From Steroidobacteraceae bacterium (GTDB lineage Bacteria > Pseudomonadota > Gammaproteobacteria > Steroidobacterales > Steroidobacteraceae): a DNA stretch of 64,000 nt. How positions within the stretch are numbered: position 1 is the first letter of the stretch; each line of letters begins with the position of its first letter. Position numbers and translations under genes: made by a program. The DNA lies in assembly GCA_025458865.1 (NCBI GenBank), contig JALORP010000011.1, positions 37,848 to 101,847 of the forward strand, in the 5' to 3' direction. A model generated the notes under the pieces. That model was given only the letters and a program-made list of their open reading frames with translations, was not told where the DNA came from and did no database searches. Positions 1 to 64,000 of this stretch are shown here, in pieces.

Positions 1-1676
1 GCCTCGAAGGCGTCGTTGCGCTCGGGCATGCCCTCGAGCGCCTGCGTGACGGCCCGCGTCCGCGTTCGCGCGTCGAACAGCCGGGCGTCGAGCTCGCGCA
101 GCGAACGGCGCGCGTGCCAGGCGCGCAGGCCGAAGTCGCGCTCGAGATCCCACTGCAGCACGCCGCGGGCGAGGCGCGCCTTCTCGCGCGCCTCGGCGAG
201 GGCAGGATCGTCGCCGCGTGCCGCGAGCTCGCCCTCGACGCCGGCGAGCATCGAGAGCAGGCGCTGCTCGTCGGCGTCCGCCAGCGCCGCGGGGTCACGA
301 TCGCGCAGCGCCGCGTCCAGCCGCGACTTGAGCGCATCCCGCCGGGCGTCGAGCGCCTCGACGTCCACGCCGCCCAGGACCTCCCCGGCCGCAGGGACCT
401 TGGCGTCGAAGGCGCGGCGGCGTGCATCCACCATGTGCGCGAACACGTCGAGGCTGTCGCGCCAGCCGGCGAGGTTGCGCCCCAGGAAATCGAGCGAGCG
501 GTAGTTCTTGAGCGCCTCCTGGAACTCGTGTCCAGCCAGCAGGTGGTAGAGGTAGCGCGACTCGGGCGCATCCGGCAGCGTCGCGAGCTGCCAGAACCAG
601 CCCTGCCCCTCCTCCTTGTCCGCGGTGAGCACCGCCTCAAGCATGCGCCCCGCGCGTATGGCGGCGATGGACTCGTCCAGGCGGGCGCGCTCCTCGTCGT
701 AGGCCCGGATCGCCCGCTCGTACAGCTCCGCGGCCTGCCCCTGGGCATCGAGCCTCGCATAAGCGTAGGGGACGGCGAGATAGGACTCCTGCACGGCGGC
801 ATCCAGCAGCCCGCGGCCCTGCAGCTCGAGCCAGGGAGCGAGCGCCTCCGAGTAGCGCTCGAGCGCCGCGTCGGCCCATCCGGCGCCGAGCAGCGCCTTG
901 CTCGACTGCGGGCCGGCCAGTCGCACCCGCTCGAGGACGGCTCGAGCCTCGAGCGGACGGTCCGCCTGCAGCATCGCGTAGGCGGCCGCAACGTTGGCCT
1001 TGTCCCGCAGCGACTTCAACTCCTCGCTGCTCGCGGCCATCTGGCCCACGGACTGCAGCAGCGCGAGGCCCTGGTCCACGCGCCCGGCGCGAACCAGCGC
1101 CACGCCGAGGTTGAAACGGCCGTACGCGGTCCACGCCTCCGGACCACTCCAGCCGGACAGCTCGGCCACCGCCTCGTCGTAGCGGCCCCGGTACATCAGG
1201 CCCTGCGCCAGCAGCAGCCGGCGCTCGGCGTCGAGCTCGGCCGGCAGCGAAGCCCCCGCGCGGCGCAGGGCGCGATCCGCCTCGTCGAAGTAGCTGCGGG
1301 CGTAGAGCACCCGGCCGAGGTGGAACCACGCGCGGTCGCGCACGGCCGGCGGCGTCGTCTCCCGCGCAAGCAGCCGCTCGAAGACCTCGGCCGCGCGGGC
1401 GTGCTGCCCGAAGGACAGGTACATGCCACCGAGCAACAGCTCGGCGTCGTCGGCGTGAGGCGCCATGTGCCCCTGGGCGGCATAGGACTCGGCGCGCACG
1501 ATCGCGTCGAAGTACTCGCCCTGGTAGAAGTGGAACAGGACGTCCCCGTAGTGAAGGTCGCCCAGCGCGACGGGCGGCAGGCCGCCGGGATCGGCAGCCT
1601 CCTGCGCCCGCGCAGCCGGCGCGGCGAAGCCGAGCGCCGCGGCGGCGAGCCACACCCCGAGCCGGCCGGCGCTCAC
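1..1676 (-). CDS. TPR-repeat exported protein, C-terminus beyond window
   Basis: This gene is absent from the ORF track. It begins with GTG at 1676, two bases after the stop of the upstream gene, and runs off the left edge after about 558 codons without a stop. The N-terminus is a signal peptide (hydrophobic stretch ending ARAQ, about residues 1-24). The body is helical and rich in TPR-like pairs with Ala/Leu/Tyr/Gly at repeat positions, for example around AWFHLGRVLYARSYFDEA. The more distal part is charged and probably coiled-coil. Tight spacing makes it the third gene of an operon with the anchored protein and the TlpA-like protein. TPR proteins usually scaffold protein complexes, and here that would be in the periplasm. 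The specific partner is unknown. The downstream neighbour is not visible. Confidence 0.8.
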   Translation of the reverse strand, partial: MSAGRLGVWLAAAALGFAAPAARAQEAADPGGLPPVALGDLHYGDVLFHFYQGEYFDAIVRAESYAAQGHMAPHADDAELLLGGMYLSFGQHARAAEVFERLLARETTPPAVRDRAWFHLGRVLYARSYFDEADRALRRAGASLPAELDAERRLLLAQGLMYRGRYDEAVAELSGWSGPEAWTAYGRFNLGVALVRAGRVDQGLALLQSVGQMAASSEELKSLRDKANVAAAYAMLQADRPLEARAVLERVRLAGPQSSKALLGAGWADAALERYSEALAPWLELQGRGLLDAAVQESYLAVPYAYARLDAQGQAAELYERAIRAYDEERARLDESIAAIRAGRMLEAVLTADKEEGQGWFWQLATLPDAPESRYLYHLLAGHEFQEALKNYRSLDFLGRNLAGWRDSLDVFAHMVDARRRAFDAKVPAAGEVLGGVDVEALDARRDALKSRLDAALRDRDPAALADADEQRLLSMLAGVEGELAARGDDPALAEAREKARLARGVLQWDLERDFGLRAWHARRSLRELDARLFDARTRTRAVTQALEGMPERNDAFE

Positions 1677-1678
1677 GG

Positions 1679-2293
1679 TCAATCCCACTCCCGGACCACG
1701 AACTCCGGCTGCAGCTTCTGTACGCGGTCGCTGATCCTGAGCTCGACGTACTTGGCGCCGACTCCCTTGTCGATCTCGAGCGTCGCTCCGCGCCGGTAGT
1801 CGCGTCCATGCGGGCCGACGCCCGTGAAGAACGCGGAGAGCTCGTGCTTGCCCGCCTTCAGGTTGCCGAGCCATACGCGGTGCACGCCGCCGCGCGCGAG
1901 CGCATCCACCTCGCGCCCGGTGTAGAGGTAGTTCGTCACTTCCTTGCCGTTCAGGACGATCTGAACGGAGTCGAGGCCGAAGAAGGTGCCGACATCCATG
2001 GAGACGAACACGGCCAACTGGGTATTCGCGGGGAACAGCAGTTCTTCCTCGAGCAGGAACAGGTCGCGGTTGAGATCCACGACCTGCTGCTTCAGCGCCC
2101 CCACCTCCCCGTCGAGCGAGCGGATGTCGGCAGGCGCATCGTCGGCGAGCGCCACCAGCGCGCCGAGCGCGAGCACGGCCGCGGCGATCGCGGCGATCCA
2201 GGCGCCGGAGCGCCGGCGGCGGTAGGTCGCGCGGAGCCGCCGCTCAGGGCCGGCCAGGTAGGCGCTTGCGATTCCCGGGCTGTCGATCGGCAT
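1679..2293 (-). CDS. Membrane-anchored coiled-coil periplasmic protein
   Basis: The 204-residue protein has a basic N-terminus (RRRR at about 25-28), one membrane segment at about residues 31-50, and a short coiled coil at about 58-86. A compact beta-rich periplasmic domain follows (about 92-204) with an Ig/PEGA-like look, containing VFVSMDVGTFFGLDSV and YVELRI. This predicts a type II inner-membrane anchor exposing a small beta domain. It lies 12 bases after the TlpA-like gene and two bases before the TPR gene, so the three are almost certainly co-transcribed. AGGAAAACAGGAC precedes the ATG. No family is recognised with confidence. A scaffold or substrate-presenting subunit of an envelope complex is inference. 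Confidence 0.8.
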   Translation of the reverse strand: MPIDSPGIASAYLAGPERRLRATYRRRRSGAWIAAIAAAVLALGALVALADDAPADIRSLDGEVGALKQQVVDLNRDLFLLEEELLFPANTQLAVFVSMDVGTFFGLDSVQIVLNGKEVTNYLYTGREVDALARGGVHRVWLGNLKAGKHELSAFFTGVGPHGRDYRRGATLEIDKGVGAKYVELRISDRVQKLQPEFVVREWD

Positions 2294-2305
2294 GTCCTGT
2301 TTTCC

Positions 2306-2914
2306 TCACTCGTCCAGCAGGCTGCGCAGGTCGGCGAGCATCGCCCGCTCCCCGCGCGCATCGAGTTCTCCATAGGCGAAGCGCACCACGCCGCCCCGGT
2401 CCACGAGCAGCAGCATCGGCAGCGCGCGCGGCCGGTAGACCTTGGCCACGGCCCTGCCCCTGTCGTGCAGCTGGGGGTAGCCCGCGCCCAGCGCGTCCGT
2501 GATGGAGCGCGCCTCGGCGGGATCCTCGTCGAGCACGATGCCGTAGGCCGCGAGCCCGGCCGCGGCATAGGTCGACCTCAGGCGCTCCAGCCGCTCGATC
2601 TCGTTGCGACAGGCGCCGCACCAGCTGCCCCAGAACAGCAGGGCGACCACCTCGCCACGGTGCTCCGACAGGCGGTGGTTGCGACCGTCGAGCGCCTTCA
2701 GCGCAAAGTCGGGCGCAGGGCCCGGCTCCGCGGCCAGGGCGGGAACCGATGGCCCGCCGGCCACGAGCAGCACCGCGGCGGCCAGCAACGCTGCCCACCG
2801 CCTGCCTGCACTGGCTCCACCATGCGACCGCGACGCCACCCTGCGCTCCCTTGCCTCGCCCGTGCCCTGACTGTCGCCATACGACTGCCCGAGCTTACCG
2901 CAGCAACGTGACAT
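2306..2914 (-). CDS. TlpA-like thioredoxin-fold protein
   Basis: A membrane or signal segment lies at about residues 40-62. It is followed by an AhpC/TSA-TlpA domain with the redox motif WCGAC at about 98-102 and the cis-proline stretch ALPMLLLVD at about 164-172. Family members are periplasmic disulfide reductases serving cytochrome c maturation or other exported thiol proteins. The ATG at 2914 gives 202 residues. A GTG at codon 26 preceded by AAGGGAG is a credible alternative start and would put the hydrophobic segment nearer the N-terminus. It is the first gene of the three-gene minus-strand operon and lies just downstream of a cluster of haem proteins, which fits a role in keeping CxxCH thiols reduced (inference). 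Confidence 0.85.
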   Translation of the reverse strand: MSRCCGKLGQSYGDSQGTGEARERRVASRSHGGASAGRRWAALLAAAVLLVAGGPSVPALAAEPGPAPDFALKALDGRNHRLSEHRGEVVALLFWGSWCGACRNEIERLERLRSTYAAAGLAAYGIVLDEDPAEARSITDALGAGYPQLHDRGRAVAKVYRPRALPMLLLVDRGGVVRFAYGELDARGERAMLADLRSLLDE

Positions 2915-2976
2915 AACGCTGCCACGGCCGCCACCTCGAAGGCCTTGACCCGCGTCGCAGTTCGGCGACGCGCCGG

Positions 2977-4578
2977 TCAGGTAATCCGGCCATTCACGAT
3001 GGGATTGAAGGCAATGAGGCTGTCCTGGAGGGAGGCCGAGCCGAGTCCGTTGGTCCGGAAGAGCGTGGAGAAGCTCCCCTGCTCGCCGTGCAGGGCCAGG
3101 TAGTTCAGCACGACCGTCTCGACCAGCAGGTTCACGTTGTTCGCCGCCGGCGTGGAGGAGGTCTCCACCGAGCCATCGGGCCTGAACCAGCCGATCTGCT
3201 GGTGCTGTTCCGCAGGCCGGCCGTCGCCGGTGTAGAGCTGCGGCCGGCCGTTCGGGCTGTAAACCAGGAAGAACGACGCCGCCGTCTGCTGGTTGTCGCT
3301 GGTCCACATGAACTTGCCGCGGCCGTCCGCGGTGTTGTCCACCTGGCCGCTGGCCGACAACGAGCCGTCGCTGAAGACATAGAGCATCAGCGGCACGCCG
3401 CGGCGGGCGGCGTATTCGAGGCAGGCGCCCATGCAGCGACCCGCGCGGTAGTCGCGGATCTCGCCCGTGGCGCGGCCCTGGCCGTGGTAGTCGTACCCAC
3501 CCATGGTGATGGTCCCGGCGCCGGCGTAACCGTTGACCACCAGCTTCATCACCGCCGCGGTCTTGCGGAACTCGGCATCGGCGTCGAACTCGGCGCGGCT
3601 GAAGATGCCGCCTGCGCCGACGATGTCCGGGTCCAGTTCGGGATTCAGCGCCGAGGGGTCGCCGTACCGGTCGGCGAGGTCCGCCGACTTGACGTAATTG
3701 CAGCGGACCATTTCCTTGATCACTTCGTCGCGGGTGATCCCGGTGTTGACCCGGCCGAGCTTGCGGTCCGACAGTCGCTGGATGGACTCCATCACCGCCA
3801 CCGCGTCGTCCTGGTCCAGCAGGCCGACCAGCTTGCCGGTATCCACCAGGCCGGTGACGTCGCTGGTGCGGTCCACCTTCGTCGGGGTGACGGAGGGGTC
3901 GATCATCCCGGCCGGCGCCATGGAGTTGCCGCCCGACTCCGAGGCGCGCGAGCCGATCAGGGTCAGCAGCTCGCCGTCCGCGCCGGCCTTGTAGATGCCG
4001 TACATCGGGTTGTGCGGGTTGTTGCCGGTGTCGTTCTCCGAGCGCGCCGGGATGACGGCGCCGTTCGTGCCGGCGATGGCCATCGGCGAGACCCGGTCGA
4101 GAATGCCCCGCAGGAAGGCGCTGTCCGAGTGGAAGCGCAGGCCCAGCTGGTCGTTGATCCAGGTGTTGGTCGGGCTGGTCGGGTTCGGCGCGCCCGGGAC
4201 CATGTCGCCGGGCAGGCCCTGCCGGCCGTAGCCGGCGACGGAGAGCAGGTCGAGCTGGCCGCCGCGGCCGCCGGCGAGCACGTTCGAGCCAACCATGTTG
4301 GCGCCACCGGCAAGGTCGATGCAGATGAACGGGATGCGGCCCGCTCCCTGAACCGCGATGCCGCAGCGCTGCTTGAGCAGCTCCAGGTCGGGCGAGAGGG
4401 CCGCCTCGGCCGCACGCGGGTTGGCGAACAGGCCGAACACGGTCGGTGCGACCACCGTGGCGCTGCCGGCCATGAGCCCCTGCGCGATGAACTGGCGGCG
4501 CGTCACGGGCCGCGGATGGTCGGGCTGGCGGATCGGCTCGTCCGGGTGGAGGGGTCCGCGCCTGCGTTTCCTGAACAT
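2977..4578 (-). CDS. Tat-exported DUF1501 family protein
   Basis: The 533-residue protein starts with a twin-arginine signal (TRRQF at about 26-30, then a hydrophobic stretch and an Ala-rich cleavage region). Sequence after cleavage matches the DUF1501 family, which has an alkaline-phosphatase/sulfatase-like fold: PFICIDLAGGANMVGSN, AGTITMGGYDYHGQ and LMLYVFSDGS. Family members are exported and of unknown biochemical role, and are commonly encoded beside exported c-type cytochromes of the planctomycete-cytochrome type, as here. The longer ORF-track entry to 6099 is a run-on through the neighbouring gene in another frame. The ATG at 4578 has GAGG about nine bases upstream and sits 38 bases after the preceding gene. 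Tat export suggests cytoplasmic folding or cofactor loading. Confidence 0.88.
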   Translation of the reverse strand: MFRKRRRGPLHPDEPIRQPDHPRPVTRRQFIAQGLMAGSATVVAPTVFGLFANPRAAEAALSPDLELLKQRCGIAVQGAGRIPFICIDLAGGANMVGSNVLAGGRGGQLDLLSVAGYGRQGLPGDMVPGAPNPTSPTNTWINDQLGLRFHSDSAFLRGILDRVSPMAIAGTNGAVIPARSENDTGNNPHNPMYGIYKAGADGELLTLIGSRASESGGNSMAPAGMIDPSVTPTKVDRTSDVTGLVDTGKLVGLLDQDDAVAVMESIQRLSDRKLGRVNTGITRDEVIKEMVRCNYVKSADLADRYGDPSALNPELDPDIVGAGGIFSRAEFDADAEFRKTAAVMKLVVNGYAGAGTITMGGYDYHGQGRATGEIRDYRAGRCMGACLEYAARRGVPLMLYVFSDGSLSASGQVDNTADGRGKFMWTSDNQQTAASFFLVYSPNGRPQLYTGDGRPAEQHQQIGWFRPDGSVETSSTPAANNVNLLVETVVLNYLALHGEQGSFSTLFRTNGLGSASLQDSLIAFNPIVNGRIT

Positions 4579-4616
4579 GTCCCTGTGCCTCTTTTCAGTT
4601 TCCAAGTCGATCCGGG

Positions 4617-7091
4617 TCAATGCAGCAGCGTGGCAGCGCTGCCCAGCACCGCGGCGCAGCTGGCCTTGACCACCGTCGCGGTCCGACCTGCCGGGCAGCT
4701 GCCGCCGCAGGCGGTCAGCCGGCCCATCAACGACTCGAGCTCCGTGCGGATCTCGTCGGCCGACGGCTGGGTAGCGATGCCGCTGCCCACCGCCCTGCTC
4801 ACCAGCGGCCCGATCACCAGCTCGCGCTCCCCGGGCGTGTCGAAGGCCTGACCCGCGGGCGCCGCGAAGTTGAAGCCGGGGAAGAACGTGTCGCGCCTGC
4901 CCGGGTCGTCCACCAGCGAGTTGCAGACCTCGATGGCCATCTGCGCAACGCCGATCTGGTGCGAGGACAGGAAGCCCTCGATGCCGTCGGCGGTGGGCAG
5001 CTGCTGCTTGATCCGCTCGTAGGTCTCGTCCACGGCCGGGTCGGTGCGCGGCACGCCGGTCATCTCGGACATCGAGGCGGCGATGCGCTCGAAGGTCCTC
5101 ATGCCCACGCGCGGCTGCGGCTGGCCGTCCGCCGGCGGCGGCGGCGCGATCGGCGGCGCCTCGGTGTGGGTGTGCGAACGATTGCCGATTTGCTCGAAGC
5201 TCAGGAAGAACTGGTCGAGCGCCGGGCCCTTGTCGAGGCCGATGACCGTGCCGATCTGGGCGAGCGGGAAGCCCGTCGGCGACTCGTAGCCGGCGGCATT
5301 CACCGTCGCGTCCACCGAGACGAAGGCCTGGCCGACCTTGGCCTCGGCGCCGTTGATGCCGAGACGCACGCCCTTCAGCCGCAGCCCGTCGAGCGTCGCC
5401 GGCGCGGCCCCTGGCGTGAGCCTGACGACCGACGGCTTCTCGAACAGGTAGCCGTAGCTGTCGAACTGGCTCGCCTCGAGCAGCACGTAGCTGTCCGGGA
5501 TGTCGGTGAGGTGCGCAACGCTGAACAGCATGTAGAAGCGCTCGCCGACGCCTGCCTCGAAGTTCTGCAGGATCTGCGGCTGCGTGAGCGCGCGGTTGTG
5601 GACCGCGACCAGCCGGATGACGCCCTGCCACTGGCGGTCGCCGGAGACCTCGTTGCCCAGGACCAGCGCGAAGGTGTCGTTCCAGTCGGCGAGTGAGCCG
5701 CCGCCCTGCGGATCGCTGCCGGTCACCAGCTCGCCGTTCACGTAGATGCGGCGGCCCTCGACGGGGTCGTAGGTCGCCACCACGTGCTGCAGCGTCGCCT
5801 GCAGGACCTGCCGCGCCGAGGGCGTGGACAGCTGCGGCGCGCCGTTGGCGCCGGTCGTGCTGCTGCGGTTCATGAAGTCGTAGTCGTACATCGTCTGGCC
5901 GAGCGTGAAGTTCCGGGCGGTCGTGCCGCCGGAGTAGCTGACGATGTACGCGTCCTCCTGCACGACGTTGGCCGGCGCGACCCAGGCCTCGACGGAGTAC
6001 TCCCCGGTCGCCTTGATCAGGTCGTGCAGCTTGCGGCTGCCGGTCGTCGAGGACTGCAGCTTGCCGCTCCTCACGTTGACGCCCCAGCCTCCGACCCACT
6101 CCACGTCACCGGACATGTTGAGGTTGGCCGCCGGCTCGACGCCGCTGGTGTCGTAAGCGACCGTACCGGTGCCGGTCTTGAACTCGAACAGCGCGATGAC
6201 GCTGCTGTCGAAGCGGTTGCCGCCGCTCGCGACCGTGCCTTCGTAGAGCGACAGCGCCTTGGACACGAGGAGCGTCGGGTCGACCTGGGTCAGCGGGACG
6301 CTGTTAGCGAACTGGCGGATCGCCGCTTCCATGGCGTTCGCGTTCTGCTGGCAGTCGCCCCAGCAGTTGTGGAACTCCTCGCGCAGGCGGACCACGAAGC
6401 GCGACAGCTCGGGCGCGTCGAGGTTGATTCGAGGCCGGGCCGCCGAGTAGGCGATGTCCACGTCGCGCTCAGCGAAGAACGGCGACTGCGCCGGCTGGCC
6501 GCCGGAGACGTGGCAGCGCGAGCAGTTCTGCTCGAGCAGCGGATACACCGTGGTGGCGAAGCTGCCCGGGCTGGCCGGGAAGGACTTGCTGGCGCCGACG
6601 TCGCGCAGCGGCGGCGGCTGCAGCGCGATCTCGCGCGTGCCGCCGACGGTCGCGCCGGCCCAGTTGCGGATCCACACCGTCAGCTGGTCGGCGCACGCGG
6701 AGTCGGCCCCGAGCCAGCAGTTGTGGCCGCCGCCCACCTTGGAGACCATCCGCGAGCCGCGCGGGTCGTTGAGGTTGACGACGCCGTTGGCGGCCTCGTA
6801 GGCGAGATTGATGTCGTCCCGGCGCGCGAACTGCGGCGACTGCCCGCCCTGGCCGTGGCAGGAACCGCAGCGGTTGTTGGCCTGCAGGTTGTCCCAGACG
6901 TTCAGCTTGAACGACTGCACGTCCTGGCTCGCGGGCGGCGGCCCGCTGTAGCCGGCCGGCGGCGGCGCGCTGGTGACCGGGTTCTCCTGGACGGGGGCCC
7001 CGCCGCCGCAGGCGGCCGCGAGCCAGCCGATCGCTGCGACTGTCAGTGCGGCGCGCAGGCCGCGGAGCGAGAAGGAATCCTTGGTGTTCAT
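4617..7091 (-). CDS. Dihaem c-type lipoprotein with LamG/concanavalin-like domain
   Basis: The 824-residue protein has a lipobox (LAAAC, Cys28) and two haem c attachment motifs, CGSCH at about 75-79 and CSRCH at about 190-194, each followed by a similar repeat unit (FARRDDINLAY and FAERDVDIAY). These are tandem cytochrome-like modules. A LamG/concanavalin-A-like jelly-roll follows at about residues 300-480, then a long C-terminal region of unknown fold containing a Pro-rich linker. The product should be anchored in the outer or inner membrane facing the periplasm or outside, with carbohydrate- or protein-binding capacity coupled to electron transfer. A strong GAGGAG Shine-Dalgarno precedes the ATG, 11 bases after the upstream cytochrome gene. 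It forms an operon with the DUF1501 gene. Confidence 0.85.
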   Translation of the reverse strand: MNTKDSFSLRGLRAALTVAAIGWLAAACGGGAPVQENPVTSAPPPAGYSGPPPASQDVQSFKLNVWDNLQANNRCGSCHGQGGQSPQFARRDDINLAYEAANGVVNLNDPRGSRMVSKVGGGHNCWLGADSACADQLTVWIRNWAGATVGGTREIALQPPPLRDVGASKSFPASPGSFATTVYPLLEQNCSRCHVSGGQPAQSPFFAERDVDIAYSAARPRINLDAPELSRFVVRLREEFHNCWGDCQQNANAMEAAIRQFANSVPLTQVDPTLLVSKALSLYEGTVASGGNRFDSSVIALFEFKTGTGTVAYDTSGVEPAANLNMSGDVEWVGGWGVNVRSGKLQSSTTGSRKLHDLIKATGEYSVEAWVAPANVVQEDAYIVSYSGGTTARNFTLGQTMYDYDFMNRSSTTGANGAPQLSTPSARQVLQATLQHVVATYDPVEGRRIYVNGELVTGSDPQGGGSLADWNDTFALVLGNEVSGDRQWQGVIRLVAVHNRALTQPQILQNFEAGVGERFYMLFSVAHLTDIPDSYVLLEASQFDSYGYLFEKPSVVRLTPGAAPATLDGLRLKGVRLGINGAEAKVGQAFVSVDATVNAAGYESPTGFPLAQIGTVIGLDKGPALDQFFLSFEQIGNRSHTHTEAPPIAPPPPADGQPQPRVGMRTFERIAASMSEMTGVPRTDPAVDETYERIKQQLPTADGIEGFLSSHQIGVAQMAIEVCNSLVDDPGRRDTFFPGFNFAAPAGQAFDTPGERELVIGPLVSRAVGSGIATQPSADEIRTELESLMGRLTACGGSCPAGRTATVVKASCAAVLGSAATLLH

Positions 7092-7102
7092 GCCCTTTCT
7101 CC

Positions 7103-8284
7103 TCACTCGCCCATGCAGAAAGCGGCGGACTCGGCGAACACCTGCCTCAGCCGGTACCCGCCAGAGCGGAACGAGGACACCATCGAGGCGACCTGCGCGC
7201 GGTCGGCGGCGTCTGTCGGCGTGCGCAGGCACACCGTGCGGAAAACCTTCTCGACCTGGCAGCTGGCGAATGCCTCGCTGTTGCCAAGCTCCGCGCCCAG
7301 CGAGGCGGCGCCGGCGCCACCCCCGGGCAGCGACGGGCTCCAGCCGAGCAGCGCGTTCTGGCCCGCGCGCCAGTAGTTGTCCCAGCGGTCGTTGCGGGTG
7401 ATATAGCCCGGACGGAAGGTGTCGGCGTTGATCGAGTACTTCGGGCGCACCTGCCCGGGCGTGTAGATCATGCGGCCCTGGTCCTGGTCCCAGTCGTGGT
7501 AGGCGAAGGCCTGCGCCATCGGATCCATGCCGGCGTGGCAGGTGACGCAATTGTTCAGGAACAGCCGGCTGTCGCCGCCGGGGCTGCGGCTCACGTCCTG
7601 CCGGATGCGGTCGGCCTGGCGCGAGCCGTCCTGCAGTTCCTCGAGGTCGTGGCACAGGTGGTTGAGGAGCGTGAAGCGGAACATCGCGCGGTTGGTGCCG
7701 GCGACGAAGAAAGACTCGGCTGCCGCGCGGGTGGTCATGACGCCGGCGGCGGCCTCGACCGGGAAGCCGTAGGTCCCCGACTGGGTTCGCCGCTGAAGCA
7801 CGCTCTTGAGGTCGGCGTGCCGGCGTTCGAGCGCCTCGTAGTGCGCGTTGCTCGAGACGCTCGGCGCGGGCACCCCGGACACTCCGTTGCCGACGTACAG
7901 TATGTCGGCGGAGAGCAGCTCGTTCATCGGCACGTCGTCGCGCACCATGCCGATGAAGGTGGCGACGTAGTCGTTGAGAGGTGCGAACACCGTGCGGTCG
8001 CGGTTGGTCCACGGCATCGCGAGGTTCTTGAGGGTGACCGAGTAGAACGCCGGGTGCTCCATCGCACGGAAGGCCGCGTCCTGCGACCGTCCCGCCGAGA
8101 TGTCCGCGGCCATCGCGTCGAGCGTCGCGGCGGCCGCCGGCACGCCTGCGATGCGGTCGTGCATGCGCTTGGCCTGCTCGCGCGGCCCGGCCTGGGCGGC
8201 GCCGGCCGCGAGCGTCGCGGCTATGAGCCCGCACGCTGCGATGCGGATCGCATGGCCGTCGAAGATGCTTCGGTCGCGTTTCAT
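7103..8284 (-). CDS. Exported monohaem protein, DUF1588/PSCyt-like
   Basis: The 393-residue protein has a signal peptide ending about residue 32 (AAQAG) and one haem c motif, CVTCH at about 246-250, followed by AGMDPMAQAF. That last feature resembles the cytochrome module of DUF1588/DUF1585-type proteins, in which CxxCH precedes a DP(L/M)G/A sequence. Most of the chain is helical. It is the first gene of the minus-strand haem operon, with a candidate promoter about 45 bases upstream of the start. The longer ORF to 8374 includes upstream non-coding codons. ATG 8284 was chosen because it opens directly into the signal peptide. The electron donor or acceptor is unknown. Family assignment from pattern alone is moderate. 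Confidence 0.82.
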   Translation of the reverse strand: MKRDRSIFDGHAIRIAACGLIAATLAAGAAQAGPREQAKRMHDRIAGVPAAAATLDAMAADISAGRSQDAAFRAMEHPAFYSVTLKNLAMPWTNRDRTVFAPLNDYVATFIGMVRDDVPMNELLSADILYVGNGVSGVPAPSVSSNAHYEALERRHADLKSVLQRRTQSGTYGFPVEAAAGVMTTRAAAESFFVAGTNRAMFRFTLLNHLCHDLEELQDGSRQADRIRQDVSRSPGGDSRLFLNNCVTCHAGMDPMAQAFAYHDWDQDQGRMIYTPGQVRPKYSINADTFRPGYITRNDRWDNYWRAGQNALLGWSPSLPGGGAGAASLGAELGNSEAFASCQVEKVFRTVCLRTPTDAADRAQVASMVSSFRSGGYRLRQVFAESAAFCMGE

Positions 8285-8326
8285 TTGTGTGCTCCGTTCA
8301 CTCACGGCGTCCTTCAGACGGGGCCG

Positions 8327-8355
8327 ACTATAGGCAGGCGTTTCGCGCGACGTAA
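8327..8355 (-). promoter_or_regulatory. Candidate sigma70 promoter for the haem operon
   Basis: On the minus strand, TATAGT (8327-8332) is preceded after 17 bases by TTACGT (8350-8355). The -10 matches five of six consensus bases and the -35 is poor. It lies 43 bases upstream of the ATG at 8284, a reasonable leader length. No operator is evident. Confidence 0.4.
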
Positions 8356-8537
8356 TGTCTCTGAACTGCGACATTCCACGATCGGCGCGTTCACGCTAGG
8401 GTAGAAGCGTGATCTGCAGTGCGCGGAAGTGCTGTGCGCTGTGTCCCGAGGCCTGAAAGCCCCGGAAAAGTGTGAGCCCGTTGGCAGTCCGGGCGCGGTC
8501 GACGCAGACCGGCCGGGACCTCCAGGAGACGATCGAG

Positions 8538-11143
8538 ATGCGCGTCACGAAATGGAAAAATGCCGTAGCGGCGGTCGCGGCGCTCGCGCTTGCGGGCTGC
8601 GAGAGCAGCACCGACGGCAGCCTCGACATCGGCGGCGGCCAGTCGCCCGACCCGGTCGTGCTCGACTTCCCCGTAGCCTACGTAAAGCGCGCGCTGCCCA
8701 CCGGCACCGAGGACGTGCGGCGCCTGCGGAGCTTCCAGGCGGGCGCGGACCTGTGGCTGCGCGACCGCGCGGCGCCCTCCGCCTCCGAGCGCAACATCAC
8801 CGGCGGCGTGACCGGCGGCGAGTGGGACCTGCGCGACGTGGACGTCTCCTACGATGGCAACCGGCTGCTGTTCTCCATGCGCCCGCCGCTCATCGATGGC
8901 GCCGAGGAGAGCGAGCAGCCGACCTGGAACGTCTGGGAGTACGACCGAACGACCGACACGCTCCGGCGCGTGATCGCCTCCGATCTCGTCGCGGAGGAAG
9001 GCCACGACGTCGCGCCGCACTACCTCCCGGACGGGCGCATCGTCTTCTCCTCGACGCGCCAGCGGCAGTCGAAGGCCACGCTCATCGACGAGGGCAAGCC
9101 GCAGTTCCCCGCGCTCGACGAGGATCGTCGGGAGTGGGCCTTCGTGCTGCACGTGATGAATTCGGACGGCACGGGCATCCGCCAGATCTCCTTCAACCAG
9201 AGCCACGACCTCGACCCGGCCGTGATGAACGACGGGCGGATCGTGTTCTCGAGATGGGAGAACGCCTCGGGCAGCTCGATCCACCTCTATACGGTGCGGC
9301 CGGACGGCGCGGGGCTCGAGCTCCTCACAGCCACGACACCGGCAGCGGCGGCTCGGTCGTACAGTTCCTGCAGCCGCGGCCGAGGCCCGACGGGCGGGTG
9401 CTGGCGCTGATCCGTCCCTTCAACGGCACCGAGCAGGGCGGCGACGGCGTGCTGATCGACACCGCGGGCTACGTCGAGATCGCCCAGCCCGTGCTCGCCA
9501 ATGCCGGCGCTGCCGGCCCGGCGCAGGTGAAGGTCACCGGTAACGACGTGCGCACGGTCCCCGGGCTCTCGCCCGGCGGCCGCTATGCCTCGCTGTTCCC
9601 GCTCTGGGACGGCACCGACCGCGTGCTCGTCAGCTGGACCCTGTGCCGCGTCCTGCTCGACGGACGCCAGCTCCCCTGCAGTTCGTCGGACGCGACGAAC
9701 CCGCAGGCCGTGGTGGCGCCGCCGCTGTACAGCGTGTTCATGTGGGACCCGCGGGACGGCACGCAGCGACCCGTGCTGCAGCCGCTCGAGGGCACCATGT
9801 ACACGGATGTCGTCGCGATGCAGCCGCGCACCCTGCCGCCGGTCATCCTGGACGCGGTCGCGGGCGTGGACTACGACTCGGATCTCGCCACTGAGAACGT
9901 CGGGCTGCTGCACATCAGGAGCGTCTACGACCTGGATGGCACGGACAACGCGCCCGGCGGCATCACCGCCCTGCGCGACCCGGCCCAGGCGACGGCCGAC
10001 CAGCGCCCGGCGCGCTTCCTGCGCATCGAGAAGGCGGTGGGACTGCCGGACGACGAGGTACGCGACTTCCGCGGCACGGCCTTCGGCGTCGCCGGCGGCC
10101 TGGGCATGCGCGAGATCCTCGGCTACGCGCCGATCGAGCCGGACGGCTCGGTCAAGGTGAAGGTGCCGGCCGGCGTGCCCTTCGGCATCACCGTGCTGGA
10201 CCGCGACGGCAAGCGGATCTCGCCGCGCCACCTCAACTGGCTGCAGCTGCGGGCGGGCGAGGTGGTGACCTGCAACGGCTGCCACGTGCCAGCGGGCCAG
10301 CAGCCGGCCGGCCAGCCGCGCGTATCGCACGGCCGCAGCGGCCTCACGGCGAGCGTCAATCCCGGCGCGCCGACGACCGGCTCACCCTTCCCCAACACGG
10401 TTCCCGCGCTGTTCGCGGACCAGGGCGAGACCATGGCGGAGACGCGCAGCCGCATCAGCTGCCAGACTGATTGCGCGGCGCTGCTGCCCTCGGTCGACGT
10501 CGTCTACGAGGACGTCTGGACCGACGAGACCGCGGCCGGGCGCGCGCCCGACGCCCCCTTCGCGTTCCGCTACTCGGCCCTCGCCACGCCGGCGCCGACG
10601 AACCTCGCCTGCCAGCAGGAGTGGTCGTCGCTGTGCCGGATCGTCATCCACTACCCGGACCACCTGCAGCCGCTGTGGGACCGGTTGCGGCAGGTGCTCG
10701 ACGTGGACGGGGTCACGGTCCTGGAGGACCGCAGCTGCCTCTCCTGCCACAGCCCGCGCGACGCCGACGGCCTCGTGCGCGTGCCGGAGGGGCAACTCGA
10801 CCTGACCGGCGAGCCCTCGCCCGAGCAGGCCGACCACCTGGTCTCCTTCCGCGAGCTTATGTTCACTGACAACGCCCAGGAAGTTAACATGGGCGCACTG
10901 CAGGACATCCTGGTGCCCGGACCGCCGGACCCGGTCACCGGCCAGCCGACCCTGGTGCCCGTGCCGGTCGCCCCCTCGATGAGCGGCGGCGGCGCGCGGG
11001 CCTCAGGCCGGTTTTTCAGCCGGTTCGAGGCGGGCGGGTCGCATGCGGGTTTCCTCGATCCGGCCGAACTGCGACTCATCGCCGAGTGGCTCGACATCGG
11101 TGGACAGTATTACAACGATCCCTTTGCAGCGCCGGCGGACTGA
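8538..11143 (+). pseudogene. HzsA-like PD40/dihaem lipoprotein, frameshifted near 9327
   Basis: The gene begins with ATG at 8538 (AGGAG ten bases upstream) and encodes a lipoprotein signal (LALAGC). WD40-like PD40 beta-propeller blades follow (SYDGNRLLFSM, LPDGRIVFSS, MNDGRIVFSR). The reading frame of 8538 continues to about 9326 at LYTVRPDGAGLELL. Homologous sequence then resumes one frame away at SHDTGSGGSVVQFLQPRP and continues to the stop at 11143. The second part carries two haem c motifs, CNGCH (10271-10285) and CLSCH (10736-10750), and the shape of the hydrazine synthase alpha-subunit-like family widely found outside anammox bacteria. The frame change implies loss of 3n+1 bases, perhaps about ten from a YGxx-like stretch. 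If it is an assembly error, the intact product would be about 870 residues. It is divergent from the haem operon. Confidence 0.8.
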
Positions 11144-11248
11144 CGTGACGACTGCACCCGGAGGCGGCCGTGAGTATCCCCGCCCGGGGCGGCGCGCCGT
11201 GGCCTTTCCCGCCGGGGACCGTGGCCGACTGCCGCGCCGGGTCCACGC

Positions 11249-11977
11249 ATGAGGTTCCTCCTCGTCGCGGCGGTCCTCCTGCTGCTCGCGCTGCCAGCCA
11301 CCGCCGCCGGACCGGAGGTCACCGTCGCGGAGCCCTTTATCGAGCTTCGCACCGGACCGGGCCGGGGCTACCCGGTCACTCAGGTGGTCAAGCGGGGCGA
11401 GGCCGTGACCATCGAGAAGCGCCGCACCGACTGGTTCAAGGTCGCGGATGCCGATGGCCGCAGCGGCTGGGTGCACCGCTCGGCCATGCTGGCGACGCTG
11501 ACCGAGGCCGGCGAGCCCCTGCCGATCGATGATCCGGGCCGCGAGGACTTCGGCGAACACCGCCGCGAGCTCGGCGTGCTGGCCGGGGACTTCGAAGGCG
11601 CCAACGTCATCACCGTCTACGGCGCCTGGGCCTTCAACCCGCACCTGTCCGCGGAGCTGCGCCTGTCGCAGATCCTCGGCAGTTTCTCGGACGGGGAGAT
11701 GGCCACTCTCGGGCTCACGCACGTATTCAGGCCCGACTGGCGCGTCCAGCCCTTCGTCGGCCTCGGCACTGGCGTGATCGACATCCAGCCGAAGGCCTCG
11801 CTGGTCCAGACGGAGGCGCGCACCGACCAGGTCGCCTACGCCGGACTGGGCGTCAAGGGTTACCTGTCGCGGCGCTTCATCCTGCGCGCAGAGTTCAACA
11901 AGTACGTCGTGTTCACCGACCGCGACGACAACGAGGAAGCCGACGAATGGAAGCTGGGTTTCGCATTCTTCTTCTGA
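11249..11977 (+). CDS. SH3b-domain outer-membrane beta-barrel protein
   Basis: A signal peptide (residues about 1-20) is followed by a bacterial SH3 domain (about 22-85: FIELRTGPGRGYPV, GWVHRSAML). A C-terminal beta-barrel segment of alternating hydrophobic strands ends in Phe (FAFFF), the usual outer-membrane targeting signature. Known SH3b modules bind peptidoglycan or peptide ligands, so this protein could link barrel and wall. Length is 242 residues. No strong Shine-Dalgarno is seen. The start was chosen because it opens into the signal peptide. Its 3' end overlaps the next gene by 31 bases, indicating translational coupling. It is the first gene of the cluster leading to DUF4266/DUF3570. 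Confidence 0.82.
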   Translation: MRFLLVAAVLLLLALPATAAGPEVTVAEPFIELRTGPGRGYPVTQVVKRGEAVTIEKRRTDWFKVADADGRSGWVHRSAMLATLTEAGEPLPIDDPGREDFGEHRRELGVLAGDFEGANVITVYGAWAFNPHLSAELRLSQILGSFSDGEMATLGLTHVFRPDWRVQPFVGLGTGVIDIQPKASLVQTEARTDQVAYAGLGVKGYLSRRFILRAEFNKYVVFTDRDDNEEADEWKLGFAFFF

Positions 11978-12624
11978 GCGCCGTCCTGGCGCTGCCCGGC
12001 TGCGCCTGGGTGCGCGGCGGCGAGGTCCCGGAGACGGCCGAGGCCGACGCCGGGGAATCCGAGGCCGTGCCCGAGGTCATCTCGCCCCAGGTCGAGCGGC
12101 GCCCGGTCAAGCCGGCGAAGATCGACACCGAGAACTGGGAGGCCGGCGCCTACATCGGGTCGCTGTCCGTCGAGGACTTCGAGGTCAACAAGGTCCTGGG
12201 CGGGCGCATCGCCTTCCACATCAGCGAGGACTTCTTCGCGGAGGCGATCTTCGGCCAGTCGGACGCCGGCATCTCGAGCTACGAGCGGCTGTCGGGTTCC
12301 GCGCCACTGCTGACCGATAGTGAGAGGGAGTTCAAGTACTGGAGCCTCGGGTTCGGATGGAATGTGCTCCCAGGAGAGGTGTTTCTCGGCGGGTCTCGCG
12401 CCTACAACAGCGCGGTCTACCTGACCGCAGGCGCGGGCAGCACCACTTTCGCCGGCGATGATCGTTTCACGGTCACCCTCGGTGCCGGTGCGAGGCTGCT
12501 GCTGACGGACTGGCTGGGGCTGCACCTCGACATCCGGGACCACATCCTCGAGGTCGACGTGGTGGGTACGAACAAGGAAACCCACAACTTCGAGGCGACG
12601 GTCTCGCTGACGGCGTTCTTCTGA
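11947..12624 (+). CDS. Outer-membrane beta-barrel lipoprotein
   Basis: The 225-residue protein has a lipoprotein signal (LALPGC, Cys about 19), a charged Glu/Pro-rich linker (about 25-60), and a beta-barrel domain with amphipathic strands finishing TVSLTAFF. It resembles the small outer-membrane beta-barrel domain proteins found in myxobacteria and gammaproteobacteria. It overlaps the preceding barrel gene and is followed 31 bases later by a TlpA gene. Having both a lipidated N-terminus and a barrel ending in Phe is unusual but has precedent in this family. The function is unknown, and its position suggests an outer-membrane component of the same assembly as the SH3b barrel. Confidence 0.8.
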   Translation: MEAGFRILLLSAVLALPGCAWVRGGEVPETAEADAGESEAVPEVISPQVERRPVKPAKIDTENWEAGAYIGSLSVEDFEVNKVLGGRIAFHISEDFFAEAIFGQSDAGISSYERLSGSAPLLTDSEREFKYWSLGFGWNVLPGEVFLGGSRAYNSAVYLTAGAGSTTFAGDDRFTVTLGAGARLLLTDWLGLHLDIRDHILEVDVVGTNKETHNFEATVSLTAFF

Positions 12625-12655
12625 ACGCGGCACTGACCAAGGAGGCGAACCGCCC

Positions 12656-13171
12656 ATGCTGACCACTCGCCGCATCTTCCTCGGATCGGCCTTCGCGACG
12701 GCCGCGGCCTGCGCCGCGCCCGCGGCATTCGCTGCCGGCGCCGCCGGCAGCGCCACGCCCGCGCCTGACTTCGAGCTGCCGCTGCGCTCCGGCGGCGCGG
12801 TCAAGCTCGCGGACCTTCGCGGCCAGGTCGTGATGCTCAACTTCTGGGCCAGCTGGTGCGCGCCCTGCCGCCAGGAGTTCCCGATCCTCGACGAGATGTA
12901 CCGGAAGTACCAGCCCATGGGGTTCACGCTCCTCGGCGTCAACGTCGAGAGCGAGACCAAGGATGCGGAGCGGTTCCTCTCGGCCATGCCCGTGTCCTTC
13001 CCCATCGCCTTCGACCGGGAGAACGCGGTGAGCGGCCAGTACGGCGTCTCGGCGATGCCGACGACGCTGCTCGTGGACCGCAAGGGCAACGTCCGCTGGC
13101 TGCATCGCGCCTACAAGCCCGGCGACGAGAACGAATACATCAGCCAGGTCCGCCGGCTGCTGCGGGAGTGA
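12656..13171 (+). CDS. TlpA-family periplasmic thioredoxin
   Basis: The 171-residue protein carries TRRIFLGSAF at its N-terminus, which could act as a weak Tat or Sec signal, and an Ala-rich cleavage region near residue 33. The thioredoxin fold follows with WCAPC at about 70-74 and the cis-Pro segment SAMPTTLLVDRKG. This is a classical TlpA/ResA-type thiol-disulfide reductase active outside the cytoplasm. Downstream by two bases is the Cys-ending DUF4266 lipoprotein, a possible substrate (inference). An AAGGAGG Shine-Dalgarno is present about 11 bases before the start. The pair with DUF4266/DUF3570 is a recurrent arrangement in proteobacteria from general knowledge. Confidence 0.9.
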   Translation: MLTTRRIFLGSAFATAAACAAPAAFAAGAAGSATPAPDFELPLRSGGAVKLADLRGQVVMLNFWASWCAPCRQEFPILDEMYRKYQPMGFTLLGVNVESETKDAERFLSAMPVSFPIAFDRENAVSGQYGVSAMPTTLLVDRKGNVRWLHRAYKPGDENEYISQVRRLLRE

Positions 13172-13173
13172 GC

Positions 13174-13401
13174 ATGAAGAACCTCCGTCCGGCCCTCTGG
13201 CTCGCCATCGCGCTCGGCACCGCCGGCTGCGGCCCGGTCGAGCCCTGGGTCAAGCCCTACGAGCGCGAGCGCCTCGCGGATCCCATCATGAGCTGGGACC
13301 GCGACCCCGTTTCCGCGTCCTACATGAAGCACGTCTACGAGTCCCGAGAAGGCTCCCGCGGCGCCATGGGCGGAGCCGGCGGCGGCTGCGGCTGCAACTG
13401 A
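13174..13401 (+). CDS. DUF4266 small lipoprotein
   Basis: The 75-residue protein has a lipobox (GTAGC, Cys19), a conserved middle section (VEPWVKPYERERLADPIM) and a glycine-rich tail ending GGGCGCN. This architecture is characteristic of DUF4266. The terminal CGC is invariant-looking and may bind metal, form a disulfide or serve as a thiol for the adjacent TlpA protein. It starts two bases after the TlpA stop and ends two bases before the DUF3570 start, so the three genes are translationally linked. The biochemical role is unknown. Confidence 0.88.
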   Translation: MKNLRPALWLAIALGTAGCGPVEPWVKPYERERLADPIMSWDRDPVSASYMKHVYESREGSRGAMGGAGGGCGCN

Positions 13402-13403
13402 CC

Positions 13404-14540
13404 ATGCGCCGGCACGCCCTCCTCGCCCTCTCATGCTGCGCGGCCCTCTCGGCGCCTGCGCAGGCAGGCGTGCTGGCGGAGGACCGCGCCGACGTCATGT
13501 ACCACCTCTACGACGGCGGCGGCGTCGAGATCGACGGCCCCTCGATGCTGGTGCGCAAGAAGTTCGCCGAGAAGTACGCCGTCAGCGCCAACTACTACGT
13601 GGACCTGGTCTCGAGCGCATCGATCGACGTGGTGACGACCGCGAGTCCGTACAAGGAGGAGCGCAAGGAATACAGCCTCGGTGGCGAGTACCTGCGCGGC
13701 AAGTCGATCTACACGGTCGGGTTCACGAACAGCAAGGAGAACGACTACGAGGCCAACGCGGCGAGCGTGTCCATCTCGCAGGACATGTTCGGCGACCTGA
13801 CGACGCTGCAGCTGTCGTTCTCGCGCGGCTGGGACCAGGTGTTCCGCCGGGGCGACGATACCTTCGAGGACCGCCTGGACCGTCGCGTGTACGGCGCGGA
13901 CCTCACGCAGGTGGCCACGAAGTCGCTCATCCTCGGCCTGTCATGGGAAACGGTCACCGAGGAAGGGTTCCTCAACAACCCCTACCGCAGCGTCCGCTAC
14001 CTGGACCCGGAGGCCGCCTCGGGCTACTCCTACCAGGCGGAGGTCTACCCGCGAACCCGCACCGGCAACGCGCTCGCCGTCCGCGGCCGGCACTTCCTGC
14101 CCTGGAGGGCCGCCGCACAGGCGGAATACCGGTGGTACTCGGACAGCTGGGGCGTCCTCGGCCACACCGTCGAGCTGTCCTACACCCAGCCTTACGGCGC
14201 GCGGTGGGTCTTCGATGCCCGCTACCGCTGGTACACGCAGGACGGCGCCGACTTCTACTCCGACCTGTTCCCGCGCGAGGACTTCCAGAATTTCCTGGCG
14301 CGCGACAAGGAACTGGCGACCATGACGAGCCAGACCATAGGCATCGGCGCGAGCTACGAGCTGCGGCTGCCGGGCATGGACTTCCTGGAGAAGACGACCG
14401 TCAACTTCCGCTACGACTACATGCTCTTCGACTACGACGACTTCCGCGACCTCCGCGTCACGGGCGTCCCGCCCGGCACCGAGCCGTTCTACGACTTCAG
14501 CGCGAACGTCGTGCAGCTGTTCTTCTCGGGCTGGTTCTGA
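13404..14540 (+). CDS. DUF3570 outer-membrane beta-barrel protein
   Basis: The 378-residue protein has a signal peptide cleaved near AQAG (about residue 22), then a long run of amphipathic beta strands rich in Tyr and Trp, ending in LFFSGWF with the C-terminal Phe expected for outer-membrane insertion. Sequence features such as DRADVMYHLYDGGGVEIDGPS and VRKKFAEKYAVSANYYVD fit DUF3570. The family is regularly encoded with DUF4266, TlpA and ApbE. It is thought to be part of an envelope redox or flavin-linked system, though no activity is proven. It converges with apbE with a single base between stops. Confidence 0.9.
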   Translation: MRRHALLALSCCAALSAPAQAGVLAEDRADVMYHLYDGGGVEIDGPSMLVRKKFAEKYAVSANYYVDLVSSASIDVVTTASPYKEERKEYSLGGEYLRGKSIYTVGFTNSKENDYEANAASVSISQDMFGDLTTLQLSFSRGWDQVFRRGDDTFEDRLDRRVYGADLTQVATKSLILGLSWETVTEEGFLNNPYRSVRYLDPEAASGYSYQAEVYPRTRTGNALAVRGRHFLPWRAAAQAEYRWYSDSWGVLGHTVELSYTQPYGARWVFDARYRWYTQDGADFYSDLFPREDFQNFLARDKELATMTSQTIGIGASYELRLPGMDFLEKTTVNFRYDYMLFDYDDFRDLRVTGVPPGTEPFYDFSANVVQLFFSGWF

Positions 14541-14541
14541 C

Positions 14542-15516
14542 TCAGGGCGGCGCGAGTCCCGACGAGTACAGCACCTTTCCGCCGGCGGTCACCAGCACGG
14601 CGTCCACGTCCCGGAGCCTCTCGATGAGCGCGAGGCCGCGCTCGGCTCCCAGCACGAAAACGCCGGTGGAAAGGCCGTCGGTCGTCGTGGCGTCCGGCCC
14701 GATGATGGTCACGCTGCGCAGTTCCCCGGCGCTGCGGCCCGTCCGCGGATTGATGATGTGGTGGTACCGCTGCCCGTCCTCGTCGAAGTAGCGCTCGTAG
14801 TCGCCCGAGGTCGAAAGCGCGGCGTCCACGAGCGGAATCCGGGAAACGACGCGCTGCCGGTCGTCCGGGTGGCGGATGCCGATCACCCAGGGCCGGCCGA
14901 GCCGGTCGCCGAGGATGCGCGTGTCGCCGCCGGCGGTGACGGTGCCGTGCCGGATGCCCTTCTCCGCCAGGATCGCGACGCCGCGGTCCACGGCGTAGCC
15001 CTTCGCAATCCCGCCGAGGTCGATGCGAACGCCGTCCTGCGTGAAGCGCACGGTGGAGGCCGCGCGGTCCACGATCACGTGGCGCCAGTTCACCGCGGGC
15101 AGGTGCGCGGCGATCTGGGCGTCGTCCGGGCGCTGTCCGGCGCGGTAGTCGTAGAGGTAGCCGACGCTCGCGTAGGTGATGTCGAAGGCGCCGTCGGTGA
15201 GCACCGAGAACTCGAGGGCGCGAGCGATCAGTGCGGCGAGTTCGGGAGCGACCGCCACCGGCCCGGCGGCCGCGCGCGCATTCACCTGGGAGAGCTCGCT
15301 CTCCGGCTTGTAGTGCGACATCAGCCGGTCCACGCGGTGCATCTCGGCGAACACCGCGGCCATCGCGGCATCCGCGACCGCGGCGTCCTCGTGCCAGGCC
15401 TCGACCGCCACGCGCGTACCCATGATGGCTTCCTCGCGTACGCGCCACTCCGCCGCGGCGGGCGCGGCTGCAAGCAGCGATGCGGCCGCGAGCGCCGCCG
15501 ACAGCAGTGCTTTCAT
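14542..15516 (-). CDS. apbE: FAD:protein FMN transferase
   Basis: The 324-residue exported enzyme transfers FMN from FAD to Ser/Thr residues of extracytoplasmic proteins. The signal peptide is residues 1-22. Recognisable family motifs are GGIAKGYAVDR, TAGGDTRILG, HHIINPRTGRS and the metal/FAD-binding stretch TDGLSTGVFVLG, so it looks catalytically complete. It lies convergent to and one base from DUF3570, matching the common association of ApbE with DUF3570/DUF4266. No protein in the window shows an obvious flavinylation motif that I could identify, so the acceptor is either elsewhere or atypical. ATG 15516 opens directly into the signal peptide, and the longer ORF to 16827 is an antisense run-on. 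Confidence 0.93.
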   Translation of the reverse strand: MKALLSAALAAASLLAAAPAAAEWRVREEAIMGTRVAVEAWHEDAAVADAAMAAVFAEMHRVDRLMSHYKPESELSQVNARAAAGPVAVAPELAALIARALEFSVLTDGAFDITYASVGYLYDYRAGQRPDDAQIAAHLPAVNWRHVIVDRAASTVRFTQDGVRIDLGGIAKGYAVDRGVAILAEKGIRHGTVTAGGDTRILGDRLGRPWVIGIRHPDDRQRVVSRIPLVDAALSTSGDYERYFDEDGQRYHHIINPRTGRSAGELRSVTIIGPDATTTDGLSTGVFVLGAERGLALIERLRDVDAVLVTAGGKVLYSSGLAPP

Positions 15517-15572
15517 GGGCCCATGATAGCGGCGTGGGCGCACGGCGGCTGCCCGAGCCGTCGTCAACCGGC

Positions 15573-15578
15573 TACACT
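15573..15578 (+). promoter_or_regulatory. Candidate -10 element upstream of the SYLF gene
   Basis: TACACT (five of six consensus bases) lies in the 147-base divergent region between apbE and the SYLF gene. The 17-base-upstream position holds only TGCCCG, a poor -35. It would give a leader of about 80 bases. Confidence 0.25.
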
Positions 15579-15663
15579 TGCGCGGGGCGCCGCCGGTGGA
15601 ACTTGCCGCAGGCGACGCGGTCCCCCTCCTGATACGGGACCGGATACCCGCGAGGAACCCGAG

Positions 15664-16467
15664 ATGCGCATGTTCGCCCCCGCCACTGTCCTGCTCGCCG
15701 CGATGCTCGCCGCCGGCCCAGCCGCCGCGGAATCGCGCGAGGAGAAAAACATCAGCCAGTCCCTGCAGGTCCTCACGGAGCTGCAGAGCATGCCCGACCT
15801 CAAGGCCCCCGACTGGCTCCTGCAGCGCGCCGAAGGCATCGCGATCCTGCCGCAGGTCGTGAAGGCCGGCGTCGTCTTCGGCGGCCGCGGCGGCACCGGC
15901 GTGCTGCTGGTGCGCCAGCCCGACGGGCGCTGGAGCAACCCGCTGTTCATCGGCATCGGCGCCGGCAGCTTCGGCTGGCAGTTCGGCGTGCAGGCGACGG
16001 ACATGGTCTTCGTGTTCACGACCCGCCGCAGCGTCGAGGGCATCGCCGGCGGCAAGCTGACGCTGGGCGGCGACGCGGCCGCCGTGGCCGGACCGGTGGG
16101 CCGATCGGCGACCGCAGCGACCGACCTGACGCTGGCCGCCGAGGTGTATTCGTACTCGCGCAGCCAGGGCCTGTTCGCCGGGGTCTCGCTCGAGGGCACC
16201 TACCTGTTCCCTCGCAACAGCGCGAACGACCGTTTCTACGGCCGCAAGGGCATCCTGCCCTCCGAGATCCTCGCGCCGGAGGCCCCACTGTCGCGCGCGC
16301 CCGCGCCGGCGCTGATCGCGGAGGTGGCCCGCATCACCGCGGCGCCGACCGCAGCGGCACCGGCTCCAGCGCCGGGCGCCGCCGCACCGTCGGCCGCGCC
16401 CCCGGCGACGGGCAGCGCCCAGACTTTCCCGATGGCGGACCCCAAGCCCGGCGAGGAGCCGCGCTGA
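15664..16467 (+). CDS. SYLF/Ysc84-domain exported lipid-binding protein
   Basis: The 267-residue protein has a signal peptide (1-22, ending AAAES). A SYLF (DUF500) domain spans about residues 30-205, with typical features AEGIAILPQVVKAGVVFGGRGGTGVLL and FGWQFGVQATDMVFVF. A low-complexity Ala/Pro-rich tail (about 210-267) follows. SYLF domains bind phosphoinositides in eukaryotes, and bacterial members are exported proteins thought to bind membranes. The ATG follows a GAGGAACCCGAG Shine-Dalgarno-like stretch. It stands alone, divergent from apbE. Confidence 0.88.
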   Translation: MRMFAPATVLLAAMLAAGPAAAESREEKNISQSLQVLTELQSMPDLKAPDWLLQRAEGIAILPQVVKAGVVFGGRGGTGVLLVRQPDGRWSNPLFIGIGAGSFGWQFGVQATDMVFVFTTRRSVEGIAGGKLTLGGDAAAVAGPVGRSATAATDLTLAAEVYSYSRSQGLFAGVSLEGTYLFPRNSANDRFYGRKGILPSEILAPEAPLSRAPAPALIAEVARITAAPTAAAPAPAPGAAAPSAAPPATGSAQTFPMADPKPGEEPR

Positions 16468-16501
16468 GGTCCGAGGAACAACCCGGAGCGCGGGAGGCGC
16501 C

Positions 16502-17293
16502 ATGAAAGTCGGTTTCATTGGACTGGGCACGATGGGCCGGCCCATGGCGCAGCGGCTCGCGAGCGCGGGCCACGAGCTGCTCGTGTGGAACCGCACGCGT
16601 CCGCGGCCCGACGCGATCCCGGCGGGCACGGTCTTCGTGGGAAATCCCACCGAGGCCTGCCAGGCCGAACTCGTCATCACCGCGGTCAGCGACGACGCAG
16701 CGGTCGAGTCCGTGATGTTCGACTCCCAGGGCCGGCTGGTCTCCACCGGCGTTCCGGGGCTCATCCATGTCTGCATGAGCAGCATCGGCGAAGGGCTCGC
16801 GCGGCGCCTCGCCGAGGCGCATGCCAAGGCGGGCCAGTCCTACGTCTCGGCGCCGATGTTCGGCCCGCCCGAGGCCGCCCAGAGCGGGCGGCTGGTGATT
16901 CCTGTCGCCGGGCCGCATGCCGCCGTCGAGCGCGCGCGGCTGGTTCTCGCCGTGCTCGGCCGCGTGGACGTGCTTTCCGACGACGCGCCGGCGGCCAACG
17001 TCGTCAAGGCGGCAGGCAACTTCCTCATGGCCTCGGTGGTCGAGAGCCTGCGGGACAGCACGGCGCTCGTGCACGCCGCCGGCGTGGACCCTCGCGAGTT
17101 CACGGGCATCATCACCCAGGCGCTGTTCCCCACCCCGGTCTACCAGTATCTCGGTGGCCTGCTCGCCAACCGCGAGAACCAGCGCGGCGTGCGCGTGCCG
17201 AACCCCTTCCTCAAGGGCGCCCAGCAGTGTGCGGAGGCGGCGAAGCGCCTCGGCGTCGAGGTGCCGATGATCGACCACGTCAGCAAGCGCTGA
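16502..17293 (+). CDS. NAD(P)-dependent 3-hydroxyisobutyrate dehydrogenase-like oxidoreductase
   Basis: The N-terminal Rossmann motif GFIGLGTMGRPMA (4-16), the substrate-region Gly-rich segment and the conserved catalytic-type Lys169 in NVVKAAGNF place this 263-residue protein in the beta-hydroxyacid dehydrogenase family (3-hydroxyisobutyrate, tartronate semialdehyde or glyoxylate reductase-like). The usual GxxGxGxMGxxM pattern is intact. It is somewhat shorter than typical family members (about 290 residues). The normal SAPVSGG segment reads SAPMFGPP, so substrate preference is uncertain. GGGAGGCGCC precedes the ATG. The valine pathway is represented elsewhere in the window, but a direct link is speculative. 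Confidence 0.85.
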   Translation: MKVGFIGLGTMGRPMAQRLASAGHELLVWNRTRPRPDAIPAGTVFVGNPTEACQAELVITAVSDDAAVESVMFDSQGRLVSTGVPGLIHVCMSSIGEGLARRLAEAHAKAGQSYVSAPMFGPPEAAQSGRLVIPVAGPHAAVERARLVLAVLGRVDVLSDDAPAANVVKAAGNFLMASVVESLRDSTALVHAAGVDPREFTGIITQALFPTPVYQYLGGLLANRENQRGVRVPNPFLKGAQQCAEAAKRLGVEVPMIDHVSKR

Positions 17294-17338
17294 GGCCGGC
17301 AGGTCGCACTGCCCTCCACCCCAAGGACGTCCATTCCC

Positions 17339-18010
17339 ATGCCCCAGAACGACCCGGTCCTGCCGCGATTTGCCGCCGGGCTGGCAGGAGCGCTGCTCGC
17401 GATCGGCGCCATGGTCTGCGCTCCGGCGGGCGCCGTCGACGAGACGGCCGGTGCGCCGGGAAAGCCGCCGTTCGCACGGGTGCTCGTGCTGGGCGTCAGC
17501 CCGAACCCCAACCAGCGTTGCCCCTTCGAGCGCTTCCTCGCGAGCAGCATGAAGAGCGAGGCCACGACGGCGATTGCGAGCTGCGACGTCATGGACTACA
17601 AGACCCCGATCACCCGCGAGGTCATCGACAAGGCCGTCGCGGAGTACCAGCTCGACGCCGTGCTCGCCACGAGCCTCGTCGGCAGCCAGCTGTCTGCTGG
17701 CGAAGGCGGCAGCCGCGACACCCGCGGCAGCGGCGAGTACAAGGCCATCGATAGCGGCTGGGCTTACTACGGCGGCTATTACGGCGTCTACGGCGTGCCT
17801 GTCGTCTACGGCGAATTCGTCACGACGCCGTCCATCTTCACGATGCAGGGCGAGGTCGAACTCGTCTCCCGCCTGTACGAGACGCAGGGCGCGACGCTCG
17901 TCCACGAGGTCAAGACGAAGGCGAAGGACCTGGAGTCGCGTGCGGACGCGCTTGCCAAGGTCACGCCACCGATCGCGAAGAAGCTGCGGCGGGAAAGGCT
18001 GATTCGCTAG
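17339..18010 (+). CDS. Exported protein of unknown function with Tyr/Gly-rich segment
   Basis: The 223-residue protein has a signal peptide (hydrophobic about 11-32, cleavage near AGAV). An alpha/beta domain follows ([34 protein letters not shown]), then a Gly/Tyr-rich loop ([12 protein letters not shown], about 138-150), beta strands and a basic helical tail. It broadly resembles exported proteins with a DUF4136-like nucleotide-hydrolase-style beta fold, but I cannot name the family. It lies 45 bases after the HIBADH-like gene and converges with msrA. Confidence 0.8.
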
Positions 18011-18029
18011 GCGGCGCTGCGGCCGGGGC

Positions 18030-18686
18030 CTACGCGGCCCCCGCGATGCCCACCGGGCAGCTCACGCCCGTGCCGCCGAGCCCGCAGTAGCCGCCCGGGT
18101 TCTTCGCCAGGTACTGCTGGTGGTAATCCTCGGCGTAGTAGAACTCGCCGGCCGGCTGGATCTCGGTGGTGATCTTCGCGCGGTGGCCGGCGGCGTCGAG
18201 CGCCTTCTGGTAGGCCTCGCGCGAGGCCTCGGCCGCCGACTGCTGCGCCGCCGAAGTGGTGTAGATGCCCGATCGGTATTGCGTGCCGATGTCACCGCCC
18301 TGGCGCATGCCCTGCGTCGGGTCGTGCGATTCCCAGAACACCTTGAGCAGCTGGCCGTAGCTGGTCCGAGTGGGGTCGAAGATCACGCGCACGACCTCGA
18401 CGTGACCGGTGAGCCCGCTGCAGACCTCCTCGTAAGTCGGGTTCGGCGTCGTGCCGGCCGCGTAGCCGACCGCGGTGACGAAGACGCCCGGCTGCTGCCA
18501 GAGGCGGCGCTCCGCCCCCCAGAAGCAGCCCAGGCCGAAGACGGCCTCCTCGAGGCCCGCCGGGTAGGGCGGCTTCAGCGGCTGGCCGTTGACGTAGTGG
18601 CGGTCCGGAACCGGCAGCGGCGTGGACCGGCCGGGCAGGGCCTCACCGGGAGCCGGCATCGTCGTCTTCCTGCCTGCGAGTGCCAT
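18030..18686 (-). CDS. msrA: Peptide-methionine (S)-S-oxide reductase MsrA
   Basis: Reduces the S-epimer of methionine sulfoxide in proteins. The catalytic motif GCFWGAE is at about residues 53-59 (Cys54 nucleophile). Further conserved blocks are [30 protein letters not shown] and [22 protein letters not shown]-terminal region with two cysteines ([11 protein letters not shown]) probably supplies resolving thiols. The ORF track starts earlier. ATG 18686 was preferred because GGAGGAAC stands seven bases before it, giving 218 residues. No signal peptide is obvious, so it is probably cytoplasmic. Confidence 0.95.
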
Positions 18687-19030
18687 GGGGGTTCCTCCTG
18701 TCGGGTGCCGTAGCGTAGGAGACGTTTCGGCGCTGCGCCAGTTCCCGATTCCGCGGCGCGTCGGGGGCCGGCAGTCGTACCCCATAGGACACCGTACTGC
18801 TCCTTCGCAGGATCGAGGGTCCTCGTCGCCTTGCGGCGCTAGATCACGATCGTGGGATGGCTCCGTGGAGTGTCACCGCGAGCGCAATCGCACGGCCGCC
18901 CATCGCAGCCGGACCGCCACCGGCGCACGTCCGTAGCGAGTCCCGGGCGAATCGAGCCACGCTGGCATGCGGTGCCGGGAAGGGCGGAGCGGGCAGCGGA
19001 AGCCACCGCTGCCCGCTTGACGTAAAGGAA
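18687..19030 (+). other. Intergenic stretch holding the left 22-bp repeat
   Basis: The 344-base gap upstream of msrA contains the left copy of the 22-bp direct repeat (18733-18754). Beyond it lies sequence without a convincing ORF, which I read as the left part of the inserted segment. A 7-bp GTACCCC (18777-18783) has an inverted match, GGGGTAC, at 19935-19941. No RNA gene or terminator with a T-tract is visible. Confidence 0.5.
18733..18754 (+). repeat. 22-bp direct repeat, left copy
   Basis: CTGCGCCAGTTCCCGATTCC followed by GC is identical to 19966-19987 in the same orientation. Similarity extends imperfectly into the following GC-rich GGGGGCCGG. It lies 47 bases upstream of the msrA start. 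Confidence 0.85.
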
Positions 19031-19732
19031 TCAGTCGTAGAACACAGCGACGTCCGCCTGGCAGAAATCTGGATTGCTCAATCTGGAGATTCCAAGCGCA
19101 TACACAGTCATCGGAGCGGGGAAGTCGATCTTCACGTTGCGATCCTCCACGCTGCCGGTCACGAAGATCCGGTTACGCCCAAAGACCGTGAATCCTGGTA
19201 CGCCGGCGTCGCAGTCATTCATCGTCGACTGCTCGAGGCAGACCTCCAGGCGGCATTCCCAGTCCCTGGCCAATGCATCGGTCGACGTGGTGTTCTCGCG
19301 TCCGTTGAACGTGACATGGATGCCCCGCGCAGCGCGGCTCGCATTGGTCAGGATCTCGGCCCGCTCGGACCCGGTTCCTTGTCCCTCGGCGGGGAAATAC
19401 GTCACCCGGTAGCTCTGAACGGCACCCGAGCCTGGCTGGGATCCGGTGTCGAGCAACTCCGAGATGTCTTCCAGCCGATCCAGCACCAGGTCCAGCCGGT
19501 CGCCGACGCCGGTGACCCCTGCATCGATGCTTCCCGTCGTCGTGATCAGCGTGTTCAGCCGGTCAGTGATGGCCACCGGCGCCCTGGGGTTGTCCCGGAT
19601 CTGCTCGGTGACGCCCCTGATCTGGTCCAGCTTCGTGCCGATCGCATCGAGGCGCTCGTTCGTCGCCGGGATGCCCTGTGCCATGGCCGCGCCGGAGACG
19701 AGCCCCGCGAGCCCAAGAACCACGTAACGCAT
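19031..19732 (-). CDS. Exported protein of unknown function, coiled coil plus beta domain
   Basis: The 233-residue protein has a clear signal peptide (cleavage after AMAQ, about 19). A heptad-like helical section follows (about 24-95: ERLDAIGTKLDQIRGVTEQI, DRLDLVLDRLEDISELL), then a C-terminal beta-rich domain with four cysteines (about 110-233). AAGGAGAG lies before the ATG. Base composition is visibly less GC-rich than its neighbours. It is the only gene between the two 22-bp direct repeats, so it looks like the cargo of an insertion. No family recognised. Confidence 0.8.
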   Translation of the reverse strand: MRYVVLGLAGLVSGAAMAQGIPATNERLDAIGTKLDQIRGVTEQIRDNPRAPVAITDRLNTLITTTGSIDAGVTGVGDRLDLVLDRLEDISELLDTGSQPGSGAVQSYRVTYFPAEGQGTGSERAEILTNASRAARGIHVTFNGRENTTSTDALARDWECRLEVCLEQSTMNDCDAGVPGFTVFGRNRIFVTGSVEDRNVKIDFPAPMTVYALGISRLSNPDFCQADVAVFYD

Positions 19733-19965
19733 GCAGTCTCTCCTTGTCAGCTTTGTTGCTGCTTCTTGTGGTGACTAACTGCGGGGCCGGCATTCCCTCC
19801 CGACCAACCACGCGATCGGCTCGAGCCCGTATCCCGCCCTCTCCCCACGCGGCGACTCTACGGAAGGCGCTCTAGGCGCCGCAAGCGCAACCGGACATAA
19901 CGAACAAGTGCATGACGGGTTACCTCTCACACGGGGGGTACCCGAACCCGGGCACGGTTTAGCAC

Positions 19966-19987
19966 CTGCGCCAGTTCCCGATTCCGC
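19966..19987 (+). repeat. 22-bp direct repeat, right copy
   Basis: Identical to 18733-18754 over 22 bases and followed by a similar GCGGCGGGGGCCGG stretch. It lies 32 bases upstream of the VOC gene start. The 1.2 kb between copies holds a single lower-GC gene. Confidence 0.85.
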
Positions 19988-20019
19988 ACGCGGCGGGGGC
20001 CGGGTATCCTTCGCGGCCC

Positions 20020-20988
20020 ATGATGACCGCAATCGAATCGGTGACTGTCGGCGTCCGCGACCTCGACGGCGCCCTCACCCTGTTCCGCGACACCCTCGGC
20101 TACCGGGTGGAGCTCGACGCACGCGCCTCGGTGAACCTGCTGGCGGCCTGGAAGCTGCCGGTGCACGAGGACGTGCGCCTCGTGACACTGTCCTGCGACG
20201 GTCATCCCTGGGGACGCCTGCGCCTCGCCCACTGGCGGGACGCGGCCGCATCCGTCACGCGAGACGACTTCGGCCCAGGCGCGCCGGACCGGCCGACCGA
20301 CGCGGGCCCGAAGGCCCTCGACATCTACACCGGCGCACCCATCGCAGCCGCGCTCGAGGCGCTCGCGGCCGCAGGCTGCGCCCCGCGCGGCCGCGCCGAG
20401 CGGTTCCACATCGGCAGCAACGACACCGAGGAGGTCATCGTCAGCGGACCCGACGGCGTGGCCCTGCTCGTCATGGTGGGCCACGGGCACGTGGCCGGCA
20501 TTCGCCGCCTCGCCCCGGCCGCAGGCCACTTCAGCGAGGTCGCCACCGTCTCGATCGTGACGCGCGACCTCGATTCCTCCCGGCGCTTCTACGAGGAGGC
20601 GCTCGGCTGGGTGCACGAGGCCACGGACGTCGAACTGCGGGGCGAGCACCGCGACGCCGCCTGCAGGCTCTATGGCGTGCCGGAAGGCACGCGCGTGCAC
20701 ATGGCCGTCTACCGTGAGCGGCGCCAGGCCTCCGGCAAGGTTGTCCTGGTGCACTTCCACGATCGCACCACCGGCCCCCTCGCCCATCCGATGCGTCCAG
20801 GCCAGAACGGCCTGGCGCTGCTGACCTGTCGCTGCCCCGACCTCGAGGCGCTCGCCGCCCGGCTCGGCCGGGCGGGCGGCCAGGTCGAGTCCGTCATCCA
20901 GCACGTGGCGGTGGACGCAGGCGTTCCCTGCCGCGTGATGCTGGTGCGCGGCCCGAGCGGCGAGCTCTTCGAATGCGTGGAGCGCTGA
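20020..20988 (+). CDS. Two-domain VOC (glyoxalase/dioxygenase superfamily) protein
   Basis: The 322-residue protein contains two vicinal-oxygen-chelate modules: about residues 3-150 (SVTVGVRDLDGALTLFRDTLGYRVEL) and about 170-320 (VSIVTRDLDSSRRFYEEALGW, ending [11 protein letters not shown]). The enzyme class cannot be fixed, because metal ligands are not obvious at every expected place. Two in-frame ATGs occur at 20020 and 20023. The 3' end overlaps the protease gene by 16 bases, implying coupling. It is divergent from the repeat-bounded segment. Confidence 0.85.
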   Translation: MMTAIESVTVGVRDLDGALTLFRDTLGYRVELDARASVNLLAAWKLPVHEDVRLVTLSCDGHPWGRLRLAHWRDAAASVTRDDFGPGAPDRPTDAGPKALDIYTGAPIAAALEALAAAGCAPRGRAERFHIGSNDTEEVIVSGPDGVALLVMVGHGHVAGIRRLAPAAGHFSEVATVSIVTRDLDSSRRFYEEALGWVHEATDVELRGEHRDAACRLYGVPEGTRVHMAVYRERRQASGKVVLVHFHDRTTGPLAHPMRPGQNGLALLTCRCPDLEALAARLGRAGGQVESVIQHVAVDAGVPCRVMLVRGPSGELFECVER

Positions 20989-21950
20989 CCCTCGCCGCGA
21001 CCGGCCTGCTCAGCCTGACTGCCTGGGGGGCCGCTCCCCCGGTGGCGCCTGCGGACGAGGACCGCGCGCCGGCCGGGAGCCGGACGATCCCGCTGCCCGA
21101 GGTCACGGTCGCCGCCCCCGAACCCCGCTACGTCGCGCCGACGCTACGAGACCGCATCGGGCGGATCTGGGCTCCCGTGTTGATCAACGGCCAGGGACCC
21201 TTCCGGCTGGTGCTCGACACCGGCGCGAGCCGCTCGGCCGTCACGACGAAGGTGGCGGAGTCTCTCGGCATCCCGATCGAGGAGTCCAGCCGCGTCACGA
21301 TGCACGGCGTGACCGGATCGGCCATGGCGGCCACGATCCGCGCGGACCGGCTCGAGGTGGGCGACCTGCTGGTCGAGCGCCCGCAGCTGCTGATCGTCGA
21401 GGACGCGTTCGGCGGAGCCGAGGGAGTGCTCGCGACCGAGGGCCTCAAGGACAAGCGGATCACCATCGAGTTCCGGCGCGACCGGATCGAGATCGCGCGC
21501 TCGCGCCGCCAGCCCGCGCCGGCCGGCTTCGCCACCATCCCGGTGCAGCTGGCGCAGGCGCGCGTCATCACCAGCGACGCGCGCGTAGGGCCGCTCGGCG
21601 TGAAGGCGATCATCGACACCGGCGCGCAACAGACCATCGGCAACCTCGCGCTCCGCGACCGGCTGCTGGCCCTTCGAGGGACCGCGCCGGGTCGGGAGCA
21701 GGACGTGATCGGCATGACCGGCGACGTGCAGAGCGGGCCGAATGCCCCCGTGCCGTCCATCGGCCTCGGCGAGATCCAGATCAACAATGCCGACATCACG
21801 TTCGTGGACCTGCACATCTTCCGCCACTGGGGCTACGTCGACGAGCCGGTTCTGATGATCGGCATGGACGTGCTCGGCCTGCTGGACACCCTGATCATCG
21901 ACTACCGCCGGCGCGAGCTGCAGGTCCGTACGCGCCGCGGCGCCCCGTAG
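20973..21950 (+). CDS. Exported retropepsin-like aspartic protease with two DTGA halves
   Basis: The 325-residue protein has a signal peptide (about 1-24) and two retropepsin-like half-domains. Each has a catalytic-type [14 protein letters not shown] with Asp82 and IIDTGAQQ with Asp215, about 133 residues apart. Conserved hydrophobic-Gly segments follow each ([35 protein letters not shown]). Having both aspartates in one chain suggests a pseudo-dimeric active site of the pepsin kind, rather than the usual homodimer. It starts inside the VOC gene and is followed by an aldo/keto reductase. The substrate is unknown, and it probably acts in the periplasm. Confidence 0.87.
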
Positions 21951-22002
21951 CAGCACGCGGCGCGCTAGACTGCGGCTCCCACCGCGGCACGGGCGGAATT
22001 CC

Positions 22003-22989
22003 ATGCAGGTACGTTCACTCGGCACGCAGGGCCTCTCGGCCTCTGCGCTCGGCCTCGGCTGCATGGGCATGAGCTGGGCCTACGGCGAGCCCGACGAGCG
22101 GGAGTCCGTCGAGACGATCCGGCGCGCGCTGGACCTGGGGATCACCTTCTTCGACACCGCGGAGGTCTACGGGCCGTACGCAAACGAGCGGCTCCTCGGC
22201 CGCGCGCTGGGCGCCGACCGCGACCGGGCGGTGATCGCCACGAAGTTCGGGTTCCGGATCGTGGACGGGCGCATCGAGGGGCTCGACAGCAGCCCCGGCA
22301 ACGTGCGCCGCGTCTGCGAGGCGGCGCTCGAGCGGCTGGGGACCGACCGCATCGATCTCTTGTACCAGCATCGCGTCGACCCCGACGTGCCAATCGAGGA
22401 CACGGTTGGGGCGATGGCGGAGCTCGTGCGCGAGGGCAAGGTGCGCTTCCTGGGCCTGTCCGAGGCCAGCGCGGCGACGCTCGAACGGGCGCACGCGGTG
22501 CACCCGATCAGCGCGCTGCAGTCCGAGTACTCGCTGTTCGAACGCGGCATCGAGGCCTCCGTGCTGCCGGCCTGCCGCCGCCTCGGCATTGGCCTGGTGC
22601 CCTACTCGCCGCTGGGACGCGCCTTCCTCACGGGCCAGGCGCAGCGCGCCGAGGAGTATTCCGCGCGCAGCGATTTCCGCGCCGGCATGCCGCGCTTCCA
22701 GGGCGAAAACTACGACCGCAACCTGCGCCTGGTCGAGGCCCTCAAGGGGATTGCCGCGAACGTCGGCGCGACGCCCGCGCAGGTGGCGCTCGCGTGGCTG
22801 CTGCGGCAGGGCGAGGACATCGTGCCGATCCCCGGCACGAAGCGCCGCCGGTGGCTGGAGGAGAACGCCGCCGCCGCAGCGCTCTCGCTGCCCGGCGACG
22901 TCATGGCGGAGCTGGACCGTGTGTTCGCACCCGAGGCCGTGTCCGGGGAGCGCTACGCGCCCGTCCACCTGCGCTACCTCGACCGGTAG
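22003..22989 (+). CDS. Aldo/keto reductase
   Basis: The 328-residue NADPH-dependent reductase has the (beta/alpha)8 family signatures [34 protein letters not shown] (catalytic Asp and Tyr), IATKFGF (Lys) and the active-site His within LLYQHRVD. The C-terminal cofactor segment VPIPGTKRR is present. It matches the YajO/Tas-like group acting on aldehydes or ketones, with physiological substrate unknown. Its last 16 bases overlap the convergent HhH gene. Confidence 0.93.
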
Positions 22990-23840
22990 TACTCCCTGCA
23001 TGCGGCCTCGAGCCCCCGCACGACGCGCCGGCCCGCGAGCACCCCGGCAGTCTCCGTGACCACCGTGCGCTGGCCCTCCTGCGCGCCATCGGTGGTGAAG
23101 TAGATCACCACCCAGTCGCGCGTGTGGCCCAGCTCGTGCGCGCGCGCGGTGTTGGAGAACAGCGCGCTGAAGTGCCACGAGCCCCGCTCGGTGTGCAGCA
23201 CCGGCAGCCAGGCCTCGCCGGTGGGATTGAAGCGCCGCGGCGCAATGGTCGGCAGACGGCCCGCCTCCGCGCCCTCGCGGTACTCCCGGTCCACGTCCAG
23301 CAGCAGCGCCACGCCAGGCTCCTGCCCCCCCGGACTGGCGGAGCGCGGAGGCCGCGTGCGCGCCAGCATCCCGGCGAGCGCGGCGCGCACCATGGCCGCG
23401 CGCCGCGGGCCTACGCCCGGGAGCGCCTCGAGCGAGCCGTCGTGCGCCGTCGCCTCGAACGCCTCAAGCGTGTCCACGTGCAGGCCATCGTGGATGCGCC
23501 GCGCGAGCGCCGGGCCGATGCCCGGAACCGTCTGGAACAGCGCCTCGGGGTCCAGGCTGCCGCGCAGCCGCTCGAGCTGGCTGGAGCGGCCGGTGCGCAC
23601 CAGCTCGGCGATGGTCGCGGCAATCGAGCTGCCGATGCCCGGCAGCGCCTCGAGGCCTGCGACGCCCTGCTCGGCGTGGATGTCCCCGACGTCGCGCCCG
23701 AGCCCCGCCACCGTGTCCGCGGCGCGCCGGTAGGCGCCCACCCGGAAGGGATTCGCACGCTGGCTGGCGAGCAGGTCGGCGAACTGGCGCAGGCGCTCGG
23801 CCACCTGCAGGTTGCGCGTCGTGCCGACCGGTTCGGTCAT
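22974..23840 (-). CDS. Helix-hairpin-helix protein resembling the PolX lyase domain
   Basis: The N-terminal half (about 10-165) resembles the 8-kDa/fingers part of family X DNA polymerases: [21 protein letters not shown], then HhH motifs [25 protein letters not shown] and [12 protein letters not shown]. There is no polymerase palm. The rest is a separate beta-rich domain of about 110 residues ([32 protein letters not shown]). Length is 288 residues. It likely binds DNA. Whether the second domain is enzymatic is unknown. Its start overlaps the metallophosphoesterase stop (ATGA), so the two are translated together. Confidence 0.82.
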
Positions 23841-24913
23841 GCGGGCCGGCTCGGCAGCCTCTCGCCGTCCCAGAACACCAGTTCGCCGAGGTCGGGCCGC
23901 ACCGCAGCGAGCGCGGGACGGCTCCACTCGCCAGGCCATCGGTAGTCCACGCAAATCGCGAGGCGGCCGGGGCCAATCCAGTCGCCGGCGGAAGAACCGC
24001 CGAAGAGCGCGGCGTGCTCGTCGAAGGGCTCGAGCGGCTTGTGGACGCGATGGCGCCAGTAATGGCCGAAGACCGTCGGCCGGTCGAGAACCGATTCTTC
24101 CCACCAGGGTACGCGCTCGAGGAAACGCCACTTCTTGCCCAGCCACTGCGGGACGGGCGCGGGGCGCTCGGGCCCGGAGGTCAGGAGCTTGACCGGGTTC
24201 TCGCGCTGCTCGATGTGCTCGCCCGGCACGAGGTCGTCGATCAGCATCTGCTCCTCGACCGTCACGCCGTGGTCGGCCTGCCAGTCCTGCGTGCGGCGGC
24301 GCTCCTCCAGCGCCTTTCGCGCCGCCGGGTAACGCTCGGTCAGGCCCGCCCGCGCGAGGTGCTCGGCAGCGCGGGCGCGGCCGGCGGCGATGACCTCGCC
24401 GTTGGAGCGGGCCCCGAGGCGCTCGATGAACGCGAGGCTCCGGGCGTCCCAGCAGGCGTGCACGACGCGCAGGCGCGGATGCTCCGCGACGAGCGGCAGC
24501 GTCTCGCAGAACGCGCGTATGAGCTCCCGGGACCCGGGATCGGCGCGGCGGAACGGGCCGAAGTCCGCCTCGTCCCTCGACGCGTCCGCGTCGCCGCCGA
24601 AGAACCACGCGTTGCCGGCCTTGCGCTGCTCTCGTTCGTCGGGGTCCACGAGCGGCAGCTCGTGATTGCCGAGCAGGCAGGTCGCTCCACCCCGCTCGAC
24701 GGCGCGCATGACGATCTCGAACACGCCCGGGCTGTCCGGGCCCCGGTCGCCGAGATCGCCGACGAAAACCAGGCGCCGGCCCGCGGCGTGGCGGCCATCC
24801 GTGTCGTAACCTAGCACGTCGAGCAGCCGCTCGAGCGCCTGGCGCTGGCCGTGAACGTCGCCGACCACGTCGACCGGAACTTCCTCCAGCCGGCGAACGG
24901 GACTGTATGGCAT
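23837..24913 (-). CDS. Calcineurin-like metallophosphoesterase
   Basis: The 358-residue protein carries the standard dimetal motifs in order: GDVHGQ (about 18-23), GDLGDRGPDS (about 52-61), GNHE, and later histidines (VHACWD, FGHYW). Family members include protein phosphatases and diadenosine tetraphosphatases. Here the extra about 120-residue C-terminal part sets it apart from simple ApaH/PrpE enzymes. It is overlapped by the HhH gene, suggesting joint function on nucleic acid or a nucleotide (inference). ATG 24913 is preceded by AGGAGTGCCCC. Confidence 0.88.
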   Translation of the reverse strand: MPYSPVRRLEEVPVDVVGDVHGQRQALERLLDVLGYDTDGRHAAGRRLVFVGDLGDRGPDSPGVFEIVMRAVERGGATCLLGNHELPLVDPDEREQRKAGNAWFFGGDADASRDEADFGPFRRADPGSRELIRAFCETLPLVAEHPRLRVVHACWDARSLAFIERLGARSNGEVIAAGRARAAEHLARAGLTERYPAARKALEERRRTQDWQADHGVTVEEQMLIDDLVPGEHIEQRENPVKLLTSGPERPAPVPQWLGKKWRFLERVPWWEESVLDRPTVFGHYWRHRVHKPLEPFDEHAALFGGSSAGDWIGPGRLAICVDYRWPGEWSRPALAAVRPDLGELVFWDGERLPSRPA

Positions 24914-24949
24914 GGGGCACTCCTTGCTTGCGCCGGGCTGCCCCGCGTC

Positions 24950-25558
24950 CTAGAAGGCGAACGAGAGGCCGGCCAGCAGCTCGAACTGCAGCAGCGAGCT
25001 GCCGCTCGCGACGATCCGGCAGAAATTCTCCTCCCCGCCCGTCCTGCAGAAGACCGCGCTGTCCGAGTCCATCAGCGTCATGTAGCCGCGCGCCTCGAGG
25101 CGCAGCGCGACGCGCTCGGCGAGCGGCATTTCGAGGCCCACGCCCAGCGAGAACGAGAACCGCGTTTCGTCGTCGTAGCCCGACGCGCCCGGAGAGAAGC
25201 GCGTCGCGCCGATGCCGCCGGACACGAAGCTGTTGACCCGTTCGCCCTCGCTGATCGGCGCCGTTCCGCCGATGTGAAGCACCTCGACGTCCACGTCGAG
25301 CTGGCCCTCCGGCTCGACGATCTCCGAGCCCTGGCGCGAATACCAGAGCTGCCACCAGGTGCCGGGGCCGTGGCGCAGCTCCAGCGCGAGCGCAAGACTC
25401 GCGGATTCCTCGAGATCCCGGTCCGCGCCCGTGTCGGCGTCCTCGAAGCTGCCGCCGGCTCGCCCCCCGGCATGCGGCACGATCCGGAAGACCGGCTCGT
25501 CCGCCGCCGCGGCCGCGGACAGCATCCCGAGGGACAGGAGGAGCAGGATTGCGCGCAT
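24950..25558 (-). CDS. Small outer-membrane beta-barrel protein
   Basis: The 202-residue protein has a signal peptide (1-20), then alternating hydrophobic strands ending LLAGLSFAF with C-terminal Phe. Features such as GGIGATRFSP and FSFSLGVGLEMPLAERVALRLEA resemble OmpW/OmpA-like eight-stranded barrels with the OMP_b-brl pattern. The ORF track extends to 25618 but ATG 25558 opens directly into the signal peptide. It lies 36 bases after the metallophosphoesterase start codon and may be its own unit. The function is unknown. Confidence 0.83.
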   Translation of the reverse strand: MRAILLLLSLGMLSAAAAADEPVFRIVPHAGGRAGGSFEDADTGADRDLEESASLALALELRHGPGTWWQLWYSRQGSEIVEPEGQLDVDVEVLHIGGTAPISEGERVNSFVSGGIGATRFSPGASGYDDETRFSFSLGVGLEMPLAERVALRLEARGYMTLMDSDSAVFCRTGGEENFCRIVASGSSLLQFELLAGLSFAF

Positions 25559-25636
25559 GGAACACTCCGTGTTGACCCAGGGGACAACGTTATCCCTTTG
25601 CACGGCCAGCGCAAGCACCCTCGCCTAGAATGGGCC

Positions 25637-26278
25637 ATGTCCCGCATCCTGAAATCCGACCTCTTCGGCCGGGTCGTGCTCGAGGACGGCGAACGCACGG
25701 TGCGGCGGGACACCACGTCCGCCCGCGGGTGGCTCCTCCCGCTCGCCCGCCGGCTGGCCCGCCGCGAGGCACGGGCGCTGTCGAGCCTGGACGGCCTGGC
25801 CGGCACCCCGCGGCTGCTGTCCTTCGACGGCCGTGTGCTGCGCCGAAGCTGGGTGCCAGGCCGGCCCATGCAGGTCGCGCGACCCGTGGATCCGTCCTAC
25901 TTCCGGGAAGCCTTGACGCTGCTGCGCCGCCTGCACCGGGCGGGCGTCGCCCACAACGACCTCGCGAAGGAGCCCAACTGGCTGGTGACGACGGACGGAC
26001 GCCCGGCGCTGGTGGACTTCCAGCTCGCACTGGTGTCGAGGCGCCGGGGACGGCTCTTCCGCGCGCTCGCTCGCGAGGACCTGCGCCACCTGCTGAAGCA
26101 CAAGCGCACCTATTGCCCGCAACGGCTCACCGCCCGGCAGAAGCGCATCCTCGCCACGCCCGCGCCGCATACGCGCCTGTGGCGGGCGACCGGCAAGCGG
26201 CTCTACACCTTCGTGACGCGCCGCCTGCTCGGATGGTCCGACCGCGAGGGTGCGGGTGACCGTAACCTGCGCGGATAA
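25637..26278 (+). CDS. RIO/KdkA-like small kinase
   Basis: The 213-residue protein has a compact protein-kinase-like core. The catalytic loop is HRAGVAHNDLAKEPNWLV (HxDLxxxxN) and the metal-binding DFQLA replaces DFG, as in LPS heptose/Kdo kinases and RIO-type kinases. The N-terminal Gly-loop is poorly conserved. It likely phosphorylates a lipopolysaccharide sugar or a protein, and is cytoplasmic or at the membrane face. A TAGAAT hexamer ends about eight bases before the ATG, with little room for a Shine-Dalgarno, suggesting a very short leader. The longer ORF to 24851 is antisense run-on. Confidence 0.85.
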   Translation: MSRILKSDLFGRVVLEDGERTVRRDTTSARGWLLPLARRLARREARALSSLDGLAGTPRLLSFDGRVLRRSWVPGRPMQVARPVDPSYFREALTLLRRLHRAGVAHNDLAKEPNWLVTTDGRPALVDFQLALVSRRRGRLFRALAREDLRHLLKHKRTYCPQRLTARQKRILATPAPHTRLWRATGKRLYTFVTRRLLGWSDREGAGDRNLRG

Positions 26279-26471
26279 ACAGCACCGACCGCTCGCGCCG
26301 CGACCGAGGTGGCGAGGGGGCCCCACAGCCGAGCGTAAAGCGGCGCGAGGCTCGGCGAGCGCCGCAGCGAGGCGAGGAGTGCCCCCCGCCGGATCCCGGT
26401 CGCGGCGCAGGCACTGCTCACGGTGGCGTCCGCGCGCGATCCGCCAGCATGCGATCCGCTAGAATGTGGCC

Positions 26472-26732
26472 ATGACGCCCTCCATCTGCCACGAGCACAA
26501 CCTCCGCCAGCCGCCGCCGGCGACGCGTCCCTTCGGGGTCCGCGTGAGCCTCAGGCGGGGCGATCCGTTCGCCAAGCTGGTCGGCGAGGACTGGCACAAG
26601 CTGCACTGGTACTCGACCGAGGCCGAGCGCGACGCCGCGCTCGCCGAGATGAGCCGCCGCTACCCGTTCTTCCGCGTTGGCGATGAGCCCGCTCTCGTAT
26701 TCGAGAAGGTCGAGGCAAGCGCGCGGCGCTGA
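26472..26732 (+). CDS. Small conserved-looking cytoplasmic protein of unknown function
   Basis: The 86-residue protein (88 if the in-frame GTG at 26466 is used) contains RPFGVRVSLRRGDPFAKLVGEDW and HWYSTEAERDAALAEMSRRYPFFRVGD. There is no signal or membrane segment. Codon usage matches neighbours and the frame is open throughout. As for the kinase gene, a TAGAAT-like hexamer lies immediately upstream. I do not recognise the family. Confidence 0.7.
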   Translation: MTPSICHEHNLRQPPPATRPFGVRVSLRRGDPFAKLVGEDWHKLHWYSTEAERDAALAEMSRRYPFFRVGDEPALVFEKVEASARR

Positions 26733-26783
26733 GTGCAGGCCTCGACGCGGCGCTGGCTGCGCACGGTGCTACCATGCGCGCCG

Positions 26784-28859
26784 ATGAAAGATCGTAGCGT
26801 CCGCCTCGCTGTCCTGTACGGCCTCGCCCTCGCCGCGGGACCGGCCGTTGCCGCCGGGCCCGCGCTCGAGGAAATCGTCGTCACCGCCACCCGCAGCGAG
26901 ATGCGCCTGCTCGACTACGCCGGCGCCATCGGCCGCATCGAGGCGGCCGAAATCGCCGGGCTCGGCGCCACGCACCACTCCGAGGTCATGAACCGCATCC
27001 CGGGCGTCATGATCCAGCGCGGCAGCGGCCAGGAGTCGCTCACCGCGCTGCGCTCGCCGGTGCTCACCGGCGCCGGCTCCTGCGGCGCTTTCCTCTTCCT
27101 CGAGGACGGCATCCCGCTCAGGCCCGTCGGCTTCTGCAACGTGAACGAGCTGTTCGAGGTCAACGGCGAGCAGGCCGCCGCCGTCGAGATCATCCGCGGC
27201 ACCGGCAGCGCGCTCTACGGCTCGAACGCCGTGCACGGCATCGTCAACGTCATCAATCCACTGCCCTCGCAGCTGCCGTCGCTCGGCCTCGCGCTCGAGG
27301 GCGGCTCGGACGAATATGGCCGGCTCAAGCTGGCGGCCTCGGGCGACACGGCCGCCGGCGAGGCCGGCGTGGCGCTGCACGCCACTCACGACGGCGGCTG
27401 GCGCGACGATGCCGGCTTCGACGAGCAGAAGCTCGCCGCGAGCCTCGTGCGGCCGGCCGCGGAAGGCACGCTCACGTTGCGCCTCAACGCGACGAACCTG
27501 CGGCAGGACACGGCCGGTTTCATCGTCGGCGAGGACAGTTACCGCGACGAAGCAATTGCGAAGAGCAACCCGAACCCCGAGGCCTACCGCAACGCCCACA
27601 GCCTGCGGTTTTCGACCCACTACGGCTTCACGCGCCGCGAGGACGAGCAGTACGACGCCCGCTTCGTGGTGCGAAGCTCGCGCATGGACTTCCTGCAGCA
27701 TTTCCTGCTCGGCAAGCCGCTCGAGGAGAACGGCCAGGACAGCGTGACGGTGCTGCTGTCCCGCAGCCTCGCGGCCGGCGGCGGCCGGATCACCACGGGA
27801 CTCGACCTCGAGCACGCCGCCGGATTCCTCCGCCAGACGCAGGATGGTCCAACGACCGGCGGTTCTGCCGCCGCGAACGCGATCCGTCCCGCCGGCAAGC
27901 AGTACGACTACGACGTCAAGTCGCTGCTCGCCGCGCCTTACCTGCACTGGGTGCGGCCGCTAGGCGAGCGGTTCGAGCTCACTGCGGGGCTCAGGCTCGA
28001 GTGGCTGCAGTACGACTACGACAACCGCATGCTGGACGGCAACACCGACGAGAACGGCGTACCCTGCGGCTTCGGCGGCTGCCTCTACAACCGCCCCGCG
28101 GATCGCAAGGACGAGTTCACGAACGTCGGTCCCCGGCTCTCGCTCGCCTGGCGCCTCGACGAGGCGAGCACGGCGTGGCTCGGCCTCTCGAGGGGCTTCC
28201 GCCCGCCGGAGGCGACCGAGCTCTACCGCCTGCAGCGCGGCCAGGACGTCGCCGACCTCGACTCCGAGCAGATCGACGGAGCGGAACTCGGCTATCGCCG
28301 CCTTGGCGAGACGCTCTCCGTGGAGCTCACCGGTTTCTGGATGGAGAAGGACGACGTCATCCTGCGCGACGCCTTGGGCTTCAACGTCAGCGGAGGCCGG
28401 ACGCGCCACGAGGGTGTGGAGTACGGCTTCGACTGGCGCCCCTGGGGCGGCCTGAGCCTCGCGGCCTCCGGCACCTTCGCCCGCCACACCTATCGCTTCA
28501 CAGGCGCCATCGAGCAGGGCGAGCAGGTGACGAGCGGCGACGACGTGGACACCGCGCCGCGCCAGCTCCACAACGTCCGGCTCGGCTACGGCGGCGCCCG
28601 CTGGCGCGGCGAGCTGGAGTGGGTCTACGTGGACGAGTACTGGGCGAACGCGGCGAATACCGCGCGCTACGCGGGCCACGACCTGCTGAACCTGCGGCTT
28701 TCGTGGTCGCCGGTCGAGACGCTCGGCCTGACGCTTCGCGTCACCAACCTCGCCGACCGCGCCTACGCCGACCGCGCGGACTTCGCCTTCGGCAACTTCC
28801 GCTACTTCCCGGGCCGCGGCCGCGCCGCGTTCCTCGAGGTCTCGTGGCGGCGCGACTGA
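26784..28859 (+). CDS. TonB-dependent outer-membrane receptor
   Basis: The 691-residue protein has a signal peptide (1-24) and a TonB box (EEIVVTATR, about 29-37). The plug domain contains NRIPGVMIQRGSG, GIPLRPVGFCNVNELFEVN and the signature ALYGSNAVHGIVNVI. The barrel follows and ends in ATFLEVSW-type strands. It actively takes up a ligand such as a siderophore, cobalamin or other scarce compound, powered by TonB. The plug carries a Cys pair (GAGSCGAF and GFCNVN) not present in most receptors. No TonB/ExbBD genes are in the window. The longer start at 26733 is less likely because ATG 26784 opens into the signal peptide. Confidence 0.92.
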   Translation: MKDRSVRLAVLYGLALAAGPAVAAGPALEEIVVTATRSEMRLLDYAGAIGRIEAAEIAGLGATHHSEVMNRIPGVMIQRGSGQESLTALRSPVLTGAGSCGAFLFLEDGIPLRPVGFCNVNELFEVNGEQAAAVEIIRGTGSALYGSNAVHGIVNVINPLPSQLPSLGLALEGGSDEYGRLKLAASGDTAAGEAGVALHATHDGGWRDDAGFDEQKLAASLVRPAAEGTLTLRLNATNLRQDTAGFIVGEDSYRDEAIAKSNPNPEAYRNAHSLRFSTHYGFTRREDEQYDARFVVRSSRMDFLQHFLLGKPLEENGQDSVTVLLSRSLAAGGGRITTGLDLEHAAGFLRQTQDGPTTGGSAAANAIRPAGKQYDYDVKSLLAAPYLHWVRPLGERFELTAGLRLEWLQYDYDNRMLDGNTDENGVPCGFGGCLYNRPADRKDEFTNVGPRLSLAWRLDEASTAWLGLSRGFRPPEATELYRLQRGQDVADLDSEQIDGAELGYRRLGETLSVELTGFWMEKDDVILRDALGFNVSGGRTRHEGVEYGFDWRPWGGLSLAASGTFARHTYRFTGAIEQGEQVTSGDDVDTAPRQLHNVRLGYGGARWRGELEWVYVDEYWANAANTARYAGHDLLNLRLSWSPVETLGLTLRVTNLADRAYADRADFAFGNFRYFPGRGRAAFLEVSWRRD

Positions 28860-28881
28860 ACATCGGGACGGACAACACCCC

Positions 28882-29325
28882 ATGCAAACCGGCGCTTATC
28901 TCGTCACCGCGGCCATCGGCGGCCTGCTCGCACTGCAAGTCGGCCTGAATGCCGTCATGCGCAGCCACACCGGCACCGCGCTCTCCGCGGCGCTCGTCAA
29001 CTTCGTGATCGGCTCGGTCGCGCTGGCCGCCGTTCTGTTCGCCACGCGCATGCCGCTGCCCACCGGCGCGCAGCTCGCGGGGGCACCCTGGTGGGCGTGG
29101 CTCGCCGGCCTCGGCGGCGCGGCCTATGTCGCATCCTCGGCGGTGCTGGGGCCGCTGATCGGCGGCGCTGCCTTCCTGGCCTGCGTGGTCGCGGGACAGA
29201 TGGCGGGCTCGCTGCTGCTCGACCACTACGGCTGGATCGGCTTCCCGGAGCGGCCACTCACGACCGCGCGCCTGATCGGCGCGGCGCTCGTGGTCGCCGG
29301 CGTGGTGCTGCTCGCGCGGGAGTGA
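28882..29325 (+). CDS. DMT-superfamily DUF606 (YdcZ-like) membrane protein
   Basis: The 147-residue protein has four or five hydrophobic helices (about 5-25, 34-54, 70-90, 97-115, 127-145) and the family features GLLALQVGLNAVMR and GGAAYVASSAVLGPLIG. DUF606 proteins are small inner-membrane transporters, often working as dimers. The substrate is unknown. It follows the TonB receptor by 22 bases, so the same ligand may pass both (inference). Confidence 0.85.
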   Translation: MQTGAYLVTAAIGGLLALQVGLNAVMRSHTGTALSAALVNFVIGSVALAAVLFATRMPLPTGAQLAGAPWWAWLAGLGGAAYVASSAVLGPLIGGAAFLACVVAGQMAGSLLLDHYGWIGFPERPLTTARLIGAALVVAGVVLLARE

Positions 29326-29338
29326 GTCGCGCCCGATC

Positions 29339-29479
29339 TCAGCGCTTCTCGTTGGGAATCTTCTGGCAGTCGTCCCAGGGGATGTCGCGTCCCGGGTAGG
29401 CCGGACGTTCGAAGGGCCAGGCTTCCTCGACCCAGCCGCGCACGGCCTTCGACAGGCGCTCGTCCGCCGTGCTGCCCAT
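29339..29479 (-). pseudogene. Possible C-terminal gene remnant
   Basis: The frame reading MGSTADERLSKAVRGWVEEA and ending PWDDCQKIPNEKR has protein-like composition, unlike the antisense shadows nearby. The same frame continues upstream as LVTFWARESA but no start or larger gene is present before the SDR gene takes over. It is 46 codons from the only convenient ATG. This may be the tail of a gene lost when the lower-GC SDR segment arrived. It could also be a real small protein. I do not recognise the family. Confidence 0.3.
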
Positions 29480-29540
29480 GGCACTCTCGCGCGCCCAGAA
29501 GGTGACCAGAGGCTGGACCTCATGCCGGGCACGTCGACGG

Positions 29541-30323
29541 CTAGCAAATCGAGTACCCACCATCAACCGGCAGGGTGACGCCGGTGATGAAATCGGCAGA
29601 GGCCGATGCAAGGAAGACGGCGGCCCCGGCGATTTCATCAGCCTCCCCCCACCGGGCCGCAGGTGTGCGCGCGAGGATCATCCTGTTGAACTCGGCATAG
29701 TCCGGGTGCTCGCGCGCGAGCGCCGTCATCTCGGTGGCGATCCAGCCTGGGGCGATCGCATTGACCTGTATCTGGTGAGGCGCCAGTTCAACGGCCATCG
29801 CCTTGGTCAGTTGCACGATGCCCCCCTTGGCCGCGCCATAGGACGGGAGCAGTCCCGCGCCAAAGTAGGAGTACATGCTGGCGAGATTGATGATCTTTCC
29901 CCGCTTGCGTCTTGCCATGGAGGCCGCCGCGTACTTGGACATCAGGAACGTCGCATCGAGATGGGTGGCGATCGTCGTATCCCAGGCTTCGGGTGACTCG
30001 TGGAGAATGCCGCCAGTGACGATTGCGACACCTGCATTGTTGACCAGAATATCGATGCCGCCCAGGGCCGACTCGACCGCGTCGATGGCACCGGACAGAG
30101 TTTCGCGCGCCGTCACGTCGAGACGCACGGCCAGCGCGGGAACGCCAAGCGCCCTCACCTCCGCTACCACCTCAGCGTTCCTTTCTTCATTTCGCGCAAG
30201 CACTGCAACCGCCGCGCCTGCGCGCGCCATGCCAAGCGCAATCGAGCGCCCGATGCCGCGGTTGCCGCCGGTAATGACAGCAACACGGCCACTGAGATCA
30301 AAAGGCAATGAAGTGCTGGGCAT
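29541..30323 (-). CDS. Short-chain dehydrogenase/reductase
   Basis: The 260-residue classical SDR has the cofactor motif TGGNRGIG (18-25), NNAG (95-98), a Ser149-Tyr162-x3-Lys166 catalytic triad (YGAAK), and the C-terminal FITGVTLPVDGGYS. Basic residues after the Gly motif and the overall look resemble gluconate 5-dehydrogenase/2-deoxy-gluconate dehydrogenase-like enzymes, but the substrate is not determinable. The region is noticeably lower in GC than its surroundings and has a possible gene remnant at its 3' side. This suggests horizontal acquisition. Confidence 0.93.
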   Translation of the reverse strand: MPSTSLPFDLSGRVAVITGGNRGIGRSIALGMARAGAAVAVLARNEERNAEVVAEVRALGVPALAVRLDVTARETLSGAIDAVESALGGIDILVNNAGVAIVTGGILHESPEAWDTTIATHLDATFLMSKYAAASMARRKRGKIINLASMYSYFGAGLLPSYGAAKGGIVQLTKAMAVELAPHQIQVNAIAPGWIATEMTALAREHPDYAEFNRMILARTPAARWGEADEIAGAAVFLASASADFITGVTLPVDGGYSIC

Positions 30324-30368
30324 TCTCTTTTCCGGTTATTGCGTGGTCGGACGATCCGGCTGAGCGCA

Positions 30369-30386
30369 GCGCGCTCAAAAGCGCGC
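30369..30386. terminator. Hairpin between aguA and SDR genes
   Basis: GCGCGCT, loop CAAA, AGCGCGC form a perfect 7-bp stem, 26 bases past the aguA stop on the minus strand. There is no T-tract, so termination is uncertain. Confidence 0.3.
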
Positions 30387-30411
30387 GGTTTGCAGCGTTA
30401 TGGGCAGTCCC

Positions 30412-31548
30412 TCAGGCCGCGCGGCGGCCGGCACGGGCCACGACCCGAAGACGCGCGCCCCGCGGGACCTGCTGCGTGATGCAGTGGACATTGCCGCCGC
30501 CGAGCAGGATCTCGCGCGCCGGTACGCCCACGACCTCGCGGCCGGGGAAGAGCCGGCGCAGGATCCGCAGCGCCCGGGCGTCGGTCGCGGGATCGAGCAG
30601 CGGCACCACCACGCGCCGGTTGGCGATGTAGAAATTCACGTAGGAGCCCGCCATGCGATCGCCCGCCTGGCGCGGGCGCGAGCCTTCGCGCCGATCCACG
30701 CCGGCTGCTTCCTGCGCCGTCATGAAGAGCGGCCCCGGTTGCGGGATCCTGTGCACGAGCAGGCGCCGTCCGCGTGCGTCTCGCGCGGCACGCAGCCGGG
30801 CGAGCGCGTCGCGGCTGATCTCGTGCTGCGGGTCGGCGGGGTCGTCGCACCAGGTGAGCGCAACCTCGCCCGGGCGGACGAAGCAACACAGATTGTCCAC
30901 GTGGCCGTCGGTTTCATCGTTGAACACGCCGCGGCCGAGCCAGATGACCCGCTCGATGCCGAGGTAGTCGCGCAGGTTCCGCTCGACGTCCTCGCGCCCG
31001 AGGCCGGGGTTGCGGTTCGGGTTGAGCAGGCATTCCTCGGTCGTGATCAGCGTGCCCTCGCCGTCCACGTGGATGGCGCCGCCCTCCAGCACGAACGGCG
31101 CGCGGTAGCGATCCAGCCCCTCCACCTCGAGCACCTTGCGCGCGACGAGGTCGTCCTGGTCCCACGGGAAGTAGAGGCCGCCGTCGAGCCCGCCCCAGGC
31201 ATTGAACATCCAGTCCACGCCGCGCACGCGGCCCTGGGCATCGATCACGCCGGTCGGGCCGGTGTCGCGCACCCAGGCGTCGTTGCTGCTGAGTTCGGCC
31301 ACTCGAACCGCGGCGGGCAGGTGCGCACGGGCGTTCTCGTACTGCGCCGCGGAGGCGCCAACGGTCACCGGCTCGCTCGCCGCGATCGCGGCCGCAACGG
31401 CCGTGAACGCCTCCTGCGCAGGCTTCGCGCCGAGACGCCAGTTGTCCGGCCGTTCCGGCCAGATCATCCAGGTGCCGGCATGGGGCTCGAACTCCGCCGG
31501 CATGCGGAAGCCGTCGCGGCGCGGGGTGCTCTTCAGGGTGCGGGCCAT
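30412..31548 (-). CDS. aguA: Agmatine deiminase
   Basis: Hydrolyses agmatine to N-carbamoylputrescine and ammonia in polyamine synthesis. The 378-residue protein has the PAD_porph fold with conserved blocks [61 protein letters not shown] and the nucleophile Cys356 in [13 protein letters not shown]. All catalytic elements look intact. The usual partner N-carbamoylputrescine amidase (aguB) is not in the window. A long imperfect palindrome begins nine bases upstream of the ATG, leaving no obvious Shine-Dalgarno. Confidence 0.94.
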
Positions 31549-31556
31549 ACGAGACT

Positions 31557-31641
31557 CGAGGGGATCTTTGCCTTCACTTTTCCGACGATATCAAGCCAGT
31601 TGGCCCGCGGCACTGGAAAAGTGAGCGTGGATGTCCCCTGG
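31557..31641. repeat. REP-like imperfect palindrome
   Basis: Two 27-base arms (31557-31583 and 31615-31641) pair at about 19 of 27 positions. Their inner ten bases match perfectly (TCACTTTTCC and GGAAAAGTGA). A second short inverted pair (CCAGT and ACTGG) sits inside. The outer edges share AGGGGA and TCCCCT. This resembles a dispersed palindromic repeat of REP/BIME type. Only one copy is present here. Confidence 0.5.
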
Positions 31642-31716
31642 AGTCTTTCGGGCATCACGGGTTGCCCCGGGCGCGCCCTTCCATGGGCGCGACCGGAGGC
31701 CCGCTTGCAATGACCG

Positions 31717-32256
31717 TCAGTAGAGCGTGAGCGATGCGCCGGCCAGCAGGGCGCCGATGGCGGCGCCGGCGGCGACGTCGGTCGGGTAGTGCAGGCCGAG
31801 GACCGGACGCGAAGCCGCCACCAGCGCGGCGAAGGGCCACAGCATCCAGCCGAGTTCGGGAAAGTGGTGCGTCGCGATGATCGACAGGCACACGGCGTGC
31901 AGGGTGTGGCCTGAAGGGAAACTGTAGCGGTCGAGCGGCGGCACCGCGGCGCGGATCGCGGCGTGGGAGATGAACGGCCGCTCACGCACCAGCCGGTGCT
32001 TGAGCAGCTTGTAGAGGCCGACGCCGACGAGCGCCGTCAGCGCGAGCTGCAGCGCGGGACCGCGGCCCGCCTCGCCGTAGAGCAGGGGCAGCATGAGTAC
32101 GAGCACGTACCAGAACGCGCCGTCGCCGAGGCGGCTTGCGACCGCGAAGACTCCGCGGATGGCCGTGAAGTCGCAGCCGCGGTTCAAGCGCAGGCACAGT
32201 CGGTACTCGGCGGCGTCGAACCGCGCGAATCGCTGGCGGGCGCGTGCTGCGTCCAT
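31717..32256 (-). CDS. PAP2-family membrane phosphatase
   Basis: The 179-residue protein has five or six hydrophobic segments and the three phosphatase signatures: KLLKHRLVRERP (KxxxxxxRP), YSFPSGHT (PSGH) and SRPVLGLHYPTD (SRxxxxxHxxxD). It dephosphorylates a lipid phosphate such as undecaprenyl pyrophosphate or phosphatidic acid at the outer face of the inner membrane. The GGAGG Shine-Dalgarno lies inside a hairpin just upstream of the start. No operon partner is evident. Confidence 0.92.
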   Translation of the reverse strand: MDAARARQRFARFDAAEYRLCLRLNRGCDFTAIRGVFAVASRLGDGAFWYVLVLMLPLLYGEAGRGPALQLALTALVGVGLYKLLKHRLVRERPFISHAAIRAAVPPLDRYSFPSGHTLHAVCLSIIATHHFPELGWMLWPFAALVAASRPVLGLHYPTDVAAGAAIGALLAGASLTLY

Positions 32257-32260
32257 GTCA

Positions 32261-32297
32261 GGCCACCTCCGGCCCGAAGTGGGCCTTTTGGGTGGCC
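32261..32297 (-). promoter_or_regulatory. Hairpin covering the PAP2 ribosome-binding site
   Basis: Outer arms GGCCACC (32261-32267) and GGTGGCC (32291-32297) pair perfectly, and inner arms GGCCC and GGGCC (loop GAAGT) pair inside. On the minus-strand transcript the GGAGG lies between and within the arms, four to eight bases before the ATG. The structure could therefore occlude ribosome binding. Confidence 0.4.
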
Positions 32298-32405
32298 GGC
32301 ACTATCGCAAGTGCATGTTCCGGCGAGGTTTCAGCCGCGTGATGGTTTTATGAAGCTCGAACAAACGTGCGCCGCCTCACGTCCGCTCGACGGGGGAAAT
32401 CGCCC

Positions 32406-32422
32406 GTTTCCGAGACGGAAAC
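32406..32422. terminator. Hairpin downstream of the acyl-CoA dehydrogenase gene
   Basis: GTTTCCG, loop AGA, CGGAAAC form a perfect 7-bp stem 38 bases after the stop at 32460. No T-tract follows. It could be a transcript-end stabiliser or weak terminator. Confidence 0.35.
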
Positions 32423-32459
32423 AGGGGATCCCGTTTCGCGAACCCGGCCGCCAGCCGCC

Positions 32460-34421
32460 TCAGGCAACCGACCGCCGCTGTGGCGCAGGCTCCTTGTCCG
32501 CCCCAGCGCCCCGCGGATGCTCGTAGTCGTTCTTCTCCCAGTCCCGGTACTGCGGCGGGATCGGGTTCATCGCGCCTTCGGCCAGCCAGCCCAGTTTGCC
32601 GTCCATGAGCAGGCCCGTGACCCTATTGTAGGAGCGGTTGAAGTTGCCCTTGACCGCCCGGAAGTTGCCGTCGATGCGCCTCTTCGCCTCGCGGCAGAAC
32701 AGGTCGGCGAGTTCCTGCGGCGATGCGTCCGCCGGATTGGCCGCGGTCAGGTGGTCGGCATAGGAGAGCGCAGAGGCCATCACGAACAGGTCCACGCCGA
32801 TGTCGACGAAGTTGCCCAGGATGATCTGTTCGCGCTCGAGCTTCGGGCCGTACTTCGCCATGGTGGTGAACAGGCGCCGCGCCAGCAGCTTGCTGGTCTT
32901 CGCGCAGTAGGCGAGGTGCTTGCGGTTGCGCTCGTTCAGGTGCTTCGCATCGAGGTGCCCGCCGGTGTCCGGGATGAACAGCTTCGGCAGCCAGGTTCCG
33001 TAGAAGCCTGCCGCCTTCATCATCGCCTCGCCCTTGCCGACCTTCTGGCCGGGCTTGGGCTGAAGGATGGGCATCACGAGCTTGAAGTGGGTGTCGAGCG
33101 CCTCGCGCGCGATGATCAGGTGCATGACCTGCGACGACCCCTCGAAGATGCGGTTGACACGCGCGTCGCGCATGCCCATCTCCACGTTGGTCGGGCGCTC
33201 GCCACGCGCGTAGAGCGACGTGGCGCGCTCGTAGCCTCGCCCGCCGCGCACCTGCAGGTAGTCGTCGTACATCTTCCAGAGGGTCTCGGAGCACCAGTAC
33301 TTGGCGGCGGCCGCCTCCAGGCGGATGTCGGCCGACTTTCGGTCCGCGAAAGCGCAGGCGATGTAGACCATCGCTTTCATGCCAAAGAGCTGCGCCATGT
33401 AGCTCGCGGTCATCTTCGCCACGGCCTGGTGCTTTCCAACCGGCTGGCCCCACTGCTGACGCGTGGAGGTCCACCACTTCGCGTCCTCGACCAGCGCCAT
33501 GCCGCCGCCGACGGCGGCGGCCGGAATGCCGAGCCGACCGACATTCAGTGTCGCGAGCGCGATCTTGAGGCCCTCACCCGGCTTGCCGACGAGGTTCTCG
33601 ACGGGCACCTTGACGTTCTTGAAGGTGACGATGCCGTTCGCGATGCCCCTGAGGCCCATGAAGCGCGAACGCCGCACGCGCTCGACGCCCGGCCAGGCGG
33701 TCTCGACCACGAAGCAGGAGATCTGCGGCAGCGCCTTGCCGTTCGGTAGAACCTTGTCCGGGGTGCGCGCCAGCACCGCGATCAGCGTGGTCTTCGGGTC
33801 GCTGACGTTGGTGCACCAGAGCTTGTCGCCGTTGAGAATGTAGTGCTTGCCGTCCTCCGACAGCGTGGCCGTCGTGGTCATGCGGGCCGGGTCGGAGCCG
33901 ACGCCCGGCTCGGTCAGCGCGAAGGCCGAGATCTCGCCCTTCGCCAGGCGCGGCAGGTACTTGCGCTTCTGCTCCTCGGTGCCGAACTCCTTGAGCGGCT
34001 GCGGCACGCCGATGCTCTGGTGGGCCGACAGGTACGCCACCGTGCTGCCGCAATAGCTGCCGATCACGCCGAGCACGCGGGCGTAATTGGTGACGGACAG
34101 GCCCAGCCCCCCGTACTCCTTCGGGATCTTCATGCCGAAGAGCCCGACCGCGGCCATCGCCTCGAGCGCCTCGCGCGGGTACTCGCCCTCCTCGTCGATC
34201 TTCCAGGGATCGACGTGTTTCTCGATCACCGGGCGGATCTTCTCGATGTATTCGTCGCCGATGCGCTTGTCCTCGGCCGGCTGCGCCGGGAACGGATACA
34301 CGAGGTCCCAGCGGAAGCTGCCCTTGAACAGCTCCGCCGTGAAGCTGACCGACTCCCACTCCTGCTGGCGGGCGGACTCCGCCAGTTCCATCGACACGTC
34401 CTTGGCCTTCTGGTCGGTCAT
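32460..34421 (-). CDS. Acyl-CoA dehydrogenase, long form
   Basis: The 653-residue flavoenzyme introduces the trans-2 double bond in acyl-CoA. The N-terminal and middle ACAD domains are clear: GLFGMKIPKEYGGLGLS, ALTEPGVGSDPA, DKLWCTNVS. The C-terminal helical domain is followed by about 200 extra residues, as in ACAD9/VLCAD-like enzymes, suggesting long-chain substrates and membrane association. The catalytic-loop segment NRIFEGSSQVMHL is present. It is followed on the same strand by nothing for 200 bases. It sits downstream of fadA and fadB in what is probably one operon (52- and 30-base spacers). Gene order fadB-fadA-ACAD gives a full first-to-last beta-oxidation set. Confidence 0.92.
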   Translation of the reverse strand: MTDQKAKDVSMELAESARQQEWESVSFTAELFKGSFRWDLVYPFPAQPAEDKRIGDEYIEKIRPVIEKHVDPWKIDEEGEYPREALEAMAAVGLFGMKIPKEYGGLGLSVTNYARVLGVIGSYCGSTVAYLSAHQSIGVPQPLKEFGTEEQKRKYLPRLAKGEISAFALTEPGVGSDPARMTTTATLSEDGKHYILNGDKLWCTNVSDPKTTLIAVLARTPDKVLPNGKALPQISCFVVETAWPGVERVRRSRFMGLRGIANGIVTFKNVKVPVENLVGKPGEGLKIALATLNVGRLGIPAAAVGGGMALVEDAKWWTSTRQQWGQPVGKHQAVAKMTASYMAQLFGMKAMVYIACAFADRKSADIRLEAAAAKYWCSETLWKMYDDYLQVRGGRGYERATSLYARGERPTNVEMGMRDARVNRIFEGSSQVMHLIIAREALDTHFKLVMPILQPKPGQKVGKGEAMMKAAGFYGTWLPKLFIPDTGGHLDAKHLNERNRKHLAYCAKTSKLLARRLFTTMAKYGPKLEREQIILGNFVDIGVDLFVMASALSYADHLTAANPADASPQELADLFCREAKRRIDGNFRAVKGNFNRSYNRVTGLLMDGKLGWLAEGAMNPIPPQYRDWEKNDYEHPRGAGADKEPAPQRRSVA

Positions 34422-34473
34422 AGCCTCGTTCTCCTAAGGCAGGCCGCGACCCAGGGGCCGCGGCTCGGTAGTT

Positions 34474-37830
<3,357 letters not shown>

Positions 37831-37842
37831 CGTGTTTCTCCC

Positions 37843-37858
37843 GGATACGTATGCATCC
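37843..37858. promoter_or_regulatory. Imperfect palindrome, candidate operator upstream of fadB
   Basis: GGATACGTATGCATCC is symmetric at 12 of 16 positions. It lies in the predicted fadB leader, between a candidate -10 and the Shine-Dalgarno, where a TetR-type repressor of fatty-acid oxidation could bind. It is not a match to the FadR or PsrA boxes I know. Confidence 0.35.
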
Positions 37859-37885
37859 GATGCCGGGGGGCATCGCTGGCCCCGT

Positions 37886-37891
37886 ATTATC
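37886..37891 (-). promoter_or_regulatory. Candidate -10 for the fad operon
   Basis: GATAAT on the minus strand (five of six consensus bases) lies in an otherwise GC-rich spacer and would give a leader of about 50 bases. No convincing -35 is visible. Confidence 0.3.
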
Positions 37892-37964
37892 CGGGGCGCG
37901 CCGCCCGCCGGCATTCGGGAATCCACGGTGACGGACCCCCTTCGGCGGCGCCTGGGAGCCCTGA

Positions 37965-39617
37965 ATGACTCGATCACACCCGTCCGGACGCGATGTGCCG
38001 CGCGGGACCGCGCTGCTGCGGGACCCGGCCTGGAACAAGGGCACGGCCTTCACGGCCCGTGAACGCGAGGCGCTGGGCCTCAGGGGGCTTCTGCCGCCCC
38101 ACGTGGGCACGCAGGAGGAACAGGTCGCCCGGGTGCTGGAGAACTTCCGGCGCCTCGACTCCCCCCTTTCCCGCTACATCCTGCTCGAATCGCTGCACGA
38201 CCGGAACGAGGCGCTGTTCTACCGCGTGATCACCGACCACCCGGACGAGATGATGCCCATCATCTATACGCCGACGGTCGGCCTCGCCTGCCAGCAGTTC
38301 GGCCACATCTACCGGCGCTCGCGCGGCCTGTACGTCTCCGCCGACGATCGCGGCAGGATCGCCGGGCTCGTGGCCAACTGGCCCGATCCGGAGGCCGAGA
38401 TCATCGTGGTCACGGATGGCGAGCGCATCCTCGGCCTCGGCGACCTCGGCGCGAACGGCATGGGCATCCCGATCGGGAAGCTCGCCCTGTACACCGCTTG
38501 CGCTGGAATGCACCCGCGACGCTGCCTGCCGGTGATGCTGGACGTGGGCACCAACAACGCTTCCCTGCTGGAGGATCCGCTCTACATCGGCCTGCGGCAG
38601 CGGCGCCTCACCGGCACCGACTACGACACCTTGGTCGAAGAGTTCATCGAGGCCGTGCAGGCGCGTTTCCCCGGCATCGTCGTGCAGTTCGAGGACTTCG
38701 CCAACCACAACGCCTTCCGGCTGCTGCGCCGCTATCGCGAGCGCATCTGCTGCTTCAACGACGACATCCAGGGCACCGCCGCCGTGACGCTCGCCGGCGC
38801 GCTCTCTGCGTTGCGGGTTACCGGCGGCCGGCTGGCGGACCAGACCTTCCTGTGCCTGGGCGCCGGCGAGGCCGCCACCGGCATCTGCGACCTGATCGCA
38901 GGCGCCATGGAGGCCGAGGGTCTCGACGCCGCCGCGGCCCGCGGTCGCTGCTGGATGGTGGATTCGAAGGGCCTCGTCGTCGCGAGCAGGGCGGATCTCG
39001 CCGAGCACAAGCGGCCCTATGCGCACGCGCATGCTCCAGCGGCGAGCTTCCTCGAGGCCGTCGAGGCGTTGCAGCCGACTGCGATCATCGGCGTCGGCGC
39101 CACGCCCGGCACGTTCACGCGCGAGGTCGTCGAGACCATGGCGCGCATCAACGCGCGGCCGATCGTCTTCGCGCTGTCGAACCCCACCTCGCGCGCCGAG
39201 TGCACGGCGGAACAGGCCTATGCGTGGTCAGGCGGGCGGGCGCTCTTCGCCTCCGGCAGTCCCTTCGACCCCGTCACGCTCGACGGGCGGCGCTACGTGC
39301 CGCGCCAGGGCAACAACTCCTACATCTTCCCCGGTGTCGGACTCGGGCTCGTGGCCACGCGGGCGTCACGGGCGACGGACGCCATGTTCATGGCCGCCGC
39401 TCGCTCTCTCGCCGAGTTGGTGAAGGAGGAGGATCTCGCGCAGGGAAGCCTTTATCCGCCGCTCGCGAAGGTGCGCGAGGTGTCGGCGAAGATCGCCGTT
39501 GCCGTCGCCGAGATCGCCTTCACGGATGGCCTCGCGGGCATCGAGCGGCCGGAGGATCTGGCTGGATTCATGAGGTCGCAGATGTACGACCCGCACTACG
39601 TCAGTTACGTGGACTAG
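37965..39617 (+). CDS. maeA: NAD-dependent malic enzyme
   Basis: The 550-residue enzyme oxidatively decarboxylates malate to pyruvate. The N-terminal malic domain has [46 protein letters not shown] and the metal/catalytic [11 protein letters not shown]. The NAD-binding domain contains [13 protein letters not shown] and [11 protein letters not shown]. The size fits the large NAD-type family. It is divergent from fadB, so it may supply pyruvate when fatty acids are burned. GGGAG lies six bases before the ATG. Confidence 0.94.
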
Positions 39618-39769
39618 GACCGGCCCGATACCGACCTGTTGGTCGACTCCAGCCACGGCCGCCGCGGCACGCCAGAGAGACCCAAGGCTCCCTCGGAGCG
39701 CGTCCGGGGATTGTCGCCTCCCGGGAGCGGCGAAGAGCCGTCGACACCCAGATGCACCTTCTACGGATT

Positions 39770-39788
39770 CCCGCAGCCGTCCTGCGGG
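39770..39788 (+). terminator. Terminator-like hairpin
   Basis: CCCGCAG, loop CCGTC, CTGCGGG, then TCTTTACT. The 7-bp GC stem with a short T-rich tail lies about 150 bases after maeA and before the next hypothetical gene. Confidence 0.4.
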
Positions 39789-39860
39789 TCTTTACTCAGG
39801 CTACGCGCGCGAATCGACGCGGAAGCTAGGCGCCGAAGAGGCGCTTCCTGGCAAGCCGCA

Positions 39861-40481
39861 ATGAGGATCGCAGAAGTCGTTCGGCAGGGCACGCTCGCCG
39901 TGCTGTGCTGCATCGTAACTGCCGCGGTGGTGGCTGGGCCACCCATACCGCGCTCATTGTTCTATCGGCAGTTCATCGAGCAGCCCGACGGAACGCTCGC
40001 GGGTCCGTCGCAGATCTGGGCCGAGGGCAACAACACGCACTGTCTGATGCTTCACGAGGGTCGGTTCGTCCACGCGCTGCAGCGGGGAGACTCCCTCTAC
40101 ATCTGGATCGATGGCCATCGCGACGGTCAGCGAAAGTATCTCGGGAATGGGCTTGCCTCGTACGGGGTGATCCGCCAGATCGAACGCATCCGCAACCTGG
40201 GGGCCTGGGACCGTGAAGTCAAAGTGGACGGCGCCGTGTATGAGTTCTACATGTACACGGGAATTGCGCAGATCGACGGTCAGCAGTACGAGGAGCACGT
40301 GTCGGTAAGCTTCGACTCGCGCAGCGGCGCTCCCAAAGTCTGGGTCAGCGACATCATGGTCGGCGGCAGCGGCGTGTTCGAGAGGCTGACCATGATCTTC
40401 CGCGACGTCGAGGTGAACAAAGCGATGCCCCTTGGCATCTTCGATCTGCCAAACGGCGTAGTGTTCACAGAGAAGAAGTGA
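39861..40481 (+). CDS. Exported protein of unknown function
   Basis: The 206-residue protein has a signal peptide (hydrophobic about 11-26). It is followed by a compact beta-rich domain with GPSQIWAEGNNTHCLMLHEG, GDSLYIWIDGHRDGQRKYLG and YEFYMYTGIAQIDGQ. Composition is lower in GC than its neighbours. The ORF track starts 74 codons earlier. ATG 39861 was chosen because it opens into the signal peptide. It resembles small exported DUF proteins but I cannot assign a family. It is not obviously in an operon. Confidence 0.75.
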   Translation: MRIAEVVRQGTLAVLCCIVTAAVVAGPPIPRSLFYRQFIEQPDGTLAGPSQIWAEGNNTHCLMLHEGRFVHALQRGDSLYIWIDGHRDGQRKYLGNGLASYGVIRQIERIRNLGAWDREVKVDGAVYEFYMYTGIAQIDGQQYEEHVSVSFDSRSGAPKVWVSDIMVGGSGVFERLTMIFRDVEVNKAMPLGIFDLPNGVVFTEKK

Positions 40482-40576
40482 CGGCCGCCCGGCGCGGCGA
40501 CACCGACTGCCGCCGTCCACGCGCGAGGCCCGCCGAGGCATCGCGTTCCTGCGAACACCACCGGCAACTCGTCCTT

Positions 40577-41128
40577 CTAGAAGCTCGACCCCGGCATCTC
40601 GAGAAACTCCAGCTCTTCGGCGGTGGAGGGCCGGCCCAGGATCGCGTTGCGGTGCGGGTACCGGCCGAAGCGATCGATGATGGCCTTGTGGCGCAGCTCG
40701 AAGTCGAGATTCGACGGCAGCCCGAGGGTCTCGAACAGGCCGAGGGCCACCTCGTGAATGAATGCGGACTCGCTGTGCATGTACGGCAGGTACAGGAAGA
40801 CCCGCTGCTCGGGCGGCAGCGCGGCGTCGTGGCCTCCCGCGACGGCCTCCTGGGCGAGCACCAGGGCGACGGCATCGAAGGCGAACGCGAGCGCGGTGCC
40901 GCGGTACATGTTGCGGGAAAACTGGTCCAGCACGATGACTTCCGCCAGGCGCCCGTCGGGCCGTGACCGCCACGCGGCGAGTTCGCCTCGAGCAGCCGCC
41001 CGGTGCACGGCCTCGAAGCGCTCGCGCACGACCTGGTCGAACGCTGGATCCGCCCTCCACCACTGCCCCGCCTCGATCTCCTCGAACCAGAAATGCAGCA
41101 CCGCGGACGGGTCCAGGGAGTCGCTCAT
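40577..41128 (-). CDS. DUF924 family protein
   Basis: The 183-residue protein matches DUF924: VLHFWFEE near the N-terminus, LIVLDQFSRNMYR-like EVIVLDQFSRNMYRGT in the middle, and FLYLPYMHSESAFIHE, then FGRYPHRNAILGR. The family is alpha-helical and TPR-like, with unknown biochemical role. No signal peptide, so cytoplasmic. It is followed by a small membrane protein gene upstream on the same strand with a 43-base spacer. Confidence 0.92.
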   Translation of the reverse strand: MSDSLDPSAVLHFWFEEIEAGQWWRADPAFDQVVRERFEAVHRAAARGELAAWRSRPDGRLAEVIVLDQFSRNMYRGTALAFAFDAVALVLAQEAVAGGHDAALPPEQRVFLYLPYMHSESAFIHEVALGLFETLGLPSNLDFELRHKAIIDRFGRYPHRNAILGRPSTAEELEFLEMPGSSF

Positions 41129-41171
41129 TCGGCTGGCCTCCGAGCGAGGGCGCCGTGCCTCACCGGGCAGG

Positions 41172-41519
41172 TCAAAGGAACTCGTCGATGACGCCGGCCG
41201 GCAGCGCGGTCAGAACGAGCACCAGCAGCGGCAGCCACGAGAAGGCTGCTGCGAGGCCGATCCTGCCGCGGCTCAACGCCGCCCGGCTCGCGAGGTAGGC
41301 TGCGAGGAACAGGAGCGGATAGAAGACGCTGGTGCACAGGAACGCGCCGAACCACGAAGCCGTGCAGGCCGACAGCAACCCCCCTCTCGAAGAGCCGAGC
41401 GACATGGCACCCGCCAGCAGGAGGAACGGATAGGGAACGAAGACGAGGCTGGAAAGAACGCGGCCTGCCTTCACGGGCAGGGGGATCGCGGCTTCGTTCT
41501 TGTTGTTTGCCTGGAACAT
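41172..41519 (-). CDS. Small three-helix membrane protein, unknown
   Basis: The 115-residue protein (from ATG 41519) has three or four hydrophobic segments (about 21-45, 50-75, 90-110). The ORF track begins at 41579, but the 20 extra codons look non-coding. The family is not recognised. It may be co-transcribed with the DUF924 gene. About 156 bases separate it from the end of the copper efflux operon. Confidence 0.65.
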   Translation of the reverse strand: MFQANNKNEAAIPLPVKAGRVLSSLVFVPYPFLLLAGAMSLGSSRGGLLSACTASWFGAFLCTSVFYPLLFLAAYLASRAALSRGRIGLAAAFSWLPLLVLVLTALPAGVIDEFL

Positions 41520-41675
41520 GCGAATGGATCGTACCGGGACGGGGCGCGATTGGTAGCCTTTTTTCCGGGGCAAGGCCACAAGATTCGCTGCGGTCGCACA
41601 GCGAGGGGACGATGGCCGGTTCGTCCAGTCCAGTACAGTCCACCCGCCTCGCCGATGCGGCCCCTGTCCGCCGCG

Positions 41676-44600
41676 TCACGTCCCCCGCCGCAACTCCCGC
41701 CGCTTGGTCAGCAGGAACGCCGCCGGGATCACCACCAGCGTGAGCAGCATCGCGCTCACCATGCCGCCGACCATGGGCGCAGCGACGCGCCGCATGACCT
41801 CCGAGCCGGTGCCGGTGCCCCACATCACGGGCAGCAGGCCGATGATGATGGTCAGCACCGTCATGAGCTTCGGCCGCAGCCGCAGCAGCGCGCCCTCGAC
41901 GACGCTCTCGCGCACGTCGTCTTCGTCGAGCGGCCGGCCGGCTGCCGCAGCGGCGGCCTCGCGCCGCGCCCAGGCCAGGTTGAGGTACAGGAGCATCACC
42001 ACGCCGGTCTCCGCAGCAACACCGGCGAGCGCAATGAAGCCGACCGCCGTCGCGATGCTCACGTTGTAGTCGAGCGCATAGAGCAGCCACACGCCGCCGA
42101 CGAGCGCGAACGGCAGGCTGCCAAGGATGAGGCCGACGTCCGTGAAGCGCCGGAAATTCAGGTACAGCACCAGCACGATGATGGCGAGCGTGAGCGGGAC
42201 CACGACCTGCAGCCGCTCGGCGGCGCGCTCCCAGTACTCGTACTGGCCCGACCAGCGCAGGCTGTAGCCGGGCGGCAGCGGCACCTGGGCCGCCACACGC
42301 TCGCGCGCCTCGGCCACGAACGAGCCGAGGTCGCGGCCGGCGAGGTCCACGTACACCCAGCCGCTGGGCCGGGCGTTCTCGCTGCGGATCATGGCCGGCC
42401 CGTCGGTGATGCGTATCGTCGCCACGTCGGCGAGCGTGAGCTGCGCGCCGCTCGGCGCCACGATCGGCAGCGACCGCAGCTGCTCGACGGAATTGCGCCA
42501 GTCCTGCGGATAGCGCAGGTTGACGGGGTATCGCTCGAGGCCCTCGACCGTATACGTGAGCGTCATGCCGCCGACCGCCAGTTCGACCACCTCCTGGACG
42601 TCGGCGATGTTGAGCCCGTAGCGCGCCGCGTCACGGCGGCGGATGTCCACGTCCACGTACCGGCCGGTGGCCGCGCGCTCGGCGTACACCGAGGTGGCGC
42701 CCGGCAGCGCGGCGACGACCCGCTCGATCGCAAGGCCGATGCGCTCGATCTCGGCGAGGTCCGGCCCCATGATCTTGATGCCGACCGGCGTCTTGATGCC
42801 GGTCGCCAGCATGTCGATGCGCGTCTTGATCGGCGGCACCCACGTGTTGGCGAGGCCCGGCACCTGCACCGCGCGGTCGAGTTCCGCGCGAAGCCTGTCG
42901 GGCGTCATGCCGGGCCGCCACTCCTCGCGCGGCTTCAGCATGATCGTGGTCTCCAGCATCTCGAAGGGCGCCGGGTCGGTCGCCGTCTCGGCGCGGCCCG
43001 CCTTGCCGAACACCCGCTCCACCTCGGGCACCGTCTTGATGAGCCGGTCGGTCTGCTGCAGCAGCGCCCGGACCGTGTCCGCCGACACGCCCGGCAGCGT
43101 CGTCGGCATGTACATCAGGTCGCCCTCGTCGAGCTCCGGCATGAACTCGGTGCCGAGCCTCGACCAGGGCCACAGGGTCGCGAGCGCGAGCAACCCTGTG
43201 CCAGCCAGCACAGCCCAGGGGCGGCGCAACGCGAGGTCGATCGCAGGGCGGTAGATCGCAATCGCGGCGCGATTGAGCGGGTTCGCGGCCTCGGGCTTGA
43301 CCGGGCCTCGGACCAGCAGATCGAGCAGCACGGGCACGAGAGTGATGGACAGCAGCGCCGCCGCCACCATCGCCCAGGTCTTGGTCCAGGCGAGCGGCGC
43401 GAACAGCTTGCCTTCCTGGGCGCCCAGGGCGAACACCGGCAGGAACGACAGCGCGATCACCATGAGCGAGAAGAAGACCGACGGCCCCACCTCGCGGCAG
43501 GCCTCGAGCACCAGCGCGGCGCGGTCCTTCAGCCCCTCGGCCGCGTGCTCGAGCTTCTTGTGCACGTTCTCGACCATCACGATTCCGGCGTCCACCATGG
43601 TGCCGATCGCGATGGCGATGCCGCCGAGCGACATGATGTTCGCGTTGATTCCCTGGAAATGCATGATCAGGAACGAAGCAAGGATGCCGAGCGGCAGGGT
43701 GATGATCACCACGAGGCTCGAGCGGAAGTGGAACAGGAATGCCGCGCACACGAGCGCGACGACGATGATCTCCTCGACCAGCTTGCCGCGCAGGTTGTCC
43801 ACCGCGCGCTGGATCAGCGCCGAGCGATCGTAGGTCTCGACCACCTCGACTCCTTCGGGCAGGCTGCGCTTCAGCTCCTCGAGCCGGTCGCGGACCCGCT
43901 GGATGGTCGCCCGGGCGTTCTCGCCGCTTCGCATGACGACGATGCCTCCGACCACTTCGCCCTCGCCGTCCAGCTCCGCGATGCCGCGGCGCATTTCCGG
44001 CCCGAGCCGCAGGTCGGCGACATCGCCGAGCAGCACCGGCACGCCGGCCTCGGCCTTGAGCGGCAGGGTCGCGAGGTCGTCGAGGCTCTGGATGTAGCCC
44101 GAGGCGCGGACCATGTACTCGGCCTCCGCCATCTCGATCACCGAGCCGCCCGCCTCGCCGTTGCCGCGCTCGATCGCCATGCGCACGTCGGCCACGGTCA
44201 GCCCCTGTCCGCGCATCCGCACGGGATCGAGGACGACCTGGTACTGCTTGACCATGCCGCCGACGGTCGCCACCTCGGCAACGCCGGCAACGGCCTGCAG
44301 CTCGTACTTCAGGAACCAGTCCTGCAGGCTTCGCAGCTGCGAAAGGTCGTGCCGCCCGCTGCGGTCCGCCAGCGCGTACTGGTAGATCCAGCCCACCCCC
44401 GTCGCATCGGGCCCGAGCGCGGGACGCACGTTCGCAGGCAACCGAGCGGCAGCCTGGCTCAGGTACTCGAGCACCCGCGAGCGCGCCCAGTACGGGTCCG
44501 TGCCGTCCTCGAACAGCACGTACACGAACGAATCGCCGAAGAACGAGTAGCCGCGCACCGTGGTGGCGCCCGGCACCGACAGGAGCGCCGTCGTCAGGGG

Positions 44601-44801
44601 ATAGGTCACCTGGTCCTCGACCACTCGCGGCGACTGGCCCGGGAAAGGCGTGCGCACGATGACCTGCACGTCGGAAAGGTCGGGGATGGCGTCCACCGGC
44701 GTTCGCAGCAGCGCCCAGAAGCCCGCAAGGGTCAGCAGCCCGGCGAGCAGCAGGACCAGCGCCCGGTTGCCGAGCGAGGCGCGGATGATGTACTCGATCA
44801 T
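41676..44801 (-). CDS. cusA: Heavy-metal RND efflux pump, CusA/CzcA family
   Basis: The 1041-residue inner-membrane pump drives metal ions out through the CusB/CusC conduit using the proton gradient. There are twelve membrane helices in two sets, with the HME-RND signatures PDLSDVQVIVRTPFPGQSP and VEDQVTYPLTTALLSVPGA near the N-terminus, and MVDAGIVMVENVHKKL in TM4. TDPAPFEMLETTIMLKP carries a Met at the position of a copper-binding Met in E. coli CusA. This favours Cu(I)/Ag(I) over Zn/Co/Cd, though I cannot fully exclude the latter. It ends the operon cys/his-protein - cusC - cusB - cusA. Confidence 0.92.
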   Translation of the reverse strand: MIEYIIRASLGNRALVLLLAGLLTLAGFWALLRTPVDAIPDLSDVQVIVRTPFPGQSPRVVEDQVTYPLTTALLSVPGATTVRGYSFFGDSFVYVLFEDGTDPYWARSRVLEYLSQAAARLPANVRPALGPDATGVGWIYQYALADRSGRHDLSQLRSLQDWFLKYELQAVAGVAEVATVGGMVKQYQVVLDPVRMRGQGLTVADVRMAIERGNGEAGGSVIEMAEAEYMVRASGYIQSLDDLATLPLKAEAGVPVLLGDVADLRLGPEMRRGIAELDGEGEVVGGIVVMRSGENARATIQRVRDRLEELKRSLPEGVEVVETYDRSALIQRAVDNLRGKLVEEIIVVALVCAAFLFHFRSSLVVIITLPLGILASFLIMHFQGINANIMSLGGIAIAIGTMVDAGIVMVENVHKKLEHAAEGLKDRAALVLEACREVGPSVFFSLMVIALSFLPVFALGAQEGKLFAPLAWTKTWAMVAAALLSITLVPVLLDLLVRGPVKPEAANPLNRAAIAIYRPAIDLALRRPWAVLAGTGLLALATLWPWSRLGTEFMPELDEGDLMYMPTTLPGVSADTVRALLQQTDRLIKTVPEVERVFGKAGRAETATDPAPFEMLETTIMLKPREEWRPGMTPDRLRAELDRAVQVPGLANTWVPPIKTRIDMLATGIKTPVGIKIMGPDLAEIERIGLAIERVVAALPGATSVYAERAATGRYVDVDIRRRDAARYGLNIADVQEVVELAVGGMTLTYTVEGLERYPVNLRYPQDWRNSVEQLRSLPIVAPSGAQLTLADVATIRITDGPAMIRSENARPSGWVYVDLAGRDLGSFVAEARERVAAQVPLPPGYSLRWSGQYEYWERAAERLQVVVPLTLAIIVLVLYLNFRRFTDVGLILGSLPFALVGGVWLLYALDYNVSIATAVGFIALAGVAAETGVVMLLYLNLAWARREAAAAAAGRPLDEDDVRESVVEGALLRLRPKLMTVLTIIIGLLPVMWGTGTGSEVMRRVAAPMVGGMVSAMLLTLVVIPAAFLLTKRRELRRGT

Positions 44802-44803
44802 CG

Positions 44804-46060
44804 TCAGTGCCCGTGGTGCGCGTGATGGTCGTGACCAGTCGCCGCATCACCGCCATCCTCGGCCTCGAGGCGACGCAGGCCCTGGCGCACCTGCGACTCC
44901 GAGTCGAGCATGAAGATGCCGGACGTCACGACCCGCTCGCCCGGCTCGAGGCCGGCGCGGATCTCGACCTCGCCGTCGAACTCGCGCCCGGTGACGACCT
45001 CCCGCGGCGCGAACCGCCCTTCGCCGAGCGCGACGATCACGCGGTCGGCACGGCCGGTGCGGATCACCGCCTCCATCGGCGCGAGCACCACCTCGGCCTC
45101 GACGACGGGATCGAACAGCACGTTGGCGCGCATGCCTGCCGCGATGCGACCCGCCGGGTTGGTCAGTCGCAGGCGGACCTGGGCGGTCCGCGTCGCCTCG
45201 TCGAGGGCCGGAAGGATCTCCAGCACTCGCGCCGCGAAGCGTTCCCCGGGCAGCGACGGGAAGCTCACGGTCGCCTCCGCGTCGGGCCGGACCCGCGCCG
45301 CCAGCGCCTCGGGGACGGAAGCGATGATCCACAGGGGATCGGTCGAAGCGATCGTCATGGCGCTCATGCCGGGCTCCGCGAGGCCGCCCTCGCGGACGCC
45401 AAGCTCCAGCACGACGCCGTCCACCGGCGCACGATAGGCCACCCGCTCCACCGGCCTGCCGGTTTCGCGAACCTGCGCGACTGCGCCACGATCCATGCCT
45501 AACGCGACGAGCCGCGCCGCCGCAGCCTCAACCAGCGCCTCGTCGCCCAGGCGCAGCGCCTGCAGGTACTCACCCTGGGCGGCCGCAAGGCGCGGCGAGA
45601 ACACGGCGAAGAGCAGCTGCCCGCGGCGGATTCGCTCGCCCGGTGCCCGCACCGCTAGCTGCTCGACGTAGCCTTCCGCGCGGACCCGCAGCTCGACGCG
45701 GCCGCGCTCGTCGAAGGCGGCCGTCCCGATCGTCTCCACGGACCCGCCGGGCGCGCCGCGTCGCACCACCCCGGTCCGCACGCCGAGGTTGGCGGCGGCG
45801 GCCGCGGACACCTGGATCGTCTCCTCGTCCGCGACGGCGGAGGGCGTGGCCAGGACGAGGTCCATGCCGCAGATCGGGCAGCTTCCTGGCGTCTGCGACG
45901 TCACGTCGGGGTGCATCGGGCACTGGTAGAGCGGGTCGAGGTGCTTCCCAGCGTGCTCGAGCGCGGTCTCTGCCGTCGGCGCGGCGGGCTCGCCGCCGCA
46001 GGCGGCAAGGAACGCAAGCGCGACCGGCATGATCAGGTGGGCGGCGAAACGACGGGTCAT
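44804..46060 (-). CDS. cusB: Periplasmic adaptor of the copper/silver RND pump
   Basis: The 418-residue membrane-fusion protein has a lipobox (LAAC, Cys21). An N-terminal heavy-metal-binding domain follows (YQCPMHPDVTSQTPG...CPICGMDL, about 45-68), then lipoyl/barrel-sandwich and beta-barrel domains (VELRVRAEGYVEQL, RAPVDGVVLELGVREG, RVVTSGIFMLDSES). The His-rich tail (GHDHHAHHGH) likely chelates metal. The start overlaps the cusC stop by four bases (ATGA). Two bases separate it from cusA. Confidence 0.93.
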   Translation of the reverse strand: MTRRFAAHLIMPVALAFLAACGGEPAAPTAETALEHAGKHLDPLYQCPMHPDVTSQTPGSCPICGMDLVLATPSAVADEETIQVSAAAAANLGVRTGVVRRGAPGGSVETIGTAAFDERGRVELRVRAEGYVEQLAVRAPGERIRRGQLLFAVFSPRLAAAQGEYLQALRLGDEALVEAAAARLVALGMDRGAVAQVRETGRPVERVAYRAPVDGVVLELGVREGGLAEPGMSAMTIASTDPLWIIASVPEALAARVRPDAEATVSFPSLPGERFAARVLEILPALDEATRTAQVRLRLTNPAGRIAAGMRANVLFDPVVEAEVVLAPMEAVIRTGRADRVIVALGEGRFAPREVVTGREFDGEVEIRAGLEPGERVVTSGIFMLDSESQVRQGLRRLEAEDGGDAATGHDHHAHHGH

Positions 46061-47334
46061 GGCAGTTCTCCGGCCAGGTATTCGATCTCGGCCAGCGCGA
46101 GCGCGTGATCCGTGCGCGCGCGCGCCTCGCGCCCATGCAGGTCCAGCATGCGGTGGTGCAGGGTCACGACGTCGGCGAGCGAACCCTCGCCCGCACGGTA
46201 CGATGCGAGCGCGGCATCGAGCGATACGCCGGCGAGCCGCGCCGCCTGTCTCTCGTAGAGAGAGACGATCTCGCCAAGCCGCAGGGCGCGCGCGTGCGCC
46301 GCCCGGAGCCCGGCCTCGAGCTCGCGCAACGCATCCGCACGGCGTGCGTCCGCAGCGCGCGCACGCGCGCGCGCGGCGCCCACCTCCTGGTCCTGGCGAT
46401 TGCGCGTGAACAGCGGCACGTCGAAGGTGACCATCGCAGTCAGCATGTCGGGCCGGGACAGGCCGTCCATCCCTGGACCGCTGCGAAAACCGTAGGCGAC
46501 GTCGAGCCCGAACGAGGGCTTGTACATTTCGCTGGCGAGGTCCGCCTGGCGCAGGGCCGCCTCCCGCGCGTGCGACAGCGACTCCAGCATGGGGTTCGCC
46601 TGCAGCCGCTCCAGCAGCGCCTCGACGGGATCGAGTGCTCGCACCGGGGCCGGCGCCGCCCGGCGCTCGCGGCGGACCGCATCGCCGACCCACCGCGCCA
46701 GCTCGGCGAGCATGCCGTCGCGCTCGCGCTCGAGGTCGAGGCGGCGCTCCTCGAGTTCGAGCGCCATGAGGCGGGCATCGAGCAGGCCGAGCGACTCGCC
46801 CACACCCGCCGCATAGGCAGCATCGGCGCCGCCCGCGAGTGCCGTAAGCCAGCGGGACTCCTCGGCCACGAGGCCGAGCGACAATTCGAGGTAATCGAGC
46901 TCGCGCCAGGCGCGCTCCACCTCGAGCCGGACGCTGCGGGCGCGGCCGAGCGCCTCGGCGTCGGCGCCGAGCGCGTCGCTCTCATACCGGGCGCGCGCGT
47001 ACTGGCGCGAGCGGCCGGCCGGGAAGCGCTGCATCAGGCCGACCTCGAGCATGGTCATGTCCTCGCGGTCGAACTTCCAGGAGTCGACGGGGACATTGAC
47101 GGCCCCGATCCGCCCCTCGGGATCGGGCAGCTGGCCGGCGGCCACCGCCATCTGCCGCATGGCGTCGGACTCGCTGCGCAGGGCTTCGCCGCCTGCATCG
47201 CGCTCTACCGCGAGCCGCTGCGCCTCGGTGAGCGACAGCGGCTCAGCCTGCGCAGTGCAGGCGAGCAGGAGCCCGGTGACGACAATGAAACTGAGGGCTG
47301 TCGGACCCGCCCCGCGGTCTATGAACGCACGCAT
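46057..47334 (-). CDS. cusC: TolC-family outer-membrane channel of the metal pump
   Basis: The 425-residue protein has a signal peptide (to about 31). Two TolC/OEP repeats form the trans-periplasmic helical barrel, with LSLTEAQRLAVERDA at the start of the first and the second near ANPMLESLSHAREAALRQADL. Family features VTFDVPLFTRNRQDQEV are present. The ATG at 47334 has GGAGGAG six bases upstream, and the ORF-track GTG at 47340 is too close to it. It is the second gene of the copper operon. Confidence 0.9.
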   Translation of the reverse strand: MRAFIDRGAGPTALSFIVVTGLLLACTAQAEPLSLTEAQRLAVERDAGGEALRSESDAMRQMAVAAGQLPDPEGRIGAVNVPVDSWKFDREDMTMLEVGLMQRFPAGRSRQYARARYESDALGADAEALGRARSVRLEVERAWRELDYLELSLGLVAEESRWLTALAGGADAAYAAGVGESLGLLDARLMALELEERRLDLERERDGMLAELARWVGDAVRRERRAAPAPVRALDPVEALLERLQANPMLESLSHAREAALRQADLASEMYKPSFGLDVAYGFRSGPGMDGLSRPDMLTAMVTFDVPLFTRNRQDQEVGAARARARAADARRADALRELEAGLRAAHARALRLGEIVSLYERQAARLAGVSLDAALASYRAGEGSLADVVTLHHRMLDLHGREARARTDHALALAEIEYLAGELP

Positions 47335-47379
47335 GTACACTCCTCCAGGAACGTCGGGATGACGGACCGGGCGGAGTGT

Positions 47380-47871
47380 CTATTTCAGGTAGCTGCAGAA
47401 GCGTTGCTGGACGGATCGCGGGGGTGCGCGCGGCGAGCGATCTGCCATGACGGCCGCACCGGGTACTTGCGGTTGCAGGTAAGCGCCGGGCGGCAGCGCG
47501 GGCAGGTCTATCCAGGCGCCGAGGTCGGCTCGTGGCGGGTCGGACGCCTTGCTGACCATGGCAGGCACGCCGACCGCCTTGCAGTCGAGCGCCGTGCCGC
47601 AGTCGCCGGCGTGCAGCCCGCCGGACGGACAGTGCGGGCAATCGTGCCGAGGCTCGGGCTGGGGCTGCGCCGGCTCGCCGCCGCAGCCGCCCGCGTGATG
47701 ATCCATGGGCGACTGGGTGACCGCCTCGTCGTCCGGCGAAGCGTCCGCCGTGCAAGGCTGCAGGGCGAGCCCCAGCCAGGTCGCGGTGAATACGGCGAGC
47801 ACCCCGCGTCCGAGCCCCAGCCGTGAACGGCGCAGCCTCGCCAGCAACCTAAGTGCAGATTGCCCAGTCAT
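47380..47871 (-). CDS. Cys/His-rich exported protein of the copper operon
   Basis: The 163-residue protein has an N-terminal hydrophobic helix (about 20-40), then a section with MDHHAGGCGGEP, HDCPHCPSGGLHAGDCG and DCKAVG, typical of metal-binding DUF2946/CopL-like proteins. Its C-terminal half is Pro-rich. It leads the efflux operon, 45 bases before cusC, and so may sense or hold copper in the periplasm. The ORF track starts upstream. ATG 47871 opens into the hydrophobic segment. Family assignment is tentative. Confidence 0.75.
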   Translation of the reverse strand: MTGQSALRLLARLRRSRLGLGRGVLAVFTATWLGLALQPCTADASPDDEAVTQSPMDHHAGGCGGEPAQPQPEPRHDCPHCPSGGLHAGDCGTALDCKAVGVPAMVSKASDPPRADLGAWIDLPALPPGAYLQPQVPGAAVMADRSPRAPPRSVQQRFCSYLK

Positions 47872-47971
47872 TCTCCGCGCGACGCTACTCCCAGCCCCGC
47901 GCCCGGTCAACCGGCCACCTTCCAGTTTGCGGCGCCCGGCCACCCGGCGCGGACCCCGCCCGGGATGCCTG

Positions 47972-47980
47972 TGATAAAAT
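47972..47980 (+). promoter_or_regulatory. Extended -10 promoter upstream of icd
   Basis: TGATAAAAT contains TG-N followed by TAAAAT (five of six bases of the -10 consensus), in an otherwise GC-rich region. The -35 position is weak, as expected for an extended -10 promoter. It predicts a leader of about 60 bases. Confidence 0.45.
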
Positions 47981-47992
47981 TCGGGGCTTATC

Positions 47993-48027
47993 GCCCGGAA
48001 CTCCTTTCCAAACAACGACATCCGGGC
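47993..48027 (+). promoter_or_regulatory. Leader hairpin before the icd ribosome-binding site
   Basis: GCCCGGA (47993-47999) and TCCGGGC (48021-48027) are perfectly complementary, with a 21-base loop that contains CTCCTTTCC. This lies three bases before the CAGGAG Shine-Dalgarno. The loop's CTCC could pair with GGAG, which would give mutually exclusive foldings. Confidence 0.35.
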
Positions 48028-48046
48028 TTCCAGGAGTCCAGTGACG

Positions 48047-49348
<1,302 letters not shown>

Positions 49349-49365
49349 CGCCCTCGCCCGAGCGC

Positions 49366-51114
49366 TTGGCGACGGCCGAAAACCCCGCGGACGACACCGC
49401 CCTGGCGCAGCAGTGCGCCGGGGCGGTGATCGACGCGTTCGCGCGCTACAACGCCGATTTCCGCGCAGTCACGCGCCGCGCGCCGGAGCGCTTCGACAGC
49501 CGCGACTGGCCGGGCGTGCAGGCCGACGTGGTCGAACGCCTCGACCTCTACACGCAGAGCGTCAACTCCACCATGGAGGCGCTGGTGCGGCTCCTCGGGC
49601 CACGGGCGCGGGACGCCGTCCTCTGGCGCAACGCGAAGGAGCACTTCGCCGCAGGCATACAGTCGCTCCCGGACCCTGAGTTCCTCAAGACTTTCTTCAG
49701 CTCCATCACGCGCCGGCTGTTCGGCACGATCGGCGTGGATGCCGACATCGAGTTCATCGCGCTGGACCTCGATCCGCTGCGCGGAGTGGACCGGCAGGTG
49801 GATACGATCATCTACGAGAACCGCGGCTCGCTCGAGCTGCTGGTCGAAGAAATGCTCGGCGGCTTCAGGAGCCGCACGCCCTGGCGCGACTTCGACGGCA
49901 GCGTCGAGCACGTCCTGACGGACCTGTTCCTGTGCCTGCAGCGCATGGGCGAGAAGCGCCCCGTCCGCGCCATCGAGCTCATCCGCCCGGTGTTCTACCA
50001 GATGACGCGGGCCTACCTGGTGGGCCGGATACACGGCGAGGGCTATACGCTGCCGATGGCCATCGCGATCCGCAACGGCCGACGCGGCATCCTGGTGGAC
50101 GCGGTGATGCTGCGCGAGACCGACGTCTCGATCCTCTTCAGCTACACGCGCTCCTACTTCCACGTGGACCTGGAGCGAGTCGCCGAGGCCGTCGTCTTCC
50201 TGCGCGCGATCATGCCGAGGAAGCCCGTCTCGGAACTGTTCACCGTCCTTGGGCGCGCAAAACAGGGCAAGACCGAGCGTTTCCGCGAGATATTCCGGCA
50301 CCTCGAGGACACCGACGACCGCTTCGTCGTTGCCCCGGGCGACAAGGGACTGGTGATGGCCTGCTTCACGCTGAGCGACTTCGACGTCGTCTTCAAGGTC
50401 ATCCGCGACCACTTCCCCGAGGTCAAGAACGTCCGCCGCGAGGAGGTCATGGCGAAGTACGACCTCGTTTTCAAGCACGACCGGGCGGGCCGACTCGTGG
50501 ACGCGCAGGAGTTCAAGCGCATGCGCTTCCCCCGGGAGCGCTTCTCGCCCGAGGTGCTGGCCGAGCTGCTCGGCGAGTGCGCGATGACGGTGCAGCTCGA
50601 GGGCGACTACGTCACCGTCAACCACATGTACATCGAGCGGAAGATGACGCCGCTCAACCTGTTCCTGCGCAGCGCCACGCGCGAGCAGTGCGAGCAGGCG
50701 GTGATCGAGTACGGCCAGGCCATCCGCGAGCTGGCCTACACCAACATCTTCGCCGGCGACCTGTTGCTCAAGAACTTCGGCGTGACCCGCAATGGCCGCG
50801 TGATCTTCTACGACTACGACGAGCTGTGCCGCGTGACCGACTGCCGTTTCCGCGACGTCCCCGAGGCGGAGTCCTACGAGGACGAGATGCGCGCCGAATC
50901 GTGGTTCTACATCGCCGAGAACGACGTCTTCCCGGAGACGTTCATCAATTTCCTCGGCTTCGACCCGCACCTGAAGCAGGTCTTCCTCGAAGCCCACGGG
51001 GACATCCTCGAGGCCGACTGGTGGCGCCAGCTGCAGGAGCGGATCACGAAGGGCGAGGTGGTCGAAGTCCTCCCCTACCACTCGCACCGAGTCCGCGTCG
51101 CCAGCAGCCTCTAG
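49366..51114 (+). CDS. aceK: Isocitrate dehydrogenase kinase/phosphatase
   Basis: The 582-residue (from TTG) bifunctional enzyme phosphorylates and dephosphorylates Icd, controlling flux to the glyoxylate bypass. Conserved regions include VIIDAFARYNADFR-type N-terminus (AVIDAFARYNADFRAVT), FSSITRRLFGTIGVD, the ATP-site AIAIRNGRRGILVDA, and FAGDLLLKNFGVTRNGRVIFYDYDE with kinase-like Asn/Asp. Length agrees with E. coli AceK (578). No ATG fits the expected N-terminus. TTG 49366, 17 bases after icd, was chosen. No aceA/aceB is in the window, which is unusual since aceK is commonly linked to them. Confidence 0.94.
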   Translation: MATAENPADDTALAQQCAGAVIDAFARYNADFRAVTRRAPERFDSRDWPGVQADVVERLDLYTQSVNSTMEALVRLLGPRARDAVLWRNAKEHFAAGIQSLPDPEFLKTFFSSITRRLFGTIGVDADIEFIALDLDPLRGVDRQVDTIIYENRGSLELLVEEMLGGFRSRTPWRDFDGSVEHVLTDLFLCLQRMGEKRPVRAIELIRPVFYQMTRAYLVGRIHGEGYTLPMAIAIRNGRRGILVDAVMLRETDVSILFSYTRSYFHVDLERVAEAVVFLRAIMPRKPVSELFTVLGRAKQGKTERFREIFRHLEDTDDRFVVAPGDKGLVMACFTLSDFDVVFKVIRDHFPEVKNVRREEVMAKYDLVFKHDRAGRLVDAQEFKRMRFPRERFSPEVLAELLGECAMTVQLEGDYVTVNHMYIERKMTPLNLFLRSATREQCEQAVIEYGQAIRELAYTNIFAGDLLLKNFGVTRNGRVIFYDYDELCRVTDCRFRDVPEAESYEDEMRAESWFYIAENDVFPETFINFLGFDPHLKQVFLEAHGDILEADWWRQLQERITKGEVVEVLPYHSHRVRVASSL

Positions 51115-52271
51115 CCCAGCGCCTGCTCGAGGTCGGCGATCAGGTCCTCGGTGTCCTCCGCGCCGATCGACAGCCGCACCGTGGACTCGGTGATCGCGCT
51201 CGCCCGCCGCTGCTCCGGACTGAAGTCGCGCGGCTGCATGAACTGCGGCGGCATCACGAGCGATTCGACGGAACCGAGGCTCGCGGTGATCGCGAACAGT
51301 TCGAGGGACTCGACGAACGCCCGGGCCTCCTCGAAGCCGCCGGCGAGGTCGAAGGTCACCACGGTGCCGAAGTCCTTCATCTGCGCCCGGGCGAGCTCGT
51401 GGCGCGGGTGCGAAGGCAGGCCGGGATAGTGGACCTTCCGGACCCTGGGGTGCGCCTCGAGCCGACGCGCGATGGCGAGCGCAGACTCCGACTGCGCCGC
51501 GTACCGCAGGTGGTAGGTCTTGAGCCCGCGCTGGATCAGGAAGGCGGCGTGCGGGTCGAGCACCGGACCTAGATTGCCGGCGTCCGGGCGGATGGCCTCG
51601 ACCAGCTCGCGCCGTGCGACGATCGCGCCGCCCATGACGTCGCCGTGCCCGGAGGCGTACTTGGTCAGGCTGTGCACGAACAGATTCACGTCGAACTGGC
51701 CGTGGTTGTGGAACCCCGCGAAGGTGTTGTCGAGCAGCGTCAGCGCGCCAGCGCCGCGGGCGGCGGCGGTGATACGGGCGATGTCGGCGATCTTGTTGAC
51801 CGGATTGGTTGGACTCTCGAAGACGACCAGCCGCGTCGGGCGCGACGCGAGGACCCGCTCGATGCCGTCATCGTCCTCGATCGAGAGCAGGGTGTGCTCG
51901 ACGCCGAACCTGGCCAGCATTCCGCGAATGATGGCCCGGGTCGGGCCGTAGGCCTCCACGAAGCACAGGACGTGGTCGCCCGCCTTGCACAGCGACAGCA
52001 GCGCGGTGCTGATGGCGGCGACGCCGGATCCCGAGACGATGCAGTCGTCACGACCCTGAAGTCCTGCGACCGTGAGCTCGAGCTGGCGCGTCGTGGGGTT
52101 CGAGTTGCGCTGGTAGAAGAATCCCGGCCGCTCACCGCGCAGCGATCGAAGGGATTCCGCGATCTCCTCGAACTCGAACTTCACCGACTGGTAGATCGGC
52201 GCGACCAGCGGGCGATTGTCGGGCGGCACCTCGACAACGGGCGGGTGGATGGCGCGTGTGCGATCCTTCAT
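51111..52271 (-). CDS. PLP-dependent transsulfuration-family enzyme (cystathionine gamma-synthase/lyase-like)
   Basis: The 386-residue Cys/Met-metabolism enzyme has the PLP lysine at about Lys204 in HSLTKYASGHGD, upstream DNTFA, and the substrate/cofactor loop NSNPTTRQLE. It could be cystathionine gamma-synthase, cystathionine beta/gamma-lyase or methionine gamma-lyase. The family is hard to split by eye. The stop overlaps the aceK stop by four bases. ATG 52271 has GAGG about nine bases upstream. Confidence 0.9.
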   Translation of the reverse strand: MKDRTRAIHPPVVEVPPDNRPLVAPIYQSVKFEFEEIAESLRSLRGERPGFFYQRNSNPTTRQLELTVAGLQGRDDCIVSGSGVAAISTALLSLCKAGDHVLCFVEAYGPTRAIIRGMLARFGVEHTLLSIEDDDGIERVLASRPTRLVVFESPTNPVNKIADIARITAAARGAGALTLLDNTFAGFHNHGQFDVNLFVHSLTKYASGHGDVMGGAIVARRELVEAIRPDAGNLGPVLDPHAAFLIQRGLKTYHLRYAAQSESALAIARRLEAHPRVRKVHYPGLPSHPRHELARAQMKDFGTVVTFDLAGGFEEARAFVESLELFAITASLGSVESLVMPPQFMQPRDFSPEQRRASAITESTVRLSIGAEDTEDLIADLEQALG

Positions 52272-52437
52272 GTTCACTGTCCTCTGCGGAGGGCGCATTC
52301 TTCCACAGGCGCCGGCCGGGTCGCGGGGAATCCGCGTCCCCGGCTGCCCCGAAAGGTTTGAAAAGTCCGGACAAGCGCCGCCAGAATACCGATTTCCCGG
52401 CGGCCCCGTCCGCCTGCCCCTCCCCCGGAGCCCGACC

Positions 52438-53601
<1,164 letters not shown>

Positions 53602-53639
53602 AAGCCGCCGCCTCCGGCCGGAAAGAGCACGAGAAGGCG

Positions 53640-53655
53640 GCGCCCTCGCGGGCGC
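53640..53655. terminator. Convergent-gene hairpin
   Basis: GCGCCC, loop TCGC, GGGCGC form a 6-bp stem between the convergent acyl-CoA dehydrogenase and ilvE genes. A longer pair (GCCGCCT and AGGCGGC) occurs beside it. No T-tract, so it is only a candidate bidirectional terminator. Confidence 0.3.
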
Positions 53656-53660
53656 TCCGG

Positions 53661-54683
53661 CTAGACCTTGTGCAACCAGCCGTAGCGGTCGGCCGCCTCG
53701 CCCTGCTGGATGGCGACGAGCGCGGCGCGCAGCTTGCGGGTCTCGGGGCCCACGTCGCCGCCGCCCACCGGGTGTGCGGAGCCGCGGGCAACCAGCGTGC
53801 CCACGCCGGCCAGCACGGCGGCGGTGCCGGACAGCGCCGCCTCGCCTGTCTTCGCCCAGTCGAGCATCTCCTCGACCGTGAACACCCGCTCCTCGACGCG
53901 GTAGCCCAGGTCGCGCGCCATCGTGAGCAGCGAATCGCGCGTGACACCGTGCAGGAAGGTCGAGTCCAGGCTGCGCGTCAGGATGTGGCCAGGGCGGATC
54001 AGCAGGAAGTTGGCGGCGCCGGTCTCCTGCACCTCGCCGCCCGGGCAGAACAGCACCTGGTCGACGCCGTGGGCCCTGCGCGCTGCAAGCGTCGGGCCCA
54101 TCGCGGCGGCGTAATTGCCGCCGGTCTTCACCATGCCGAGGTGCGAGGCGCAGCGGGTGGCCTGCTCCTCGACGTAGATCCTGAGCGGCTTCATGCCGCC
54201 GGCGAAGTAGTCCCACACCGGGCTCGCCATGACGAGCAGCATCGCCTCGGCCGGTGGCGTGGCCGCCGCGCCGATGTTCGGCGTCGTGCCTATCAGCAGC
54301 GGCCGAAGGTACAGCGCGCCGGGCGCCTCGGGCACCTGGTCGCGCACGCGGTCGATGACCGCGAGGATCATGGTGGCGAGCTGCTCCGCCGTGGGCTCGG
54401 GCAGGCACAGCGACCGCGCGCTCTGGCGCAGGCGCGCGATGTGCCGGTCCATGCGGAACACGTTCACGCTGCCATCGGCCCACTTGTACGCCTTGAAGCC
54501 CTCGAAGCAGGTGCTCGAGTAATGCAGCACATGGGCCGCGGGCGACAGCTCGATCGGGCCGACCTTGCGCAGCTCGTGCTGTGTCCACTGGCCGTCGCGG
54601 AAGGCCGCGACCGCCATGGTGTCGGTGAGGACGCTGCCGAAGGCGGGGCGCGGAGGAGTCTGGGGCTGTACCTGGGCGTTCAT
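53661..54683 (-). CDS. ilvE: Branched-chain amino-acid aminotransferase
   Basis: The 340-residue class IV PLP enzyme interconverts Leu/Ile/Val and their keto acids. The PLP Lys is at about Lys186 in VKTGGNYAAAM. Other conserved parts are HYSSTCFEGFKAYKWADG, ALYLRPLLIGT, QVLFCPGGEVQETGAANFL and the C-terminal LSGTAAVLAGVG. This is the longer (mitochondrial/actinobacterial-like) subtype. It is seven bases after E2 and so last in the operon, coupling transamination to oxidative decarboxylation. Confidence 0.95.
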   Translation of the reverse strand: MNAQVQPQTPPRPAFGSVLTDTMAVAAFRDGQWTQHELRKVGPIELSPAAHVLHYSSTCFEGFKAYKWADGSVNVFRMDRHIARLRQSARSLCLPEPTAEQLATMILAVIDRVRDQVPEAPGALYLRPLLIGTTPNIGAAATPPAEAMLLVMASPVWDYFAGGMKPLRIYVEEQATRCASHLGMVKTGGNYAAAMGPTLAARRAHGVDQVLFCPGGEVQETGAANFLLIRPGHILTRSLDSTFLHGVTRDSLLTMARDLGYRVEERVFTVEEMLDWAKTGEAALSGTAAVLAGVGTLVARGSAHPVGGGDVGPETRKLRAALVAIQQGEAADRYGWLHKV

Positions 54684-54689
54684 GGCTCG

Positions 54690-55970
54690 TCAGTCCTGTA
54701 TGAAGATCGTCGCCGGATGCTCGAGGCGATCCTTCAGGGCCTGGATCATGGCGGCGGCGTCGAAACCATCCACGAAGCGGTGATCGAAGGACGAACTGAG
54801 GTTCATCATCCGCCGCACCGTGATGGCGCCATTGTGCACCACCGGCCGCTCGATCGCCTTGTTGACGCCCACGATGGCCACCTCGGGGGCATTGATGACC
54901 GGCGTCGAGACGATGCCGCCGAGCCTGCCGAGGCTGGTCACCGTGATGGTGGAACCCGTCAGGTCCTCCTTAGACGCCTTGCCGCTCCGCGCCGCTTCGG
55001 AGACACGGCGGATCTCGGCCGCGAGGCCCGCGAGCGTGCGCGCCTCCGCGTTCTTCACGACCGGGACCTTGAGGCCGTCCGGCGTCTGCGCCGCGATGCC
55101 CACGTGCACGGCGTGGTGGCGAACGATGACACCGCGCGCCTCGTCGTAGTGCGCATTGCACTGGGGGAAGTCGGCCAGCACCCGCGTCAGCGCCGCCACG
55201 ATGAACGGCAGGAAGGTCAGGCCCGCCTCGCCCTTCGGCAGCCGCGAGTTCAGGTGCTGGCGCAGCGACTCGAGCTCGGTGACGTCGACTTCTTCCACAT
55301 AGGCGAAGTGCGGGATGTTGCGCTTCGCCTCGGTCATGCGCTGCGCGATCAGGCGTCGCACCCCGATGACCTTGATCTCCTCGGTGCCCGCGCGCGGCGC
55401 GGCCACCGGGGCAGCCGCCGGCGCGGTCGCGTTCACGGCCTGGCCGCCAGCGAGCAGCCGGTCGAGATCCTCGGGCTGGATGCGTCCCCCGGGGCCGGAG
55501 CCCGCGACCTGTGAAAGGTCGATGCCGGCCTCGAGCGCCCGCCGGCGCGTGGCCGGCGAGGCCATGACGCGGCCACTGCCCCCGCCGCGCGCCGCGGCTT
55601 CAGGCGCGGCCTGGGCGACTGCGGCCGCTGCCACGGCCGGAGCTGCCGGAGGCGCTGCAGCGAGCGGCTGTGATCCGGCCGGGGATGCCGCCGCGTGTGG
55701 GGCCGCGGCCTGCGCCGGCGAGCCTGCGCCGTCCGTGTCGAACACGATGAGCTCGGAGCCCACCGCGACCATGTCGCCCGGCTGGCCAGCCACGGCGACG
55801 ACCGTGCCGGACACCGGCGCCGGCACCTCCACGGCCGCCTTGTCGGTCATCATTTCGGCGATGACCTGGTCCTCCTCGACGTGGTCGCCGATCTTGACCT
55901 TCCACTCGACGATCTCGGCGGTGACGGTGCCCTCGCCGAGGTCCGGCAGCTTGAAGACGAAGCGGCTCAT
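54690..55970 (-). CDS. bkdB: E2 dihydrolipoamide acyltransferase of branched-chain keto-acid dehydrogenase
   Basis: The 426-residue protein has one lipoyl domain (about 3-78, with lipoylated Lys44 in MMTDKAAVEV) and an Ala/Pro-rich flexible linker. A peripheral subunit-binding domain follows (about 137-173: SPATRRRALEAGIDLSQVAGSGPGGRI), then the catalytic domain ending in SSSFDHRFVDGFDAA (catalytic HRxxDG). It carries the acyl group from E1 to CoA. The start overlaps E1beta's stop (ATGA). No lipoamide dehydrogenase (E3) is encoded nearby, so it probably shares the Lpd of other complexes. Confidence 0.94.
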   Translation of the reverse strand: MSRFVFKLPDLGEGTVTAEIVEWKVKIGDHVEEDQVIAEMMTDKAAVEVPAPVSGTVVAVAGQPGDMVAVGSELIVFDTDGAGSPAQAAAPHAAASPAGSQPLAAAPPAAPAVAAAAVAQAAPEAAARGGGSGRVMASPATRRRALEAGIDLSQVAGSGPGGRIQPEDLDRLLAGGQAVNATAPAAAPVAAPRAGTEEIKVIGVRRLIAQRMTEAKRNIPHFAYVEEVDVTELESLRQHLNSRLPKGEAGLTFLPFIVAALTRVLADFPQCNAHYDEARGVIVRHHAVHVGIAAQTPDGLKVPVVKNAEARTLAGLAAEIRRVSEAARSGKASKEDLTGSTITVTSLGRLGGIVSTPVINAPEVAIVGVNKAIERPVVHNGAITVRRMMNLSSSFDHRFVDGFDAAAMIQALKDRLEHPATIFIQD

Positions 55971-56983
55971 CGGGCCTCCATCACGGCGGTCAGCGCGCGC
56001 GCCACCCGCTTCTGGCCTGGGAAGTACTCCCACTCGAAGGCGTGCGGATACGGGGTGTCCCAGCCTGCGACGCGCAGGATCGGCGCCTCGAGGTGCCAGA
56101 AACACTCCTCCTGGAGGGTCGCCGACAGTTCGCCGCCGAAGCCGCCGAAGCGAGTCGCCTCGTGCACCACGACGCAGCGGCCCGTCTTCTTGACCGAGTT
56201 CACCAGGGTCTCGACGTCGAGCGGCACCATGCTGCGTACGTCGATCACTTCCGCGTCGAGGCCGAGGCTCCTCGCCGCCGCCTCGCAGACGTGGACCATC
56301 GTCCCGTAGGTGACGATCGACACGTCGCCGCCCTCGCGCACGACCTCGGCCTTGCCGATCGGCACGGTGTAGTGGCCCTCCGGAACCTCGCCCTTCGGGT
56401 GCGTGCTCCAGGGCACGGCCGGCTTGTTCGGGTCTCCGTCGAAGGGACCGTTGTAGATGCGCTTGGGCTCGAAGAAGACCACCGGGTCGTCGTCCTCGAT
56501 CGCGGCGATGAGCAGGCCCTTTGCATCGTAGGGGTTCGACGGCATCACCACCTTGAGCCCCGAGACATGGGCGAAGATCCCCTCGGGGCTCTGCGAGTGC
56601 GTCTGCCCGCCGCGGATGCCGCCGCCGCAGGGCGTGCGGATGGTCACCGGCGCGAAGAAGTCGCCGGCGCTGCGGTAGCGCAGCCGCGCCAGCTCGCTCA
56701 CGATCTGGTCGTAGGCCGGGTAGATGTAGTCCGCGAACTGGACCTCCGCAACCGGCCGCAGCCCGTTGACGCCCATGCCGATGGCCGCCGCGACGATGCC
56801 GCCTTCCGCGATCGGCGTGTCGAGCACCCGGTGCTCGCCGTACTTGCGCTGCAGGCCGTCGGTGACGCGGAACACGCCGCCGAAGTAACCCACGTCCTCG
56901 CCGAGGATCACCACGTTGGGGTCGCGGCCGAGCATGATGTCCATGGCAGAGTTCAGCGCCTGGATCATGTTCATCTGCGCCAT
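55967..56983 (-). CDS. bkdA2: E1 beta subunit of branched-chain keto-acid dehydrogenase
   Basis: The 338-residue transketolase-like subunit has conserved GEDVGYFGGVFRVTDGLQRKYG, RVLDTPIAEGGIVAAAIGMG, RTPCGGGIRGGQTHSQSPEG and the C-terminal GWDTPYPHAFEWEYFP. It forms the alpha2beta2 thiamine-diphosphate E1 with the preceding gene, two bases upstream. The branched-chain type rather than pyruvate type is supported by the ilvE neighbour and by QSPEG. Confidence 0.94.
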   Translation of the reverse strand: MAQMNMIQALNSAMDIMLGRDPNVVILGEDVGYFGGVFRVTDGLQRKYGEHRVLDTPIAEGGIVAAAIGMGVNGLRPVAEVQFADYIYPAYDQIVSELARLRYRSAGDFFAPVTIRTPCGGGIRGGQTHSQSPEGIFAHVSGLKVVMPSNPYDAKGLLIAAIEDDDPVVFFEPKRIYNGPFDGDPNKPAVPWSTHPKGEVPEGHYTVPIGKAEVVREGGDVSIVTYGTMVHVCEAAARSLGLDAEVIDVRSMVPLDVETLVNSVKKTGRCVVVHEATRFGGFGGELSATLQEECFWHLEAPILRVAGWDTPYPHAFEWEYFPGQKRVARALTAVMEAR

Positions 56984-56985
56984 GG

Positions 56986-58224
56986 TCACTCCCCCGCCAG
57001 CTCGGCGTGCAGCTGGGCTTCCTGCTTCTTGAGGTGTTCGGGCATGTGCTTGAACACGTCCGCGAACATCAGGTGCGGGTCGAGGCGCGGCGGCTCGGTC
57101 AGCGTGCCGTAGGTCACGGCCTGCCTCCACGACTGCGTGACGTGCTCGTCGAGCTCCGCGGCGAGCGCGGCGTGCCGGTCCTCCGACCACTCGCCGATGG
57201 CGATCAGGTGGTTCTTCAGGCGCTCGACCGGATCGCCGAGCGGCCAGCGGTCGTAGTCGTCCTTGGGGCGGTAGCGCGACGGGTCGTCGCTGGTCGAGTG
57301 CGCCGCCGCACGATAGGTCACGAGTTCCATGATCGTCGCGCCGGCGCCCATGCGGGCACGCTCGGCGGCCCACTGCGTCGCCGCGTACACCGCGAGGAAG
57401 TCATTGCCGTCCACGCGCAGGCCCGCCATGCCGAAGCCCGGCCCGCGCGCGGCGAAGGAACGGTGCTCGCCGCCGGCGAAGCCCTGGAAAGTGGAGATCG
57501 CCCACTGGTTGTTCACGACGTTGAGGATCACCGGCGCGCGGTACACGGAGGCGAACAGCATCGCGTGGTGGAAGTCGGCCTCCGCGCTCGAGCCCTCGCC
57601 GATCCAGCTCGCCGCGATGTCGTCCTGGCCCTTGATCGCGGCCGCCATCGCCCAGCCCACCGCCTGCGGAAACTGGGTCGTCAGGTTGCCCGAGATCGAG
57701 AAGATGTTGCCCTCGCGCCAGTGGTACATCACGGGCAGCTGGCGCCCCTTGCACATGTCGCGGGTGTTGGAGAGCAGCTGGCACATCAGGTCCACCAGCG
57801 GCCGGCCCCGCACCACGTAGAGGCCCTGCTGTCGGTACGCGGGGAAGAGCATGTCGGTCGGCCGCAGCGCCATGCACTGCGCCACCGCCACCGCTTCCTC
57901 GCCGAGCGAGCGCATGTAGAAGGAAATCTTTCCCGACCGCTGCATGCGCTGCATGCGGTCGTCGAAGGCGCGCGTCAGCATCATGTGGCGCAGCCCGACC
58001 TGGAGCTCGGACGGATCCAGGTGAGGGTTCCACGGGCCCACCGCGCGATGCTCGTCGTCGAGCACGCGGATCAATTCGTAGGCGAGGCCATTGATGTCGC
58101 GCACCCGCACGTTGATGTCGGGCCGCGGTGCGACGCCGGCCGGCGAAAGCTCGAGATAGGAGAAATCCGGCGTTTCGCCCGGACGGGCGTGGGGCTTCGG
58201 AGTGTGCAGGCGGGAACGGCGCAT
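56986..58224 (-). CDS. bkdA1: E1 alpha subunit of branched-chain keto-acid dehydrogenase
   Basis: The 412-residue subunit decarboxylates branched-chain 2-oxo acids using thiamine diphosphate. The ThDP motif is GEGSSAEADFHHAMLFASVYRAPVILNVVNN (GDG-like...NN). Also present are RSLGEEAVAVAQCMAL, LFPAYRQQG and the TYRAAAHSTSDDPSRYRP phosphorylation-loop region seen in mitochondrial BCKDH. The ATG at 58224 has GAGGGG five bases upstream, so the ORF-track GTG at 58230 was not used. It heads the operon E1alpha-E1beta-E2-ilvE. Confidence 0.94.
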   Translation of the reverse strand: MRRSRLHTPKPHARPGETPDFSYLELSPAGVAPRPDINVRVRDINGLAYELIRVLDDEHRAVGPWNPHLDPSELQVGLRHMMLTRAFDDRMQRMQRSGKISFYMRSLGEEAVAVAQCMALRPTDMLFPAYRQQGLYVVRGRPLVDLMCQLLSNTRDMCKGRQLPVMYHWREGNIFSISGNLTTQFPQAVGWAMAAAIKGQDDIAASWIGEGSSAEADFHHAMLFASVYRAPVILNVVNNQWAISTFQGFAGGEHRSFAARGPGFGMAGLRVDGNDFLAVYAATQWAAERARMGAGATIMELVTYRAAAHSTSDDPSRYRPKDDYDRWPLGDPVERLKNHLIAIGEWSEDRHAALAAELDEHVTQSWRQAVTYGTLTEPPRLDPHLMFADVFKHMPEHLKKQEAQLHAELAGE

Positions 58225-58372
58225 CGGCACCCCTCGCAGTCTTGGTTTTGCGACGAGCCCTTATCCTATGCAGGGCCGCCGCCTTTGGGGCAAAAATCCT
58301 TGCTGTCTTGCACAAAAACGGGACTTTTGTTTCACGTAGCTTATTTCCATGCAAAACAGTGTTCGAAAAGAG
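58225..58372 (-). promoter_or_regulatory. AT-richer upstream region of the bkd operon
   Basis: The 148-base gap between the glycosyltransferase gene and E1alpha is clearly lower in GC than its surroundings, with several A and T runs, and likely holds the operon promoter. A TAGGAT hexamer lies about 45 bases before the ATG, but no paired -35 is convincing. Lrp-type regulators bind such degenerate AT-rich sites, and an Lrp/AsnC gene is encoded at 61908, so Lrp control is possible but unproven. Confidence 0.35.
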
Positions 58373-59476
58373 CTATGCCGGCTTCGCCTTGCGGCCCCAG
58401 GTATAGAGCTGGGTGACCGCGTAGTTCCAGACGGCGCCGACGAGCACGCCAGCCAGGGCGGCCAGGAACCACCCGCTGCGCGACTCGAACAGGTAGGTCG
58501 CGATGCCGACGTTGGCGAGCGCCCCGACGGAACAGGCGGCCATGAAGGTCGCGAGCCCCCGCCACCACGGCCAGCCGGTCAGCCGCCTGTCCCGGTAGGT
58601 GAGGACGTTGTTGATGGTGAAGTTGAACACCATCGCCATCGCGGTCGCACCGGACTGCGCCAGGGTGAATTCGAGACCGAGGCCCTTGAGCAGCGTCGTG
58701 AGCACCGCCATGTGCACGAAGACGCCGAGCCCGCCGACCAGCGCGAACGACAGGAAGCGCACCGGCACGAAACGGCCGATGGTCTTGTCGGCGAGCAGCA
58801 TCCCGTATTCCCAGATGACCAGTTCGTCGAGCTTGCTTTCGCCCGCGGCGCGGGCGCGGAAGGTGAAAGGCACCTCAGCGACCCGCAGCTTTCCGGGCGA
58901 GCTCGCCAGGATGTCGAGAAGGATCTTGAAGCCGATGGCCGAAAGTCGGCGCACCGAGGCGTCGAGCACCTCGCGCCGAAGCATGAAGAATCCGCTCATC
59001 GGATCGGAAACGTCCGGCTGCGCAATTAGGCGGCTTGCTGCCGTCGCCAGGCGGCTGAGTCCTGCGCGCCCGCGGTCCCAGTCTCCGGTGCTGCCGCCCT
59101 TTGCGTAGCGCGTGCCCACGACGATGTCGGCGGCGTCGGCGCGCAACAGCTCGAGCATGGCCGGCAGGATGGCCTCGTCGTGCTGAAGGTCCGCATCCAT
59201 CACGGCGATGAACGGCGCCGCCGAGGCGAGCATGCCCTCGATGCAAGCGGACGACAGGCCACGCCGCCCGACGCGCTGCACGCAGCGCACGCGCGAATCG
59301 ATCCGCGCCATGCACCGCACCAGTGCCGCGGTCCCGTCGGGGGAGTCGTCGTCCACGAACACGATCTCCCAGCCTGTCTCGCCGAGCACCTTTCGCAGAT
59401 GCTCGATCAGTTCGCCGACGTTGGCCAACTCGTTGAAGGTCGGCACGACGATCGAGAGTTCGAGGGGTGGCGACAT
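58373..59476 (-). CDS. GT2 glycosyltransferase with C-terminal GtrA domain
   Basis: The 367-residue protein has an N-terminal GT2 domain of the dolichol-phosphate-mannose synthase kind (IVVPTFNELANV, FVDDDSPDGTAAL, DxD in AVMDADLQHD at about 94-96, and MSGFFMLRREVLD). A GtrA-like domain with four membrane helices follows (about 235-355: SFALVGGLGVFVHMAVL, FTINNVLTYRDR). It transfers a sugar to a polyprenyl phosphate at the inner membrane. It is divergent from a large membrane protein that may use the product. Confidence 0.92.
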   Translation of the reverse strand: MSPPLELSIVVPTFNELANVGELIEHLRKVLGETGWEIVFVDDDSPDGTAALVRCMARIDSRVRCVQRVGRRGLSSACIEGMLASAAPFIAVMDADLQHDEAILPAMLELLRADAADIVVGTRYAKGGSTGDWDRGRAGLSRLATAASRLIAQPDVSDPMSGFFMLRREVLDASVRRLSAIGFKILLDILASSPGKLRVAEVPFTFRARAAGESKLDELVIWEYGMLLADKTIGRFVPVRFLSFALVGGLGVFVHMAVLTTLLKGLGLEFTLAQSGATAMAMVFNFTINNVLTYRDRRLTGWPWWRGLATFMAACSVGALANVGIATYLFESRSGWFLAALAGVLVGAVWNYAVTQLYTWGRKAKPA

Positions 59477-59639
59477 GGCCGGACAGGATCCTGGAGGCTG
59501 GGGCCGCACCGGAACATACCGCACACGACTCTGCGCCAGCCATTGCGGAAGCTCCACTTCCAGGGTGCGGCGGCGGGTGGCGCGCCCTGCGGGCCGCATG
59601 CCATCATGCCCGCGCCCCAGGTGCACACCGAGCGCGCGG

Positions 59640-61898
59640 ATGAAACCCGGCCCGTCGCCCGTCGAGACCGAACGGCTCGCGCAGCTCCTCCCGATTCTCC
59701 TCGTGGCCGCTGCCTGCCTGTTCAACCTGCTGGCCTATGCGGCCGAGCTGGTCGTCGCCGCACCCCCCGTCAACGACGACGTCTTTCATCTCGGACTGGC
59801 CGGGCGCATGAACGCCGCCTGGGAAGCCGGCGGCAACCCGCTCGACACCTGGATCGGCTACTGGGGCCAGGGCTTCCCCGTCCTGCGCTATTACCAGCAC
59901 CTGCCTCATTTCGTGACGGTGCTCGTGCACCGACTGAGCGGCGGGTACGTATCGCTTCCAGCTGCTTATGACGGGCTGCGCGTCCTGCTGCTGGCCCTTC
60001 TGCCGCTCAGCTTCTACCTCGGCGCACGCCGCCTCGGCGCCGCCCGCCTCGCCGCGGCCTGCGTGGCGCTTTGCGTGCCGCTCCTGGCGGCGGATCCCGC
60101 CGTGCGTCACTTCCTCGGCTTCCAGCCGCGATCGTTCCTCTGGTCCGGCGCGGGCATGTTCCCGCAGCTCTTCGCCATGGTGCTGTTCCCGCTGGCGCTC
60201 GGCGGGGCCGTGCGGACCGCGCTCGGCGGCCGCGGCTACGCACCGGCGATCGCATGGCTCGCGGCGACCTGGCTGTCGCACCTCGTGCTCGGCTACACCG
60301 CCTGCCTGCTCGGGCTGCTGGTCCTGCTCCATCCCGAGGCGAGCGGCCAGCGCGCGAGGGTCGCCTTGCGGCTTGCCGCGATCTACCTCGGCACCGCACT
60401 GGTCGCGTCGTACCTGCTGCTGCCGACGCTGCTCGAGTCGCAGTGGCTCTCGCGAAGCGCCTGGGAACCCGCCGAGTACTGGGACTCCTATGGCGCGCCG
60501 CAGGTGCTCGCCGCGCTCGTCGGCGGCGGCCTGCTCGACGGCAACCGGTTTCCGGTCCTCACGCTGCTCGCCGGGCTCGGCGCCGCATTCGCGGCCTTTG
60601 CCTGCCTCGACCGGCAGCGGCCGGACAGGGGCTTCGCGATCGTGGCGCTCGGCATCTTCGCGCTGGGCCTCATGCTCTTCTTCGGCCGGCCGACCTGGGG
60701 GCGCGCGCTCGAGCTCCTGCCCTTCTCGGCCAGCCTGCCGTTCCACCGCTTCATCTGCGCAGTGCAGGCCGGCGGCATCCTGCTCGCTGGATTCGCGCTC
60801 GCGCGGCTCGCAGAGCGGCTCGATTGGTCAAGGAACAACGCGAGGGCGGCGCTCGCCGGCATGGCGGCGCTGGTGCTGTTGTCGCCCGCCTTCGCCTCGA
60901 CCGGCTCGCTCGCGATCAGCAACGCGCGCTGGCGCGCCGAGGCCGCCAAAGCCTGGGCGGCCGAGGGCGGCGCGGTGGATCGCGCGCTCAGCGACTTTGC
61001 CGCGCTCGACCGCGCGAGTCCGGGTCGCGGCTACGCCGGCGCCAGCTGGGACTGGGGACGCGATTTCCGCGTCGGCAGCGTCAACGTGTACCACCGCTGG
61101 ACGGTCCACGAGCTGCCGGCCATCAGCTACATGTACCACACCATGGGCCTCGCCTCGGACCTCGAGCCGTACTTCGACCCGTGGCGGCGCGACCACCACG
61201 ATCTGTTCAACGTCCGGTACCGACTCGCCGATGCTTCGCAGGACCTGCCGCCGTTCGCGCAACCGCGAGCAGCGGACCCGGACATCGCGGCGGGCGTGGT
61301 CGAGACCGAGGGCTACTTCAGCGTCGTCGGCAGCGCCGGCTTCTTCCCCCGCCCGGCGGGCGACGCCGCGATGCTGCGCGAATTCAATCGCGCCTTCATC
61401 GCCGGGCAATGGCACGCGGCGGACTGGTTCGTGCGCATCGGCCTGCAGCCGACTGACTCTGCGGCGCCGGGCGAGATCGCGCTCGCGCCGGGCGGTCCGT
61501 TCGACTTCGACGACCCGCCCCGGGGCGCCGCGCCGCGCGGCCGCGTGCCCGAAAGCGGCGGCGCCGGGGACGTCTATCGCGCCCGGGTGCTGCTCGAGGA
61601 GCCGGGCATCGTCCTGTTCCGCATGGCCTATCACCCGCACTGGCAGGCCCTGCTCGGCGGGCGGCCGGTGCCCACGTTCATGCTCTCGCCCGGCTATGTC
61701 GGCGTGCACGTGCCGCCCGGCGAGCACCAGATCGTCATGACCTATAGCCCGCCGGGCTGGACGACGTGGGCGCGCTGGACCGGGTTCGCGATACTGGCGC
61801 TGGTCGGCGTCGCCGAGCGGGCAGGCCGGCGCTCTGCCCGTGCGGCCGAAACGCCTTCCAGGGCCGGCGCAAGATTCCGCAATGTTCCGTTCGTGTAA
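59640..61898 (+). CDS. Large polytopic membrane protein of the PTPS-related/YfhO-like group
   Basis: The 752-residue protein has an N-terminal half with about eleven to thirteen membrane helices and an early periplasmic loop (PPVNDDVFHLGLAGRMNAAWEAGG). The C-terminal periplasmic region contains SPGRGYAGASWDWGRDF and is closed by a last helix (about 722-738). This matches membrane glycosyltransferase-like proteins of the 6-pyruvoyl-tetrahydropterin synthase-related family. It is probably a polyprenol-sugar-dependent transferase (GT-C type), fitting the divergent GT2-GtrA gene. ATG 59640 was chosen, and an in-frame ATG at 59598 is an alternative. Confidence 0.78.
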   Translation: MKPGPSPVETERLAQLLPILLVAAACLFNLLAYAAELVVAAPPVNDDVFHLGLAGRMNAAWEAGGNPLDTWIGYWGQGFPVLRYYQHLPHFVTVLVHRLSGGYVSLPAAYDGLRVLLLALLPLSFYLGARRLGAARLAAACVALCVPLLAADPAVRHFLGFQPRSFLWSGAGMFPQLFAMVLFPLALGGAVRTALGGRGYAPAIAWLAATWLSHLVLGYTACLLGLLVLLHPEASGQRARVALRLAAIYLGTALVASYLLLPTLLESQWLSRSAWEPAEYWDSYGAPQVLAALVGGGLLDGNRFPVLTLLAGLGAAFAAFACLDRQRPDRGFAIVALGIFALGLMLFFGRPTWGRALELLPFSASLPFHRFICAVQAGGILLAGFALARLAERLDWSRNNARAALAGMAALVLLSPAFASTGSLAISNARWRAEAAKAWAAEGGAVDRALSDFAALDRASPGRGYAGASWDWGRDFRVGSVNVYHRWTVHELPAISYMYHTMGLASDLEPYFDPWRRDHHDLFNVRYRLADASQDLPPFAQPRAADPDIAAGVVETEGYFSVVGSAGFFPRPAGDAAMLREFNRAFIAGQWHAADWFVRIGLQPTDSAAPGEIALAPGGPFDFDDPPRGAAPRGRVPESGGAGDVYRARVLLEEPGIVLFRMAYHPHWQALLGGRPVPTFMLSPGYVGVHVPPGEHQIVMTYSPPGWTTWARWTGFAILALVGVAERAGRRSARAAETPSRAGARFRNVPFV

Positions 61899-61907
61899 GC
61901 TGCCGCA

Positions 61908-62393
61908 GTGAAAAAAGCCATTCGCAAGCCGCTCGACAGCATCGACCGGCGCATCCTCGAAGTGCTGCAGCGGGACGCATCGCTCTCGGCGGCCGAGGTA
62001 GCCGCCCGCGTCGGCCTGTCCACCACCACCTGCTGGCGCCGCATCCAGCAGCTGGACGAGGCCGGCGTCATCAAGGGCCGGGTGGCGGTGCTCGACCGCG
62101 CCGCACTCGGCCTCGACGTCATGGTGTTCGTGCAGGTGCGCCTGTCGACGCAGGGCCGCGACGCGATCGCGCAGTTCGACCGCGCCATCCGCGACCGGCC
62201 CGAGGTGCTCGACTGCTACACGCTGACCGGCGAGTGGGACTTCTGCCTGCGCATCGTCACCCGCGACATGAAGGAGTACGAGGCGTTCTTCCTCGACCAC
62301 CTGTCGAAGATCCCGAACGTGCAGTCGGTGAACTCGTCCATCGCGGTGACGGTGGTGAAGGAATCCACGGCGCTGCCGCTGCCGCGCGACTGA
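61908..62393 (+). CDS. Lrp/AsnC-family transcriptional regulator
   Basis: The 161-residue protein starts at GTG 61908. An N-terminal winged helix (about 8-60: [42 protein letters not shown]) is followed by a RAM ligand-binding domain (about 68-155). It likely senses an amino acid. The branched-chain amino-acid operon nearby and the BkdR precedent in Pseudomonas make that operon a candidate target, although it lies 3.7 kb away. No Shine-Dalgarno is visible before the GTG. Confidence 0.93.
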
Positions 62394-62490
62394 CAACCAC
62401 GGCCCCAGCCCGCAACGGGGCGCGGCCCAGACAGCGGGGTCCTGCGCGCGTTCGCGTAAGCTGCCCCCGACCACGACGCCAGGAGGATGC

Positions 62491-64000
62491 ATGACCGCCG
62501 CAGTCGACAGCCTTTACCGGGGCTTTCGCGATAGCTATCTCGACTACGAGACACTGACGGCCCAGCTGAAGGCCTGGGCCGAGGCCTATCCGGAGTTCGT
62601 CCGGCTGCAGTCGCTGGCGAAGACGGACGAAGGCCGCGACCTCTGGCTCCTCACCCTCGGTCCGGACCCGGACCGGCGCCGCCCGGCAGCGTGGATCGAC
62701 GGCAACATGCACGCGCTGGAAGTGTCCGGTTCGAGCGCGGCGCTGGCGGTCGCCGAGTCGGTGATCCGCCTGCACGCCGATCCGGCGGCGGCAGCCGCGC
62801 TCGGGCTGACGCCGGGCGTCGCCGAGCGACTTCGGGACGTGCTGTTCCACGTCATGCCGCGCATGTCGCCGGACGGCGCCGAACGGGTGCTGAAGACCGG
62901 GCGGTTCCTGCGCTCGGTGCCCCACGACGACAGGCTGCCGCGCGAGCGCCCGTTCTGGCGCGTCGGCGACGTGGACGGCGACGGCCAGTCACTGATGATG
63001 CGGGTCCAGGATCCCGCCGGCGACTACGTGGAGAGCCGGAACTTCCCGGGCCGCATGCTGCTGCGTGAGATCGACGACGAGGGTCCCTTCTACCGGCTCT
63101 ACCCGGAGGGGTTCATCGAGAACTTCGACGGGGAGACGGTCCCGGCACCGCACTTCCTCGACGACAACCCGACCGACCTCAACCGCAACTTCCCCTACGC
63201 GTGGATGCCGCCGTACGTCCAGGAGGGTGCCGGCGACTACCCGATGTCGGAGACGGAGTCACGGGCGGTCGTCGAGTTCACCTCGGCCCACCCGAACCTC
63301 TTCGCCTGGCTCAACCTGCACACCTTCGGCGGCGTGTTCATCCGCCCGCTCGGCCACAAGCCCGACAACGAAATGGAACCCGGCGACCTCGCGATCTTCA
63401 GGCAGATCGAGGCCTGGGGCGAACGCTATACCGGCTATCCCACGGTCAGCGGCTTCGAGGAGTTCACCTACAAGCCGAACAAGCCGCTGCACGGCGACCT
63501 GACCGACTATGCCTATCACCAGCGCGGCTGCATCGCCTACGTGTGCGAGCTGTGGGACCTGTTCGAGCAGGTCGGGCTTCCGCGCCCCAAGCGGTTCGTC
63601 GACCGCTACACCCGCCTCGACCGGGCCGAGGCCGAGAAGATCTATCGCTGGGACGCCGAGCACAACCAGGGCCGGCTGGCCGGCCGCTGGCGCCCGTTCC
63701 GCCATCCGCAACTCGGCGACGTGGAAGTCGGTGGCCCCGATCCGCGCATCGGCATCTGGAACCCGCCGCTCGACCGGCTCGCCGAGGTCTGCAACGGCCA
63801 GGCCGCCGCCTTCCTGCGGGTCGCCGCCATGGCGCCGAGGCTGGAACTGAAATGCTCGGTCGAGCCGCTCGCGAAGGGGCTGCACCGGGTGCGCTGCGAA
63901 GTCGCGAACCTCGGCTACCTGCCCAGCTTCGTCCTCGAGTCGTCCCGCAATCTCGACTGGAACGAGCCGGTGACCGTGTCAATCGAGGCCGAGGGCTGCG
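62491..64000 (+). CDS. M14-family zinc carboxypeptidase, C-terminus beyond window
   Basis: The first 503 residues are visible and the stop lies beyond the right edge. Zinc ligands are H74 and E77 in [10 protein letters not shown], with the third His in [10 protein letters not shown]. The catalytic Glu is in AYVCELWD. The family blocks YSREYKTPL-like [13 protein letters not shown] and [10 protein letters not shown] are present. There is no signal peptide, so it acts in the cytoplasm or is exported by another route. AGGAGG precedes the ATG. After about residue 430 a beta-rich domain begins ([29 protein letters not shown]), common in M14 enzymes with extra C-terminal beta-sandwiches. Confidence 0.9.

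Follow-up and report, generated by a model that had tools for sequence, protein, structure and literature searches.

A haem-protein cluster conserved alongside a Glt/Tol-like envelope motor module in Gammaproteobacteria

Introduction

What task could unite four genes for exported proteins, three of them carrying haem motifs, in a proteobacterial genome? In the window, by which we mean the whole 64 kb stretch of DNA analysed, three co-directional minus-strand genes, encoding a Tat-exported protein, a dihaem LamG lipoprotein and a monohaem protein (the triad), face a divergent gene for a PD40/HZS_alpha lipoprotein, an arrangement confirmed by the gene coordinates (Table 1). A preliminary description placed the first of these in the DUF1501 family, likened the fourth to HzsA of hydrazine synthase and suggested an undescribed extracytoplasmic complex for redox chemistry or polymer processing, in which the cytochromes might relay electrons. 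Pairs of DUF1501 proteins with DUF1588/DUF1585 cytochromes are a known genome pattern in planctomycetes. The locus raises the questions of how far the unit extends, how constantly its genes travel together and which explanation of its task is best.

Extent and conservation of the cluster

The four haem-related genes are one slice of an outer-envelope system of ~20 genes. When the loci of relatives are compared, the conserved unit reaches ~15516 rightward and extends beyond the window's left end. The four-gene set is present and kept together as described, but the four-gene boundary falls, as the unit continues on both sides. The earlier reading overlooked a motor module and the barrel, thioredoxin, DUF4266, DUF3570 and ApbE genes, which changes the functional reading.

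Table 1. Features of the haem cluster and its flanks, in window coordinates.
Feature	Position	Strand	Evidence or remark
TPR protein, core-module part	3..1676	-	630 aa in full, extends past the window's left edge; Pfam TPR matches
p204, core-module marker	1679..2293	-	No Pfam/NCBIfam family above cut-off
TlpA1, TlpA/ResA-like thioredoxin	2306..2914	-	AhpC-TSA E=1.4e-20; start approximate; same position in close relatives
Tat-exported protein, 533 aa	2977..4578	-	Twin arginine RR at residues 27-28
Dihaem LamG lipoprotein, 824 aa	4617..7091	-	LamG PF13385 E=7.5e-23; lipobox Cys28
CSRCH, LamG protein haem site 2	6510..6524	-	Motif conserved
CGSCH, LamG protein haem site 1	6855..6869	-	Motif conserved
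Monohaem exported protein, 393 aa	7103..8284	-	Weakly DUF1585/DUF1588-like
CVTCH, monohaem protein haem site	7535..7549	-	Motif conserved
Divergent intergenic region, 253 bp, separating two operons	8285..8537		Gene boundaries
HzsA-like dihaem lipoprotein gene, PD40/HZS_alpha	8538..11143	+	PF18582 E=2e-13; frameshifted
CNGCH, HzsA-like haem site 1, then SHGR	10271..10285	+	
CLSCH, HzsA-like haem site 2	10736..10750	+	Motif absent from 4/39 relatives
SH3-domain and outer-membrane beta-barrel protein	11249..11977	+	SH3_3 E=5e-11, OMP_b-brl E=2.8e-6
Outer-membrane barrel, OMP_myx_plus family	11947..12624	+	TIGR04565 151.7 bits vs cut-off 60
TlpA2, TlpA/ResA-like thioredoxin	12656..13171	+	ResA-type NF002854 E=1.2e-32
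DUF4266 lipoprotein, C-terminal CxC conserved	13174..13401	+	PF14086 E=1.8e-23
DUF3570 protein without canonical [ST]GA[ST] flavinylation motif	13404..14540	+	PF12094 E=4.8e-40
ApbE FMN transferase, convergent with DUF3570	14542..15516	-	PF02424 E=1.2e-85

Conservation was counted over 130 distinct loci, each denominator comprising the loci whose contig is long enough to test. The LamG gene accompanies the Tat gene in 123/123 testable loci, the monohaem gene does so in 121/121, and the HzsA-like gene is present in 102/113; a triad-only class without HzsA exists. The co-occurrence expected of the four genes thus holds, and it extends to the genes downstream of the HzsA-like gene (barrel 35/37, DUF4266 32/33, DUF3570 30/31). 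In a phylum-wide sample, matches were found only within the same class. The hosts are diverse and include both marine heterotrophs and symbionts that oxidise sulfur.

Translated in all six frames, the 64 kb contain seven CxxCH motifs in total. The five in the haem genes (CGSCH, CSRCH, CVTCH, CNGCH and CLSCH) are exactly as first read, and homologues retain them: both motifs are kept in 39/40 LamG proteins and 35/39 HzsA-like proteins, and the single motif in 41/41 monohaem proteins. This family-wide conservation marks the proteins as putative c-type cytochromes, with haem attachment and localisation predicted. The haem region of the LamG protein is an internal duplication, CxxCH followed by HNCW, twice (score 122, shuffle maximum 56).

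Co-occurrence and motif conservation together support the proposal of a conserved extracytoplasmic haem-protein set in proteobacteria. It is apparently undescribed: literature searches covering AgmX/ExbD or hydrazine synthase with Marinobacter/Alteromonas, and DUF1501/1585/1588/1592, yielded no description of the cluster.

The Tat-exported, LamG and monohaem proteins

The twin arginine of the Tat protein is invariant across its family. Membership of DUF1501 is not supported and has been dropped, since profile and profile-profile comparison were both negative. The Pfam profile (PF07394) matches 0/25 family members, even at E=10, and hits nothing in the genome from which the window comes; hhalign of the family against nine true DUF1501 proteins gave 2.5% probability with only a GGxDxH motif aligned, in a comparison whose power is limited by shallow profiles. 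Searching PDB sequences with this protein returned nothing meaningful. The best 50 PDB matches listed for the predicted fold all belong to phosphatases, sulfatases and related proteins (best E=1.5e-3, TM ~0.2), suggesting a weak resemblance to the alkaline-phosphatase superfamily.

The LamG domain of the dihaem lipoprotein is real (PF13385). Relatives of the monohaem protein match DUF1585 (21/23) and DUF1588 (18/23), mostly weakly, and the window's own protein scores below the gathering score for DUF1585. The cluster resembles the planctomycete-type pairs in setting an exported Tat protein beside a DUF1588/DUF1585-like haem protein, but differs from them in that its Tat protein lacks a DUF1501 match (25 members) and its haem-protein matches are weak.

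A linked envelope-motor core

Adjoining the haem cluster is a core module with the order ExbB–ExbD–ExbD–AgmX–TPR–p204. ExbB and two ExbD domains were recognised, the AgmX/PglI C-terminal domain scores above its cut-off (67.8 vs 40 bits), and the complete TPR gene and further core genes were read at locus L151. Genomes carrying the Tat protein almost always carry p204 (66/66 in the order, 42/44 in the class), whereas among genomes that lack p204 the Tat protein is found in 0/59 and 2/249, respectively; Fisher values for this association ignore shared ancestry. One p204-less exception (G147) has only a contig-end fragment; the other (G179) is a complete genome in which the HzsA gene is broken up and barrel genes are absent from the neighbourhood. 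Depending on lineage, p204 and the core genes adjoin the haem cluster on one side or the other, and they stay linked to it even where the modules are rearranged (locus L169). In many genomes the core lies apart from the haem genes, so that the tie between them there is one of co-occurrence alone. Of the 88 genomes of the order that carry p204, 22 have the core but lack the triad, and core paralogues exist that are flanked neither by the triad nor by the genes from HzsA-like to ApbE. Cores without the triad, unlinked cores and the triad-only class without HzsA count against reading the whole as one machine.

The proton-driven motor of this module is related to that of myxobacterial gliding. An Agl/Glt core complex has been reported in Gammaproteobacteria, where its function was given as unknown, in a paper whose text is silent on cytochromes (Luciano et al. 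2011, PMC3169522). Like that complex, the module has ExbB, two ExbD, an AgmX/GltG-like transducer and TPR proteins in a single run; unlike it, the module is joined to haem lipoproteins, a Tat protein, barrels, thioredoxins and DUF3570/DUF4266. The module is something other than the gliding machine, given that its equivalog scores for GltG and GltE fall far short of cut-off (40.9 vs 650 and 34 vs 225 bits); TPR proteins stand in place as candidate GltC, GltD and GltE homologues. From Group A of the Myxococcus gliding machinery, only an OMP_myx_plus barrel was recognised. Tol-Pal offers a second comparison: ExbB/TolQ-, ExbD/TolR- and TonB_C/TolA-like proteins, a YbgF-like TPR protein and a TolB-like propeller in the HzsA-like protein are shared, whereas two ExbD, a haem-bearing propeller protein, the barrels and the Tat protein are not, and no Pal was recognised.

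Proposed role

On balance we favour the view that the four genes supply the haem-bearing part of a single modular, proton-motive-force-driven, Glt/Tol-like envelope machine found in many Gammaproteobacteria. Gene content, order, co-occurrence, haem motifs and the export and lipid-attachment signals are observed features; that the system forms a unit has good support, and its task we infer. Module 1 would be the triad; module 2, the HzsA-like lipoprotein, two outer-membrane barrels, thioredoxin, DUF4266, DUF3570 and ApbE; and module 3, the ExbB-ExbD-ExbD proton-channel motor with its AgmX/TonB-like transducer, TPR proteins and p204, an Agl/Glt-like core complex. Proton flow through module 3 would move or open the outer-membrane assembly of module 2, as in Glt/Nfs and Tol. 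The haem module would sit on the outer-membrane side, where its proteins may perform a redox step, or act as relays in it, with LamG, the propeller and the phosphatase-like fold holding the substrate at the cell surface. The thioredoxins could serve haem attachment, disulfides or reductant supply. More tentatively, this may be a distinct class of machine, whose Glt/Tol-like motor would drive or gate a haem complex at the surface, so that outer-membrane redox chemistry would be mechanically energised. Such a complex would give the gammaproteobacterial Glt core, whose function Luciano et al. (2011) left open, a function; its tie to the conserved haem genes provides definite partners for it that can be tested in cultured bacteria, Marinobacter, Alteromonas and Microbulbifer among them. 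The tie also joins threads that the papers cited here keep apart: the Glt core, the DUF3570/DUF4266/ApbE clusters and the HZS-alpha-fold proteins.

We consider it unlikely that the barrels and the HzsA-like, LamG and monohaem proteins instead form an electron conduit or a redox enzyme system that passes electrons across the outer membrane or at it, with DUF3570, DUF4266 and thioredoxin as further carriers and the motor a frequent neighbour with a separate task. One block does hold five predicted, conserved haems, barrels, thioredoxins and ApbE, and clusters of DUF3570, DUF4266, thioredoxin and ApbE have been proposed as electron-transfer systems (Meheust et al. 2021, PMC8238504), in a paper where neither LamG nor DUF1501 nor hydrazine synthase appears. 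Yet there are only five haems over three proteins, no MtrAB-type multihaem cytochrome within a barrel was seen, an unrelated motor would leave the almost complete dependence on p204 without explanation, and no single respiration fits hosts so diverse. As in those flavinylation clusters, DUF3570, DUF4266 with CxC, thioredoxin-like and ApbE genes stand together; in contrast to them, no DsbD gene was seen and the canonical flavinylation motif is mostly missing from DUF3570. Triad-associated DUF3570 proteins have no [ST]GA[ST] motif in 68/100 cases, one in 32/100 and two in 0/100; the window's protein has none, where two mark a flavinylated DUF3570. The counts did not bear out a flavin-for-haem swap, in which triad and motif would be anticorrelated: a single motif occurs in 32/100 cases with the triad and in 6/12 without it.

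A machine for assembling or exporting a surface polymer, comparable to the Nfs system that builds the Myxococcus spore coat, seems improbable. Here the motor would drive the polymer through the barrels, and its modification or cross-linking would fall to the haem and phosphatase-like proteins. Nfs-type machines are reported to pair the same kind of motor with polymer transport (PMC3858216), LamG is a concanavalin-like fold, and the predicted Tat fold is weakly similar to phosphatases and sulfatases. Against this, the conserved block showed no gene for a glycosyltransferase or for polymer export.

The HzsA-like lipoprotein

The HzsA resemblance noted earlier is real: PF18582 is found in 22/22 relatives, the family profile matches 5c2v_A (E=4.5e-16), and the predicted fold matches HZS alpha over its whole length (E=1.3e-25). 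The family shares with HZS alpha a beta-propeller, an HZS_alpha middle domain and a C-terminal haem domain, with two CxxCH motifs (PMC12758564; 5c2v). In hydrazine synthase, however, Tyr591 ligates the catalytic haem from four residues past the CxxCH histidine (PMC12607021), whereas 0/39 HzsA-like proteins have a tyrosine four residues after the first CxxCH histidine and 37/39 have SHGR after that motif; the conserved block contains no recognised HZS beta/gamma gene, and the gene context is different. With the ligand test failed, a hydrazine synthase, and with it a nitrogen-cycle role for the cluster, is rejected as having next to no chance of being right. HZS alpha homologues outside anammox have been reported from Planctomycetota and Desulfobacterota (PMC12758564); a lipoprotein of this fold without the catalytic tyrosine is widespread in Gammaproteobacteria.

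That this genome's own HzsA-like gene is frameshifted counts against the one-machine reading. The frame is broken in this assembly because 10 bases near 9327 are missing relative to the three closest relatives; in relatives the gene is one open frame of ~860-920 aa.

Conserved neighbourhood of the Tat protein

Within contig 28, the window spans bases 37848-101847; the genome measures 3.09 Mb (105 contigs, 87% complete). Three minus-strand genes, encoding a Tat protein, a LamG lipoprotein and a monohaem protein (the triad), and a divergent HzsA-like lipoprotein gene lie where the preliminary description placed them, and the five CxxCH motifs it listed are all exact. Only seven such motifs occur in the six frames of the whole 64 kb; their conservation in relatives is a stronger argument than this rarity. 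The nearest relatives of the Tat protein (80-87% identity) are found in gammaproteobacterial and Steroidobacteraceae metagenome genomes.

Scanning public genomes with a Tat-protein profile gave at least 562 relatives, of which the best 80 were retained. Among these 80, nearly all carriers have gammaproteobacterial names, including Alteromonas, Paraglaciecola, Marinobacter, Microbulbifer, Candidatus Thiodiazotropha and Sedimenticola. A contig labelled as a Klebsiella pneumoniae metagenome assembly (CAMAVY010000010.1, L123) has the whole cluster, and its label is probably wrong; another, named Candidatus Polarisedimenticolaceae (JAKITT010000017.1, L145), has the cluster and the core, either through transfer or because the contig is mislabelled or contaminated.

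After duplicate removal, 130 loci were scored, each gene being counted only where the contig was long enough. LamG was present in 123/123 loci, the monohaem gene in 121/121 and the HzsA-like gene in 102/113; the proposed four-gene set is therefore not refuted by a test for rare co-occurrence. The HzsA-like gene is followed on its right, in order, by genes for an SH3-barrel protein, an OMP_myx barrel (35/37), a TlpA thioredoxin, DUF4266 (32/33), DUF3570 (30/31) and ApbE, which with the HzsA-like gene we term module 2. To the left of the Tat gene, on the same strand, lie genes for a thioredoxin, p204, two TPR proteins, an 84-amino-acid protein, ExbB, two ExbD and an AgmX/TonB-like protein. This left-hand group matches the Agl/Glt core complex, which Luciano et al. 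noted in Gammaproteobacteria with unknown function there (PMC3169522). The 84-amino-acid protein, present in 43 of the loci examined, has a GNxELPK...VPWK signature and belongs to no family. In locus L151, two TonB-dependent-receptor-like genes and a 520-amino-acid lipoprotein gene lie outside the operon on its AgmX side; similar genes flank the cluster in Aliiglaciecola (L090).

Coordinates of features in the window and in related loci
Feature	Locus	Position	Strand
p204, core marker	window	1679-2293	-
Tat protein	window	2977-4578	-
LamG lipoprotein	window	4617-7091	-
Monohaem protein	window	7103-8284	-
HzsA-like lipoprotein	window	8538-11143	+
DUF3570 gene	window	13404-14540	
RND-like region	window	41676-47334	
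Receptor-like and 520-amino-acid lipoprotein genes	L151, left of window	2553-10038	
84-amino-acid protein	L151	13986-14240	
Lipoprotein of about 170 amino acids, triad-free variant	L181	5757-6275	
Lipoprotein of about 170 amino acids, triad-free variant	L183	13532-14041	
Lipoprotein of about 170 amino acids, triad-free variant	L189	12229-12738	

Association with the core

Among 147 genomes sampled across the order, p204 was found in 66/66 with the Tat protein, often unlinked, and the Tat protein in 0/59 lacking p204. The class sample (n = 321) gave 42/44 and 2/249, respectively, and a p204 profile search of it returned the same number of genomes, 72. Fisher values for the association, which ignore shared ancestry, were 6e-23 (order) and 1.5e-30 (class). 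One exception (G147) has a fragment at a contig end and nothing more; the other, a complete genome (G179), keeps the triad with HzsA in pieces and no adjoining module 2 genes. As a control, a hand count in a smaller sample found true DUF1501 proteins in 5/12 Tat-protein genomes, against p204 in 10 of those 12. The position of p204 varies by lineage, adjoining the Tat gene or lying beyond DUF3570/ApbE, and at L169 the modules are rearranged with linkage retained.

Where a genome has p204 but lacks the Tat protein, the core is often joined to a triad-free module 2 in one run, with a larger HzsA-like protein (L177-L179, L181-L183, L185 and L191; ApbE in several). In L181, L183 and L189, loci of the triad-free variant, a gene for a cysteine-containing lipoprotein stands between the HzsA-like and SH3-barrel genes. 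Elsewhere (L186-L188, L190, L192, L195) a second, diverged ExbB-ExbD-AgmX-TPR-p204 copy stands alone, with no triad or module 2 gene nearby. There is also a triad-only class, whose LamG proteins mostly have a single haem motif.

Anatomy of the exported proteins

The LamG lipoprotein is internally duplicated: its two modules align with a score of 122, whereas shuffled sequences averaged 24 and never exceeded 56. Each module has CxxCH followed by HNCW, whose histidine is a candidate second axial haem ligand. The monohaem protein shows weak likeness to DUF1585/DUF1588. The HzsA-like protein has a hydrazine-synthase alpha architecture with a TolB-like propeller (model pLDDT 66.8). In this assembly its gene is interrupted, 10 bases being absent near 9327 compared with the three closest relatives, which breaks the frame and may be either a real lesion or an assembly fault; in relatives it is a single frame of about 860-920 residues. 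A tyrosine ligates the catalytic haem of Kuenenia hydrazine synthase (PMC12607021). This ligand is absent in 39/39 HzsA-like relatives, so hydrazine synthesis is not expected; SHGR follows the first CxxCH motif in 37/39.

The assignment of the Tat protein to DUF1501 was not supported: with a threshold as loose as E = 10, 0/25 relatives match that family's profile. When profiles were compared, nine true DUF1501 proteins gave 2.5% probability, with the GGxDxH motif alone aligned. A remote relationship is possible. The 50 listed best matches to its predicted structure (pLDDT 78.6) are alkaline-phosphatase-superfamily enzymes, all weak (best E 1.5e-3, TM about 0.2).

Of 100 triad-linked DUF3570 proteins, 68 have no canonical flavinylation motif and none has two; flavin is therefore probably not a universal carrier in the system. 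ApbE is often near the motif-poor genes.

A putative energised envelope machine

The analysis shows gene content, order and co-occurrence, signal and lipid-attachment sites and conserved haem motifs; the following model is inferred. Proton flow through ExbB/ExbD would power the AgmX-like transducer together with the chain of TPR proteins, and these may act on an outer-membrane assembly of barrel and lipoproteins, by analogy with the Glt/Nfs and Tol systems. There the haem proteins would perform or relay a redox step, and the thioredoxins could aid haem attachment or disulfides. More speculatively, the substrate may be a polymer, or a ligand bearing phosphate or sulfate groups, as LamG and the phosphatase-like fold hint.

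The components have been described separately: the Agl/Glt core in 2011 (PMC3169522), the DUF3570/DUF4266/thioredoxin/ApbE group in 2021 (PMC8238504) and, from other phyla, HZS-alpha homologues without key residues in 2025 (PMC12758564). Our search, which left most subscription papers outside its reach, found no literature joining the three.

Elsewhere in the window, one region resembles, when read by eye, a heavy-metal RND efflux operon.
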